Source: Amycolatopsis jiangsuensis (GTDB taxonomy: Bacteria; Actinomycetota; Actinomycetes; Mycobacteriales; Pseudonocardiaceae). From it: a stretch of DNA of 64,000 bases. Numbering within the stretch: the stretch's first letter is position 1; each line of letters starts with the position of its first letter. The stretch spans positions 124,001 through 188,000 of the forward strand of contig NZ_JACHMG010000001.1 of assembly GCF_014204865.1 (NCBI RefSeq), read 5' to 3'. The notes under the pieces are model-generated. The model was not told the origin of the DNA, ran no database searches, and worked only from the letters and a program-made list of their open reading frames with translations. The position numbers and the translations under genes were made by a program. Shown one piece after another: positions 1-64,000 of this stretch.

Positions 1-1
1 A

Positions 2-3000
2 GGCCCCGCGGTCACGGTCGACACCGCCTGTTCCTCCTCGCTGGTCAGCATCCACCTGGCCGCGCAAGCACTGCGGCAGGGCGACTGCACGCTGGCGCTG
101 GCCGGCGGCACGACGGTGATGGCCGCGCCTGGCATGTTCATCGAGTTCAGCAGGCAGCGCGGGCTCGCCCCCGATGGCCGGTGCAAGTCCTTCGCCGCGA
201 CGGCCGACGGAACGTCGTGGGGCGAGGGCGCGGGCATGGTGCTGCTGGAGCGGCTGTCCGAGGCGCGCCGTCACGGACACCCGGTGCTGGCGGTGCTGCG
301 CGGTTCGGCGATCAACTCCGACGGCGCGTCCAACGGGCTGACCGCGCCGAGCGGGCCGTCCCAGCAGCGGGTGATCCGGGACGCGCTGGCGAACGCAGGT
401 CTGTCTACAGTGGACGTCGATGCGGTGGAGGCGCACGGCACCGGCACCACACTGGGCGACCCGATCGAGGCGCAGGCGCTGCTGGCCACCTACGGCCAGG
501 ATCGCGAGCGGCCGCTGTGGCTCGGCTCGCTGAAGTCCAACATCGCCCACCCGCAGGCGGCGGCCGGCGTGGCCGGCGTCATCAAGACGGTGCTGGCGCT
601 GCGCCACGGCATCCTGCCGAAGACGCTGCACGTCGACGAGCCTTCGTCGCATGTGGACTGGTCGGCGGGGAAGGTTTCGCTGCTGAACGAGGCGCGCCCG
701 TGGCCGGAGACCGGCCGGGCCCGCCGCGCGGGGGTGTCGGCATTCGGGGTCAGCGGCACCAACGCGCACGCCATCATCGAGCAGGCACCCGCCGAAGCGG
801 CCGAGCCCCCGGCCGGCGAGGCGATGGTCCCGTGGCTGCTCTCCGCCAAGACCGAGGCCGCGCTCCGGGATCAGGCGGCCCGGCTCGGCTCGTCGGTCAC
901 CAGTGAGCGGGTGCTGGACGTCGGCTGGTCCCTGGTCACCGGCCGGCCGGACTTCGAGTACCGGGCCGCCGTCGCGGCGGGCGACCGGGACGGGTTCCTC
1001 GCCGGGGTACGCGCGCTGGCCGACGGTGAGGGTGCGCCGGGTGTGGTGCAGGGCGTGGCCGGTGAGGTCGGCAAGGTTGCGTTTGTTTTTCCTGGTCAGG
1101 GTTCGCAGTGGGTTGGGATGGGTGTGGCTCTGTACGAGTCGTCTGCGGTTTTTGCGGCTCGGTTGGATGAGTGTGCGTCGGCTCTTTCGTCCTTTGTGGA
1201 CTGGGGGCTGTTGGATGTGCTTGGTGATGAGGTGGCGTTGGCGCGGGTTGATGTGGTTCAGCCGGTGTTGTGGGCGGTGATGGTGTCGTTGGCTGCGGTG
1301 TGGGAGTCCTACGGTGTTCGTCCTGGTGTGGTGGTTGGTCATTCGCAGGGTGAGATCGCGGCTGCGTGTGTGAGTGGTGCGTTGTCTCTTGTTGATGGTG
1401 CTCGGGTGGTTGCGTTGCGCAGCAGGGCGATTACGGCGTTGGCGGGTAAGGGTGGGATGGTTTCTGTTGCTTTGTCTGCGGTTGAGGTGCGTGAGCGGAT
1501 CGGCGATGGGTTGTCTGTTGCTGCGGTGAATGGTGCTGGGGCGACGGTGGTGTCGGGTGATGTTGGTGCGTTGGATGAGTTGGTGGCGGCGTGTGAGCGG
1601 GATGGTGTTCGGGCGAAGCGGGTTCCGGTGGATTATGCGTCGCATTCGGTTCAGGTTGAGCTGATTCGTGATGAGTTGCTGGAGGTGTTGGGTGAGGTTG
1701 GTCCGGTGTCCGGGCGGGTTCCGTTGTTTTCGACGGTGACCGGGGAATTGGTCGACGGCTCGGGTTTGGATGCTGAGTATTGGTTCCGGAATTTGCGGCA
1801 GACGGTGGAGTTCGAGGGCGCGGTCCGGTCGTTGTCGGAGCAGGGTTTTGGTGTGTTTGTCGAGGCGAGTGCGCATCCGGTGCTGACGATGAGCATTCAG
1901 CAGACGGCCGAGGACGCTGTCGCGGTCGGCACGCTCCGCCGTGACGAGGGTGGCCTGGATCGGCTGTTGCTGTCACTGGCCGAAGCGCATGTGCAGGGTG
2001 TCGACATCGACTGGGCGGACACGTTCGACGGCGGCCGCCGGGTGGAGCTGCCCACCTATCCGTTCCAGCACGAGCGGTTCTGGCTGGAGACCTCGTCCGC
2101 CACCCCCACGGTCGTCCCGCAGGCGCGCCGGCCCGAGGCCGCGCTCACGCCGATCGCCCGGCAGCTGGCCGGGGCCCCGGCCGTCGAACGGGAACGCCGG
2201 CTGCTGCACGTGGTCCGCACCGAGGCCGCCGCGATTCTCGGGCACGCCGGGCCGGATTCGGTCCGGTCCACACGGGCCTTCGCCGACGCGGGCTTCGACT
2301 CCTTGATGGCACTGGAACTGCGCAACCGGCTCGGCGCCGCCGCCGGCCTCCGGCTGCCCACGTCGGCGGTCTTCGACCATCCCACCCCGGCCGCGATGGC
2401 GGCGTTCCTCGCAGCCGAACTGGCGGGCGGCGCGGCGGACCAGGCGGTCACCACGGCCGGCGCCACCGACGAGCCGGTCGCGCTGGTCGCGATGAGCTGC
2501 CGCTACCCGGGCGGCGTGCGGTCGCCGGAGGACCTGTGGCAGCTGGTGTCCGACGGCCGCGACGCCATCTCGGAATTCCCCGTCGACCGCGGCTGGGACC
2601 TGTCCGGGCTGTACGACCCCGACCCGGACCGGCCGGGCAAGTCCTACGTCCGGCACGGCGGCTTCCTGCACGACGCGGCCGAGTTCGACCCGGACTTCTT
2701 CGGCATCTCGCCCCGGGAAGCGCTCGCCATGGATCCCCAGCAGCGGCTGCTCATGGAGACCGCGTGGGAGGCACTGGAACGGGCGGGGATCGATCCCGGC
2801 ACGGTGCGGGGCAGCCGATCCGGCGTGTTCGTGGGCGCCGTCGGCCAGGACTACGGCCCGCGGATGCACGAGGCGGCCGACGGGGTCGAGGGCTACCTGA
2901 TGACCGGCAACCTGTCGGCCGTCGCCTCCGGCCGGATCGCCTACACCTTCGGCCTGGAGGGGCCTGCGGTCACGATCGACACCGCCTGCTCTTCGTCGCT

Positions 3001-6000
3001 GGTGGCGCTGCACCTCGCCGCTCAGTCGTTGCGGCAGGGCGAGTGTTCGCTGGCGCTGGCCGGCGGGGCGGCCGTGATGGCCACGCCGGGGGTGTTCGTC
3101 GAGTTCAGCAGGCAGCGCGGCCTGGCGCCGGACGGGCGCAGCAAGTCGTTCGGCGCCGGCAGCGACGGCACGAGCTGGGCCGAGGGCGCGGGCATGGTGC
3201 TGCTGGAGCGGTTGTCCGACGCGCGCCGCAACGGGCATCCGGTGCTGGCGGTGCTGCGCGGTTCGGCGATCAACCAGGACGGCGCGTCGAACGGGCTGAC
3301 CGCGCCGAACGGCGGGTCCCAGCAGCGGGTGATCCGCCAGGCGCTGGCCGCCGCCGGGGTGTCCGCCACCGACGTCGACGCGGTCGAGGCCCACGGCACC
3401 GGCACCACGTTGGGCGACCCGATCGAGGCCGAGGCGATCATCGCCACCTACGGCAAGGACCGCGACCGTCCACTGTGGCTCGGCTCGCTCAAGTCCAACA
3501 TCGGGCACACCCAGTCGGCGTCCGGCATCGGCGGCGTGATCAAGATGGTGCAGGCGATGCGGCACGGCGTCCTGCCCCGGACCCTGCACGCGGACGAGCC
3601 GACCCCGCACGTGGACTGGTCCCGCGGTGACGTCCGGCTGCTGACCGCCGCCGAGGACTGGCCGGAGACCGGCCGGCCGCGCCGGGCGGGTGTCTCCTCT
3701 TTCGGGGTGAGCGGGACGAACGCGCACGCGATCATCGAAGCGGTCGAGACCGCCGAGCCGGAGCCCACGCCGGACACGGGCGCGCTCCCGCTGCTGGTGT
3801 CCGGCTCGGACCCGGCCGCGTTGCGCGAGCAGGCTGACCGGCTCCGTGCCCACCTCGCCGCGCAGCCCGGATCCGCCCTGACCGACGTGGCCTTCTCCGC
3901 GGCGATGACCAGGGCGTCGCTGGAGCACCGGGCGGTCGTCGTCGCGGATTCGGCGGAGCCGGCGCAGGAGGCGCTGCAGGCGATCGGGCGCGAGCAGCAG
4001 CACCCGGCCGTCGTCGCCGGCACCGTGACCGGCGCCGAGCACCGGATCGGGTTCCTGTTCGCCGGTCAGGGCTCCCAGCGCGTCGGCATGGGACGCGAAC
4101 TCGCGGCCCGGTTCCCGGTGTTCGCCGCCGCGTTCGACGAGGTGTGCGCGCACTTCGAAGCGTTGCGGGAGCTGGTTTTCACCGACGACCGGCTGCACCG
4201 GACCGAGTTCACCCAGCCAGGGTTGTTCGCCTTCGAGGTCGCCCTCCACCGGCTGCTGGAGTCCTGGGGCGTCACGGCCGACGTGGTGGCCGGGCACTCG
4301 ATCGGCGAGCTGGCCGCGGCGCACGTCGCCGGGGTGTGGTCGCTGGCGGACGCCTGCCTGGTCGTGGGCGCGCGCGGCCGGTTGATGCAGGCGCTGCCGG
4401 AAGGCGGCGCGATGGTCGCCGTGCAGGCGGCGGAGGACGAGGTCCTGCCGCTGCTTACCGGCGCGGTCGACATCGCCGCGGTGAACGGCCCCGACTCGGT
4501 GGTCGTCTCCGGCGACGAGGAGGAGGTGCTCGCGGTCGCCGCGACGCTCGAGGCGGCGGGCCGCAAAACCAAACGGCTGCGGGTGAGCCACGCGTTCCAC
4601 TCCCGGTTGATGGAGCCGATGCTCGACGACTTCCGCGCGGTGCTCGAACAGGTCGAATTCCACGCACCCGGCAAGGTGCTCGTGTCGAACCTGACCGGCC
4701 GCGTGGCGACGGACGAGGTGTGCACCGCCGAGTACTGGCTGCGCCACGTCCGCGAGGCGGTCCGATTCGGCGACGGGATCGCGGCGGCGGAAGCGGACGG
4801 CGTGACGGTGTTCGTCGAGATCGGCCCCGGCGGCGTCCTGGGCGGCGTCGCGACGGAGGCGGACGTGATCACCGTGTCGCGGGCCGGCCGTCCCGAGGTC
4901 GAGACACTGCTGGCCGCGCTGGGCCGGCTGCACGTGCGCGGCGTCCCCGTCGCGTGGGACCGGCTCTTCGACGGCACCGGCGCCCACCGGGTCGACCTGC
5001 CCACATATGCCTTTCAGCGTAAGCACTTCTGGCTCACGGCCGGGACGCCCGCCCGGGCGGGCGCCGACGAATGGACCCATCGCGTGGCCTGGAAGCCGCT
5101 GGCCGAACCGGTCGACCGCGACCTGACCGGGGCGTGGCTGCTGGTCGTGCCGGACGGGCACACCGGAGACCCCGCCGTGGCGGGACTGCGGCGCACACTC
5201 GGCGGCACCCGGCTCACCGAGGTGGTGCTCACCGCCGCGGACGCCGACCGCGAATCGGCCGCCGCCAAGCTTGCGGCGGCGGCCGGGACCGGCCTCGACG
5301 GCGTGGTCTCGCTGCTCGCACTGGCGGGGGAGACCCTGCCGGGCCACCGGGCACTGTCCACCGGGCTCGCCCTCACCACCGCACTGGTCCAAGCGCTGAG
5401 CGCGACCGGGACCGAGGCCCCGCTGTGGTGCGTCACGAGCGGGGCGACCGCGGCGGGCTCGCCGGCGCCGCACCCGGGCCAGGCGGCGGTCTGGGGGCTC
5501 GGCAGCGTGCTCGCGCTGGAGCACCCCCAGCTCTGGGGCGGCCTGATCGACTTGCCGGAGCAGCCGGACGAGCGGACCTGGGACCGGGTGCGCGCCGTCG
5601 TCGCCGGCGGCGAGGAGGACCAAGTCGCGATCCGGTCGGCGGTGCTGGCCAAACGGCTCGTCCCCGGCACCTCCCCGGCCGGCGAGAGCTGGCGGCCGCG
5701 GGGCACGGTCCTGGTCACCGGCGGCACGGGTGCGCTCGGCGCCCAGGTCGCCAGGTCACTGGCCGCCCATGGGGCCGAGCGCCTCGTCCTGACCAGCAGG
5801 CAGGGCCCGGACGCGCCCGGCGCGGCGGAGCTGACCGCCGAACTCACCGGCCTCGGCGTCCGGGTCACCGTCGCCGCCTGCGACATCACCGATCACGGCT
5901 CGCTGGCCGCGCTCGTCGAACGGCTGCCGGATCTCGACGCGGTCGTGCACACGGCTGGGGTGCTCGGCGACGGCGTCGTCGACACGCTGTCCCCGGCCCG

Positions 6001-6958
6001 GTTCGACGAGGTGCTCGCTCCCAAGGTCGCCGCGACGGCCGACCTGCACGAGCTGACCCGCCGGTTCGACCTGTCCGCGTTCGTGCTGTTCTCTTCGGCC
6101 GCGGGCACGCTGGGCAACGCCGGGCAGGGCAACTACGCCGCCGCGAACGCCTTCCTGGACGCGTTCGCCCAGTACCGGCGCGGGCTGGGACTGCCGGCGA
6201 CCACCGTCGCGTGGGGGGCGTGGGCCGGGGCGGGCATGGCGGCCGACGCCACCGCGGCCGAGCGGCTGCGGCGCGACGGCGTGTCCCCGATGCATCCGGA
6301 CCGGGCCCTCGCGGCGTTGTGGCGCGCCGTCGGGCAGGACGACCCGTTCGCCGTCATCGCCGACATCGACTGGGCGCGGCTCGCCGGCGGCCTGCCTCGC
6401 CCGAACCGGCTGCTGGTGGACCTGCCGCACGTGCGGGCGGCGCACGGCGACGGCCAGGCCGAGTCGCTGCTGAACCGGCTCACCGCGGCCCCGGCCACGG
6501 ACCGGTCGGCCATCCTCGTGCGGTTCGTTACCGAGAGCGCGGCCACCGTGCTCGGCCACTCGCCGGACTCGGTGCGGGCCGAGCGGGCGTTCAAGGACCT
6601 CGGCTTCGACTCGCTCACCGGGGTCGAGCTGCGCAACCGGCTGGCCACCGCGACCGGGCTGCGGCTCCCGGCCACGCTCGTCTTCGACCACCCGACGGCG
6701 GAGGCGCTCGCCGACCACCTGCGGGTCACGCTGCTGCCGGACGAGGACGGCGGGCCGCCCGACCCGTTCGCCGAGCTGGACCGGCTGGAGGCCGCGATGG
6801 CCGCCGCGGGCGACGAAGTCCGCGCGGGGGTGGCCACCCGCCTCAACGGCCTGCTGGCCAGGTGGTCGGGGGCGCCGCCGGCCGCGAGCGGCGTGTGGGG
6901 CGCCGGACGGGACGAACTGCTGGAACTCATCGACAACGAACTCGGGGTGTCGGACTGA
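2..6958 (+). CDS. Modular type I PKS, 5'-truncated, two modules
   Basis: The reading frame is open from base 2, so the gene begins left of the window. First module: the C-terminal part of a KS (active-site Cys at 29-31 in TACSSS), an AT at about 1076-1990 with GHSQG and YASH (methylmalonyl-CoA type), and an ACP at about 2200-2430 (GFDSL). It has no reductive domain, so its beta-keto group stays. Its KS reads KSNIAHPQ where KSNIGHTQ is usual. Second module: KS 2470-3750 (Cys 2987-2989), AT 4045-5035 with GHSIG and HAFH (malonyl type), KR about 5690-6250 (intact Rossmann motif, Ser, Tyr; LGD in place of LDD, B-type), ACP 6520-6730. A C-terminal docking segment follows. The stop overlaps the next start (TGATG). 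In the proposed tetramate pathway the first module supplies the C13 ketal carbonyl and C12 methyl, the second the C11 hydroxyl. Confidence 0.95.
1070..1891 (+). repeat. Near-identical methylmalonyl AT cassette, copy 1
   Basis: About 822 bp matching copies 2-4 at the nucleotide level by reading, with one difference noticed at 1861. It covers most of the AT catalytic domain. Codons are unusually T-rich at the third position (gtt, ggt, ttg), unlike the C-rich flanks. Homology upstream is shared with copy 4 from about 1031. Downstream of 1891 this copy diverges from the others. Confidence 0.9.
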
Positions 6959-9900
6959 TGGAAGACCCGAAGCTGCTCGAGTACCTCCGGCGGGTCACCG
7001 CCGAGCTGCAGTCGGCGAAGGAGCGCCTGCGCGCGGCACAGGCCGCCGACAGGGAGCCGATCGCGATCATCGGGATGAGCTGCCGGTTCCCCGGCGGCGT
7101 GCGGTCCCCGGAGGACCTGTGGCGGTTGCTCGCCGGTGAGGTGGACGCCGTCGCCGGGTTCCCGGCGGACCGCGGCTGGGACACCGGCGCGCTGCAGCAC
7201 CCCGACCCGGGCCGCCCGGGCACCTCCTACGTCCGGGAGGGCGGCTTCCTCGACGATGTGGCGGGTTTCGACGCCGCGTTCTTCGAGATCTCGCCCCGCG
7301 AGGCGCTCGCCATGGACCCCCAGCAACGGCTGTTGCTGACCACCGCGTGGGAGGCGATCGAGCGGGCCGGGATCGACCCGCGGTCGCTGCGCGGCAGCCG
7401 GACCGGCGTCTTCGCGGGCACCAACGGCCAGGACTACCCGGCGTTGCTGGACGGGGTCGCGCAGGAGGTCGAGGGGTACGCCGGCACCGGCAACGCGGCG
7501 AGCGTGTTCTCCGGCCGGGTCGCCTACAGCCTCGGCCTGGAGGGCCCGGCGCTCAGCGTCGACACCGCTTGCTCGTCCTCACTGGTCGCCCTGCACCTGG
7601 CCGGACAGGCGCTGCGCCAACGGGAGTGCTCCCTCGCACTGGCGGGGGGTGCGACGGTGATGGCGACCCCCCGCACGTTCGTCGAGTTCAGCCGGCAGCG
7701 CGGACTGGCCGGGGACGGCCGTTGTAAGGCGTTCGCGGACGCCGCGGACGGCACCGGCTGGGGCGAGGGCGTGGGTGTGTTGTTGTTGGAGCGGTTGTCG
7801 GATGCGCGTCGTAATGGCCACCGGGTGTTGGCGGTGGTGCGGGGTTCGGCGGTGAATCAGGATGGTGCGTCGAATGGTTTGACGGCGCCGAATGGTCCTT
7901 CTCAGCGTCGGGTGATGGGTGCTGCGTTGGCTAATGCTGGTCTTTCCGCCGCGGAAGTCGATGCGGTGGAGGCTCACGGCACGGGTACGACTCTGGGTGA
8001 TCCGATTGAGGCGCAGGCGTTGTTGGCGACGTATGGGCAGGGTCGTGAGCGGCCGTTGTGGCTCGGGTCGGTGAAGTCGAATTTGGGTCATACGCAGGCT
8101 GCGGCTGGTGTCGCGGGTGTGATCAAGATGGTCATGGCGATGCGGAACGGGTTGTTGCCGCGGACGTTGCATGTTGATGTGCCTTCGTCGCATGTGGACT
8201 GGTCGGCGGGGAAGGTGTCGTTGCTGAGCGATGCTCAGCTGTGGCCGGAGGTGGATCGTCCGCGTCGGGCTGGTGTGTCGTCGTTCGGGGTCAGTGGCAC
8301 CAATGCGCATGTGATCCTGGAACAGGTTTCGGCGGATATCCCAGAAGTGTCTACTATGGATTCTTCGGTGCCGTTGGTGTTCTCGGCGAAGAGTGAGGCT
8401 GCGCTTCGGGAGATGGCGGGGCGGCTTGTTCCGGTGCTCGGCAACGGCTTGGCGGACGTCGGCTTCTCGCTCGTCTCGACCCGTTCGGAGTGGGACCACC
8501 GCGCGGTGGTCGTGGCCGACGGTCCGGCCGGCGGGCTCAGTGCGCTGGCATCGGGGCAGGAGGCTCCGGGTGTGGTGCGCGGCGTTGCGGGCGCGCGGGG
8601 CAAGGTTGCGTTTGTTTTTCCTGGTCAGGGTTCGCAGTGGGTTGGGATGGGTGTGGCTCTGTACGAGTCGTCTGCGGTTTTTGCGGCTCGGTTGGATGAG
8701 TGTGCGTCGGCTCTTTCGTCCTTTGTGGACTGGGGGCTGTTGGATGTGCTTGGTGATGAGGTGGCGTTGGCGCGGGTTGATGTGGTTCAGCCGGTGTTGT
8801 GGGCGGTGATGGTGTCGTTGGCTGCGGTGTGGGAGTCCTACGGTGTTCGTCCTGGTGTGGTGGTTGGTCATTCGCAGGGTGAGATCGCGGCTGCGTGTGT
8901 GAGTGGTGCGTTGTCTCTTGTTGATGGTGCTCGGGTGGTTGCGTTGCGCAGCAGGGCGATTACGGCGTTGGCGGGTAAGGGTGGGATGGTTTCTGTTGCT
9001 TTGTCTGCGGTTGAGGTGCGTGAGCGGATCGGCGATGGGTTGTCTGTTGCTGCGGTGAATGGTGCTGGGGCGACGGTGGTGTCGGGTGATGTTGGTGCGT
9101 TGGATGAGTTGGTGGCGGCGTGTGAGCGGGATGGTGTTCGGGCGAAGCGGGTTCCGGTGGATTATGCGTCGCATTCGGTTCAGGTTGAGCTGATTCGTGA
9201 TGAGTTGCTGGAGGTGTTGGGTGAGGTTGGTCCGGTGTCCGGGCGGGTTCCGTTGTTTTCGACGGTGACCGGGGAATTGGTCGACGGCTCGGGTTTGGAT
9301 GCTGAGTATTGGTTCCGGAATTTGCGGCAGACGGTGGAGTTCGAGGGCGCGGTCCGGTCGTTGTCGGAGCAGGGTTTTGGTGTGTTTGTGGAGGCGAGTG
9401 CGCATCCGGTGCTGACGATGGCGGTCGAGCAGACAGTCGAAGATGCGGTGGCGGTCGGCACGCTCCGCCGCGACGAAGGCGGCCTGGACCGCGTGCTGTT
9501 GTCGCTGGGTGAGGCTTACGTCCGAGGCGTCGACGTCGGTTGGGCACCGGCTTTCGCCGGTGCGCACCGCGTCGACCTGCCCACCTATCCGTTCCAGGGC
9601 GAGCGGTTCTGGCCCACCGGTTCGGGCGGCGACGTGGACAGCCTCGGCGTGGTCGCCGAACTGCCCGACGGTGGCGTCGTGCTGGCCTGCCACCTGGGCG
9701 TCCAGGACTGGTACGCCGAGCACGTGCTCGGCGGCTCGGTCGTGCTGCCCGGCACCGCGTTCCTCGAACTGGCGGTGCGGGCCGGCGACGCCGCCGGGTG
9801 CGGCCGGGTCGCCGAACTCACCCTGGAGACACCGCTGGAGCTGCCCGAACACGGCGCGGTCGAGGTGCAGGTCGTGGTCGGCCCGGAAAGCGAGACCCGG

Positions 9901-12101
9901 CGGATCGAGGTCCGCTCCCGGCGGCCGGGCCTCGACGGGTGGACCCGGCACGCCACCGGTGTGCTCAGCGAGGGCGGCCCGCCCGCCCCTGCGGCCGAAG
10001 ACTGGCCTCCGCCCGGCGCGGCCCGGCTGCCGGTCGGCACCGCGCCCGCCGGCGTGCGCGCGCTGTGGCAGCGCGGGGACGAGGTGTTCGCGGAAGTGGC
10101 GCTGGCGGGCGAGGAACGGGCGGCCGCGGAACGGTTCGGGCTGCACCCCGCGCTGCTCGACGCCGGCCTCGTGGCGATGGCCGCGGTCAACGGCGACGAG
10201 GACCGGCGCCCCTTCGAATGGAACGGATTCACCCTGCACGCCACGGGCGCGGCCACACTGCGCCTGCGGCTGAGCCCGGCGGGGGTGGACAAGCTGGCCA
10301 TCGTCGCCAGCGACGTCACCGGCGCGCCGGTCGCCACGGTCGACTCGCTGGTGTCCCGGCCGGTCTCGGCCGGCGAGGCGCTCGATCGCCAGCACAGCCT
10401 GTTCGTCCTGGACTGGACCGAACTCGCCGAGCCGCGGGCGGACGCGGCGTTCCCGGCGGAGATCACCATCGCCTCCTGCGACCAGCCACCCGGCGACCTG
10501 GGCACGATCACGCACCAGGTCGCCCGGCAGGCCCTGCGGCTGCTGCAGGACTGGCTCGCGGCGGACCGCCCGGGGACACTCGCCGTCGTCACCCGCGGCT
10601 CGGTGCTGGACACCCCCGCCCCCGCGGCGGCGGCGGTGTGGGGCCTGGTCCGCTCCGCCCAGCGGGAGCACCCCGGGCGGTTCGTGCTGATCGACACCGA
10701 CGGCCACGAGGACTCGCTCCGGCTGCTGCCCACCGCGGCGGCACTGGGCGAGCCCGAGGTCGCGCTGCGGGCCGGCACGGTGTTCCGGCCCAGGCTGGCC
10801 GGCGCCGGACAGTCCGACGAGGCCGTCCCCATCACCGGCACGGTCCTGGTGACCGGGTCCGCCGAAGGCCTCGGCGGGCTCGTCGCCCGGCACCTGGTCG
10901 CCGAGCACGGGGTGCGGCGCCTGGTCTTCACCAGCCGCCGGGGCGAGGAGGCCGAAGGCGCAATCGCGTTACGCCGCGAACTCACCGGCATGGGCGCGCA
11001 GGTGACGATGGCGGCCTGCGACGTCGCGGACCGCGCCTCGCTGGCGGCGTTGCTCGAGCGGACCGGGCCGCTGAACGCCGTGGTGCACACGGCGGCCGTG
11101 CTCGAGGACGGCCTGCTCACCTCGCTCACCGCCGAAGGTCTCGATCGGGTGCTGCGCGCTAAGGCCGACGCCGTCCTCAACCTCCATGAGCTGGCCGGCG
11201 ATCTCGACGCCTTCGTGGTGTTCTCCTCCGCGGCGGGCACCCTCGGCGGGCCGGGGATGGGCAGTTATGCGGCGGCCAACGCCTTCCTCGACGCGTTCAT
11301 GCGGCACCGCCGCGCCGCCGGCCTGCCCGGCCAGTCGCTGGCGTGGGGGCTCTGGGCACGGACCGGCGGGATGGCGGGCCGGCTCGGCACGGCCGACCTC
11401 GCGCGGATGGGCCGGGACGGCGTCACGCCGATGTCCGAGGCCGAGGGGCTCGCGCTCTTCGACGCGGCCTGCCGGTCGGGCGCGGACGTGGTGCTGCCGA
11501 TCCGGCTGGACCCCACCGTGCTGCGTGAGCAGGCGGACGACCTGCCCCTGCTGCTGCGCGGGCTGGCGCCGAGCCGGACGCGGCGGGCGGAGGCGGCCAC
11601 GGCGGACGACCCCGGCTTCGCCCAGCGCCTGGCCGGGCTGGCCGGACCGGACCAGGAGAGCCAGCTGCTCGACCTGGTCCGGCGGCACGCCGCGGCGGTG
11701 CTCGGGCACCCGAGCCCCCGGGCGATCGCCCCGGAGCAGGCATTCAAGGAGCTGGGGTTCGACTCGCTCACCGGGGTCGACCTGCGCAACCGGCTCGCGG
11801 CCGCGACCGGGGTGCGGCTGACCGCGACGCTGGTTTTCGACCACCCCACGCCACGGGCGCTGGCCGCCCGGCTCCGCGAGGAGCTGGTCGCCGACGAGCC
11901 TGCCCGGCTGACCGAGCTGCTCGACCAGCTCGAAAGCGCGCTCGCGGCCGTCGAGCTGAGTGCCGGCGAACGAGCCGACGCCGCCGCCCGGCTGCGCGGC
12001 GCCGCGTCGGCCTGTGCCGGGTCCTCCCCGGCGGCCGACCGGATCGAAGTGGCCACCGACGACGAGTTGTTCGACCTCATCGACCGGAAGTTGGGCACGC
12101 T

Positions 12102-12105
<4 letters not shown>
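6958..12105 (+). CDS. Modular type I PKS, one module with a truncated DH
   Basis: 1715 aa; ATG at 6958 overlaps the upstream stop, and the N-terminus is a coiled-coil docking helix. Domains: KS about 7045-8310, AT 8602-9580 (GHSQG, YASH, methylmalonyl), DH about 9640-10390, KR about 10840-11380, ACP about 11680-11890 (GFDSL). The DH keeps HxxxGxxxxP (His at 9721) and HPALLDA. Aligned with the DH of the 16,768 gene, it lacks 14 residues near 10,020-10,080, including the GYxxGPxF motif. Dehydration is therefore probably lost and the hydroxyl kept. The KR glycine-rich loop is TGSAEGLG rather than TGGTGxLG, but catalytic Ser and Tyr are present. In the inferred product this module must keep the C9 oxygen for the bicyclic ketal, which agrees with a dead DH. 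The AT and part of the KS are near-identical to neighbouring modules. Confidence 0.95.
7681..8321 (+). repeat. Duplicated KS C-terminal segment, copy A
   Basis: About 641 bp of KS coding sequence almost identical to 12831-13471 (constant offset 5150), with a few changes near 7759-7766. Like the AT cassettes it uses T-rich wobble codons from about 7765 onward. Confidence 0.85.
8599..9581 (+). repeat. Identical methylmalonyl AT cassette, copy 2
   Basis: 983 bp that I read as identical to copies 3 (13749-14731) and 4 (18415-19397), from the ggcaagg start before the AT to the gtcgacctgcc end in the post-AT linker. The boundaries are sharp against divergent flanks. Confidence 0.9.
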
Positions 12106-16751
<4,646 letters not shown>

Positions 16752-16767
16752 CAGGGGATCCACGCAA

Positions 16768-19700
16768 ATGGCTGAGGAACAGAAACTCCGGGACTACCTC
16801 AAGCGGGTGACCGCGGAGCTGCGGCAGACCCGCCGCCGGCTGGCCGAGGTGCAGGACAGTGCCGCCGACCCGGTCGCGGTGGTCGCCATGGGCTGCCGCT
16901 TCCCCGGCGGGGTGCGCTCGCCGGAGCAGCTCTGGCAGCTGCTGGTGGCCGAGGCCGACCTGGTCTCCGGGTTCCCGGCCGACCGCGGCTGGGACGCCGA
17001 CGCCCTCTACGACCCCGACCCCGACACACCGGGCCGGACGTATGTACGCGAGGGCGGCTTCCTGTCCGATGTGGACGAATTCGACGCGGGGTTCTTCGGG
17101 ATCTCACCGCGGGAAGCGGCTGCCACCGACCCGCAGCAGCGGCTGCTGCTGGAGACCGCGTGGGAGACCATCGAACGCGCGGGCATCGACCCGCTGTCGC
17201 TCCGGGGCAGCCGCACCGGCGTCTACGTCGGCTGCCACTACCAGGACCACGGCACGCTGCTGAGGCAGGCGCCGGACAGCTACGAGGGCTACGTGGTCAC
17301 CGCGAGCAATCCCAGCGTGGTGTCCGGCCGAATCGCCTACACACTCGGGCTGGAAGGCCCGGCGGTCACCCTCGACACGGCGTGCTCGTCGTCGCTGACC
17401 GCACTGCACCTGGCGGTCCAGGCGGTGCGCAACGGCGAGTGCGAGCGGGCGCTGGCCGGAGGGGTCGCGGTGATGGCCACCCCGGCCTCGTTCACCGGGT
17501 TCAGCAGGCAGCGCGGCCTCGCCCATGACGGGCGGTGCAAGGCCTTCGCCGACGCCGCCGACGGGATGGGCCTTGCCGAGGGCGTCGGCCTCGTGCTCGT
17601 CGAGCGGCTCTCGGACGCGCGCCGCCACGGGCACCCGGTGCTGGCGGTCGTGCGTGGTTCGGCGATCAACTCCGACGGTGCGTCGAACGGGCTGACCGCA
17701 CCGAACGGCACCGCCCAGCAGGACGTCATCCGGCAGGCCCTCGTCAGCGCCCGGCTCTCGGCCGACCAGGTCGACGCCGTGGAAGCGCACGGCACGGGTA
17801 CGACGCTGGGTGATCCGATCGAGGCGCAGGCCTTGCTGGCGACCTACGGGCAGGGGCGGGAACAGCCGTTGTGGCTGGGGTCGGTCAAGTCCAACATCGG
17901 CCACGCCCAGACCGCCTCCGGGGTCGCCGGGGTGATCAAGATGGTCATGGCGATGCAGCACGGCCTGCTGCCGAAGACGCTGCACGTCGACGAGCCCTCC
18001 TCGCACGTGGACTGGTCGGCGGGCAAGGTGTCCCTGCTGACCGAGGCCCGGCCGTGGCCGGAGGCGGATCGCCCGCGCCGGGCCGGTGTGTCGTCGTTCG
18101 GGGTCAGCGGCACCAACGCCCATGTGATCCTGGAACACGTCCCGGCCGAGATCCCGGAACCGTCTACTGCGGACTCCGCGCTGCCGCTGGTGTTCTCGGC
18201 CAAGACCGAACCCGCACTGCGCGCGGTGGCCGGGCAGCTGGCCGCCGTCGTGGGCGCCGGGCTGCCCGACGTCGGCTTCTCGCTCGCGACCACCCGCTCC
18301 GCCCTGGAGCACCGCGCTCTCCTGGTGACCCGCGACGAGCGCTCGGCCGCGCGGGAACTGCAGGCGATCGCCGACGGTGCGCCGGGTGTGGTGCAGGGCG
18401 TGGCCGGTGAGGTCGGCAAGGTTGCGTTTGTTTTTCCTGGTCAGGGTTCGCAGTGGGTTGGGATGGGTGTGGCTCTGTACGAGTCGTCTGCGGTTTTTGC
18501 GGCTCGGTTGGATGAGTGTGCGTCGGCTCTTTCGTCCTTTGTGGACTGGGGGCTGTTGGATGTGCTTGGTGATGAGGTGGCGTTGGCGCGGGTTGATGTG
18601 GTTCAGCCGGTGTTGTGGGCGGTGATGGTGTCGTTGGCTGCGGTGTGGGAGTCCTACGGTGTTCGTCCTGGTGTGGTGGTTGGTCATTCGCAGGGTGAGA
18701 TCGCGGCTGCGTGTGTGAGTGGTGCGTTGTCTCTTGTTGATGGTGCTCGGGTGGTTGCGTTGCGCAGCAGGGCGATTACGGCGTTGGCGGGTAAGGGTGG
18801 GATGGTTTCTGTTGCTTTGTCTGCGGTTGAGGTGCGTGAGCGGATCGGCGATGGGTTGTCTGTTGCTGCGGTGAATGGTGCTGGGGCGACGGTGGTGTCG
18901 GGTGATGTTGGTGCGTTGGATGAGTTGGTGGCGGCGTGTGAGCGGGATGGTGTTCGGGCGAAGCGGGTTCCGGTGGATTATGCGTCGCATTCGGTTCAGG
19001 TTGAGCTGATTCGTGATGAGTTGCTGGAGGTGTTGGGTGAGGTTGGTCCGGTGTCCGGGCGGGTTCCGTTGTTTTCGACGGTGACCGGGGAATTGGTCGA
19101 CGGCTCGGGTTTGGATGCTGAGTATTGGTTCCGGAATTTGCGGCAGACGGTGGAGTTCGAGGGCGCGGTCCGGTCGTTGTCGGAGCAGGGTTTTGGTGTG
19201 TTTGTGGAGGCGAGTGCGCATCCGGTGCTGACGATGGCGGTCGAGCAGACAGTCGAAGATGCGGTGGCGGTCGGCACGCTCCGCCGCGACGAAGGCGGCC
19301 TGGACCGCGTGCTGTTGTCGCTGGGTGAGGCTTACGTCCGAGGCGTCGACGTCGGTTGGGCACCGGCTTTCGCCGGTGCGCACCGCGTCGACCTGCCCAC
19401 CTACCCGTTCCAGCGGCAGCGCCACCGTCTCCCGCCGGCGGGATCGAACGGCGCGGACCTCGAGTCGGCCGGGCTGCGGCCGGTCGGCCACCCGCTGCTG
19501 GGCGCGGCCGTCGAGACGCCGGACGGTGCGCTGGTCCTCACCGGCCGGATCTCTCTTCGCGACCACAGCTGGCTGGCCGAGCACCGGGTCTTCGACTCGG
19601 TCCTGCTGCCCGGCACCGGGTTCGTCGAGCTCGCCGTGCGCGCGGCCGACCTCGCCGGCTGCGGCCGGATCGACGAGCTGGTGCTGGAGGCGCCGCTGGT

Positions 19701-22173
19701 GCTGCCGGAGCGCGACGGGGTCCAGGTCCAGGTGGTGGTCGAGCCGGACGGCGCGGCCGGCAGCCGGGCGTTCCGGGTGCACTCCCGGACCGGCGACGAG
19801 GGCGAATGGGTGCGCAACGCCACCGGTGTCATGAGCCCCGGCCCCGGCGAGCCCGCCTTCGACACCACCGCGGCCTGGCCGCCGCCGGGCGCGGACCCCA
19901 TTCCGGTGGACGGCTTCTACGCCGGGTTCGCCGAGCGCGGCTACGGCCACGGGCCGGCGTTTCAGGGCCTGCGCGCCGCGTGGCGGCGCGGCGACGAGGT
20001 GTTCGCCGAGGTCCGTCTGCCCGGGGAACAGGCCGGGCACGCCGGGCAGTACGGCCTGCACCCGGCCCTGCTCGACGCGGCCTCGCACGCGGTCGCGCTC
20101 ACCTCGTCCCAGCCGGGCGAGGCCCACCTGCCGTTCTCGTGGCAGGGCGTGACGCTGCACGCCGCCGGAGCGGCCGCGGTCCGGGTGCGGGTCGCGGTGA
20201 CCGGACCGGAGACCTACCGGGTGGCGCTGACCGACGAGAGCGGGGCCCCGGTGCTGACCGTCGAGTCGCTGACAGTCCGGCCGGTGACCAGGGACCGGCT
20301 GCACACCGGCCGCGACTCGCTGTTTCACGTCGAGTGGAAGCCGATTGCGCCGGACGGCGCGCCTGCCGGCCAGGCGGCCGGTCTGCTCTGCGACGACTTC
20401 GGGCTCTTCGCCGCGGACACCGGCCTGCGCATCGAGCGCTACGGCGCACCGGCGGAGCTGGCCGAATCCCCGCCCGCCTTTGTGTTCGCCACGCTGGCGG
20501 GCGAGACCGGGGACCTGCCCGCCGCGGCTCGCGCGGTGACCGGGCGCGCGCTGGCGCTGGTCCAGTCCTGGCTGGCCGACGACCGGCTCGCCGAGAGCAC
20601 GCTGGTGCTCTGCACCCGCGGTGCGGTGCCCGCCGGGACCGCTGACCCGGACCAGGACGTGGCCGCGGCCACGGTGTGGGGCCTGCTCCGGTCCGCGCAG
20701 ACCGAGCACCCCGGCCGGTTCGTCCTGCTCGACCTCGACGACCACCCGGCGTCCTCGGCGGCGCTCCCGGCCGTGCTGGCGACCGGCGAGCCCCAGCTGG
20801 TCATCCGCGCCGGCGAGACCTATTGCCCACGACTGGCCCGCGCGACCGCACCGGACCAGGACCGGCCCGTCGACCTGACCGGCACGGTGCTGGTCACCGG
20901 CGGCACCGGGACGCTGGGCCGGCTCGTCACCCGGCACCTCGTCGAGGCACACGGCTCGCGGAACCTCGTGCTGCTCAGCCGGCACGGCGAGGCCGCCGAA
21001 GGGGCCGCCGAATGGGCCGGGGAACTCGAGAAACTCGGGGCGTCCGCCCGGGTCCTTGCCTGCGACGTCGGCGACCGCGCGGATCTGGCGGGCGTGCTGT
21101 CCGGTTTGGACACTCCGCTGTCGGCGGTCGTGCACGTCGCCGGCGTGCTGGACGACGGCGTCGTCACGGCCCAGACCGACAGCCGGGTGGACCGGGTGTT
21201 CACCCCGAAGGTCGACGCCGTGGTCAACCTGCACGAGCTGACCAAGGACGCCGGGCTCTCTGCGTTCGTGGTGTTCTCTTCGGCGGCCGGCACGTTCGGC
21301 AGCGCGGGGCAGGCGAACTACGCCGCGGCCAATGCGTTCCTCGACGCTTTCGCGCACCACCGCCGCGCACAGGGCTTGCCCGCCGTTTCACTGGCGTGGG
21401 CACTGTGGGAGCAGCGCAGCTCCATGACCGAGCACCTCGGCGACTCCGAGGTCACGCGGATGACCAGGGGCGGCATGATCCCGCTCGCCTCGGCGGACGG
21501 GCTGACGCTGTTCGACGCGGCGCTGGGCTCGGACCACCCGGTGCTGGTGCCGGTGAAGTTCGACACGGCCAAGCTGCGGGCCCACCCGGACACCGTCCCG
21601 CCGCTGCTGCGCGACCTCGTGCGGGTGCCGGTGCGCCGGGCCGCGGCGGCCGCACCGGTCGACGGCGGCCTGAAGCAGCGGCTCGCCGGGCTTCCCGCGG
21701 CCGAGCGGGAGTGGGCACTGATCGACCTCGTGCGCGGCCACGTCGCAAGCGTGCTCGGGCACTCGTCACCGCAGGAGATCGAGTCCGGACGCGCCTTCAA
21801 GGACCTGGGGTTCGAGTCGCTCACCGCCGTCGAACTGCGCAACCGGCTCAGCGCGGCCACCGGACTGCGTCTGCCGGCGACCCTCGTGTTCGACCACCCG
21901 ACCTCCGCGGCACTGGCCAGTCTGTTGCGGGACCGGTTGTTCCCCGCGGCTGAGCCGCCCGGCGAGCCCACCGACGGCCGGGACGACGCGGACGTCCGCC
22001 GGGTGCTCGCCACCGTGCCGGTGGCGAAGCTGCGTGCGGCCGGACTGCTGGAGCCGCTGATGGGCGTCGCCGGGCATGCGCCGGCGCCCGGGCCGGGTGC
22101 CGCAGCGCAGATCGACGAGCTGGACGTCGCCGGTCTGGTCGACCTGGCACTGGAAGCGGGAGCGGACCGATGA
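16768..22173 (+). CDS. Modular type I PKS, one KS-AT-DH-KR-ACP module
   Basis: 1801 aa. ATG at 16768 is preferred over an in-frame GTG at 16744. AGGGGA at 16753-16758 is a good ribosome site for it, and the docking helix ([11 protein letters not shown]) then aligns with its neighbours. Domains: KS 16870-18140 (TACSSS), AT 18418-19400 (YASH, methylmalonyl), DH 19480-20300, KR 20880-21430 (LDD, B-type), ACP 21730-21930. In the DH, HxxxGxxxxP reads [10 protein letters not shown] (Gly to Asp), but the catalytic His, GYGHGPAF and HPALLDA are present, so it is probably active. The ACP serine motif is GFESL rather than GFDSL. The predicted contribution is the methyl-branched C4=C5 double bond of the dienoyl chain. 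Confidence 0.95.
18415..19397 (+). repeat. Identical methylmalonyl AT cassette, copy 4
   Basis: 983 bp, same limits as copies 2 and 3. Upstream it also shares the segment 18376-18414 with copy 1. Confidence 0.9.
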
Positions 22174-25100
22174 CCACACCGCAGGAGAAGGTCGTCGAGG
22201 CCCTGCGCGCCTCGCTCAAGGAAACCGACCGCCTCAGGCAACAGAACCGGCAGCTCACCGACGCGGCGGCGGAGCCCATCGCGATCGTGGCGATGAGCTG
22301 CCGGTTCCCCGGCGGGGTGAGCTCCCCGGAGCAGTTCTGGGACCTGCTGGCAGCCGGCACCGACGCCATCTCGGTCTTCCCGGACGACCGTGGCTGGGTG
22401 GGAGACGGGCGCGGCACCGGCGAGGTCCGCCACGGCGGATTCCTCTACGACGCAGCCGATTTCGACCCGGCTTTCTTCGAGATCTCCCCGCGCGAGGCAC
22501 TCGCGATGGACCCCCAGCAGCGGCTGCTGCTGGAGACGTCGTGGGAGGTGCTCGAACGCGCCGCGATCGATCCCCGCACCTTGCGAGGCAGCCGGACCGG
22601 GGTGTTCGCGGGCGTGCTGAACAACGAGTACGGCTCGCGGCTGCACTCGATTCCGCCGGGAGTGGCCGGGTACGTCGGCAACGGCAGCGCGGGCAGCATC
22701 GCCTCCGGCCGGGTCGCCTACACCTTCGGCTTCGAAGGCCCGTCGCTGACCGTCGACACCGCGTGCTCGTCGTCCCTGGTCGCGCTGCACCTGGCCTGCC
22801 AGTCCCTGCGGCAGGACGAGTGCACCCTCGCGCTGGCCGCCGGGGTGACGGTGATGGCGACGGCGGGCACGTTCGCCGAGTTCGGCCGCCAGCAGGCACT
22901 CGCCCCGGACGGCCGGTGCAAGACCTTCGCCGACTCCGCCGACGGCACCAGCCTGGCCGAGGGCGCCGGCATGCTGCTGCTGGAACGCCTTTCCGACGCC
23001 CGGCGCAACGGGCATCCGGTGCTGGCGGTCGTGCGTGGTTCGGCGATCAACTCCGACGGCGCATCGAACGGGCTGACCGCGCCCAACGGCCCGTCGCAGC
23101 AGCGGATGATCCGGCAGGCACTGGCGAACGCGCGGGTGAGCGCCGGCGAGGTCGACGCGGTCGAGGCACACGGGACCGGCACGACCCTCGGCGACCCGAT
23201 CGAGGCGCAGGCCCTCCTAGAAACCTACGGCCAGGGGCGCGAGCGTCCGCTGTGGCTGGGGTCGGTGAAGTCCAACATCGGTCACACGCAGGCCGCTGCC
23301 GGCATGGCCGGGGTGATCAAGATGGTGCTCGCCATGCGGCACGGCCTGCTGCCGAAGACGCTGCACGTCGACCGGCCCTCCACCCACGTGGACTGGTCCG
23401 CCGGGGCGGTCCGGCTGCTCACCGAAGCCCGCGACTGGCCGGAGACCGCCGAGCCGCGCCGGGCCGGGGTGTCGTCGTTCGGGGTGAGCGGCGCCAACGC
23501 GCACGTGATCCTCGAAGCGGTCGAGGAGCCCGCCGTCGAGCCGAGGGAGCCCGCTTCCCCGGTGCCGCTGCCGGTGGTCCTGTCCGGCCGCGACGTCGCG
23601 GCCGTCCGGGCGTCGGCCCGGCAGGTGCGCGCGGCCGCGCGGGACCTGGAGCCGGCCGACCTGGCCTTCTCACTGGCGACCACGAGGGCGGGCATGGAAC
23701 GCCGGGCGGCGTTTGTCGCCGCCGACCGGGACGAGCTGATGCGGGGCCTCGACGCCATCGTCGACGGCGGGCTCGTCGGCACCGCGATTCCCGATGGCCG
23801 GGTGGGTTTTTTGTTTTCGGGTCAGGGTTCGCAGCGGGTGGGTATGGGGGGTGAGTTGTGGGCGCGTTTTCCGGTTTTTGCGGCTGTGTTTGATGAGGTG
23901 TGTGCGGAGTTTGGTGGGTTGCGGGAGGTGATTTTTGCGGATGATCGGTTGCATCGGACGGAGTTCACGCAGCCGGGGTTGTTCGCGTTTGAGGTGGCGT
24001 TGTATCGGTTGCTGGAGTCGTGGGGTGTTGTGCCGGATGTGGTGGTGGGGCATTCGATTGGTGAGTTGGTGGCGGCGTATGTGGCTGGGGTGTGGTCGTT
24101 GCCGGATGCGTGTCGGGTGGTGGCGGCTCGTGGTCGGTTGATGCAGGGGCTGCCGGAAAGTGGTGCGATGGTGGCGGTGCAGGCGGCGGAGGCGGAAGTT
24201 GTTCCGTTGTTGCCTGCTGGTGTGGGTGTTGCGGCGGTGAATGGTCCTTCGTCGGTGGTGGTGTCGGGTGTGGCGGACGAGGTTGTGGCGGTGGGGGAGG
24301 TTTTTGCGGGGCGTGGCCGTAAGGTGAAGCGGTTGCGGGTGAGTCATGCGTTTCATTCGGTGTTGATGGAGCCGATGCTGGCGGAGTTCCGTGAGGTTTT
24401 GGCGGGGGTGGAGTTTCATTCACCGTCGAAGGTGGTGGTGTCGAATGTGTCGGGTGTGGTGGCTGGTGGGGAGTTGTGTTCTCCGGATTATTGGGTTCGG
24501 CATGTGCGTGAGCCGGTGCGGTTTGCTGATGGGGTGGCGGCAGCGCGGGCTCGGGGTGTGGGGACATTCCTGGAGATCGGGCCCGACAGCGCACTGACGG
24601 CCATGGTGGACGAGGGCGCCGTCGCGGCACTGCGCGCCGATCGTCCGGAGGAGACCGCCCTGATGTCCGCGCTGGGGCGGCTGCACGTCCGCGGGGTATC
24701 GATCGACTGGGCGCCGCTGTTCGACGGCGCCCGCCGGGTCGGCTTGCCGACGTACCCGTTCCAGCGCGAGCGCTACTGGCTCCGGGACGGCCCGGCCGGG
24801 CAGACCACCCTCACCTCGGTGGTGGAGATCGCCGGCCGCGACCGCTTCGTGTGCACCGGCGAGCTCGGCGTCGCCGGGCAGCCCTGGTTGGGGGACCACG
24901 CCGTGCACGGCCGGCTCATCGCCCCCGGCACGGCACTCGTCGACTTCGCCCTGCAGGCCGCGGCCGGCATCGGCACGGGCCATCTCGACGACCTCGTGCT
25001 CGAAGCCCCGCTCGTCGTTCCCGCCGAAGGCGCGGTGGAGCTCCAGCTGACTGCGGACGAGCCGGACGGCTCAGGGCGCCGCGAGCTGAACCTCTCCTCG

Positions 25101-28100
25101 CGCCAGGGCGACGGGCCGTGGACCCGCCACGCGACCGGCTCGCTGACGGTGGCCGGCGGCCCCTCGCCGTTCGATGCGGTGCCTTCCGGTGCCGAGTGGC
25201 CGCCGTCCGGCGCGGAGCCCGCCGACCTCGACGCGCTCTACGACCGGTTCGCCGGCCACGGCATCGAGTACGGGCCCGCGTTCCGCGGCGCGGAAGCGGT
25301 GTGGACGCGTGGCGACGAGGTTTTCGCCGAGGTCCGGCTGCCGGGTGGGCAAAGCGGCGGCCACGCCCTGCACCCGGCGCTGTTCGACGCCGCGCTGCAC
25401 GCCGCGGCCCTGGCTGAGTACGCGGGCAGCGGGCTGCCGTTCGCCTGGCGCGGGGTCGGCCTGCACTCGACCGGCGCCACCCGGCTCAGGGTCCGGATCG
25501 CGCCGTCGGAGCAGGACGGGATTTCGCTGCTCGCGACCGACGAAGGCGGACGTCCGGTGCTGGAGATCCGCTCCCTGGTCCCGCGGCCGCTCCCGGCCGG
25601 CCACGACTCGCTGTTCGTCCTCGAGTGGACGCCCGCCCGGCACGGCGAACCAGCGGCGCAGGACACGGTTGTCGAAGAGTTCCCTGCCGGCGCGGGCACC
25701 GTCGAGGAGATCCACGCCGCGACCCGCCGCGCGCTGGGTCTGGTCCGGGCCTGGCTGTCCGAGGACCGGCCGGAACGGCTCGTGTTCGCCACCCGGGGCT
25801 CGGTCGCCACCGAGCCGGGTGCCGAGCCGGACCTGACCAACGCCGCGGTCTGGGGCCTGGTCCGGTCGGCGCAGACCGAGCATCCTGGCCGCTTCCAGCT
25901 CGTCGACCTCGACGAGCACGGGACCGTGCCGGCCTCGGCCGAACCGCAGCTGGCGGTCCGCGGCGACGCGGTGCTGGCGCCCCGCCTGACCAGGGCCGCC
26001 GCGCCCGCCCGGCCGCGCGACCCGGCCGGGCGCGACCCGGCCGGCCCGGTGCTGATCACCGGGGGCACCAGTGGCCTCGGCCTGCTGGTGGCCCGGCACC
26101 TGGCCGCCGAACACGGCGTCCGCGACCTCGTGCTGCTCAGCCGCACGGGCACGGTGCCCGAAGGCATCGACGCCGACGTCCGCGTCCTCGCCTGCGACGT
26201 CGCCGACCGGGCCGCCCTTGCCGCCGCGCTGGACCGGGTGGGGCGTCCCAGCCTGGTGGTGCACGCGGCCGGGATCCTGGCCGACGGCGTGGTCGCCGGA
26301 CTGTCCGCCGACCAGGTCGACCGGGTGCTGCGCGCGAAGGTCGACGGCGCGGTGAACCTGCAGGAGCTCACCGGCGACGACACCGAGTTCGTGCTGTTCT
26401 CCTCGGCCGCGGGTGTCTTCGGCGGAGCGGGCCAGGCAGGGTACGCCGCGGCCAACGCCTTCCTCGACGCGTTCGCGTCGGCCCGCCGCGCTCGCGGCCT
26501 CCCAGCGACGTCCCTGGCCTGGGGCCTGTGGGAGCACGGCGGGATGGCCGGTGGCCTCGGGACCACCGACCTGGCCCGGATGACCAGAGGGGGAACCGCC
26601 GCGCTGACGGCCGAAGAAGGCCTCGCGTTGTTCGACGCCGCCCGCGGCGCGGACCACCCGGCCGTCGTTCCGATCAAGCTCGACCTCACCGTCCTGCGCG
26701 AGCAGGCCGACCCCCACCGGCTGGTGCGCGACCTGGCCCGGGTGCCTGCCCGGACTCCGGCGCCCCGCGCCACCGGAGTCCCCGGCGAAGCCGAGCTGAT
26801 GGACCTGGTGCTCGCCCAAGTCGCGGCGGTCCTCGGCCACGGCGACGCCTCGGCCGTCGACCCGCACCGCGCCTTCAAGGAACTCGGCTTCGACTCGCTG
26901 ACCGCCGTCGAACTGCGCAACCAGCTCAACGCTGCCCTCGACACGCGGCTGACTGCGACGCTGGTCTTCGACCACCCGACCCCGGCCGCGCTGGCCGAGC
27001 ACCTGCGCAGGGAACTGCACGGCGCCGCACCGGAGCGCCTCGTGCCGGAGCGGCAGGCACCCGCCGACGACGACCCGGCTGTCATCGTGGCCATGAGCTG
27101 CCGCTATCCGGGCGGGGTCACGTCACCGGCGGAGCTATGGGACCTCGTCTCGGCGGGCCGGGACGCGATCACGCCCTTCCCGGCGGACCGCGGGTGGGAC
27201 GTCGAGGGGCTCTACGACCCGGACCCGGACCGCCGGGGCCGGTCCTACGTCCGCGAAGGCGGATTCCTGCACGACGCGGCCCAGTTCGACGCCGCGTTCT
27301 TCGGTATCTCCCCGCGTGAGGCCGTCGCGATGGACCCCCAGCAGCGGCTGCTGCTGGAGATCACGTGGGAGCTGTTCGAACGGGCCGGGATCGACCCGGA
27401 CTCGGTGCGCGGCAGCCGCACCGGTGTGTTCACCGGGGTGATGTACCACGACTACGCCGCCCGCCTTTTGGTCGTCCCCGAGGACGTCGAGGGCTACCTG
27501 GGCAGTGGCAACGCGGGCAGTGTCGCTTCCGGCCGGCTCGCCTACACCCTGGGTCTCGAAGGCCCCGCGGTCACGATCGACACGGCGTGCTCGTCGTCGC
27601 TGGTGGCGCTGCACCTGGCGGCGCAGGCCGTCCGGCAGGGGGAGTGCGAAGCCGCACTCGCCGCCGGGGTGACGGTCATGGCCACGCCCGCGGCGTTCGT
27701 GGACTTCAGTCGGCAGCGGGGACTCGCGGCGGACGGCCGCTGCAAGTCCTTCGCCGAAGCCGCCGACGGCACCGCTTGGGGCGAAGGCGCCGGCGCCGTG
27801 CTGGTGGAGCGGTTGTCGGACGCCCGGCGCCTCGGTCATCCGGTGCTGGCGGTCGTGCGGGGGAGCGCGATCAACTCCGACGGCGCCTCGAACGGGCTCA
27901 CCGCGCCGAACGGGCCGTCCCAGCAGCGGGTCATCCGCCAGGCACTCGACGCCGCGGGCCTGGCCGCCCGCGACGTGGACGCCGTGGAGGCGCACGGGAC
28001 CGGCACCACGCTGGGCGACCCGATCGAAGCGCAGGCGCTGCTCGCCGCCTACGGCCAGGACCGCGAGCACCCGTTGTGGCTGGGCTCGGTGAAGTCGAAC

Positions 28101-29975
28101 ATCGGGCACACCCAGGCGGCCGCGGGCGTGGCCGGCGTCATCAAGATGGTGGAGGCCATGCGGCACGGCGTGCTGCCCCGGACGCTGCACGTGGACGAGC
28201 CCTCCTCGCACGTCGACTGGACGGCCGGTGACGTCGCCCTGCTCACCCGGCAGCAGGAGTGGCCGCGAGCCGGCCGGGCGCGTCGCGCGGCGGTGTCGTC
28301 CTTCGGCATCAGCGGCACCAACGCGCATGTCATCCTCGAAGCCGCGCCGGCCTGCCCCGCCGCGGCACCGGAGCCGGGCCACGACGGTGCCGTGCCGGTG
28401 CTGCTGTCGGCCAAGACCGAGCCGGCCCTGCGGGCGCAGGCCGAGCGGTTCCGGCTCGTCGCCGGCCAGGACCTGGCCGCGCTCGCGTGGTCGTCGGTGA
28501 CCACCCGGGCCGCCTTCGGCCACCGGGCGGTGGTGCTCGCCAGGGACCGCGCGGACCTGGAGCGCGGCCTGACCGCGATCGCGACCGGCACCCCGGCCGC
28601 GCACGTCAGCGTCGGTGCGGCCGAACCCGGCGCGGTCGGGTTCCTGTTCTCCGGCCAGGGTTCCCAGCGCGCCGGGATGGGCAGGGAGCTGGCCGCCCGA
28701 TTCCCGGTGTTCGCCAAGGCTTTCGACGAGATCTGCGCCGGGTTCGGCCCGCTGGCCGACATCGTGGGGGAGAAACCCGGGCTGCTCGACCGCACCGAGT
28801 TCGCCCAGCCCGCGCTGTTCGCGTTCGAGGTGGCCCTGTACCGGCTGCTCGAATCGTGGGGCGTGACGGCGAAGGTGCTGGTCGGGCACTCGATCGGCGA
28901 GCTGGTGGCGGCGCACGTCGCCGGGCTCTGGTCGACCGCCGACGCCTGCCGGGTGGTGGCCGCTCGCGGCCGGTTGATGCAGGCGCTGCCGGGAGGCGGT
29001 GCGATGGCCGCGGTCGAGGCCACCGAAGCCGAGCTGGCGCCCCTGCTCACCGGCGGGGTCGGCCTCGCCGCGGTGAACCAGCCGTCGTCGGTGGTCGTCT
29101 CGGGGCTGGAACAGGAGGTCGCCCGGATCGCCGAGACCGTCAGCGGCTGGGGCCGCCGGACCAAGCGGTTGCGGGTGAGCCACGCGTTCCACTCGTCGTT
29201 GATGGAGCCCATGCTGGACGAGTTCCGCCGCGTGCTCGACGAGGTCGAGTTCGGCGAACCGGCGAAGCTCGTCGTGTCGAACCTGACCGGCCGGGTGGCG
29301 GGCGGGGAGCTGCGCTCGCCCGAGTACTGGGTCCGCCACGTGCGTGAGACGGTCCGCTTCGCCGACGGGGTGGCCGCGGCCCGCGCCGCCGGCGTGACGA
29401 CCTTCGTGGAACTCGGCCCGGACGGCGCGCTGTCCGGGCTGACGCCGGGCTCCACCGCGCTGCTGCGGGCGGACCGGCCGGAGCCGGAGTCGGTGCTGGC
29501 CGCGCTCGGCGGCCTGCACGTCCGCGGCGCCGGCGTGCGGTGGCCCGCGGTGCTCGAGGGGACCGCGGCCCAGCACATCGACCTGCCCACCTATCCGTTC
29601 CAGCGCAAGCGTTTCTGGCTGGACGCCACCCCGCTGGAGACCGGCCCGGCCGGCGCTGCGGCCGACGAGCCGGACGAAACCGTCCCCGTCGACCTCCGCC
29701 GGCAGCTCGGTGCACTGGACCAGGCCGGCGGTGACACCGCGGTGCTGGACCTGCTGCGGGCCACCATCGCGGCCGTGCTGGGCCACGACTCACCGGACGA
29801 GGTGCCGCCGGAGGCCGACCTGCTCGACCTCGGCTTCGCGTCGCTGACCGCGGTCGAGCTGAGCAACCGGCTGACCGCGGCGACCGGCCTGGAACTGGCG
29901 CCGACGCTGGTCTTCGACCATCCGACCCCGATCGAGCTCATGCGCCACCTGCGTGCGGAGCTGGCCACACCGTAA
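22170..29975 (+). CDS. Modular type I PKS, two terminal modules, no thioesterase
   Basis: 2601 aa; ATGA overlap with the preceding gene. Module A: KS 22275-23520, AT 23800-24780 (GHSIG, HAFH, malonyl), DH 24820-25610 ([23 protein letters not shown]; looks active), KR 26040-26590 (LAD, B-type), ACP 26800-27010. Module B: KS 27080-28345, AT 28635-29620 (GHSIG, HAFH, malonyl), ACP 29740-29950 with GFASL in place of GFDSL. The protein stops straight after this ACP, with neither TE nor docking tail. Module A would give the C2=C3 alkene. Module B leaves a beta-keto thioester, the substrate needed for condensation with an amino acid and Dieckmann closure to a tetramic acid. The release partner is inferred to be the glycine NRPS at 50,492. 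Confidence 0.95.
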
Positions 29976-29991
29976 GAAGGGAAGAGCAACC

Positions 29992-30813
29992 ATGGACACG
30001 CTCGGCTCGCAGAGCCCGCAGCTCACCTCGCCGGACTGGCAGGTCCTGTGGCAGGACGACTTCGCCGGACCGCGCGGCGCACCACTGGACCGCGGCCGGT
30101 GGAAGACGATCACCGGCAAGCCCTGGGCCGCCGGGATCGAGTCCTACGCGGACGACACCGATCATCTGAGCCTGGACGGCGACGGGCACCTGCGGCTGAC
30201 CGCCACACACAGCGAGCAGGACGGCTACGTCTCAGCCTGGATCGAGACGGTGCGGGAGGACTTCGTGCCGGCGCCGGGCGGCGCGCTCAAGGTCGAATCG
30301 GTGGTTCAGACCGCCCCGGGGCTGGGCCTCGACTGCGCGATGTTCGCGTGGGCGAACCGGATGCGGCACCTCGGGGACACCGAGCCGCTGCAGGGCTGGT
30401 ACCTCTCCGGCGAGCTGGACGTCTTCGAGGTGGTCAACTCGGAGCCCGCCGACGTCTACGGCGTCGTGCACTCACCGGAGTGCCACCAGCTGCCGTCGCT
30501 GGGGCTGGGCTCCGCCACGGCCACGCCGGACGGACGGCCGCTGAGCGAGGGCTTCCACACCTACTCCGTGGTGTGGACCCGCGATCCGGACTCGATCACC
30601 TGGTACCTCGACGGCCGCGAATACCTCCGGCTCACGCCGGAGGACACCACGCCCCAGGGCTGGCTGTTCACCCAGGAGGTCTTCTTCGGCCTGCTGCTGG
30701 TGGTCGGCAGCCCCGGCGGGCCGGTCATGCCCGGCGAGCCCGACCCCGCCGCCTTCCCGACGACGATGCTGGTCGACCGCGTCACGGTCGCGGAGCTGAG
30801 GCCGCCCGCCTGA
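29992..30813 (+). CDS. GH16-like protein, TrdE-type dehydratase candidate
   Basis: 273 aa. ATG at 29992 is preceded by a purine-rich ribosome site (AGAAGGGAAG) and lies 16 bp after the PKS stop, so it is probably co-transcribed. The fold is that of glycoside hydrolase family 16: an N-terminal W-x-D-D-F beta strand, then the ExDxxE catalytic signature seen as GELDVFEV at about residues 140-147, then a late HTYSVVWTRD strand. No signal peptide is visible, so it acts in the cytoplasm, which is unexpected for a polysaccharide hydrolase. In tirandamycin biosynthesis the GH-family protein TrdE is known to form the 11,12 double bond. Position and family suggest the same role here (inference), since the module making the C11 alcohol has no DH. 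Confidence 0.8.
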   Translation: MDTLGSQSPQLTSPDWQVLWQDDFAGPRGAPLDRGRWKTITGKPWAAGIESYADDTDHLSLDGDGHLRLTATHSEQDGYVSAWIETVREDFVPAPGGALKVESVVQTAPGLGLDCAMFAWANRMRHLGDTEPLQGWYLSGELDVFEVVNSEPADVYGVVHSPECHQLPSLGLGSATATPDGRPLSEGFHTYSVVWTRDPDSITWYLDGREYLRLTPEDTTPQGWLFTQEVFFGLLLVVGSPGGPVMPGEPDPAAFPTTMLVDRVTVAELRPPA

Positions 30814-30838
30814 CCCGTGCCCGCTCCTCCGGATCGCC

Positions 30839-30875
30839 GAAGGCCACCTCGAGGCTGCGTCTCGAGGTGGCCTTC
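30839..30875. terminator. Bidirectional hairpin terminator
   Basis: Perfect 15-bp inverted repeat, arms 30839-30853 and 30861-30875 around a 7-nt loop, between the convergent GH16-like and PadR genes. No long T-run follows, as is common in actinomycetes. Confidence 0.75.
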
Positions 30876-31446
30876 ACGGCCTCGCCGCGGCGCTGAGCTC
30901 CAACCGTCCACTGTGGATTTCCTCGATGAGGGCGCGGGTGAGGTCGAGGTCCGCTTGCAGGTGGGCCCGCAGGTGCAGGATCTCCACCAGCCCGACTCGC
31001 GGCACGTGGCGCCCGGCCGACCCGTCGTACTCGGCCTGTGCCGCCGCGAGCCGGCCCTCCAGCAGCACACATCGGCGCTCGAGGCGGCCCACGGCGTCCT
31101 CCGCCGTCAGCAGGGACATGAACGCCAGCGCGACGCAGTAGGCGGGGTACTCGGGGACGAGGGTGGCCATCAGCTCGCGCAGCCGGTCGCGGGCGACGTC
31201 GCGGCCCGTCGCGGTGATCGAGTAGACGGTGCGCTCAGGGCGCCGGCCGTCGCGGCTGCTCCCGACCGGCTCGATCAGCTCGGCCTTCGCCAGGGTGCCC
31301 ACGGTGTTGTACAGCGCGCCGTGCGTGACCTTGACGACCCGGTCCAGTCCCTGTTCCCGCAGCTGCTGCTGCAGTTCGTACGGGTGCTGTGGCTGGTCGG
31401 TGAGCAAGCGCAGCACGGCGAGGCCCAGCGCGGTGAGACTCCGCAC
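30874..31446 (-). CDS. PadR-family transcriptional repressor (paralogue 1)
   Basis: 190 aa; GTG start at 31446. The N-terminal winged helix is typical of PadR (LGLAVLRLL, HPYELQQQL, then THGALYNTVGTL and RPERTVYSIT), with a C-terminal helical dimerisation region. It is clearly a paralogue of the PadR at 48,040: about half the residues match along the whole length, including VKVTHGALY and PEYPxYCxALAFMSLL. It is divergent from the HelD-like gene, with a shared palindrome in the 93-bp gap. PadR proteins usually repress efflux or stress genes and release DNA on binding a small planar molecule. Here the ligand may be the cluster product (inference). Confidence 0.88.
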   Translation of the reverse strand: MRSLTALGLAVLRLLTDQPQHPYELQQQLREQGLDRVVKVTHGALYNTVGTLAKAELIEPVGSSRDGRRPERTVYSITATGRDVARDRLRELMATLVPEYPAYCVALAFMSLLTAEDAVGRLERRCVLLEGRLAAAQAEYDGSAGRHVPRVGLVEILHLRAHLQADLDLTRALIEEIHSGRLELSAAARP

Positions 31447-31477
31447 TCCTGCTCCCTACGACTCGGTCCGGCAAGTG

Positions 31478-31495
31478 ATAGTCTTATTGTACTAT
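31478..31495. promoter_or_regulatory. Candidate PadR operator, ATAGT-N8-ACTAT
   Basis: Inverted repeat ATAGT (31478-31482) and ACTAT (31491-31495) in the gap between the divergent PadR and HelD-like genes. The same sequence and spacing occur upstream of the second PadR at 48662-48679. It is AT-rich against a GC-rich background. Confidence 0.7.
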
Positions 31496-31539
31496 TACGT
31501 ACGGACGAATACTGCCGACGAATACTGGGGGCGACGAAC

Positions 31540-33696
31540 ATGGCTGCGCCGGACGTGAAGCTCGCCGCCGGCCTCCCAGCCGGTCCGGAGCCCGTCGAGC
31601 CGGAGATCCGCGTCGAGCGCGACTTCATGGAGCACTGCCGCGCGAAGCTGATCCGGATGCGCGGCGAGGCCACCGCGATGCTCGACAGCGGGGCGGCCGA
31701 AGGCGACGCCGTCACGGACAAGTACTTCAACCACGCGCTGCGCGAGTTCCGCAAGCAGGTGGTCAAGGACCTGTCCGGCTTCGACGACGTGCCACTGTTC
31801 TTCGGCCGCCTCGACTACCCGGCGGGTGATGTCTTCGACATCAAGGCCGACGCCGTTCGCGGCGACGGCTCCCACACGCGCCGGGACGACAGCGACCTCG
31901 TTTACGTCGGCCGCCGCGGAGTCCGCGACGAAGACGGCGAACCCATCGTCATCGACTGGCGCGCCATGCTCTCCCGCGCGTTCTACGAAGCGTCCTCATG
32001 GGACCCGATGGGCGTGCGCGTGCGCCGCCGGTACGGTTTCGACCAGCACGGCGTGCTGACCGCCTTCGAAGACGAGCGCTTCACCGGTGCGGACAGCTCC
32101 GGCGGCGGCAGCGATCTGCTGACGGCGGAGATCGAGCGGCCCCGCCAGGGCCCGATGCGCGACATCGTGGCCACGATCCAGCCCGAGCAGATGCGCCTGG
32201 TGCGCGCCTCCGTCGACCAGACGCTGTGCATCCAGGGCGCGCCGGGCACCGGCAAGACCGCGGTGGGCCTGCACCGGCTTGCGTACCTGCTCTTCTCCGA
32301 GCGGGACCGGCTGCGCAAGGGGGGCGGCGTCGCCGTCATCGGGCCCAACAGCTCCTTCCTCGCCTACATCCGCAACGTCCTGCCCGCGCTCGGCGAGGTG
32401 GAGGTCTCCCAGGCCACCATCGACGACCTCACCGGTCAGGGCCGCACCGCCGGCCGCGTCGACGACCTGGCGGCGGCGCGGATCAAAGGCAGCCTGGACA
32501 TGGCTGAGGTCGTCCGGCGCCACCTGTGGTCGCAGATCTGCCAGCCGGAGGAGACGCTCGAACTCACGCATCAGCACCGCACCTGGCGGGTGTCCGTCGA
32601 GCAGCAGGCCGCGGAGCTCGAGGACGTGCTCGGCCGGGGAACCGGCTACAGCGCCGGCCGCGAACTGCTGGTCCAGCGCCTGGCGCATTGCGTGCTGCGT
32701 CAGATGGAACGGGTCGGCCGGGCCGGGACCACACTGACCCAGCTCTGCCGGAACCGGGGGATCGGCCAGGCCGTCCGGCGGATGTGGCCCGCCGTCGACC
32801 CGGCCCGCCTGGCCTTCGACCTGCTCACGGACTCAGACCACCTGGCCGCGGCCGCCGACGGGATCCTGTCGGCGGAGCAGCAGCAGGCCATCCTGGTGAG
32901 TCCTCGTCCGCGCAGCGTCAAGACGATGACCTGGTCGACGCTCGACCTGGCGCTGCTCGACGAAGCCGCGGGCCTGGTCGGCAGGCCGGACCGGCTGGGG
33001 CACATCGTGGTCGACGAAGCACAGGACCTCAGCCCGATGCACTTCCGCGCGATCGCGCGCCGGGTCGCGGGAGCCTGCACGGTGCTGGGCGACCTGGCCC
33101 AGGCGACGAGCCCGTCGGCGGTGGGGGACTGGTCGGAGGTGCTCGCCCACCTTGATCGCCCCCGCGGCCGGATCGAAGTCCTCGACCGCGGCTACCGGGT
33201 GCCCGCGGAGGTGCTGGACTACGCGGCCCGCCTCCTCCCGCACATCGCCCCGGACCTGACCGGGCCGACCTCCATCCGGCACAGCGCGGACGCGCTGCAC
33301 GTGACCCGGACCAGCCCGGACCGGCGAACCGAAACGATTGTCGAAGCCTGCGAAACCGCGCTGGTCCGCGAAGGCTCCGTGTGCCTCATCGCCGCCGACA
33401 ACGACGTCGCGGAACTGCACGAGACCCTGACGGCCCACGACATCAAGCACACGGTCCTCGGCGGCGAGGGCCTGGACGCGGAGCGCGTCACCTTGGCCCC
33501 GGTGACCCTGGCCAAGGGCCTCGAGTACGACACGGTCCTGGTGGTCGAGCCGAGCCGGATCGTCGACGCCGAACCCCGTGGGCTGCAGCGGTTGTACGTG
33601 GCACTGACCCGCGCGGTGAGCCGGCTGCAGGTCGTGCACGCCCAGCCGCTGCCGGTGGCGCTCGCGCCCGAATACGCGCTGACCGACATCCGTTAG
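31540..33696 (+). CDS. helD: HelD/HelR-like UvrD-type ATPase acting on RNA polymerase
   Basis: 718 aa; ATG at 31540 after GGGGG. An open frame upstream is rejected as start because it would overlap PadR. Domains: an N-terminal arm (RDFMEHCRAKLIRMRGEA), Walker A GAPGTGKT at about residue 233, Walker B VVDEAQD at about residue 490, and C-terminal motifs including GLEYDTVLVVEPS and LYVALTRAV. This is the superfamily 1 layout of HelD, which removes RNA polymerase from stalled complexes. The actinomycete relative HelR protects polymerase from rifamycins. Tirandamycin-type tetramates also target RNA polymerase, so self-protection of the producer is a strong inference. The PadR-type operator upstream suggests induction by the product. 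Confidence 0.85.
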   Translation: MAAPDVKLAAGLPAGPEPVEPEIRVERDFMEHCRAKLIRMRGEATAMLDSGAAEGDAVTDKYFNHALREFRKQVVKDLSGFDDVPLFFGRLDYPAGDVFDIKADAVRGDGSHTRRDDSDLVYVGRRGVRDEDGEPIVIDWRAMLSRAFYEASSWDPMGVRVRRRYGFDQHGVLTAFEDERFTGADSSGGGSDLLTAEIERPRQGPMRDIVATIQPEQMRLVRASVDQTLCIQGAPGTGKTAVGLHRLAYLLFSERDRLRKGGGVAVIGPNSSFLAYIRNVLPALGEVEVSQATIDDLTGQGRTAGRVDDLAAARIKGSLDMAEVVRRHLWSQICQPEETLELTHQHRTWRVSVEQQAAELEDVLGRGTGYSAGRELLVQRLAHCVLRQMERVGRAGTTLTQLCRNRGIGQAVRRMWPAVDPARLAFDLLTDSDHLAAAADGILSAEQQQAILVSPRPRSVKTMTWSTLDLALLDEAAGLVGRPDRLGHIVVDEAQDLSPMHFRAIARRVAGACTVLGDLAQATSPSAVGDWSEVLAHLDRPRGRIEVLDRGYRVPAEVLDYAARLLPHIAPDLTGPTSIRHSADALHVTRTSPDRRTETIVEACETALVREGSVCLIAADNDVAELHETLTAHDIKHTVLGGEGLDAERVTLAPVTLAKGLEYDTVLVVEPSRIVDAEPRGLQRLYVALTRAVSRLQVVHAQPLPVALAPEYALTDIR

Positions 33697-33741
33697 GCCC
33701 TACCATGGAATTCACGACGGTGCGGGTTCCCGGGACGACCG

Positions 33742-33758
33742 TAAGGGTCGGCTAGGGG
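33742..33758 (+). promoter_or_regulatory. 11-bp-spaced direct repeat, candidate activator site A
   Basis: TAAGGG (33742-33747) and TAGGGG (33753-33758), 11 bp start to start, 93 bp upstream of the flavin monooxygenase. A possible -10 (GATAAC) lies about 21 bp downstream at 33780. Sites B (39501) and C (48710) have the same pattern and spacing. Confidence 0.6.
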
Positions 33759-33850
33759 TGGGGAAAGATTCACCGGCTGGATAACGTGAGTAAATCGTTG
33801 AGGCGATTCTCCTTGTCGGCGATCTCATGAATTCTGGATGTGGACGAATA

Positions 33851-35368
33851 ATGAATTCCGTCAATGTTCTTGTCGTGGGCGCTGGTCCCACCGGGCTCAC
33901 CCTCGCCTACGACCTCGCCCGCCGGGGCGTCTCGGTGCGGATCATCGACCGGGACGTGAAGTTCACCACCGCCTCCCGCGGCAAAGCCGGAATCCAGCCA
34001 CGCACCCAGGAGGTGTTCGACGACTTCGGCGTCGTCGACCAGGTGCTGCGGGCAGGCACCACCCGGCTGCCGTTCCGGCGCTATCACCGCGACCGGATCG
34101 TCAGTGAAGCGATCCCTTACGAGGCCAACGACCCGCGGCCGGACGCGCCGTACCGTCGGCTGCTGTTCGTCCGGCAGTCCCTGGTCGAGGGGATCCTCCG
34201 GGACCGGCTCGCGGAAACCGGGCACACGGTCGGGTCCGGGGTCGAACTGCTCCGGTTCGAGCAGGGCGCAGAGGGCGTGACGGCGACGCTCGGCTCGGCC
34301 GAGGGGGCGGAGGAGATCACCGCCGACTACCTGGTCGGGTGCGACGGCGGCGCGAGCACCGTGCGCAAGTCGCTCGGGCTGGAGTTCCGCGGGTTCACCG
34401 AGGAGGACCGCAAGCTGCTCGTCGGGGACGTCGAGGTCGACGGGCTGGAGCCGGACGCCTGGTATCAGTGGTACGACATGGAGCGCGGCGTTCTCCTGCT
34501 GTGCCCGCTCGCGGACACCGGCACCTGGCAGATCCAGGCGTCGCCGCCGGTGGACGCCGACGGCTTGCCGATGGGCCCCTCGCTCGAGGCGTTGCAGGCC
34601 TCGGTGGACCGGATCACCGGGATGCCGATCCGGCTGGGCAACCCGACCTGGATGTCGACCATGAAGCGGAACGTGCGGATGGTCGACACCCTGCGCGTCG
34701 ACCGCGTCTTCCTGGCGGGGGACGCCGCCCACGTGCACCCGGTCACCGCCGCGCTGGGCGCGAACACCGGCGTGCAGGACGCGTACAACCTGAGCTGGAA
34801 GCTGGCCAGGGTGCTCGGCGGCGCCGAGGACGGGCTGCTCGACACCTACGAGCGCGAACGGGTGCCCATCGCCGAGTGGACGCTCAAGACCGCGTGCGAC
34901 GCCGGTGACCTGATCGTCGAGGCCATGGTGGCGGGCGAGGGCGGCGCCGAGAAGGGCCTGACCGAGGACTCGCTGCAGCTCGGCCTGCACTACCGGGAAG
35001 GCCCGCTGAGCCGCGACCTCGTCGGCCGGGGCGCGCTCCGCGCGGGTGACCGGGCGCCCGATTCGCCGTGCCCCGGCGCCGCGGACGAGGCGGCGACGCT
35101 GTTCGACGTCTTCCGCGGGCCGCACCTGACGCTGGTGGGCGTCGGCGCGAGTACCGCCGCCGCGCTCGGCGCAGTGGCCGACCGGCGGCGCGGCGACGTG
35201 CGGACGGTCCTGCTGACCGAGCAGCCCGAGGCGTACGCCGGCCCGGACGACCGGCTCGTGCTGGTGCGGCCGGACGGCTACATCGGCCTCATCGCGCCCG
35301 CGGACGACCCGCAGGCCGTACTCGACTACCTGGCGACAGTGGACAGTTTCGTACTGGTGGAGGACTGA
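33851..35368 (+). CDS. Class A FAD-dependent monooxygenase
   Basis: 505 aa. ATG at 33851 (MNSVNVLVVGAG) is chosen over an in-frame ATG at 33827 because GGA sits 7-9 bp upstream and the FAD fold then begins at the usual distance. Motifs: GAGPTG near residue 10, the DG motif CDGGASTVR at about residue 166, and the GD motif GDAAHVHPV at about residue 290. The segment after the GD motif reads VTAALGANTGVQDAYN, whereas most relatives have PPxGGxGMNTG. The C-terminus has the thioredoxin-like domain of phenol-hydroxylase-type enzymes. It probably hydroxylates or epoxidises the tetramate scaffold, or inactivates it as Rox does rifamycin. Which of these cannot be decided here. It has its own promoter with site A. 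Confidence 0.85.
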   Translation: MNSVNVLVVGAGPTGLTLAYDLARRGVSVRIIDRDVKFTTASRGKAGIQPRTQEVFDDFGVVDQVLRAGTTRLPFRRYHRDRIVSEAIPYEANDPRPDAPYRRLLFVRQSLVEGILRDRLAETGHTVGSGVELLRFEQGAEGVTATLGSAEGAEEITADYLVGCDGGASTVRKSLGLEFRGFTEEDRKLLVGDVEVDGLEPDAWYQWYDMERGVLLLCPLADTGTWQIQASPPVDADGLPMGPSLEALQASVDRITGMPIRLGNPTWMSTMKRNVRMVDTLRVDRVFLAGDAAHVHPVTAALGANTGVQDAYNLSWKLARVLGGAEDGLLDTYERERVPIAEWTLKTACDAGDLIVEAMVAGEGGAEKGLTEDSLQLGLHYREGPLSRDLVGRGALRAGDRAPDSPCPGAADEAATLFDVFRGPHLTLVGVGASTAAALGAVADRRRGDVRTVLLTEQPEAYAGPDDRLVLVRPDGYIGLIAPADDPQAVLDYLATVDSFVLVED

Positions 35369-36009
35369 TGTACCGGCCCGAGTACTTCCGCGCCCCCGAT
35401 CTGCAGGCGCAGCACGACCTCATCGAGGAGTACCCGTTCGGCCTGCTCACCCTGTCCATGTTCGGCTCGCCCGCCGCCGTGCACCTCCCGTTCGTGCTCG
35501 ACCGCGACTCCTGGCCGTACGGCAAGCTGCGCGGGCACCTGTCCCGGGGCAACCCCATCGCGAAAGCGTTGTCCGAGAACGTTGAGGTGCTGGTCGCCTT
35601 CACCGGGCCGAGTTCGTACATCTCACCGGACCACTACGAAACCCAGCCGCATTTCCCCACCTGGGCCTATGCGGCGGTGCACGTGAAGGGACGGCCGCGG
35701 CTGCTCGACGACGCCCGGACCGTGCGCCAGCTGACCGACCTGATCGCCGAGCAGGAGGCCCGCCTGGCGCCCAAGGAGCCGTTCGTGCTGCCCCGGCAGT
35801 CCTCGGAGCTGTTCGACGAGTACCTGCAGCTCATCCAAGGGTTCGAGATCTTCATCGGCCGGATCGACGGCATCTTCAAGCTGGGGCAGAACAAGACGCC
35901 GCGTGACATGGCCGCCCAGGCGAAGGCGTTCCGGGAACGGGGGACCGAGAGCTCGCTGCGCATGGCCGATTCGCTGGAACAGCACAACCCGTTTCCCAAG
36001 TTTTCCTGA
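35368..36009 (+). CDS. PaiB-like FMN-binding split-barrel protein
   Basis: 213 aa; TGATG overlap with the flavin monooxygenase, so the two are translationally coupled. The family is recognised from the N-terminal YRPEYFR, the central SSYISPDHY and PTWAYAAVHVKG, typical of the PaiB/FMN-binding negative transcriptional regulator family with its flavin-binding split barrel. Family members have been called regulators of proteases and sporulation but may be flavin or haem enzymes. Coupling to an FAD monooxygenase makes a partner in flavin chemistry or a flavin-dependent reductase plausible, but no function is established. Confidence 0.75.
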   Translation: MYRPEYFRAPDLQAQHDLIEEYPFGLLTLSMFGSPAAVHLPFVLDRDSWPYGKLRGHLSRGNPIAKALSENVEVLVAFTGPSSYISPDHYETQPHFPTWAYAAVHVKGRPRLLDDARTVRQLTDLIAEQEARLAPKEPFVLPRQSSELFDEYLQLIQGFEIFIGRIDGIFKLGQNKTPRDMAAQAKAFRERGTESSLRMADSLEQHNPFPKFS

Positions 36010-36750
36010 AGAGGTGCGCGTAACCGCGCCGCCGAGGCGGCTCGGGGATGGCTGTCCGGCCGGCGTGGGCGCGGGTGGTGGTGATCGGCGCCGGAGGTGC
36101 GTAGCCAGGGGCCTGGCCGGACCGGCACGCACGTCCGGGCGTGTTCACGTTCTGTTGGGTTTGTGCACAACCTCCAAAGGATCGAGAACAAGAAAAGCGC
36201 TCGGCCGTTGTCAAACTAATGATGACAGTTGTTCGGAATCGAATTCTGTTTCTCCGGACGGGTGCGGGATTCGCACCCTCGGCGAGAGATATGACATACA
36301 TCCGGAATGTCGGGGATTCCCGGTCGCCGCGGCCCTGATTTCGCAGGTCCACCACGTTGCCGAGGTGGTCAGTGACACCTGGGGGCAGATCGTCAAGGTG
36401 GATCGGCTGGACGCCGCGATCGGGACCGGCGATGACCCGAATGCCAGACATGGTTCCCTGGCGCCAGGGAACCTGGCCGGTCAGCTGACCGAGGGGAGTC
36501 AGGTGTGCCCTTCGGTCGACCCGGTGACAACGGAGGGTGGAGCTATTCGGCTGGCGACCGCATATCAACCCGTCAAATGGGTGACATGCCATGCTGCTCT
36601 GCGTGACCTGACATTCCCGCATCCCCCTGGTACCGTGATCATCGCAAAGTACTGGGACTGGGATTGAGACTTGTTTTCCGATGACTGGGGGGTCTGTCCG
36701 GTTGTCATGCCGGCTTGACTCGTTGTGCAAAAAACTGGCCTGGGGGTCTT
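36010..36750. other. 741-bp intergenic region with palindromes, no supported gene
   Basis: No open frame here has convincing start, codon bias or recognisable family. The stretch at about 36130-36330 has lower GC than its surroundings. It contains a 7-bp-stem hairpin (36260-36278), a 22-bp perfect palindrome (36451-36472) and a 14-bp palindrome (36477-36490). It probably holds the promoter and leader of the LuxR-type regulator. Confidence 0.6.
36451..36490. promoter_or_regulatory. Two adjacent perfect palindromes upstream of the LuxR regulator
   Basis: GGTTCCCTGG (36451-36460) is followed directly, after the central CG, by CCAGGGAACC to 36472, a perfect 22-bp palindrome. Seven bases after its first half-site pair ends... 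CGGTCAGCTGACCG at 36477-36490 is a 14-bp perfect palindrome. They lie about 260-300 bp before the GTG of the regulator and could be operator sites or RNA hairpins in a leader. Confidence 0.45.
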
Positions 36751-39492
36751 GTGATTGCGCTGGTCGAACGTAATCGGCAAATAATGACTTGGGAAGGGAT
36801 GATTAATAGCGGCATCGGTGGTGTCGTGACGGTGCGCGGTTCCGTCGGCAGTGGCAAGACCGTCCTGCTGACCGAGTTCGCCCGGCTGGCCGCCGCTCGC
36901 GGCATCCGCTGTATCACCGTCACGGCCGGTGCGGAGGGGGCGAACTGCTGGAATCTGCTGGACGAAGTCCTTGCCGCTGTGGGACACCGCGAGGCCGACC
37001 CGGCCGCGGCCCTCGCCGGACTGGCCGCCGCCGGCCCGCTGGCTGTGCTGGTGGACGATCTGCAGCGGCTGGGAGCCGCGCCTGCGGAGCTGACGGCCGC
37101 GGTGGCGCAGCTGGGCGCCGCCGGCGTGCTGGTCGTACTGGCCGACGATGTCGAGGCCACCCCGGCGTGGGCCGCGATCTACGCGGAACTGCTGCGGCTG
37201 CCCTGTTTCCGGTCGATCCGGCTGCCCCCGCTGACCCGGTCCGGGGTGCGCGAGGTGCTCTCGGGCCACCTGGACGGTCCCTGCGATCCGGAGCTCGTCG
37301 CCGAGGTCTGCGCCCTGACCGCGGGCAACCCGCTGCTGGTGCGCGCACTCGTGGAAGACCTGCTGGCGGTCGACGCGGCCGACCGGCTGCCGATGTCGAC
37401 CGGACACGCCTTCCAGGAGGTGATGTCGGTGTGCCTCAGCCGGATCGCGCCGCAGGCGGCCCAGCTCGCGGAGTGCGTCGCGGTGCTCGGCGACGCGACG
37501 GACCCCGCCGTGCTCGCCGCGGTCGTCGGCGTCGACGAAGCGGGGCTGCCCCCGCTCGTGCGCACTCTGGCCGGCATCGGCCTGTTCGCCGATCGGGCCG
37601 ATCCCGCGTTCCGGTCGCCCGGGCTGGGGGCCGCGGTGCGCTCCGTGGTCAGCGCCGCTGGTGCCACCGACCTGCGGGTCCGCACGGCCTCCGCGCTGCG
37701 CTCGCGCGGCGCGGAGGCGAGCGAAGTCGCCGCGCTCCTGCTGGAAGCGGGCTGCGCGCCGGACGAGTGGGGGGTCGCCGCGTTGTTCGACGCGGCGGAG
37801 CGCTGCCTGCACGAGGGCGACGTCGAGCGGGCCCGCCGTTACCTGTGCCTGGCGGCCCTGCCCCGCCCCGGCCGCGAGTGCTCCCATGCCGACACCCGCG
37901 CGGTCTCGCTCGGCTGGCTGCTCGACCCGGCGGCCGTGCCGCGCCGGCTCGCCGGCGCGGTCGACGCCGTCGCGGGCGGCGGGTTCACTCCCCACGAGGC
38001 GATCGTGCTGGCCGGGCAGCTGCTCTGGCACGGCTGGCACGACGAGGCCGTCCCGACCCTGGCCTGGCTGGCCGCGAACCGGTCCACCTTCGCCCCGGAC
38101 GACGCCGAGGATGTGCAGACCCTCTCGCTGCACATCGCGATCACCTATCCGGGGATGGCAAGGCACCTCGAGCCCGCCGGCACCGCGCATGCGCGCAGCG
38201 ACGTCGTGACCAGGGCCAGCGACGCGCTGCTGCATTCGATGCACGTCCTGCGGGCCGTGATCGTCACCAGCCCGAGCCCGGATTTGGTGCGCGAGGCGCT
38301 GCGGTCACTGGAAGTCTGCGCGCTGCGCCGGATGCCGCTGGAGCCCAGCCTGTTCGCGCTGCTGTCCCTGATCTACGCCGATGAGCTGGAGAGCGCCGCG
38401 CACTGGTGCGACCAGCTGCTCGAGGAGGCGGCGCGGCGCGGCATCGTGGCGCTGGAGGCGACCCTGCTCGAATCCCGGGCGCACATCGCGCTGACCGCGG
38501 GCGACCTGCCCGCGGTCGAGCTGTACGCCCGGCGCGCCCTCGACGTACTGCCCGCCGAGGGCTGGGGAACCGCCGTCGGCGCGCCGCTGAGCGTGCTCGT
38601 CGGCGCGCTGGTGGGCATGGGCCGGTTCGAGGACGCGGCCGCCGAACTCGGCCGGCCGGTGCCCGCGGCCATGTTCCGCACCGTGTGGGGCCTGCGCTAC
38701 CTGCGCTCGCGCGGCTACTACTACCTCCACACCGGGGGTGCCCGCGCCGCGCTCGGCGACTTCAGGTCGATCGGCTCGCTGATGGCCGAATGGAACCTGG
38801 ACAGCCCGGTTCTGCTGCCGTGGCGCTCCGACGCCGCCGAAGTCCACCTGCAGCTCGGCGAGGGCGACGAGGTGGTGCGGCTACTGGACGAGCAGGCCGG
38901 CCTGCCCGGCGGCGACAGCGGCAAGCTGCGCGGCGTCGAAGCCCGGATCCGCGCGAGCAACACGGACCGGCGGGACCGCAGCCGCGCCCGGACCGCCGCG
39001 GTCGCGGTGGAGCACCTGGAGGCGGGGCAGGACCGGCTGGAGCTGGCCAAGGCGCTGGCCGTGCTGGGTGACGTCCACCGGGCCTCCGGTGACGGCCGCC
39101 GGGCCCGGATGGTGATCCGCCGGGCGCTGCACCTGGCCACGCTGTGCCGGGCCGAACCGCTGGTTTCCGGGCTCACCGGCCAGCAACGGCCTGCCCGCGC
39201 CGCGGGCACCGGCGCCGAGCGGGGGCTGGACTCGCTCAGCGACGCCGAACGGCTGGTGGCCGAGCTGGCCTCCTGGGGCAACACCAACCGGGAGATCGCG
39301 CGCAGCCTGCACGTCACGATCAGCACGGTCGAGCAGCACCTGACCCGCGTCTACCGCAAGCTGAACGTGCGCCGCAGCGATCTGCCCGCCGACCTCGGCA
39401 TGCCGGCCCAGGCGGGATCGGCCACCCGGCGGGCGCTGCAGAGCCGGGTGGAGGCCTACGCCCGCTCCGCCGTGTCGGCGCAAGACCGGTAG
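36751..39492 (+). CDS. Large ATP-binding LuxR-family (LAL) regulator
   Basis: 913 aa from GTG at 36751, which follows GGGGG. An in-frame TTG at 36715 is less likely. The N-terminal STAND/AAA ATPase has Walker A GSVGSGKT at about residue 32 and Walker B LAVLVDDLQ at about residue 98. A long alpha-helical, TPR-like middle follows. The C-terminal LuxR helix-turn-helix begins near residue 830 (LSDAERLVAELASWG, NREIARSLHVTISTVEQHL, YRKLNVRR). LAL proteins are typical pathway-specific activators of macrolide and tetramate clusters. It is the most likely activator in this window, and the 11-bp-spaced repeats at three tailoring promoters are candidate targets (inference). Confidence 0.9.
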   Translation: MIALVERNRQIMTWEGMINSGIGGVVTVRGSVGSGKTVLLTEFARLAAARGIRCITVTAGAEGANCWNLLDEVLAAVGHREADPAAALAGLAAAGPLAVLVDDLQRLGAAPAELTAAVAQLGAAGVLVVLADDVEATPAWAAIYAELLRLPCFRSIRLPPLTRSGVREVLSGHLDGPCDPELVAEVCALTAGNPLLVRALVEDLLAVDAADRLPMSTGHAFQEVMSVCLSRIAPQAAQLAECVAVLGDATDPAVLAAVVGVDEAGLPPLVRTLAGIGLFADRADPAFRSPGLGAAVRSVVSAAGATDLRVRTASALRSRGAEASEVAALLLEAGCAPDEWGVAALFDAAERCLHEGDVERARRYLCLAALPRPGRECSHADTRAVSLGWLLDPAAVPRRLAGAVDAVAGGGFTPHEAIVLAGQLLWHGWHDEAVPTLAWLAANRSTFAPDDAEDVQTLSLHIAITYPGMARHLEPAGTAHARSDVVTRASDALLHSMHVLRAVIVTSPSPDLVREALRSLEVCALRRMPLEPSLFALLSLIYADELESAAHWCDQLLEEAARRGIVALEATLLESRAHIALTAGDLPAVELYARRALDVLPAEGWGTAVGAPLSVLVGALVGMGRFEDAAAELGRPVPAAMFRTVWGLRYLRSRGYYYLHTGGARAALGDFRSIGSLMAEWNLDSPVLLPWRSDAAEVHLQLGEGDEVVRLLDEQAGLPGGDSGKLRGVEARIRASNTDRRDRSRARTAAVAVEHLEAGQDRLELAKALAVLGDVHRASGDGRRARMVIRRALHLATLCRAEPLVSGLTGQQRPARAAGTGAERGLDSLSDAERLVAELASWGNTNREIARSLHVTISTVEQHLTRVYRKLNVRRSDLPADLGMPAQAGSATRRALQSRVEAYARSAVSAQDR

Positions 39493-39500
39493 GAGCCGGA

Positions 39501-39517
39501 TAGGGGTCGCCTAGGGG
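39501..39517 (+). promoter_or_regulatory. 11-bp-spaced direct repeat, candidate activator site B
   Basis: TAGGGG (39501-39506) and TAGGGG (39512-39517) just after the LAL stop and 128 bp before the GTG of the P450 operon. Same spacing as sites A and C. Confidence 0.6.
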
Positions 39518-39644
39518 CGGCGGTAATGGTGACGATGACGCGGTGGCGGCGACATAATCGTCATGGGAATTACCGCTGCGCCGGTTTTCCCTTGCCCATG
39601 AATATCTGGCGCGCTTCATTTTCCTGAATTGGGGGCTTTGCCGC

Positions 39645-40892
39645 GTGAGCACGACCGACAACGTCGACCCGGCGGAATTACCCGCGTACCCGATGGCCCG
39701 GGGCTGTCCACTGCACCCGCCCGCGGAATACGCGGAGCTGAGCACGCAGCAACCGGTCAGCAGAGCGGTGCTTCCCTCGGGCAAGCCGGTGTGGCTGGTC
39801 GCCAGCCACGAGCTGGTCAAGGAGATCCTGACCGATCCGCGGGTCAGCTCCAATCGATTCCACAGTGGCTTCCCGCACCAATTCCGCCGGGTGCAGACCG
39901 CGGCCCAGCAGGCCGAGCAGACAAAGCAGAGTTCCGCGGTCATCGGGCGGGCGTTCGGGGTCGACGGCGCCGAGCACGCTGGGCGCAAACGGCTGGTCGT
40001 GCCGGAGTTCACCGTGCGCCGGGTACAGGCGTTCCGGCCACGCATCCAGGAGATCGTCGACGACGTGCTGGACGAGATGACCGCGGCCGGCAGCCCGGCG
40101 GAGCTGATGTCGGCGTTCGCGCTGCCGGTGCCTTCGCGAGTGATCTGCGAGCTGCTGGACGTCCCACTGGCCGACCGGCAGTACTTCCTCGACCGGACTA
40201 CCACCATGGTGGACCAGTCCACCACGGTCGAGCAGCGTCAGCAGGCCAACATCGACGTGCTCGCCAAGCTCGACGGGCTGATCCGGGCCAAGGAGGCCGA
40301 TCCGGCCGACGACGTGCTCGGCCGGATCGTGCGGCGCAACGTCGAGCTGGGCGTGCTCGACCACGACGAGATCGTCGGCGTGGCGGCATTCCTGCTCATC
40401 TCCGGGTTCGAGACCACCGCCAACATGATCGCGATGGGCACCCTCGGGCTGCTGGAGAACCCCGGCCAGCTCGAGCTGCTGACCGAGGATCCCGGCCTGG
40501 CCGGCAGCGCGGTCGACGAGCTGCTGCGCTACTTCAGCGTCTCCGACCCGGCCGGTTCCCGGGTGGCCACCGAGGACATCGAACTCGGCGGCGTGAGGAT
40601 CCCGGCCGGCGATGGCGTGATCGCGCTGGCCGGGGCCGCCAACTGGGACCCGCAGGTTTTCGACCGGCCGGAACGCCTGGACATCCGGCGCAAGGCGCGC
40701 GGTCACCTGGCCTTCGGGCACGGCGCCCACCAGTGCATCGGGCTGCACCTGGCCCGGCTGGAGCTGGAGGTCGTGTTCGGCACGCTGTTCCGGCGCCTGC
40801 CCGGCCTGCGGGTGACAGCGCCGGTCGACGACTTGCGGTACAAGGTCGGCGCGAATATCTACGGCGTGCACGAGGTGCCGGTCGCATGGTGA
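39645..40892 (+). CDS. Cytochrome P450 (operon leader)
   Basis: 415 aa; GTG at 39645 with GGGGG 10 bp upstream. P450 landmarks: I-helix SGFETT (the usual first Ala of AGxET is Ser), ExxR as ELLR, and haem loop FGHGAHQCIG with the Cys ligand. The region usually reading DPPEHTRLR is AEHAGRKRL, keeping the His. It is soluble, with no membrane anchor, so it needs ferredoxin partners from elsewhere. It heads a tightly coupled operon: P450, methyltransferase, Dieckmann-type cyclase, terpene-cyclase-like protein, second P450. The likely role is oxidation of the bicyclic ketal portion or a methyl branch. The exact site cannot be read from sequence. Confidence 0.92.
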   Translation: MSTTDNVDPAELPAYPMARGCPLHPPAEYAELSTQQPVSRAVLPSGKPVWLVASHELVKEILTDPRVSSNRFHSGFPHQFRRVQTAAQQAEQTKQSSAVIGRAFGVDGAEHAGRKRLVVPEFTVRRVQAFRPRIQEIVDDVLDEMTAAGSPAELMSAFALPVPSRVICELLDVPLADRQYFLDRTTTMVDQSTTVEQRQQANIDVLAKLDGLIRAKEADPADDVLGRIVRRNVELGVLDHDEIVGVAAFLLISGFETTANMIAMGTLGLLENPGQLELLTEDPGLAGSAVDELLRYFSVSDPAGSRVATEDIELGGVRIPAGDGVIALAGAANWDPQVFDRPERLDIRRKARGHLAFGHGAHQCIGLHLARLELEVVFGTLFRRLPGLRVTAPVDDLRYKVGANIYGVHEVPVAW

Positions 40893-41752
40893 AGTCCACC
40901 GAGCGCACCATCGTGTTCGACGAGCTGGCCGGCCAGTACGACAACACCGGCGTCGAGTTCTTCGGCCCGATCGCGCACCAGCTGCTCGAGCTGCTCGGCC
41001 CGCGGCCGGGTGAGCGTGTGCTCGACGTGGGCTGCGGCCGGGGCGCCGTGCTGTTCCCGGCCGCGGCTGCCGTCGGCCCGGAGGGGTACGTGCTCGGGAT
41101 CGACATCGCGGCGGCGATGGTCACCGCGACCGCCGCCGACGTGGCGGCGCGCGCACTCGGCCACGTCGAGGTCCGCGTGCTCGACGGTGCAGCCCCCGAC
41201 CTGCCGGCCGAGTCGTTCGACCTGATCACGGCGAGCATGAGCGCCGCGCACTTCCCGGATCCGTTCGCCACGGCGGCGCACTACGCGCGGCTGCTGCGGC
41301 CGGGCGGCCGGATCGGGGTGACCGGGCCGGTGCCGCCCCGCGCACTGTCCGAATGGGACCTGGGCGCGCTGCGGGTGGACCGGATCATCGCCGCGGCCGA
41401 CCCGGCGGCGCTCGCCGCCGCGCATCCCCGGGTGGCGGCGCTCTACGGCGAGTACCCGTTCGGCCGGCCAGGCCGGATGTGCGACGCCCTGCGTGCCGCC
41501 GGGTTCACCGAGGTCGCCGAACAACGCCACGACGTCGTGCTCGCAGCGCCGACCGCACAGGCACTCATCGACTGGACCTGGTCCAACGGGCTGCGCGTGT
41601 ACTGGGAACTCGTGCCGGCGGACCGCCGGGAGCAGGTGGCCGCGGAGCTGACCGAGGAGCTGACTGCGCGCGTCGGCGACGGGCCGGTGACCGCGATGTA
41701 CCCCGTCTACCACTACCTGGGGCAGCTGCCCCGGACCGGAGGAGTGAAATGA
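40886..41752 (+). CDS. SAM-dependent class I methyltransferase
   Basis: 288 aa; ATG at 40886 overlaps the end of the P450 by 7 bases. Motif I is [13 protein letters not shown] at about residues 46-58, motif [11 protein letters not shown], and a post-I segment [17 protein letters not shown] typical of small-molecule O-/C-methyltransferases. Position in the tailoring operon between a P450 and the Dieckmann-type cyclase points to methylation of the tetramate. Nocamycin carries a methyl ester and its cluster includes a carboxyl O-methyltransferase, so a P450-generated carboxylate is a reasonable substrate (inference). O- or N-methylation elsewhere is not excluded. Confidence 0.85.
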
Positions 41753-42564
41753 CCACGATGCCGGTATGGCGGAGCCTCGGCGCCGACCCCGGCGGGCCGC
41801 TGGTGCTCGCGGTGGACTACGCGGCCTCCGGCCGGCCGGAGGCCGCGTTCGGCGACCTCGCCGTGGAGCACCCGGTGTGGGAGACGGTGCAGCCGCCACT
41901 GGGGGCGGAGGCCGGCTTCGAACTCGCCGACTACGTCGACGGGTGGCTCGCGGCGGTCCCGGACCGTCCCGTCGAGGCGGTGCTCGGGTACTGCGCGGGC
42001 GGCGCGTTCGCGGGTGAGCTGGTCGCCCGGCTGGCCGAGCGCACCGGCCGGGCGGCGCCGCTGCTGCTGTTCGATCCGGAGTCGCCGACGCCGCTGACGA
42101 TGTACTACCAGTACCGCAAGGTGGTGGAGAGCTTGGCCGGTGTGCTCGGCGCCGAGCGGACGGCGGCCGCCGTCGCCGACGGCGACCGGGCGATGGCCGA
42201 GGCCGACGGCGTCGAGCAGGCGGGCGCGGCGCTCGCCCGGATCTTCGTCGGCGCCGCCCGGGCGGCGTGCGCCGAGGCGGGCCTGGAGGAGGAGTACGTC
42301 GACGAGCTCACCGGCACCTACCGCTCGTTCGTCCGCTACCTCACCGCGGCGTCGCAGGCCGACCACCTGAAGGGCTGGACGGGCGCGTACGTCTTCAGCT
42401 CGGCCACGCCGACCAGCGGCCTGAACCCCCTCGCCCCCGCCGCGCGGGCGGAACTCACCGACCGGGAACTGCGCTTCGACGTCGAGCACGCCGACCTGCT
42501 GCGCACCCCGGCGGTCGCGGCCGCGGTCACCGAGGTACTCGCGAAGGCGCAGGCGTCGCGGTGA
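41749..42564 (+). CDS. Dieckmann cyclase candidate (TrdC/NcmC type), Cys-triad alpha/beta-hydrolase
   Basis: 271 aa; strong GGAGGAG ribosome site at 41738-41744 and an ATGA overlap upstream. The protein resembles a type II/NRPS thioesterase, but the nucleophile elbow is GYCAGG, giving Cys82 in place of Ser. Asp109 (LLLFDPES) and His247 (DVEHADLL) complete a Cys-Asp-His triad. A Cys nucleophile in a thioesterase-like fold is the hallmark of the TrdC/SlgL/NcmC family, which closes beta-ketoacyl-aminoacyl thioesters to tetramic acids or pyridones. The PKS ends in a beta-keto module without TE and the cluster has a glycine NRPS, so chain release and ring closure by this protein is the best reading. 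Confidence 0.85.
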
Positions 42565-44015
42565 CCGGGGTCGACGTGCCGGCCGACACCGCCGGCCGGG
42601 TGGTTGCGGACCTCGTCGCGGATCCCGGCGGCGGTCTGTACCCCTCGGTGTACGAGACGGGACGTCTGGTCTCGCTGTCGCCGTGGCTGGCCGGGCACGA
42701 CCGGCGGGTCGAGTTCCTGTGCTCCGCGCAGCGGCCGGACGGCACGTGGAGCGGGCCCGGCACGGTCGCGCTGGTCCCGACGCTCAGCGCGGTGGAGGCG
42801 CTGCTCACCGCGGGCCGGACCGGCGACGTCGTCGACCGCGGACTGGCCGCCGCCGCCGCGCTGCTGGCCGAGGTGGCGCGGGACGGCCTGCCGGCGACGC
42901 TGATCCCCTTCCTGATCGTGCCCGCGCTGGTCGCGGACATCAACGCGCGCCTCGGCCACGAACGTCTCGTGCTGCCGTCGAGCCTCGACCCGGCGGCGCT
43001 GACCGCGCTGCGCACAGACGGCTGGCGAAATCCGGTGTCGGCGTTCTACCTGGAGATCATCGGCCCCGCCGCGGTGGGCTCGGACGCGGTGACCCCGGTG
43101 CATGGCGTGATCGGGTGCTCGGCCGCGGCCACCGCGGCCTGGCTCGGCCCCGAAGCCCCCACGCCGGGCGGCCCCGGCGAGGCGTCCGCGGACTTCCTGC
43201 GGCACACACAGTCCCTTTTGGACGGTCCGGTCGCCGGGCTGACGTCGATGGCGTACTTCGAGCGAGCGTGGTCCTACCGCGTGCTGGCCGCGGCCGGCGT
43301 GGCGCCGGCGGTCCTCGCGCCGCTGCTGGCCGGCCTGCCCGCAGACGTGGGCCGGACCGGCGCTCCCTCGGCGCCGGGAGCGGCGGCCGACTCCGAATCC
43401 GCGGCGCTGCTGCTGCTCGCCGAGGCCGACCGCACCGGCCGGCTGGCCGAGCCCCAGTGCTTGTGGGAGTACGACCGGGACACGCACTTCCTCACCACCG
43501 TGCCGGTCGGCGCGCCCTCGGTGATCAGCAACGCGCGGGTGCTCGAGGTGCTCGACCGGTACCGCCGGCAGGATCCGCCGGACGCCGGCCGCTACACCGA
43601 CGCCGTGGCGCGCGTAGCGCGCTATCTGGCGGAAAAGCAGCAACCCGACGGCAGCTGGCACGACCGCTGGCACGTATCTCCTTACTACGCCACGCTTTCC
43701 TGCGGGGCGGCGCTGTCGGCCGCCGGCATCGGCGAGCCGCTCGACCCTGCCGTGGCGATGGTGCGGGCGGGGCAGCACGCGGACGGATCGTGGGGTGTTC
43801 GCGGCGGCACGGCCGAGGAAACCGCTTACGCGGTGCTGTTGCTGGCCGCGGTGCCCGGCGATCACCAGGATGCGATCGCGGCCGGGGTGGCGCACCTCGA
43901 ACGCGTCGGCACGGCTGAGCCGCACCCGGCGCTGTGGGTCGGCAAGGACCTGTACGCGCCGGTGAACCTGATCCGGGCCGCGGTGCTGGCCGCCACGGAA
44001 GCGGGCCGTCGGTGA
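42561..44015 (+). CDS. Class II terpene-cyclase-like (prenyltransferase/squalene-cyclase fold) protein without DxDD
   Basis: 484 aa; GTG at 42561 in a GTGA overlap. The fold is recognised from PSVYETG near the N-terminus (the SxYDTA position), [25 protein letters not shown] and late QW-like repeats ([20 protein letters not shown]). The catalytic DxDD of class II diterpene cyclases falls at about residue 276, where the sequence is ADSES, so the general acid for protonating prenyl diphosphates is missing. No prenyl substrate genes are nearby. I recall similar proteins in tirandamycin-type clusters, proposed to help form the bicyclic ketal. Acid-type spiro/bicyclic ketal closure is plausible but unproven. 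Confidence 0.72.
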
Positions 44016-45211
44016 CCGGGAAGCCTAAGGCCTGCCCGTATCCGTTCCAGCCCGCGGAACGGCTCGAACCGGACCCGCGGGCCGCGGTGCTGCGGCGCGA
44101 GGCCCCGGTCAGCCCGGTCACGCTGCCGTACGGCGGCGAGGGGTGGCTGGTGGTCGGGCACCACGAGGCCCGGACCGTGCTGTCCGACCGCCGGTTCAGC
44201 CGGGCCGCGCTGGTCGGCGCCGACGTGCCGAGGATGACCCCGCGGATGCTGACGAAAACCACCATCCTGACCATGGACCCGCCGGACCACACCCGGCTGC
44301 GGCGGCTGGTCGCGCCCGCATTCAGCCCGCGCACCATCGAGGCGCTCCGGCCCCGTGTCGTCCGGCTGGCCGAGCAGCTGGTGGATCGCCTGCTCGACGC
44401 GGGACCACCGGCCGACCTGGTGCGTGACCTGGCCAAGCCGCTGCCGAGCGCGGTCATGTCGGACCTGCTCGGGCTGCCGGCCGCCGATCAGGAGAAGTTC
44501 TTCGGCTGGGCCGAGATCATGGTCAGCGGCGCAGGCCTGGCCCCGGCCGAGATCCTCGCCACCATTGGCGAGCTGGACAGCTATCTGACCGATCTGGTCG
44601 CCGAGCGCCGCAGGGAACCGCGGGAAGACCTGCTCAGCGTCCTGGTCGCCGCCCGCGACGAGGACGACCGGCTCAGCGAGCAGGAGCTGGTCGGGATCGG
44701 CGTGACCCTGCTGCTGGCGGGTCTGGAGACGACGACCAACCAGATCGGCAACTTCGCCTGGCACCTGCTCAGCCGCCCGGACCGGGTGGCTTGGCTGAGC
44801 GAAGACCTCACCCGGCTGCCGGGCGCGGTCGAGGAGATGCTGCGGTTCACCCCGATCGCGACCAGCGCCGGGTTCACCAGGGTGGCCACCGAGGACGTCC
44901 TGCTCGGCGGCGTCACCGTCCGCGCGGGTGACGCGGTGCTGATCGACCTGGACTCGGCCAACCGCGACGAGGCGGTGTACCACGACACCGACGAGCTGCG
45001 GCTGGACCGGGAGGCGCAGCCGCACCTGGCCTTCGGGCACGGCCCGCATTTCTGCCTGGGCGCGCAGCTGGCCCGGATGGAACTCGTGGTGGCACTGACC
45101 GCCCTGCTGGAACGGGTGCCCGGCCTCCGGCTTGCTCTTCCGCCCGGGGAACTGCACTGGCATACCGACCGGGTCGTGCGCGGCCTGCGGAAGCTGCCGG
45201 TGCGGTGGTGA
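44012..45211 (+). CDS. Cytochrome P450
   Basis: 399 aa; GTG at 44012 in a GTGA overlap, last gene of the five-gene tailoring operon. Motifs: DPPDHTRLRRL, I-helix LLLAGLETTTNQ (canonical AGxET), ExxR as EEMLR, haem loop FGHGPHFCLG. It is a standard soluble actinomycete class I P450 of CYP105/107-like type. It is a probable oxidative tailoring enzyme of the tetramate, and regiochemistry cannot be assigned. Its last codons (KLPVRW) form half of a long inverted repeat with the end of the convergent P450. Confidence 0.93.
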   Translation: MTGKPKACPYPFQPAERLEPDPRAAVLRREAPVSPVTLPYGGEGWLVVGHHEARTVLSDRRFSRAALVGADVPRMTPRMLTKTTILTMDPPDHTRLRRLVAPAFSPRTIEALRPRVVRLAEQLVDRLLDAGPPADLVRDLAKPLPSAVMSDLLGLPAADQEKFFGWAEIMVSGAGLAPAEILATIGELDSYLTDLVAERRREPREDLLSVLVAARDEDDRLSEQELVGIGVTLLLAGLETTTNQIGNFAWHLLSRPDRVAWLSEDLTRLPGAVEEMLRFTPIATSAGFTRVATEDVLLGGVTVRAGDAVLIDLDSANRDEAVYHDTDELRLDREAQPHLAFGHGPHFCLGAQLARMELVVALTALLERVPGLRLALPPGELHWHTDRVVRGLRKLPVRW

Positions 45212-45239
45212 CCGGAGCAGGTCACCACCGCACCGGCAG
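45194..45239. terminator. Bidirectional terminator built from two P450 coding ends
   Basis: Perfect 20-bp inverted repeat: left arm 45194-45213, 6-nt loop, right arm 45220-45239. The arms are the final codons (LPVRW and stop) of the two convergent P450 genes, so the hairpin lies mostly inside coding sequence with only 10 bp between the stops. Confidence 0.75.
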
Positions 45240-46412
45240 TGCCTTGAGCCCGTTCACCAGCGGGGAGGACTTGACCGGCAGCTCGGCCTCCGGGATCGCC
45301 ACCCGCAGTCCCGGCAACCGATCGAAGAGCACCGTCAACGCCACTTCGAGCTCGATGCGGGCCAGGTTCTGCCCGAGGCACTGGTGCACCCCGAACCCGA
45401 AGGCGACGTGCCTGCGGTGGCCGTCGCTCAGGTCGAGCCGGTCCGGATCGGGGTGCACGCGGTGGTCGCGGTTGGCGACCGCGGTGGAGAAGACCAGTGC
45501 GTCCCCGGCCCGGATCCGGACGTCGCCGACGTCGATGTCGGCGGTCGCCACCCGGTTGACGACTGTGTCGGTCACCGAGGTGTGCCGCACCAGCGCTTCC
45601 ACCGCCGCCTCCGGCGCGGTGCGGAGCGCGGCCAGCCGCTCCGTGTCCCCGGCCAGCAGTGCGACGCCGAGCGCGATGCTGCCCGACAGCGTCTCGTGCC
45701 CGGCCCCGAGTAGCAGCACCGCCATGTTGACCAGCTGCGCCACGGTCATCCGGCCGGGCCCGACCTGGCCGGCCAGCAGGTAGCTGATCAGGTCAGGGCC
45801 GGGACCGCGGGTCTTGTCCGCGGCCAGCCCGGTGAGATAGCCGATCAGCTCCGTCGCGGCCCGCACCACCTCGGCCTGGTCCTCGGCGGTGATCATCGTG
45901 CGGGTGCGGTCCTGGAAGAACTCGTGGTCCGCATAGGGCACGCCGAGCAGTTCGCAGATCACCATCGACGGCAGCGGCAGGCAGTAGGCGGGCACGAGGT
46001 CCGCGGACCGGGACTCGCCGGCCATCCGGTCGACGAGTGTGCCCGCCAGCCGCTCCAACGCCGGGCGCATGGCCCGCACCCGCCGGATGGTGAACCAGGA
46101 GGTCACCATCCGGCGGAAGCGGTTGTGCTCCGGGTCGTCCATCCCGGCCAGCGTCCGCAGCGGCGTGCCCTCGGCGGGAGAGGGGAGCAGCGCGGGAAAG
46201 CCCGGCCTGGTCCGGTCCGCCGAGACCCGCAGGTCCACCAGCAGGTCACGGGTCTCGGCGAAACCCGTGACCAGCCAGCCCTGGTCACCGTTCGGCAAGG
46301 TGACCCGGGAGACGGGCCGGCGGGTGTGCAGCTCGCGATAGGCCGCCGGCGGCCCGTAGGGACAGGTCCTCGCCTGGGGCAGCTGCAGCAGCTCGTCCAC
46401 GAGCTCGGTCAT
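45222..46412 (-). CDS. Cytochrome P450
   Basis: 396 aa; ATG at 46412 overlaps the stop of the exporter gene (ATGA), so it is the third gene of the minus-strand PadR-exporter-P450 operon. Motifs: DDPEHNRFRRM, I-helix LLLGAGHETLSG, ExxR-position EALVR, haem loop FGFGVHQCLG. Membership of the exporter operon, rather than the main tailoring operon, suggests expression when the PadR ligand is present. It may act late on, or detoxify, the product (inference). Confidence 0.92.
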   Translation of the reverse strand: MTELVDELLQLPQARTCPYGPPAAYRELHTRRPVSRVTLPNGDQGWLVTGFAETRDLLVDLRVSADRTRPGFPALLPSPAEGTPLRTLAGMDDPEHNRFRRMVTSWFTIRRVRAMRPALERLAGTLVDRMAGESRSADLVPAYCLPLPSMVICELLGVPYADHEFFQDRTRTMITAEDQAEVVRAATELIGYLTGLAADKTRGPGPDLISYLLAGQVGPGRMTVAQLVNMAVLLLGAGHETLSGSIALGVALLAGDTERLAALRTAPEAAVEALVRHTSVTDTVVNRVATADIDVGDVRIRAGDALVFSTAVANRDHRVHPDPDRLDLSDGHRRHVAFGFGVHQCLGQNLARIELEVALTVLFDRLPGLRVAIPEAELPVKSSPLVNGLKALPVRW

Positions 46413-48043
46413 GCCCCGGACGCCAGCTGTTCCTCGGCCACCGGCGCGACCGGAGCCGGTGGCTGCCGGCGTTTGGCCAGCAGCCCGCAGACCGCGCCGA
46501 GCAGCACGGCGGTGATCGGGAGGACCATCGCGCCGTGCATGGCCGCGACGTAGCCGCCGGAGAACGCCTCGTTCGCCGCGGCCGCGATCTGCCGGGCGAC
46601 AGCCGGGGTGGTCCCTGCCGGGACCGGCACCGCGGTGCCCGCCTGCAGGTCGGCGAGGTCGAGGCCGCTGCCGGTGGCGCGCCGCACCCCGTCGACGAAT
46701 TTGGCGCGCACCTCGGGAGGCAGCGTTGCGGCCGCCGACTCGGCGCGCGTCACCAGGTTGCCGACCAGCTGGTTCTGCAGCAGTACCCCGAACCCGGCGG
46801 TGCCCAGCACCGCCCCGATCTGCCTGGTGGAGTTCAGCACCCCGGCCGCCGAGCCCGCCATCATGGGCTGCACGTCGTACATGGCCACCGTGGTCAGCGG
46901 CGCGAAGGTCGCGCCGAGTCCCAGGCCCATCACCACCATCGAGGGCAGCAATGTCCACACCGTACTGTCCACAGTGGAGGTCAAGGAGAAGGTCAGCAGG
47001 CCGAGGCCGAACAGCAGCATGCCGGTGACCAGGATCGGCTTGCCGCCCACCTTGTCACTGAGCCGGCCGGCGTACGGGCCGAGCACCACCGAGATCGCCG
47101 ACATCGGCAGGCTGATCATCCCCGCGGCCAGCGCCGAGAAACCCAGCACCGACTGCGCGTAGAGCTGGAAGCCGATGGCCATGCTCATGATGCCGACCGA
47201 GAGCCCGACGGCGCCCGCGTTCATCAGGCTGAAGTTACGGTTGGTCAGCAGCGTGAACGGCACCATGGGCGCGCGTGTGCCGGGCCTGCGCTGGCTGAAG
47301 CCGAACGCGATCAGCAGCAGCACGCCGAGTACCAGCAGCAGCGGGATGCTCACGAACGACCAGACCGTTCCCCAGTTGTACTGCTGCCCTTCCTGCAGGC
47401 CGAAGGCCAGGCAGGACAGGCCGAGGATCACCAGCAGCGCGCCGGGCACGTCGAACCGTCCGGTCCGCGGCGGCTTGGCGCCCGCCGGGATGATCATCGG
47501 CGCGACCACGAGCACCAGGATCCCCAGTGGCACGTTGATGGTGAAGATCCAGCGCCAGTCGAGCGCGCCGACGAGCAAGCCGCCCAGCGGCGGCCCGGCG
47601 ATGGTGGCGACCCCGGCCACCGCGCCCCACACGCCCAGTGCCGCGCCGCGCCGTTCGGGCGGGAACACGCTCATGATGATCGACATCGTCTGGGGGATCA
47701 GCATCGCGGCGCCGAGGCCCTGCACCGTGCGGGCCGCGATGAGCTGGCCGGGGTCCTGCGCCAGCGCGCAGAGCAGGGACGCCACCGTGAACACCGCGAC
47801 GCCGCCCAGGTACATACCGCGTTTGCCGAACAGGTCGCCGAGCCTGCCGCCGGTGATCAGGAAGACGGCCAGCACCAGCACGTAGGAGTTGCTGACCCAG
47901 AGCACCTCGTTGTAGGAGGTGCCCAGCCGCTCGACGATGTTCGGAATCGCGACGCCGACGACGGTCGTGTCGAGCAGGGTCATGAAGAATCCGAGACACA
48001 GGGCCACCAGCACGGCCCAGGGATTCCCCCGCAGGTTACTCAT
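46409..48043 (-). CDS. 14-TM MFS drug exporter (DHA2/EmrB-QacA type)
   Basis: 544 aa; ATG at 48043 overlaps the PadR stop. The N-terminus begins LVALCLGFFMTLLDTTVVGVAIPNI split over the first helix, with the DHA2 motif LDxTxVxVAxP, followed by GGRLGDLFGKRG (motif A) and about fourteen hydrophobic segments. A loop near residues 430-500 is soluble. It uses the proton gradient to export drugs. Its place behind PadR and in the cluster makes it the likely efflux pump for the antibiotic. Confidence 0.92.
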   Translation of the reverse strand: MSNLRGNPWAVLVALCLGFFMTLLDTTVVGVAIPNIVERLGTSYNEVLWVSNSYVLVLAVFLITGGRLGDLFGKRGMYLGGVAVFTVASLLCALAQDPGQLIAARTVQGLGAAMLIPQTMSIIMSVFPPERRGAALGVWGAVAGVATIAGPPLGGLLVGALDWRWIFTINVPLGILVLVVAPMIIPAGAKPPRTGRFDVPGALLVILGLSCLAFGLQEGQQYNWGTVWSFVSIPLLLVLGVLLLIAFGFSQRRPGTRAPMVPFTLLTNRNFSLMNAGAVGLSVGIMSMAIGFQLYAQSVLGFSALAAGMISLPMSAISVVLGPYAGRLSDKVGGKPILVTGMLLFGLGLLTFSLTSTVDSTVWTLLPSMVVMGLGLGATFAPLTTVAMYDVQPMMAGSAAGVLNSTRQIGAVLGTAGFGVLLQNQLVGNLVTRAESAAATLPPEVRAKFVDGVRRATGSGLDLADLQAGTAVPVPAGTTPAVARQIAAAANEAFSGGYVAAMHGAMVLPITAVLLGAVCGLLAKRRQPPAPVAPVAEEQLASGA

Positions 48044-48633
48044 CCGTCCGCTTTCCCCTCGGTTGGTTGTTCGCCGGGCTGCCAGTCCAGGCGGCCCGCG
48101 TGGATGTCCTCGACGATCGCGCGCGTCAGGTCAAGGTCGGCGCGCAGATGTGCTTGCAGGTGCCGGATTTCGACGATGTCGATGGCCGCGACTCCCCGCT
48201 TCACCAGCGCGTCGCTGCCGGTCGTCGCCGAGGCCAGTTCCGCCTCCAGCAGCACGGCCCGGTGCTCCAGCTGTGCGACCGCGTCCGCCTTGGGGAGCAG
48301 CGACATGAAAGCCAGTGCGGCGCAATAGGTCGGGTACTCCGGCTGCAGCGTGGCGAGCAGCTCTCGCAGCCGTTCGAGCGCGACCGCGCGCCCCTCGTCG
48401 GTGATCGCGTAGACCGTCCGCTCCGGGCGTTTACCCTCCCGGGTGGTCTCGACCATTTCGATCAGCGCGGCCTTGGTGAGCACGTCGAACGTGTGGTACA
48501 GCGCGCCGTGGGTGACCTTGATCAAGTGATCGAGTCCCTGCTCCCGCAGGCGCTGCCGGACTTCGTACGGATGCTGGGGCTGCTGGCTGAGCAGCCGCAG
48601 CACAGCCAGTCCGAGGATGGTGAGGGTTCGCAT
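48040..48633 (-). CDS. PadR-family transcriptional repressor (paralogue 2)
   Basis: 197 aa; ATG at 48633 with GGAG about 8 bp upstream. The winged-helix core is as in paralogue 1 (LGLAVLRLL, HPYEVRQRL, IKVTHGALYHTF, RPERTVYAIT), with the same PEYPTYCAALAFMSLL helix. It is first gene of the operon with the exporter and a P450. The palindrome at 48662-48679 lies 29 bp upstream of its start, so autorepression is likely. Both PadR proteins may recognise each other's sites because the operators match. Confidence 0.9.
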   Translation of the reverse strand: MRTLTILGLAVLRLLSQQPQHPYEVRQRLREQGLDHLIKVTHGALYHTFDVLTKAALIEMVETTREGKRPERTVYAITDEGRAVALERLRELLATLQPEYPTYCAALAFMSLLPKADAVAQLEHRAVLLEAELASATTGSDALVKRGVAAIDIVEIRHLQAHLRADLDLTRAIVEDIHAGRLDWQPGEQPTEGKADG

Positions 48634-48661
48634 GATGCTTCTCCGATCAAGTCCGTTCAGT

Positions 48662-48679
48662 ATAGTCCAAAAAGACTAT
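48662..48679. promoter_or_regulatory. Candidate PadR operator, ATAGT-N8-ACTAT
   Basis: Perfect inverted repeat ATAGTC (48662-48667) and GACTAT (48674-48679). Half-sites and 8-bp spacing (counted from ATAGT to ACTAT) are identical to 31478-31495. It lies just upstream of the PadR-exporter operon in the divergent region. Confidence 0.75.
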
Positions 48680-48709
48680 TACGCCGAGGCGGGGCGCAGA
48701 CGGCCTCGG

Positions 48710-48726
48710 TAAGGGCACGCTAGGGG
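48710..48726 (+). promoter_or_regulatory. 11-bp-spaced direct repeat, candidate activator site C
   Basis: TAAGGG (48710-48715) and TAGGGG (48721-48726) upstream of the P450-VOC-NRPS genes. A possible -10 (TTAGCG) follows about 23 bp downstream. It shares spacing and sequence with sites A and B. Confidence 0.6.
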
Positions 48727-48841
48727 TGCCTGGCGGTGGCCGCCCGCTGTTAGCGTCGAGCTGTTCCCTGGGGCTCTGAGCTGTGTAAACGCGCTGGAGG
48801 ACGAGCACGCACCCGCAGGTTGAGGAAGGTGGTTCCTGACT

Positions 48842-50098
48842 GTGTCGGCACTCCCCGGGCGCCCCCCTGAACCGGCGCTGCAGCTGGACGACTCGCTGTC
48901 CCAGCGGCCGCACGAGCTGTACCGGAACCTGCACGCGTCGGGCGCCGGAGTGCGGCGCGTGATCATGCCGCCCGGCGCGGGGCCATGGAGCGGTCTGCCG
49001 GTGTGGCTGGTCACCGGTTACCGCGAGGCCCGCGCCGCGCTCGCCGACCCGCGGCTGAGCAACGACCTGCAGCGCACCGCCCGCTTCTTCGGCGGCGGCG
49101 CCGGACACAGCCGGGGAGCGTTCTCCGTTGCGCTGTCCCAAAACCTGCTGCACGCCGACCCGCCCGACCACACCCGGCTGCGCAAGCTGGTCAACAAGGC
49201 GTTCACCTCGCGCGCGGTGCAGCGGCTGGAACCCCGGATCGAACAGATCACCGCGGACCTGCTCGATCGCCTGGCCGGCGTCGGCGAGACCGACCTCCTG
49301 GTCACGTACGCTTCGCCGTTGCCGATCATCGTCATCTGCGAGCTGCTGGGCATTCCGGCCAGCGACGAGGACGCCATCCGGTCGTGGACGAAGGGCCTGG
49401 TCTCCGGCGCCTCACCCGCCGACATGGCCACCGCCTCGGAGGAGATCGGCGCTTACCTGACCGACCTGGTTGCGCGCAAGCGCGCGAACCCCGGCGGCGA
49501 CCTGCTCTCCGAGCTCATCCGGGCCAACGAGGACGGCGACCAGCTCGCCGACGCGGAGCTGGTGCCGATCACCTTCGTGCTGCTCATCGCCGGGCACGAG
49601 ACGACGATCAACCTGATCGGCAACGGCGTCTACGCCCTGCTGCGGGATCGTCCGCAGCTGGAGCGGCTCCGCGCCGACAGCTCCCTGCTCCCGCGGGCTG
49701 TCGACGAGCTGTTGCGGCACGAGAGTCCCAGCAGTCACGGCACTTTCCGGTCGACCACGGCGGATCTCCCGCTGGGCGACGTGGTGATCCCGGCGGACGA
49801 GCTGGTCCTCGTCTCGCTGATCGCGGCCAATCGCGACCCGGTCCGGTTCGAGCGGCCCGACGCGCTCGACTGGTCCCGGCCGCAGACCTCCAGTCTCGCC
49901 TTCGGGCACGGCATTCATCACTGCGTCGGCGCGCCGCTGGCCCGGATGGAAGGGCGCATCGCCCTCGGCCGGCTGCTGGAGCGCTTCCCCGATCTCGCGC
50001 TGGCGGTCGCCGAGGACGACCTGTCCTGGAACCGAAGCACGCTCATCCACGGACTCCGGTCGTTGCCGGTCCGCCTCACCGCAAAGGACACACAGTGA
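48842..50098 (+). CDS. Cytochrome P450
   Basis: 418 aa; GTG at 48842, with GGAAGG about 14 bp upstream. Motifs: DPPDHTRLRKL, I-helix LLIAGHETTINLI, ExxR as ELLR, haem loop FGHGIHHCVG. It is divergent from the PadR-exporter operon and first of three plus-strand genes ending in the glycine NRPS, with a GTGA overlap to the next gene. Its promoter carries site C, so it is likely switched on with the main tailoring genes. It is an oxidative tailoring enzyme of unknown position. Confidence 0.92.
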   Translation: MSALPGRPPEPALQLDDSLSQRPHELYRNLHASGAGVRRVIMPPGAGPWSGLPVWLVTGYREARAALADPRLSNDLQRTARFFGGGAGHSRGAFSVALSQNLLHADPPDHTRLRKLVNKAFTSRAVQRLEPRIEQITADLLDRLAGVGETDLLVTYASPLPIIVICELLGIPASDEDAIRSWTKGLVSGASPADMATASEEIGAYLTDLVARKRANPGGDLLSELIRANEDGDQLADAELVPITFVLLIAGHETTINLIGNGVYALLRDRPQLERLRADSSLLPRAVDELLRHESPSSHGTFRSTTADLPLGDVVIPADELVLVSLIAANRDPVRFERPDALDWSRPQTSSLAFGHGIHHCVGAPLARMEGRIALGRLLERFPDLALAVAEDDLSWNRSTLIHGLRSLPVRLTAKDTQ

Positions 50099-50460
50099 TC
50101 ACCAGGACGGCCTCCATCGGAGTACCGGTCACGGACCAGGAAGCGGCACTCGAGTTCTTCGTCGGCGTCCTGGGTTTCGAAAAGCGGGTGGACGTGCCCG
50201 CTGAGCGGGGCCGGTGGATCGAGGTCGCGCCACCGGGCGCGGAAACCGTGCTGACGCCCTACACCTGGCTGGACCACCATGACGACCAGGTCGGCGTCTT
50301 CACCCGCATCGTCCTGGAGTGCCAGGACCTGATCGCCCTGCACGCGGAGCTGGTGGCCAAGGGCGTCGAGTTCGAGCTGGCGCCGACCGAGTCGGCCGGC
50401 GGCCGGTTCGCCCACTTCAAGGATCCGTTCGGCAACCTGTACGTGCTGGCCGAGCTCTGA
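50095..50460 (+). CDS. VOC-superfamily (glyoxalase/bleomycin-resistance fold) protein
   Basis: 121 aa; GTG at 50095 in a GTGA overlap. Typical two-module beta-alpha-beta-beta-beta fold: SIGVPVTDQEAALEFF at the start and FKDPFGNLYVLAEL at the end. Metal ligands are not obvious beyond the C-terminal region. It may be a binding protein for the product, a lyase or isomerase. Its place between a P450 and the NRPS suggests a role in the pathway or resistance by sequestration, neither of which is shown by sequence. Confidence 0.8.
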   Translation: MITRTASIGVPVTDQEAALEFFVGVLGFEKRVDVPAERGRWIEVAPPGAETVLTPYTWLDHHDDQVGVFTRIVLECQDLIALHAELVAKGVEFELAPTESAGGRFAHFKDPFGNLYVLAEL

Positions 50461-50491
50461 GAACCGCACCGACCACCGTGAAGGAACCCGT

Positions 50492-53400
50492 GTGATGCGA
50501 TCGGCCACCCGCAAGGAAGAGGCTCTCTGGCTGCTCGAACGGCTGGTGCCGGGCACCGGGGTCAACAACCTGCACCTGGCCTTCCGGGTGGCCGGCGAGC
50601 TGGACCTCGCCCGGCTGGACCGGGTGCTGTCGGTGCTGGTGCGCCGGCACCCGGCGCTGCGCACCGTCTTCCGGGACGGCGAAACCGGGCTGTCGAAGGA
50701 AATCCTCGCGGACCTGCCGGTCGCCTTCGAAGAGCGGGAGTGCCCGGCAGACGAGGCGGACGCGCAGCTCGCGGCCTTCGTCGCCGCGCCGTTCGAGCTC
50801 GACGGCGGGGCCTTGCTGCGTGCGCTGCGGCTGCGGTGCGGGAACGAGGACGTGTGCTGCGTCGTCGTGCACCACCTGAACTTCGACACGGTGTCCGCGG
50901 GGGTGCTGCACGAGGAGTTCGTCGCGGTTTACGACGCTTTCACCGCCGGCGAAGCCGTGCCGGCGGAACTGGCGGGCACCGCGGTGACCCTCGACGAAGC
51001 TGAGCCGACACCGGCCGGCCTTGCCTTCTGGCGTGACCAGTTGCGCGACGTCCGGCCCGCCGAGCTGGAGCTGTCCTGCGGCCGGCCGGATGTGGCCGAA
51101 CCGAACCTGGCGGGCTCCCAGGTGACGTGGTCGTTCGCCGCGGAGACCGTCGAGGTGGTGAGGGAGCTCCGGAAAGCGTTGCGGGTGCCCGAGGCCGTGG
51201 TGCTGCTCGCCGCCTACTACCTGCTGCTGCACGCGCATGGCGCCGGCCCCGACCTCGTCGTGGGCTCGCCGATGAACGTCCGGGGGCCGGAGACGGCCAG
51301 GGCGGTCGGCTACCACGTCAACGTGACGCCGCTGCGGTTGCGGGTCGACCCGGCGGAGGCTTTCCGCGGGCTGGTCCGGCGCACCAGGGACGTGTTCTTC
51401 GGCGCGCTCACCCACCTGGACGTCCCGGTGGACAACCTGCTCGCCGAGATCCCGCGGACGGGCTCATCCTGGCGGCACACCGTGTTCCGGCACGTGTTCA
51501 ACTACGTCCCCGACACCGGCCGGCCGGCGTTCCGGCTGGGCGGCCTGCCCGCGGAGCCGTTCGCGGCTGAGGCCGGCTTCAGCAAGTTCGACCTGGAGTT
51601 CTTCCTGCTGCCGAGCGCGGACGGCATCCGGGTGCGCGCCGCGCACTACACCGAGGTGCTCCGCCAGGCGGACGTGCAGGCGTTCGTGCGGCGCTACGAA
51701 GCGCTGCTGGTGTCGCTGGCCGACGACCTCGATCGCCCGGTCGGTGACGTCCGGGTGTTCAGCGCCGAGGACGACGCGGTGCTCGGGAAAGCCAACCGCA
51801 CCGGCAAACCGGTCCGGTGGCCGTCGGTTCCGGCGGCCGTCGCCGCGGCGGTCGAGGAGCGGCCGGAGGCGATCGCGGTCGAGGACGGCGACCGCAAGGT
51901 GACCTACCTGCAGTTGTGGGACACCGCGGCCGTGACCGGCGAGCGGCTGCGCGAGGCCGGCGTCGCGCCGGGTGAGGTCGTCGCGCTGATCGCGCCGCGG
52001 AGCGCGGAACTCGCCGCGGCCGCGCTCGGCGTCTGGCTGGCCGGCGCCACGTACCTGCCGCTCGATCCGGACCACCCCGAGCAGCGCATCGCTTACCAGC
52101 TGGCGGATTCCGGCGCCAAGGTCGCGCTGGCGGAGGTGCCGCTCCCGGCCGGGGCGGACTGCCGGGCGCTCGCGCTGGCGCCGATCGGCTCGGTCCCGTC
52201 CCGGCCGGCGGGCCCGCTTCCCGGCACCGGGGCGCCGGCCTACCTCATCTACACGTCCGGCTCCACCGGCCGTCCTAAAGGGACGGTCATCGGCCATCCG
52301 GCGCTGGCCAACCTGATCAGCCACTTCGCCGGCGAACTGGACCACCACGGCCAAGCCGGCACACTCTGGCTGACCACGTTCTCCTTCGACATCTCGGCAC
52401 TCGAGCTGTTCCTGCCGCTGGCCACCGGCGGCAGGCTCGTCGTCGCGCCGGACGAGGCGCGCGTCGACGGCAGTGTCCTGAAAGGACTGATGGGCCGTCA
52501 CGAAGTCTCGACCCTGCAGGCGACCCCGACCACCTGGCGCATGGTGATCGGCGACGTCTCTGGCGAGCTGGCGGGCCGGACTGTGCTGTGCGGCGGCGAA
52601 CCGCTGCCCGCGACGCTGGCGCGGCAGCTGGTGGACACCGGGTGCGAGTTGTGGAACGTGTACGGCCCGACGGAGACGACGATCTGGTCCGCGGCGGGCC
52701 GGGTACACGCCGACGGGACCGGCCTGATCACCGCCGGCGGCCCGATCGGCAATACGACGGTGTTCCTGACCGGCCCGAGCGGCCAGGAACTGCCCGTCGG
52801 GGTGACCGGCGAGCTGTGCATCGCGGGCGCCGGGCTGGCCGCCGGCTATCACCAGCGGCCGGAGCTCACCGCCGCACGGTTCGCCGTGCACCCCCGGCAC
52901 GGCCGCTACTACCGGACCGGTGACCTGGCCCGCTGGCTGGAGGACGGCACGCTGGAGCTGCTCGGCCGGGCCGACCGACAGGTCAAGCTGCGGGGCAACC
53001 GGATCGAGCTGGCCGAGGTCGAGTCGGTGCTGCTGGCCCACGACGAGGTCGCTGCGGCGGCGGTGGTCGTGGCAGGCGACCCGAGCGACGACGCCGTACT
53101 GGTCGCCTTCGTCGAGGCGACCGCAGAACCTGGCATGGTGGACCGGCTCTGGGCCCACGCGGGTGCCCAGCTGCCGAAGTCCGCGGTACCGCAGGAATTC
53201 GTGGTGGTGGATCGGATTCCGCTGACCGGCAACGACAAGGCGGACTACCCCGAACTGACCCGGCGCGCGGCGGCCCGCACCGTGCAGCACCCCACGACTA
53301 CCGGCGAGGAGCTGAAGCTGGACCCGTTGACCGCGAGCGTGCTGGCACTGTTCCAAGAGTTACTGGACCGCGGCGACATCGGCCCGGCCACGAACTTCTT

Positions 53401-53551
53401 CCTGAGCGGTGGGCACTCACTGCTGGCCGCCAAGCTGGCGCAGCGAATCAAGCACCTGACCGGCGTCCGCGTCCGCCTTGCCGACATCTTCGCCCAACCG
53501 ACCCCGACGACCTTGGCGGACTTCGTACTCGCTGCACAGAGCCAACCCTGA
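50492..53551 (+). CDS. NRPS, C-A-PCP, predicted glycine-specific
   Basis: 1019 aa; GTG at 50492 or ATG at 50495, both served by AAGGA at 50480-50484. The C domain (about 1-425) has HHLNFDT, matching HHxxxD. The A domain (about 440-900) has YTSGSTGRPKG, FDISALE, NVYGPTETTIW, YRTGD and a NDKADY lysine motif. Aligned on GrsA, its pocket reads D-I-L-Q-L-G-V-I-W-K, very close to known glycine codes. The PCP (about 945-1015) carries SGGHSLLA, with no TE after it. It would join the PKS beta-ketoacyl chain to glycine and hold the amide for Dieckmann closure to a tetramic acid. It lies 20 kb from the PKS genes, last in its operon. Confidence 0.93.
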   Translation: MMRSATRKEEALWLLERLVPGTGVNNLHLAFRVAGELDLARLDRVLSVLVRRHPALRTVFRDGETGLSKEILADLPVAFEERECPADEADAQLAAFVAAPFELDGGALLRALRLRCGNEDVCCVVVHHLNFDTVSAGVLHEEFVAVYDAFTAGEAVPAELAGTAVTLDEAEPTPAGLAFWRDQLRDVRPAELELSCGRPDVAEPNLAGSQVTWSFAAETVEVVRELRKALRVPEAVVLLAAYYLLLHAHGAGPDLVVGSPMNVRGPETARAVGYHVNVTPLRLRVDPAEAFRGLVRRTRDVFFGALTHLDVPVDNLLAEIPRTGSSWRHTVFRHVFNYVPDTGRPAFRLGGLPAEPFAAEAGFSKFDLEFFLLPSADGIRVRAAHYTEVLRQADVQAFVRRYEALLVSLADDLDRPVGDVRVFSAEDDAVLGKANRTGKPVRWPSVPAAVAAAVEERPEAIAVEDGDRKVTYLQLWDTAAVTGERLREAGVAPGEVVALIAPRSAELAAAALGVWLAGATYLPLDPDHPEQRIAYQLADSGAKVALAEVPLPAGADCRALALAPIGSVPSRPAGPLPGTGAPAYLIYTSGSTGRPKGTVIGHPALANLISHFAGELDHHGQAGTLWLTTFSFDISALELFLPLATGGRLVVAPDEARVDGSVLKGLMGRHEVSTLQATPTTWRMVIGDVSGELAGRTVLCGGEPLPATLARQLVDTGCELWNVYGPTETTIWSAAGRVHADGTGLITAGGPIGNTTVFLTGPSGQELPVGVTGELCIAGAGLAAGYHQRPELTAARFAVHPRHGRYYRTGDLARWLEDGTLELLGRADRQVKLRGNRIELAEVESVLLAHDEVAAAAVVVAGDPSDDAVLVAFVEATAEPGMVDRLWAHAGAQLPKSAVPQEFVVVDRIPLTGNDKADYPELTRRAAARTVQHPTTTGEELKLDPLTASVLALFQELLDRGDIGPATNFFLSGGHSLLAAKLAQRIKHLTGVRVRLADIFAQPTPTTLADFVLAAQSQP

Positions 53552-53970
53552 CCGGACCGTCCGGCGCACCGCATGGTCAGAGGGTCGGCTGGCCCGGCTG
53601 GTAGTTCCAGGGCGTGTCTGACAATGCTTTGGTCCAGGTGATGCGTCCCGGGTTTTGTGCAGGCTCTGATCTCAGGGAGGATGCAGAGGATGCCGGCACC
53701 GAAGAGGTACAGCGACGAGCTGCGTGAGCGGGCGACGCGGATGGCGTTGGACGCGATCGCGGCCGAGGGTCAGCGGATGGCGGCGGTCCGTCGGGTCGCG
53801 GGCCAGTTGGACGTGCACCCGGAGGCCTTGCGGACGTGGGTCAAGCGCGCCGAGATCGACGCCGGCGCGGTGCCCGGTCGCACCAGCGACGATGCGGCGC
53901 GGATCGCCGAGCTGGAGCGCGAGGTGCGTGGGCTGCGGCGGGCAAACGAGATCTTGAAGACGGCTTCGGC

Positions 53971-55443
<1,473 letters not shown>

Positions 55444-55616
55444 TGAAGTACCGAGAGAAGGTGCAACGAGAGATTCCTGCGACTGCACAGATGCTTGCGC
55501 GCCCCGCCGCCCCGTCCGTCTCCGCGATCGATCACGGCGGTGTGGTACTTCACGCCGAAAGTGAAACTGAGTATCATAAGTGGAGCACAGTGCCACCTAC
55601 AAGAGACGAGGTCGGA

Positions 55617-56447
55617 GTGACTGCCGAGAAGGTCATGATCATCACGGGATCGAGCGACGGCATCGGGGCGGCTGCCGCCCGGCGGCTCCAGGCGAACGGT
55701 CACCGGGTCGTCGTGGTCGGGCGATCCGAGGACAAGACCCGGGCGATGGGTCACGAACTCGGGGCGGACTACTATGTGGCCGACTTCAGCCGCCTCGAAG
55801 AAGTGCGCAGTCTCGCCGCCACGTTGTCGGCCGCGTACCCACGGATCGACGTACTGGCCAACAACGCCGGAGGTGTCTTCGGTGATCCCGCCAAGACTGT
55901 CGACGGTTTCGAGAAGACCTTCCAGATCAACCATCTCGCACCGTTCCTGCTCACCCGGCTGCTGCTCGACAGGCTGGTGAGTTCTCGCGCGACCGTGCTC
56001 CAGACCTCGAGCGTCGGCGCCCGGATGGCGGGGAAGCTCGACCTCGACGATCTCGATCACGATCGCCGGTTCAGCCCGGTCCGGGCCTACAGTGCGGCCA
56101 AGCTCGAGAACATCCTGTTCACCAAGGAGCTCCACCGTCGCTTTCACGGCGAGGGCGTCTCCGCGGTTGCCTTTCACCCGGGCTCGATCGCTTCCGGCTT
56201 CGGCACCCGTTCCGACAGCCGGCTGATGCGGTTCATCACCACCAACCCGATCTCTCGCGCGGTCGTCCTGGCGACACCCGACACGGGCGGCAGCCGGTTG
56301 GCCTGGTTCGCCGAGAGCCGGCCCGGTGTCGACTGGGAGCCGGGCAACTACTACGAGAAGCGCACGATCAAGCGCACGAACTCGCAAGCGTACGACGCCG
56401 ATCTCGCGCGCCGCCTGTGGGATCGATCAGAACAGCTCGTGCGCTGA
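55617..56447 (+). CDS. Short-chain dehydrogenase/reductase
   Basis: 276 aa from GTG at 55617. An in-frame start at 55443 would add 58 unrelated residues and is rejected. Rossmann motif TGSSDGIG near residue 11, NNAGG (NNAG motif), and catalytic Ser (QTSSVG), YxxxK as YSAAK. It resembles the retinol-dehydrogenase-like or daunorubicin C-13 ketoreductase-like SDRs. A possible -10 (TATCAT, about 55571) lies in an AT-rich stretch upstream. Separated from the PKS/NRPS cluster by dead insertion sequences, it is probably not part of the pathway, though that is not certain. Confidence 0.88.
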   Translation: MTAEKVMIITGSSDGIGAAAARRLQANGHRVVVVGRSEDKTRAMGHELGADYYVADFSRLEEVRSLAATLSAAYPRIDVLANNAGGVFGDPAKTVDGFEKTFQINHLAPFLLTRLLLDRLVSSRATVLQTSSVGARMAGKLDLDDLDHDRRFSPVRAYSAAKLENILFTKELHRRFHGEGVSAVAFHPGSIASGFGTRSDSRLMRFITTNPISRAVVLATPDTGGSRLAWFAESRPGVDWEPGNYYEKRTIKRTNSQAYDADLARRLWDRSEQLVR

Positions 56448-56495
56448 CGCACGGTCACGGCGTTTCTTGCCGAACGCGTACCACCACTGGTTTCT

Positions 56496-56515
56496 CGAGC
56501 CGCATCCTCGGCTCG
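56496..56515. terminator. Candidate terminator hairpin
   Basis: CGAGCCG (56496-56502) and CGGCTCG (56509-56515) around a 6-nt loop, between the convergent SDR and GAF-regulator genes. Confidence 0.5.
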
Positions 56516-56526
56516 GGATCCGGCAC

Positions 56527-57732
56527 TCAGCCGGACGACGGGTCCGCGTACTCTCCGAAGTGGACAGTGAGGAGCACTCCGGTGGCGAGGCGGTAGGGGC
56601 GGGTGTCGACCACGGCGCCGAGGAGTCTGCGCAGGCGGGAGATCTCGGCGCGGGCGGTGACGATGTGCTCGGCGTCGCCGAACAGCTTGCGGCTCAGTGC
56701 CTCCGCCGACAGTCCGGCCGGGCCCGCCTTGTCGAGCAGGGTCAGGATTTCCGCGTGCCGGCGGGTGATCGTGCGGCGCCAGCCGGTGTCGCCGGTCCGG
56801 ACGCGCAGCAGGGGAGTGGCGCCCAGTTCCAGGTCGAGCGCCAGCACGCGGCTGTGGTCGGCCGGGCGGACGAGCCAGCCGTCGGCGAGGCGTTCGGGCA
56901 GGCAGGTGCCCAGACCGGGGACCGCGAGCGGCTGGCCTTCCCTCGGTGCGGCGATCCGGGTGCCGGCGGCGACCCCGGTGCTGTGTGCGATCCAGCCGTC
57001 GTCGTCGACGACGAGGGCGGCGCCGGTACCGCCGGTCAGCAGCGGTTCGGCGACGCGGCGCAACGCGTCGAGCCGCTGCCGGTGTACGCGCCAGATCTCG
57101 GCCTCGGCCAGCCGCCTGCCGGTTTCGACCAGCGCGCCGACCGCGGGGTGCAGGGCCAGCGCCGGACCACTCACGTCGATGATGCCGAGCAGCTCCCCGG
57201 TCCGCGGATCGTGGATCGGCGACGCACTGCAGTACCACGGGTGCTGGCCCTGCTCGAAGTGCTCACCGGCCAGCAGTTCGACGGGGGCGGCCTCGGCCAG
57301 TGCGGTGCCGATTGCGTTCGTCCCGACCTTCGACTCGGTCCACTCCGCCCCCTCGGCGAAACCGAGGGCGTCGGCGCGGCGGCGCACCGCGGAGGTGCCC
57401 GAGCGCCACAGGATCACCCCGTCGGCGTCGGTGACCACGAACAGCGTGTGCGCGGAATCCGAAGTCGCGCCGATGATCTGGCCCAGCCCGTCGACCACGT
57501 CGCGCAGCGGCGACCCGTGGCGACGGCGCACGATCTCCTCCTCGCCGAGGCATGCGCGCCGGTTCACTCCGTCGGCGGTGAGGCCGAGCCGCAGCATGCG
57601 CGACCAGGACTGCGACACCACCGCGCGCGGCCGCACCGGTGGCTGCCCGCCACCCAGCACCGCCTCGTGCATGCGGACCAGGTCACGCGCGTGGGTGGAC
57701 AGGTTCCGGCCCGGCGGGACGGCGCTGCGCAT
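56527..57732 (-). CDS. AcoR-like GAF-domain transcriptional regulator
   Basis: 401 aa; ATG at 57732. The N-terminal part (SQSWSRMLRLGLTADG, then a GAF domain with TDADGVILWRSG, ESKVGTNAIGTAL, HPWYCSASPIHDP and LLGIIDVSGP) matches the sensory half of AcoR-type activators. The sigma-54 AAA domain is absent, and a winged-helix-like C-terminus (ITRRHAEILTLLD, LSRKLFGD, EISRLRRLLG) replaces it, a layout common in actinomycetes. It is divergent from the NTF2-FMO monooxygenase and is probably its substrate-responsive regulator. Confidence 0.85.
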   Translation of the reverse strand: MRSAVPPGRNLSTHARDLVRMHEAVLGGGQPPVRPRAVVSQSWSRMLRLGLTADGVNRRACLGEEEIVRRRHGSPLRDVVDGLGQIIGATSDSAHTLFVVTDADGVILWRSGTSAVRRRADALGFAEGAEWTESKVGTNAIGTALAEAAPVELLAGEHFEQGQHPWYCSASPIHDPRTGELLGIIDVSGPALALHPAVGALVETGRRLAEAEIWRVHRQRLDALRRVAEPLLTGGTGAALVVDDDGWIAHSTGVAAGTRIAAPREGQPLAVPGLGTCLPERLADGWLVRPADHSRVLALDLELGATPLLRVRTGDTGWRRTITRRHAEILTLLDKAGPAGLSAEALSRKLFGDAEHIVTARAEISRLRRLLGAVVDTRPYRLATGVLLTVHFGEYADPSSG

Positions 57733-57895
57733 CGCCTCACCTCCCGCACCGTCGCGTCAGCCGGACCAGCATAAATCGCGGGCCGGAACCCTGAGAAGGG
57801 CCCGGCTCGTGCAATTCGGTGCAACCTTTGCCGCCGGACGGGCCGCGGGCGTGTCATCGGAGCACCAGCCCGAACACCGTCGGTGAGGAGTTGCG
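57733..57895. promoter_or_regulatory. Divergent promoter region
   Basis: 163 bp between the GAF regulator and the monooxygenase. It contains a direct repeat GTGCAA at 57809-57814 and 57819-57824 (10-bp period), a candidate regulator site. An AT-rich CATAAAT lies near 57770. Confidence 0.4.
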
Positions 57896-59713
57896 ATGAC
57901 CCACACGCTGGATCCCGTGGAGCTGGAGCGCTCGCCCCAGGCCCGCGTCGACGCCTGGCTCGGCCGCTTCGAGGCGGCGCTCGCGGCACGTGACGTCCGG
58001 GCCGCGGCCGCGTTGTTCGCGCTCGACTGCTTCTGGCGGGACCTGGTCTCCTTCACCTGGAACCTCAAGACCGTCGAAGGCCGGGAGGGGGTCGCCGACC
58101 TGCTGACCACCTGCCTGGACGGCGTCGACCCGTCCGGCTTCCGCACCACCGAGCCGCCGGCGGAGGCCGGCGGGGTCGTCGAGGCGTGGATCGAGTTCGA
58201 AACGGCCGCCGGCCGTGGCAAGGGCCATCTGCGGCTCAAGGAGGAGGGTGCCTGGACCCTGCTGACAACCCTGCGTGAGCTGAAGGACTTCCCCGAACCG
58301 CGAGGCGACCTGCGGCCCCGGGGCGCGCGCCACGGTGCGGTCGAGGACCGCCGTTCCTGGGCCGACGAACGCGAGGCCGAGGAAGCCGAACTCGGCTACG
58401 AGCGCCAGCCCTACGTCGTGGTCATCGGTGGTGGGCAGGGCGGTATCGCGCTGGGTGCGCGGTTGCGCCAGCTCGGCGTGCCCGCGCTGGTCGTCGAGCG
58501 CAACGACCGGGCGGGCGACTCGTGGCGCAAGCGGTACAAGAGCCTGTGCCTGCACGATCCGGTCTGGTACGACCACCTGCCCTATCTGCCGTTCCCGGAC
58601 AACTGGCCGGTGTTCGCGCCGAAGGACAAGATCGCGGACTGGCTGGAGATGTACACCCGCGTGATGGAGGTGCCGTACTGGACGCGCTCGGCGGTCACCT
58701 CCGCGACCTATGACGAGACCGCGCGGCAGTGGCGGGTGGTGGTGGACCGGGCCGGGGTGGAGGTCGTGCTCACGCCGCGGCACGTCGTGTTCGCCACCGG
58801 GATGTCGGGCAAGCCGAACCTGCCCTCGTTCCCCGGGATGGACGAGTTCGAGGGGGAGCAGCACCACTCCTCGCAGCACTCCGGACCGGAGGCGTACGAG
58901 GGCAGGAAGGCCGTGGTCGTCGGCTCGAACAACTCGGCGCACGACATCTGCGCCGCGCTGTGGGAGCACGGCGCGGACGTGACCATGGTGCAGCGCTCGT
59001 CCACGCACATCGTGCGCTCGGACTCCCTGATGGACCTCGGCCTCGGCGACCTCTACTCGGAGCGGGCCGTGCAGGGCGGGATGACCACGGAGAAGGCGGA
59101 TCTGACGTTCGCCTCGCTGCCGTACCGGATCATGCACGAGTTCCAGATCCCGATCTACCGGCGGATCGCCGAACGCGACGCGGACTTCTACACACGGCTG
59201 GAGGAGGCCGGTTTCGAGCACGACTGGGGAGACGACGGCTCCGGGCTGTTCCTGAAGTACCTGCGCCGCGGTTCGGGGTACTACATCGACGTCGGTGCCG
59301 CGGAGCTGGTGGCCAGTGGGCGGATCAAGCTCGCGCACGGCCAGGTCGACCACCTGACCCGCACCGGGGTGGTCCTCGCCGACGGCACCGAACTGGACGC
59401 CGACCTGGTCGTCTACGCCACCGGCTACGGCTCGATGAACGGCTGGGTGGCCGACCTGTGCGGACAGGAGATGGCCGACCGCGTCGGCAAGTGCTGGGGT
59501 CTCGGCTCGGAGACCACGAAGGACCCCGGACCGTGGGAGGGCGAACAGCGCAACATGTGGAAACCCACCCAGCAGCCGGGTTTGTGGTTCCACGGCGGCA
59601 ACCTGCACCAGTCCCGGCACTACTCGCTCTACCTCGCACTGCAGCTCAAGGCGCGCTACGAGGGCCTGCCGACGCCGGTGTACGGCACGCAGGAAGTCCA
59701 CCACTTGTCCTGA
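57896..59713 (+). CDS. Flavin-containing monooxygenase with N-terminal NTF2-like domain
   Basis: 605 aa; ATG at 57896 after GAGGAG. Residues 1-145 look like a SnoaL/NTF2-type domain (RVDAWLGRFEAALAARDV, FWRDLVSFTW). The rest is an FMO-type enzyme: VVIGGGQGG for FAD near residue 177, a FPGMDEF segment, second dinucleotide motif VVGSNNSAHD for NADPH at about residue 340, and YATGYG near the end. Similar fusions occur among 4-hydroxyacetophenone monooxygenase-like Baeyer-Villiger enzymes. It is next to an AcoR-like regulator and facing a CoA-ester catabolic operon, so ketone or aromatic degradation is likely. Confidence 0.87.
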   Translation: MTHTLDPVELERSPQARVDAWLGRFEAALAARDVRAAAALFALDCFWRDLVSFTWNLKTVEGREGVADLLTTCLDGVDPSGFRTTEPPAEAGGVVEAWIEFETAAGRGKGHLRLKEEGAWTLLTTLRELKDFPEPRGDLRPRGARHGAVEDRRSWADEREAEEAELGYERQPYVVVIGGGQGGIALGARLRQLGVPALVVERNDRAGDSWRKRYKSLCLHDPVWYDHLPYLPFPDNWPVFAPKDKIADWLEMYTRVMEVPYWTRSAVTSATYDETARQWRVVVDRAGVEVVLTPRHVVFATGMSGKPNLPSFPGMDEFEGEQHHSSQHSGPEAYEGRKAVVVGSNNSAHDICAALWEHGADVTMVQRSSTHIVRSDSLMDLGLGDLYSERAVQGGMTTEKADLTFASLPYRIMHEFQIPIYRRIAERDADFYTRLEEAGFEHDWGDDGSGLFLKYLRRGSGYYIDVGAAELVASGRIKLAHGQVDHLTRTGVVLADGTELDADLVVYATGYGSMNGWVADLCGQEMADRVGKCWGLGSETTKDPGPWEGEQRNMWKPTQQPGLWFHGGNLHQSRHYSLYLALQLKARYEGLPTPVYGTQEVHHLS

Positions 59714-59721
59714 GTGGACAG

Positions 59722-59755
59722 ACGGTGGTGGCCTGCCGGGGCAGGCCACCACCGT
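59722..59755. terminator. Bidirectional hairpin terminator
   Basis: Perfect 16-bp inverted repeat, arms 59722-59737 and 59740-59755, between the convergent monooxygenase and enoyl-CoA hydratase genes. Confidence 0.8.
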
Positions 59756-59757
59756 GG

Positions 59758-60543
59758 TCAGCGCGCGCCGCGCCGGGACGGGAAGTCCGGTGGCCGGCGC
59801 TGCGCGAAGGCGGCCAGCCCCTCGCGTGCGTCCGGCGCGGTGAACGCCTGCTGCCCGTAGTGGGCTTCGCTGTGGAAAGCCTGCTCCTGCGGGAGATCGC
59901 CGAGCCGGAGGACGGCTTCCTTGATCGTGGCCAGCGCGGTGCCGCTCCTGGCCACCAGCCGGTGCGCGCGTTCCATCGCGGAGTCGAACAGCTGTGCCGC
60001 CGGGACGATCTCGTTGATCAGCCCGTACCGCAACGCCTGTGCCGCGGGGATCCGGTCTCCCTGCAGCATCAGCTCCATCGCCCACACGTACGGGATCTGC
60101 CGGGGCAGCCGGGTGAGCGTGCCGCCCGCGGGTACCACGCCGACGCCGCTCTCCGGCAGCCCGAACTCCGCGGTGTCGGCCGCGACGCGCAGATCCGTGG
60201 ACAGCATGATCTCGAAACCGCCGCCGAGGCAGAGCCCGTTCACCGCGGCGATCACGGGTTTGAACAGCCGCGTGTGCTTCTGGTGCGCCGGGTCCCATTC
60301 GGAGATGTCGAACCGGCCCTCGGCGAGCGCGGGAATCGATTCGGTCAGGTCGGCTCCGACGCAGAACGCCCGCTCGCCCCGGCCGGTGAGCACCGCGACG
60401 GCGAGCGCGTCGTCGTCGCGGACCTCGGCGAAGGCCGCGCCGAGTTCTTCGTACATCGCCAGCGTCAGCGAGTTCAGCTTGTCCGGGCGATCGAACCGGA
60501 TGACCGCCACCGCGCCGTCCCGCTCCAGCGTGATGCCGGCCAT
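59758..60543 (-). CDS. Enoyl-CoA hydratase/isomerase family protein
   Basis: 261 aa; ATG at 60543 in an ATGA overlap with the CoA-transferase. Crotonase fold: FDRPDKLNSL, oxyanion segments GERAFCVGADL and NGLCLGGGFEIMLSTDLRVA split across the active site, and catalytic Glu region FGLPESGVGVVPAGG. It would hydrate or isomerise an unsaturated acyl-CoA. It works with the CoA-transferase upstream in a degradative operon outside the antibiotic cluster. Confidence 0.9.
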   Translation of the reverse strand: MAGITLERDGAVAVIRFDRPDKLNSLTLAMYEELGAAFAEVRDDDALAVAVLTGRGERAFCVGADLTESIPALAEGRFDISEWDPAHQKHTRLFKPVIAAVNGLCLGGGFEIMLSTDLRVAADTAEFGLPESGVGVVPAGGTLTRLPRQIPYVWAMELMLQGDRIPAAQALRYGLINEIVPAAQLFDSAMERAHRLVARSGTALATIKEAVLRLGDLPQEQAFHSEAHYGQQAFTAPDAREGLAAFAQRRPPDFPSRRGAR

Positions 60544-61799
60544 CAGACCGCCCCGCTCGCGCGGAGGTCGGCGAGCCCCTGCTCGTCGACGTCGGCCAGC
60601 GTCCGCAGCACCGTGGCGGTGTGCTCGCCGACCCGGGGCGCGAGCCCGCGCGGCCGCGCCGGGGTGGCGCCGAGCTTGATCGGGGAGCCGAACATCCGCA
60701 GTTCGCCGAACTCCGGGTACTCCACGTCCACGATCATGTCCCGTGCCGCGATCTGCGGATCCTCGACGACCTCGCCGATGTTCCGGACCGCGCTGAGCGG
60801 GACCGCGTCCCCGGCGATCTCCTCCAGCTCGGTCTTGGTCTTCTCCGCGAACCACTCGTGCAGGATCGGCCGGACCCGGCGTTCGTAGACCTCCGCGGTG
60901 AACCGCTTGGCCATGGTGTCGAGCTCCGGATCCTCCGCGAGTTCCGGGGTGCCGAACAGCTCGCAGGACAACCGCCAGAACTTGTCGGTGTACCCGCCGA
61001 AGAACACGAATCCGTCCTTGCACGGGTACAGCTCGTACGGTTTGACGAACGGATGCTCGTTGCCCAGCGGTCCGGGCACCTTGCCCTCGACGGTGTAGGA
61101 CACCACGGCGTTCTCGGTCAGGCTCAGCACCGAGTCCTGCTGCGAGACGTCGACCAGCTGGCCTTCACCGGTCTTTTCCGCGTGGCGAAGGGCGGCGAGG
61201 GTGCCGATGACTGCGTACAGCGTGGCGGACAGATCGCCGATGATGGTGCCCACCCGGGCCGGTGGCCGGTCCGGGAAGCCGTTCATCGACCACAGCCCGC
61301 CGGTGGCCTGCGCGCTGTTGTCGTAGGCAGGCCGGCGCCGGTACGGGCCGGTCTGCCCGTACCCGGAGATGGCGGTGTACACCAGCCGCGGGTTCTCCCG
61401 CCGCAGGACGTCATAGCCGACGCCGAGCTTGTCCATCGTGCCGGGACGGAAGTTCTCCACCAGCACGTCGGCCCGCCGGGCCAGCTTCTTCAGCAGCTCC
61501 TTGCCCTCGCCGGTGGACAGGTCGATGGTCAGCCCGAGCTTGTTGCGGTTGAACTGCGCGAAGAACGCGCTGAACTCCGCTCCCTCTTCAGCACCGCCGT
61601 CACCGCCGAGCATCGGCGGGAAATCCCTGGCGTAGTCCGGGTCCCGGGGGTTCTCGATCTTGATCACCGTGGCCCCGAGGTCGGCCAGCTGCATCGAGCA
61701 GAACGGTCCGGCCACGACCCGCGTGATGTCCAGGACCACGATGCCGCGCAGCGAACCGCCGGGCAGCGCGCCCGCGAGCGCGTCTTCGTTGATGGTCAT
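60543..61799 (-). CDS. Class III (CaiB/BaiF) CoA-transferase
   Basis: 418 aa; ATG at 61799. Family signatures: an N-terminal LDITRVVAGPFCSMQLADLG segment, ADVLVENFRPGTMDKLG with the catalytic Asp after FRPG, and AISGYGQTGPYRRRPAYD. It transfers CoA between acids, activating an organic acid for the enoyl-CoA hydratase next to it. The two are translationally coupled. About 30 bp separates it from the hydantoinase B-like gene, so all three are one transcript. Confidence 0.9.
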   Translation of the reverse strand: MTINEDALAGALPGGSLRGIVVLDITRVVAGPFCSMQLADLGATVIKIENPRDPDYARDFPPMLGGDGGAEEGAEFSAFFAQFNRNKLGLTIDLSTGEGKELLKKLARRADVLVENFRPGTMDKLGVGYDVLRRENPRLVYTAISGYGQTGPYRRRPAYDNSAQATGGLWSMNGFPDRPPARVGTIIGDLSATLYAVIGTLAALRHAEKTGEGQLVDVSQQDSVLSLTENAVVSYTVEGKVPGPLGNEHPFVKPYELYPCKDGFVFFGGYTDKFWRLSCELFGTPELAEDPELDTMAKRFTAEVYERRVRPILHEWFAEKTKTELEEIAGDAVPLSAVRNIGEVVEDPQIAARDMIVDVEYPEFGELRMFGSPIKLGATPARPRGLAPRVGEHTATVLRTLADVDEQGLADLRASGAV

Positions 61800-61830
61800 C
61801 TTCGCCTCTTGATCTCCTAGGTGCCGGTCG

Positions 61831-63978
61831 TCAGCTCGCCGCCGGGTCCACCCGGACGCCGGCTTCGAGCAGTGTGCCGCAGGCCGGGCTGTAGTACTCG
61901 TCGATCAGCACGCGCGCGCCTTCCTCACGGGGCCGGATCCGGACGCCGTGCTCGGCGAGCCGCTCCGCAGCGACGTGGGTGACCTTCCGTGCCTCGCCGC
62001 GCCAGTCGTCGCCGGTGCCCAGCCGAGCACCGCTCGCCGGGACGTACCATCCGTCGGCGTCCCGGCGGGGTGCGGAAGCCCCTGCCGCCACGGCATCGGA
62101 GACCTGCTGGATGGGCGTGCCGCCGACGCGCGCCGCACGCACCGCCGCGCGGGCCTGCCGGGTGGCGGTTTCGTCCACGCCGCCGTCCTCGGTGACGACC
62201 ACGCCGTAGGTGTGCCGCGCGGTTTCGTCGGTGACGTAGTCGTCGCGCACGTCGGCGGCGACGAGTCGCGGGTCACGCAGCAGCGGGTCGCCGTATCCGC
62301 CGCCACCGGCGATCCACTCCACCAGCACGTCGCCGCGGCTGATGGTGACCGACTGCTGGTTGATCGCCAGCAGCTCCCGTTCGTCGGTGTGCACGGAATC
62401 CCGGGTGGGGACCTCGCCGGCGGAGAACAGGCGCGCGACGTCGGTCGCACGCCAGACCTCGTGGCCGCTGCCGCCGCCGGGCAGCCCGCCGCCGAAGCCG
62501 TCGGCGACGACCTGGGCGCTGGGAGCGAAGACTGTCTGCGTGACCTCCTGCGCACCGTGCAGGGTCCAGGCGAAGCGCAGTCCGAGACCGCCGCGGTGGG
62601 CCCCGTGCCCGGCGCTGTCGATGTTGAGCTGTTTCCACAGGTACAGCACCGGGTACAGCATCTCGTTCATCTCGACGTCCGGCAGCATGTTGTTGACCTG
62701 CGTCATCATCCCGGCGCAGTCCAGGCCGTCGCGTTCGGGCTGGGCACCGGCTCCCATCCCGCCGCCGTCCATGTTGAACAGCACGAAGTAGTCGCCCTCG
62801 TCGGTGGTGCCCGCGGAGATGCCGCCGGTCCACGAATCGCCCCACACGCCCTGGGTGCGCTCGCGTACCGCTTCGTCGGAGCTTCCGCGGCACGCCTGGT
62901 TCATGAGTTTCGTGATGACACGGCTGACGCGTGCCCCGGTCGTGAGGTGCCCGTTGCTGATCGGGGCCGGTGGACGCGGGTTCACGATCGATCCCGGTTC
63001 GGCGACGATGTCGAACGCGGTCATGACGCCCTCGTTGAACGGCACGTCCCACGCGAGGATCGGGACGACGGCGCTCGCGACACTCCCGACGAGCGCACCG
63101 TAGCTGCAGTTGACGAAGCCGTCGGTCTGCTCGCTGGAACCGGTGAAGTCGAAGGAGATCCCGTCCGCCCGCTTGGTCATCGAGCAGGCGATCCGGTAAA
63201 GCCCGTCGACGTGCCCGTTGTGCTCGGTCCACTCCTCGGCGGTGTAGGTGCCGTCCGGGATGCGGGCGATCCGGTCACGCACGACCTGCTCGGCCAGTTC
63301 GAACGACAGCCTGGTGTAGTCGCGGAAACGCGCGAGGCCGAACTCCTCCACGGTGCCGAGCAGCCGGCGGATCCCGGTGTTGTTGCTCGCCACGAGACTG
63401 CGCACGTCGTTCCAGAACAGCGCGGGCACCCGGACGTTGTTGAGCAGGATCCGGCGGACCCACTCCACCGGCTCACCCCGTTCGAAGACCTTCACCCCGG
63501 GCGGCAGCCGCAGCGCTTCGGCGTAGCAGTCGTGCGCACCGGGGGCGAACCCGCCGGGCGTCATGCCGCCGACGTCGACCAGGTGGGCCTGCGACTGCGC
63601 CCAGCCGATCAGCTCGTCGCCGTGGAAGATCGGCGAGATGACGTTGGTGTCCGGCGGATGGCTCGCGCCGGCGGTGTGCGGATCGTTGGAGATGAACGCG
63701 TCGCCGGGGGCGAGTGGTTCGCCCTCGATGGCCTTGACGAGGTTCTGCACGGCGACGCTGCCGGAGCCGATGTGGAACTGGACGTAGTCGGAGTAGGCGT
63801 AGATGCGCCCGGAGGGGTCGAACAGCGCGGTGTTGAAGTCCCCGGCCTCGGTGATCACCGGGGAACCGGAGGAGCGGATCATCGCGATGCCCATCTCCTC
63901 GACGATGGAGTCCAGGCGCATGCGGATGACTTCGAGGGTGACCGGGTCGTACCCCTCGGGCAGCTGGTGGGTGGTCAT
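61831..63978 (-). CDS. Hydantoinase B / acetone carboxylase alpha-like subunit
   Basis: 715 aa; ATG at 63978 with AAGGAG upstream. HyuB family landmarks: YDPVTLEVIRMRLDSIVEEMG near the start, DPHTAGASHPPD metal-site region, FDFTGSSEQTDGFVN, and GGGGYGDPLLRDP near residue 550. The C-terminal extension of about 150 residues resembles the tail seen in acetophenone or acetone carboxylase subunits. It is normally paired with a HyuA ATPase subunit, which is not in this window and may lie beyond the right edge. With the adjacent CoA-transferase it suggests ATP-dependent carboxylation of a ketone, or lactam opening, before CoA activation. Confidence 0.88.
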   Translation of the reverse strand: MTTHQLPEGYDPVTLEVIRMRLDSIVEEMGIAMIRSSGSPVITEAGDFNTALFDPSGRIYAYSDYVQFHIGSGSVAVQNLVKAIEGEPLAPGDAFISNDPHTAGASHPPDTNVISPIFHGDELIGWAQSQAHLVDVGGMTPGGFAPGAHDCYAEALRLPPGVKVFERGEPVEWVRRILLNNVRVPALFWNDVRSLVASNNTGIRRLLGTVEEFGLARFRDYTRLSFELAEQVVRDRIARIPDGTYTAEEWTEHNGHVDGLYRIACSMTKRADGISFDFTGSSEQTDGFVNCSYGALVGSVASAVVPILAWDVPFNEGVMTAFDIVAEPGSIVNPRPPAPISNGHLTTGARVSRVITKLMNQACRGSSDEAVRERTQGVWGDSWTGGISAGTTDEGDYFVLFNMDGGGMGAGAQPERDGLDCAGMMTQVNNMLPDVEMNEMLYPVLYLWKQLNIDSAGHGAHRGGLGLRFAWTLHGAQEVTQTVFAPSAQVVADGFGGGLPGGGSGHEVWRATDVARLFSAGEVPTRDSVHTDERELLAINQQSVTISRGDVLVEWIAGGGGYGDPLLRDPRLVAADVRDDYVTDETARHTYGVVVTEDGGVDETATRQARAAVRAARVGGTPIQQVSDAVAAGASAPRRDADGWYVPASGARLGTGDDWRGEARKVTHVAAERLAEHGVRIRPREEGARVLIDEYYSPACGTLLEAGVRVDPAAS

Positions 63979-64000
63979 TCGGATTCTCCTTCGCGGCGAG

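What the first reader, a model, noticed from the sequence alone, without database searches (positions are those of the whole stretch)
31540..33696. HelD-type RNA polymerase ATPase as candidate self-resistance inside an RNA polymerase inhibitor cluster
Tirandamycin- and streptolydigin-type tetramates inhibit bacterial RNA polymerase. HelR, a HelD relative, is known to protect actinomycetes from rifamycins by acting on polymerase. A HelD-like gene sits inside this cluster under its own PadR. To my knowledge HelD-mediated self-protection against tetramates is not described.
Basis: partly seen in the sequence, partly recalled or inferred. Interest (0 to 1): 0.8.

Follow-up and report, generated by a model that had tools for sequence, protein, structure and literature searches.

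The report
Antibiotic cluster carries polymerase-rescue protein
A gene for a protein that pries stalled RNA polymerase off DNA sits inside a gene cluster that probably makes an RNA-polymerase-blocking antibiotic, and similar genes appear to have been recruited several times into related clusters, which suggests a so far untested way for the producer to survive its own poison.

Summary
Confirmed: 31540-33696 encodes a 718-aa HelD-type RNA polymerase motor, divergent from a PadR gene, inside a tirandamycin/nocamycin-type PKS-NRPS cluster. It is not a HelR: it scores far below the HelR and HelD cut-offs, lacks the ~70-residue primary-channel loop that HelR uses against rifampicin, and has no RAE. 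It is not housekeeping: close relatives occur in 27 of 390 related genomes. A HelD gene lies in 10 of 11 tetramate clusters found (7 of 8 Pseudonocardiaceae, 3 of 3 Streptomyces, including the streptolydigin cluster); NcmJ of the nocamycin cluster, published as an 'AAA ATPase', is one. These HelDs are polyphyletic, so HelD entered this cluster type repeatedly. A palindrome, ATAGT-N8-ACTAT, occurs exactly three times in the 8.05-Mb genome: before this HelD, before the cluster's exporter, and before a second PadR-HelD-P450 cassette. The host polymerase has an unaltered, drug-sensitive-type streptolydigin pocket; the one tetramate cluster without HelD lies in a genome with several pocket substitutions (a single case). 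Best reading: product-induced target protection of RNA polymerase, co-regulated with export, by an arm/clamp mechanism different from HelR. Function is untested.

The parts
31540..33696 (+). small (PCh-loop-less) class II HelD-like RNA polymerase motor ATPase, 718 aa
30874..31446 (-). PadR1, divergent transcriptional regulator
   Evidence: PF03551, E 2.9e-11
31478..31495 (.). palindrome ATAGT-N8-ACTAT between padR1 and helD (putative PadR operator)
48662..48679 (.). second copy of the palindrome, between padR2-MFS and a P450 gene
48040..48633 (-). PadR2 regulator
   Evidence: PF03551, E 4.4e-13
46409..48043 (-). MFS exporter (NcmH-like), in line with padR2
   Evidence: PF07690, E 8.5e-58
29953..30813 (+). 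GH16-like TrdE/NcmE homologue, marker of this cluster type (start perhaps 29992)
33827..35368 (+). FAD monooxygenase (NcmL-like)
35368..36009 (+). FMN-binding PaiB-like protein (NcmM-like)
   Evidence: PF04299, E 2.8e-40
36715..39492 (+). large LuxR regulator (NcmN-like)
41749..42564 (+). Dieckmann cyclase (TrdC/NcmC-like), ring release
   Evidence: 38-42% identity to the cyclase-like proteins before the NRPS of the Streptomyces clusters; frame
50492..53551 (+). NRPS C-A-PCP (NcmB/TrdD-like)
2..29975 (+). type I PKS genes (continue upstream of the window)
   Evidence: the genes at 16744-29975 by BLAST to and position among the others
48842..50098 (+). P450 gene downstream of the second palindrome

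Best explanation
The gene is a product-inducible target-protection gene of a tetramate RNA polymerase inhibitor cluster. Proposed course: PadR1 (and perhaps PadR2) binds ATAGT-N8-ACTAT and represses helD and the MFS exporter. When the tetramate builds up, repression is lifted. HelD enters tetramate-blocked polymerase with its N-terminal coiled-coil arm in the secondary channel, next to the bridge helix and trigger loop that the drug grips, and with its clamp domain in the main channel. It forces the clamp open, frees the polymerase from nucleic acid and drug, and leaves again using ATP. The exporter removes the drug. SHOWN here: predicted HelD fold, intact Walker motifs, absence of the PCh loop, cluster context, recurrence in related clusters, repeated entry, shared palindrome, unaltered target pocket. 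INFERRED: product identity, PadR binding to the palindrome, induction by the product, drug release, and which arm does the work.
For: (1) HelD near the TrdE/NcmE gene in 7 of 8 Pseudonocardiaceae genomes with that gene (of 390) and in 3 of 3 Streptomyces (of 392), including S. lydicus 103 inside the antiSMASH streptolydigin region 2855210-2966492 given in PMC5357945 (passages). Co-occurrence in Pseudonocardiaceae: hypergeometric p 2.6e-8, genomes counted as independent, which they are not. (2) NcmJ of the nocamycin cluster is in the same subfamily. (3) Single origin of the in-cluster HelDs rejected: AU p 7.9e-49 for the 7, 4.5e-7 for all 10; 5 label changes, 4 forced. (4) PKS/NRPS-like genes near small HelDs outside tetramate clusters: 0 of 80 and 0 of 21 loci. 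(5) The palindrome occurs 3 times in the genome, 0 in the reversed control, each time at a PadR promoter: HelD, exporter, second HelD; exact copies in the six other HelD-bearing Pseudonocardiaceae tetramate clusters. (6) One rpoB; beta stretch RERAGMEVRD as in six congeneric genomes without the TrdE gene; beta' D792, tied to higher streptolydigin sensitivity in PMC3957892. (7) G201, the one cluster genome without HelD, has beta L538I, G544S, E546D and beta' L788M (E. coli numbering counted by me from recall). (8) The M. smegmatis HelD N-terminus impinges on the bridge helix and restricts the trigger loop (PMC11464796, passages); streptolydigin binds along the bridge helix and freezes the trigger loop (PMC3957892, passages).
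Against: No functional data. The class II arm is described as too short to clear the active site, a job given to the PCh loop (PMC8655204), and this protein lacks that loop. [quoted passage not shown] Pocket variation at beta 544 or 546 also occurs in 9 of 28 other genomes, so the G201 contrast is one case, not a statistic. S. lydicus has both a changed pocket (AGLD) and HelD. The RpoB and RpoC of this strain do have 13 and 18 substitutions private against congeners (none in the stretches named as the drug pocket). 21 of the 28 subfamily places lie outside tetramate clusters, so a more general role is possible.
Confidence: 0.68

Rival explanations
1. Genome-maintenance helper: HelD only clears drug-stalled polymerases from DNA to prevent replication collisions, while export does the protecting; the drug itself is not displaced.
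For: Recycling of stalled complexes is the base function of HelD (PMC10719064, PMC8655204). The exporter has the same palindrome. The loop that displaces rifampicin is missing.
Against: Repeated entry into one drug class of cluster suggests a link to the drug, though a clearing role would also give this.
Confidence: 0.17
2. Pathway regulator: the ATPase modulates transcription of the cluster, as the nocamycin authors implied by listing NcmJ among regulators.
For: Listed with regulators in the abstract and text of PMC5466765.
Against: It is a HelD by sequence and predicted fold, not a DNA-binding regulator; 21 of 28 subfamily places lie outside tetramate clusters, 16 of these 21 beside a TetR gene and one beside a PadR gene.
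Confidence: 0.08
3. HelR-type protection against rifamycins or other foreign polymerase inhibitors that happens to lie here.
For: Same superfamily; class II HelDs protect against rifampicin (PMC10719064).
Against: No PCh loop, no RAE, 322 bits against a HelR_2 cut-off of 1100, while the same genome has a HelD at 1328 and 1331 bits, above both cut-offs. Recurrence is with tetramate clusters.
Confidence: 0.03
4. Passenger: a HelD gene inserted by chance, without a role for the product.
For: Transposase remnants lie in the cluster (53657-55446).
Against: Several separate entries into one cluster type; none found near other PKS/NRPS genes; regulator and palindrome conserved.
Confidence: 0.04

Closest known systems
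HelR (class II HelD, rifamycin protection; S. venezuelae SVEN_6029, M. abscessus MAB_3189c, as named in PMC10719064)
   Same: HelD fold, RNA polymerase motor, proposed target protection against a polymerase inhibitor
   Different: Ours lacks the PCh loop and RAE, is divergent from a PadR, belongs to another clade, and sits in the likely inhibitor's own gene cluster
M. smegmatis HelD (6YXU, 6YYS, 8Q3I)
   Same: closest solved fold along nearly the whole chain
   Different: PCh loop missing in ours (the alignment skips residues 450-515 of the chain); 28-33% identity
NcmJ of the nocamycin cluster (S. syringae; KY287782 by PMC5466765)
   Same: same small-HelD subfamily, 66% identity, in a homologous cluster with a PadR-MFS pair; identified with P0020 by organism, length 713 aa and gene order
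   Different: lies in another place in the cluster, next to a divergent TetR (NcmK); branches with other Saccharothrix-like HelDs
B. subtilis HelD (class I)
   Same: no PCh loop; its N-terminal arm protects polymerase from rifampicin (PMC12802891, passages)
   Different: longer arm; 18-20% identity
Streptolydigin self-resistance by the RpoB of S. lydicus (Sanchez-Hidalgo 2010: title seen in a reference list; paper not held; residues recalled)
   Same: same drug class and target
   Different: target change, not target protection; S. lydicus 103 has both the AGLD reading and a HelD in the cluster

Membership tests
HelD superfamily, class II | HelD fold: N-terminal arm, 1A/2A ATPase, clamp (CO) domain | tested here: met
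   (predicted model); arm helices 21-50 and 61-78
HelD superfamily, class II | Walker A and B motifs | tested here: met
   GAPGTGKT and DEAQD in 19 of 19 rows of A1; alignment
HelD superfamily, class II | PCh loop (named as characteristic of class II in PMC11464796) | tested here: not met
   41 residues in the region in all 10 in-cluster HelDs, against 110-117 in five large HelDs and 69-70 in two others
HelD superfamily, class II | binds RNA polymerase | not testable with these tools
   inferred from homology only
HelR (rifamycin protection) | score over the NCBIfam HelR cut-offs | tested here: not met
   322.4 vs 1100 and 293.2 vs 750 bits
HelR (rifamycin protection) | upstream RAE 19-bp palindrome | tested here: not met
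   none in the window with up to 3 mismatches; the (recalled) pattern does match two Streptomyces HelD loci, L196 and L199, of 293 loci
HelR (rifamycin protection) | rifampicin resistance | not testable with these tools
   no assay
tirandamycin/nocamycin/streptolydigin-type cluster | TrdE/NcmE-type GH16-like protein | tested here: met
   75% to the S. syringae protein, 55-62% to the Streptomyces/Kitasatospora entries that bear a name
tirandamycin/nocamycin/streptolydigin-type cluster | PKS, single-module NRPS and Dieckmann cyclase | tested here: met
tirandamycin/nocamycin/streptolydigin-type cluster | makes a tetramate that inhibits RNA polymerase | not testable with these tools
   no chemistry

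The most novel reading that the evidence does not exclude
Small, PCh-loop-less HelDs of this clade are a dedicated resistance family against bridge-helix (tetramate) inhibitors of RNA polymerase. They act through the secondary-channel arm and clamp opening rather than the rifampicin-ejecting loop, are switched on by tetramate-sensing PadR or NcmK-type TetR repressors, have been drawn into tetramate clusters several times (five places in the tree), and also stand alone in non-producers as an environmental tetramate resistome. The TetR in the S. lydicus streptolydigin cluster is 48-54% identical to the TetRs beside stand-alone HelDs of the subfamily.
Probability: 0.4. Interest if true: 0.85.

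Novelty: new variant of a known kind. Interest (0 to 1): 0.77.

Why it matters
How tetramate producers with a drug-sensitive polymerase survive is open, as far as I could find, apart from export and the RpoB change reported in S. lydicus (recalled). If HelD protects, target protection of RNA polymerase is not limited to rifamycins and not tied to the PCh loop, the unexplained 'small HelD' paralogues of actinomycetes gain a function, and a small HelD beside a PadR or TetR becomes a marker for finding polymerase-inhibitor clusters. The nocamycin and streptolydigin systems make it directly testable by gene removal.

Tried and rejected
Rejected: housekeeping HelD (27 of 390 genomes; flanks are cluster genes); HelR (cut-offs, loop, RAE); duplicate or altered polymerase as the sole protection (one rpoB in each of 24 genomes; pocket unaltered); one vertical origin with the cluster.

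A motif-to-motif measure of the PCh loop misread several rows (for example 16 for L196 and 127 for L016) and gave no value for L014, L194 and own_L005; it was replaced by an alignment, which is what the report uses.

Results against, found by testing: pocket changes at beta 544 or 546 also occur in 9 of 28 other genomes (a 29th, G211, gave no match; most of those outside the family were not searched for a tetramate cluster). In RpoB one column (330 of the open frame) separates the four Amycolatopsis cluster genomes from six congeners; it is not in the named pocket.

Full report

WHAT KIND OF HelD. NCBIfam scores are 322 bits to HelR_2 (cut-off 1100) and 288 to the mycobacterial HelD model (cut-off 1051). 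The same genome has four more HelDs, besides one weak match at E 7e-4. One of them, in L175, passes both cut-offs with 1328 and 1331 bits. In the region that holds the PCh loop, all 10 in-cluster HelDs and the second HelD of this genome have 41 residues, against 110-117 in five large HelDs (two of this genome, two of S. lydicus, one of G201) and 69-70 in two others (also 84). In the tree the small HelDs are split from four large ones by a long branch with support 100. The RAE of HelR genes (pattern recalled) is absent from the window.

DISTRIBUTION. Of the 120 best relatives listed, the first 46 have 62-86% identity; the next ones have 57% or less, apart from one fragment (P0111, 70%) (only the 8000 candidates sharing most words were scored). 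Among 390 Pseudonocardiaceae genomes 27 have a match at E 1e-150 or better, 28 places in all, two of them in this genome (two candidates per genome were scored, so further copies could be missed). The TrdE/NcmE marker, at 72% identity or more with a gap to 40%, is in 8 of the same 390, in 3 of 392 genomes of the genus of G412 (Streptomyces by inference, since G913 matches S. lydicus 103 in length) and, in a phylum sample of 396, only in the window's own genome. HelD lies within about 11 kb of it in 7 of the 8 and in all 3 Streptomyces (2 to 6 kb). Hypergeometric p for the co-occurrence in Pseudonocardiaceae is 2.6e-8; four of the seven are one Amycolatopsis lineage, so the true weight is less. 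The S. lydicus gene lies inside the streptolydigin region given in PMC5357945 (passages). NcmJ, called an AAA ATPase there and listed with regulators, is the S. syringae member (PMC5466765).

REPEATED ENTRY. In a careful 44-row tree the in-cluster HelDs fall in five places: Amycolatopsis, Actinosynnema, Saccharopolyspora, Saccharothrix and Streptomyces (5 changes; 4 forced by starred branches). The Actinosynnema and Amycolatopsis placements rest on weaker branches. A single clade is rejected for the seven (AU p 7.9e-49) and for all ten (p 4.5e-7) (the group was chosen by context, not from the tree). Several unlabelled rows (for example P0012, beside the Saccharopolyspora copy) have unknown context and could lower the count. 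The gene also lies in different positions: between the GH and monooxygenase genes in Amycolatopsis, beside PadR2-MFS in Actinosynnema and S. syringae, beyond the FMN-binding gene in Saccharopolyspora. PKS/NRPS-like genes (300 aa or more aligned to the window's) were found near none of 80 small-HelD loci from genome contigs nor near 21 non-tetramate subfamily loci (flanks of about 9-10 kb, many cut by contig ends; 3 of the 80 belong to the subfamily and two of those are the same places as in the 21).

REGULATION. ATAGT-N8-ACTAT lies between padR1 and helD and before padR2-MFS (2 matches; window shuffles with one mismatch allowed: mean 0.01). In the whole genome it occurs three times, and never in the reversed control. 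The third site is before another divergent PadR-HelD pair (HelD 73%, PadR 65-67% identical), followed by a P450 gene and with no PKS/NRPS gene in the stretch fetched. Exact copies are at PadR promoters in all six other HelD-bearing Pseudonocardiaceae tetramate clusters; of 293 loci, 23 have it, all of them these places or overlapping stretches. PadR1 is 61-67% identical to the PadR2 proteins and the L148 PadR, and 80% to its G144 counterpart. So HelD, exporter and second HelD look like one regulon. In 16 of the 21 non-tetramate subfamily loci a TetR of the NcmK type (58-73% identity to NcmK) is adjacent and divergent instead; four have neither and one has the PadR. The TetRs of two Streptomyces tetramate clusters belong to the same family (50% to NcmK); in G1057 that TetR is beside an MFS gene and not beside HelD.

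TARGET. Each of 24 genomes has one rpoB. In nine of the ten genomes with an in-cluster HelD the streptolydigin stretch reads RERAG[M/F]EVRD, as in 13 genomes without the TrdE gene in that call; S. lydicus reads RERAGLDVRD. In beta' the motifs TADSGYL and QLTMRTFH are the same in all 20 genomes examined; the D is position 792 (my count), which PMC3957892 (abstract and passages) ties to higher streptolydigin sensitivity. Against six congeners RpoB of this strain has 13 private substitutions, and RpoC 18 against four; none lies in the pocket stretches. G201, without HelD, reads NALGPGGISRERASMDVRD in beta and ADTAMRTAD in beta', i.e. L538I, G544S, E546D, L788M, plus S531N. This is suggestive only: 9 of 28 other genomes vary at 544 or 546.

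MECHANISM. PMC11464796 (passages) reports that the HelD N-terminus in the secondary channel impinges on the bridge helix and restricts the trigger loop; PMC3957892 places streptolydigin along the bridge helix, freezing the trigger loop. PMC12802891 (passages) shows that class I HelD, which has no PCh loop, protects from rifampicin through this arm. The window protein keeps the arm (helices 21-50 and 61-78) with an acidic turn conserved within the subfamily (E54, G55), but not in the distant small HelDs, the clamp domain and the motor. I therefore commit to arm-and-clamp target protection. Against it, PMC8655204 (passages) calls the class II arm too short to clear the active site by itself.

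LITERATURE. Searches and 85 of the open-licence library listed no paper on HelD in tetramate clusters (listings of 2 to 25 papers each). 'HelD' cannot be told from the English word, and the streptolydigin and tirandamycin cluster papers did not turn up, so these may describe the gene under another name. The HelR papers are known to me only through the review PMC10719064 (passages) and recall. PMC8655204 (section) notes small HelD variants of unknown role and (section) suggests that several HelDs may help producers of bioactive compounds in general.

VERDICT. A real and well-supported candidate for self-protection, a new variant of HelD target protection, with the function untested.

Noticed in passing
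G000:C1:1640748-1642823 (L148:6760-11482): Second divergent PadR-HelD pair followed by a P450 gene, with no PKS/NRPS gene in the 20 kb fetched, with the same palindrome; possibly a stand-alone resistance cassette.
   Followed up: partly
window 53657-55446: Transposase and integrase remnants between the NRPS and a short-chain dehydrogenase gene.
   Followed up: no
window 33827-36009: FAD monooxygenase related to rifampin monooxygenases (209 bits, far below the cut-off of 800) beside a PaiB-like FMN-binding protein; the pair is kept in G353 and in the Streptomyces cluster G1057. Drug modification or biosynthesis is open.
   Followed up: partly
G201 rpoB (L225) and rpoC (L248): The tetramate cluster genome without HelD has several substitutions in the streptolydigin pocket.
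   Followed up: partly
L214 (G1057) and L225 (G201), also G389, G378, G210: RpoB has N at the position of E. coli S531 (my count), a rifamycin-site position, in some genomes.
   Followed up: no
L207 and L208 (S. lydicus): Two paralogous TrdE-type GH genes in the streptolydigin region (62% and 55% to the window's).
   Followed up: no
L196 and L199: The RAE pattern lies in the fetched loci of two Streptomyces HelD genes with 32-33% identity to this one, consistent with HelR.
   Followed up: no
window 45222-46412: A P450-like gene on the - strand, read directly from the sequence and not scanned; further P450 genes by Pfam at 39645, 43934 and 48842.
   Followed up: no
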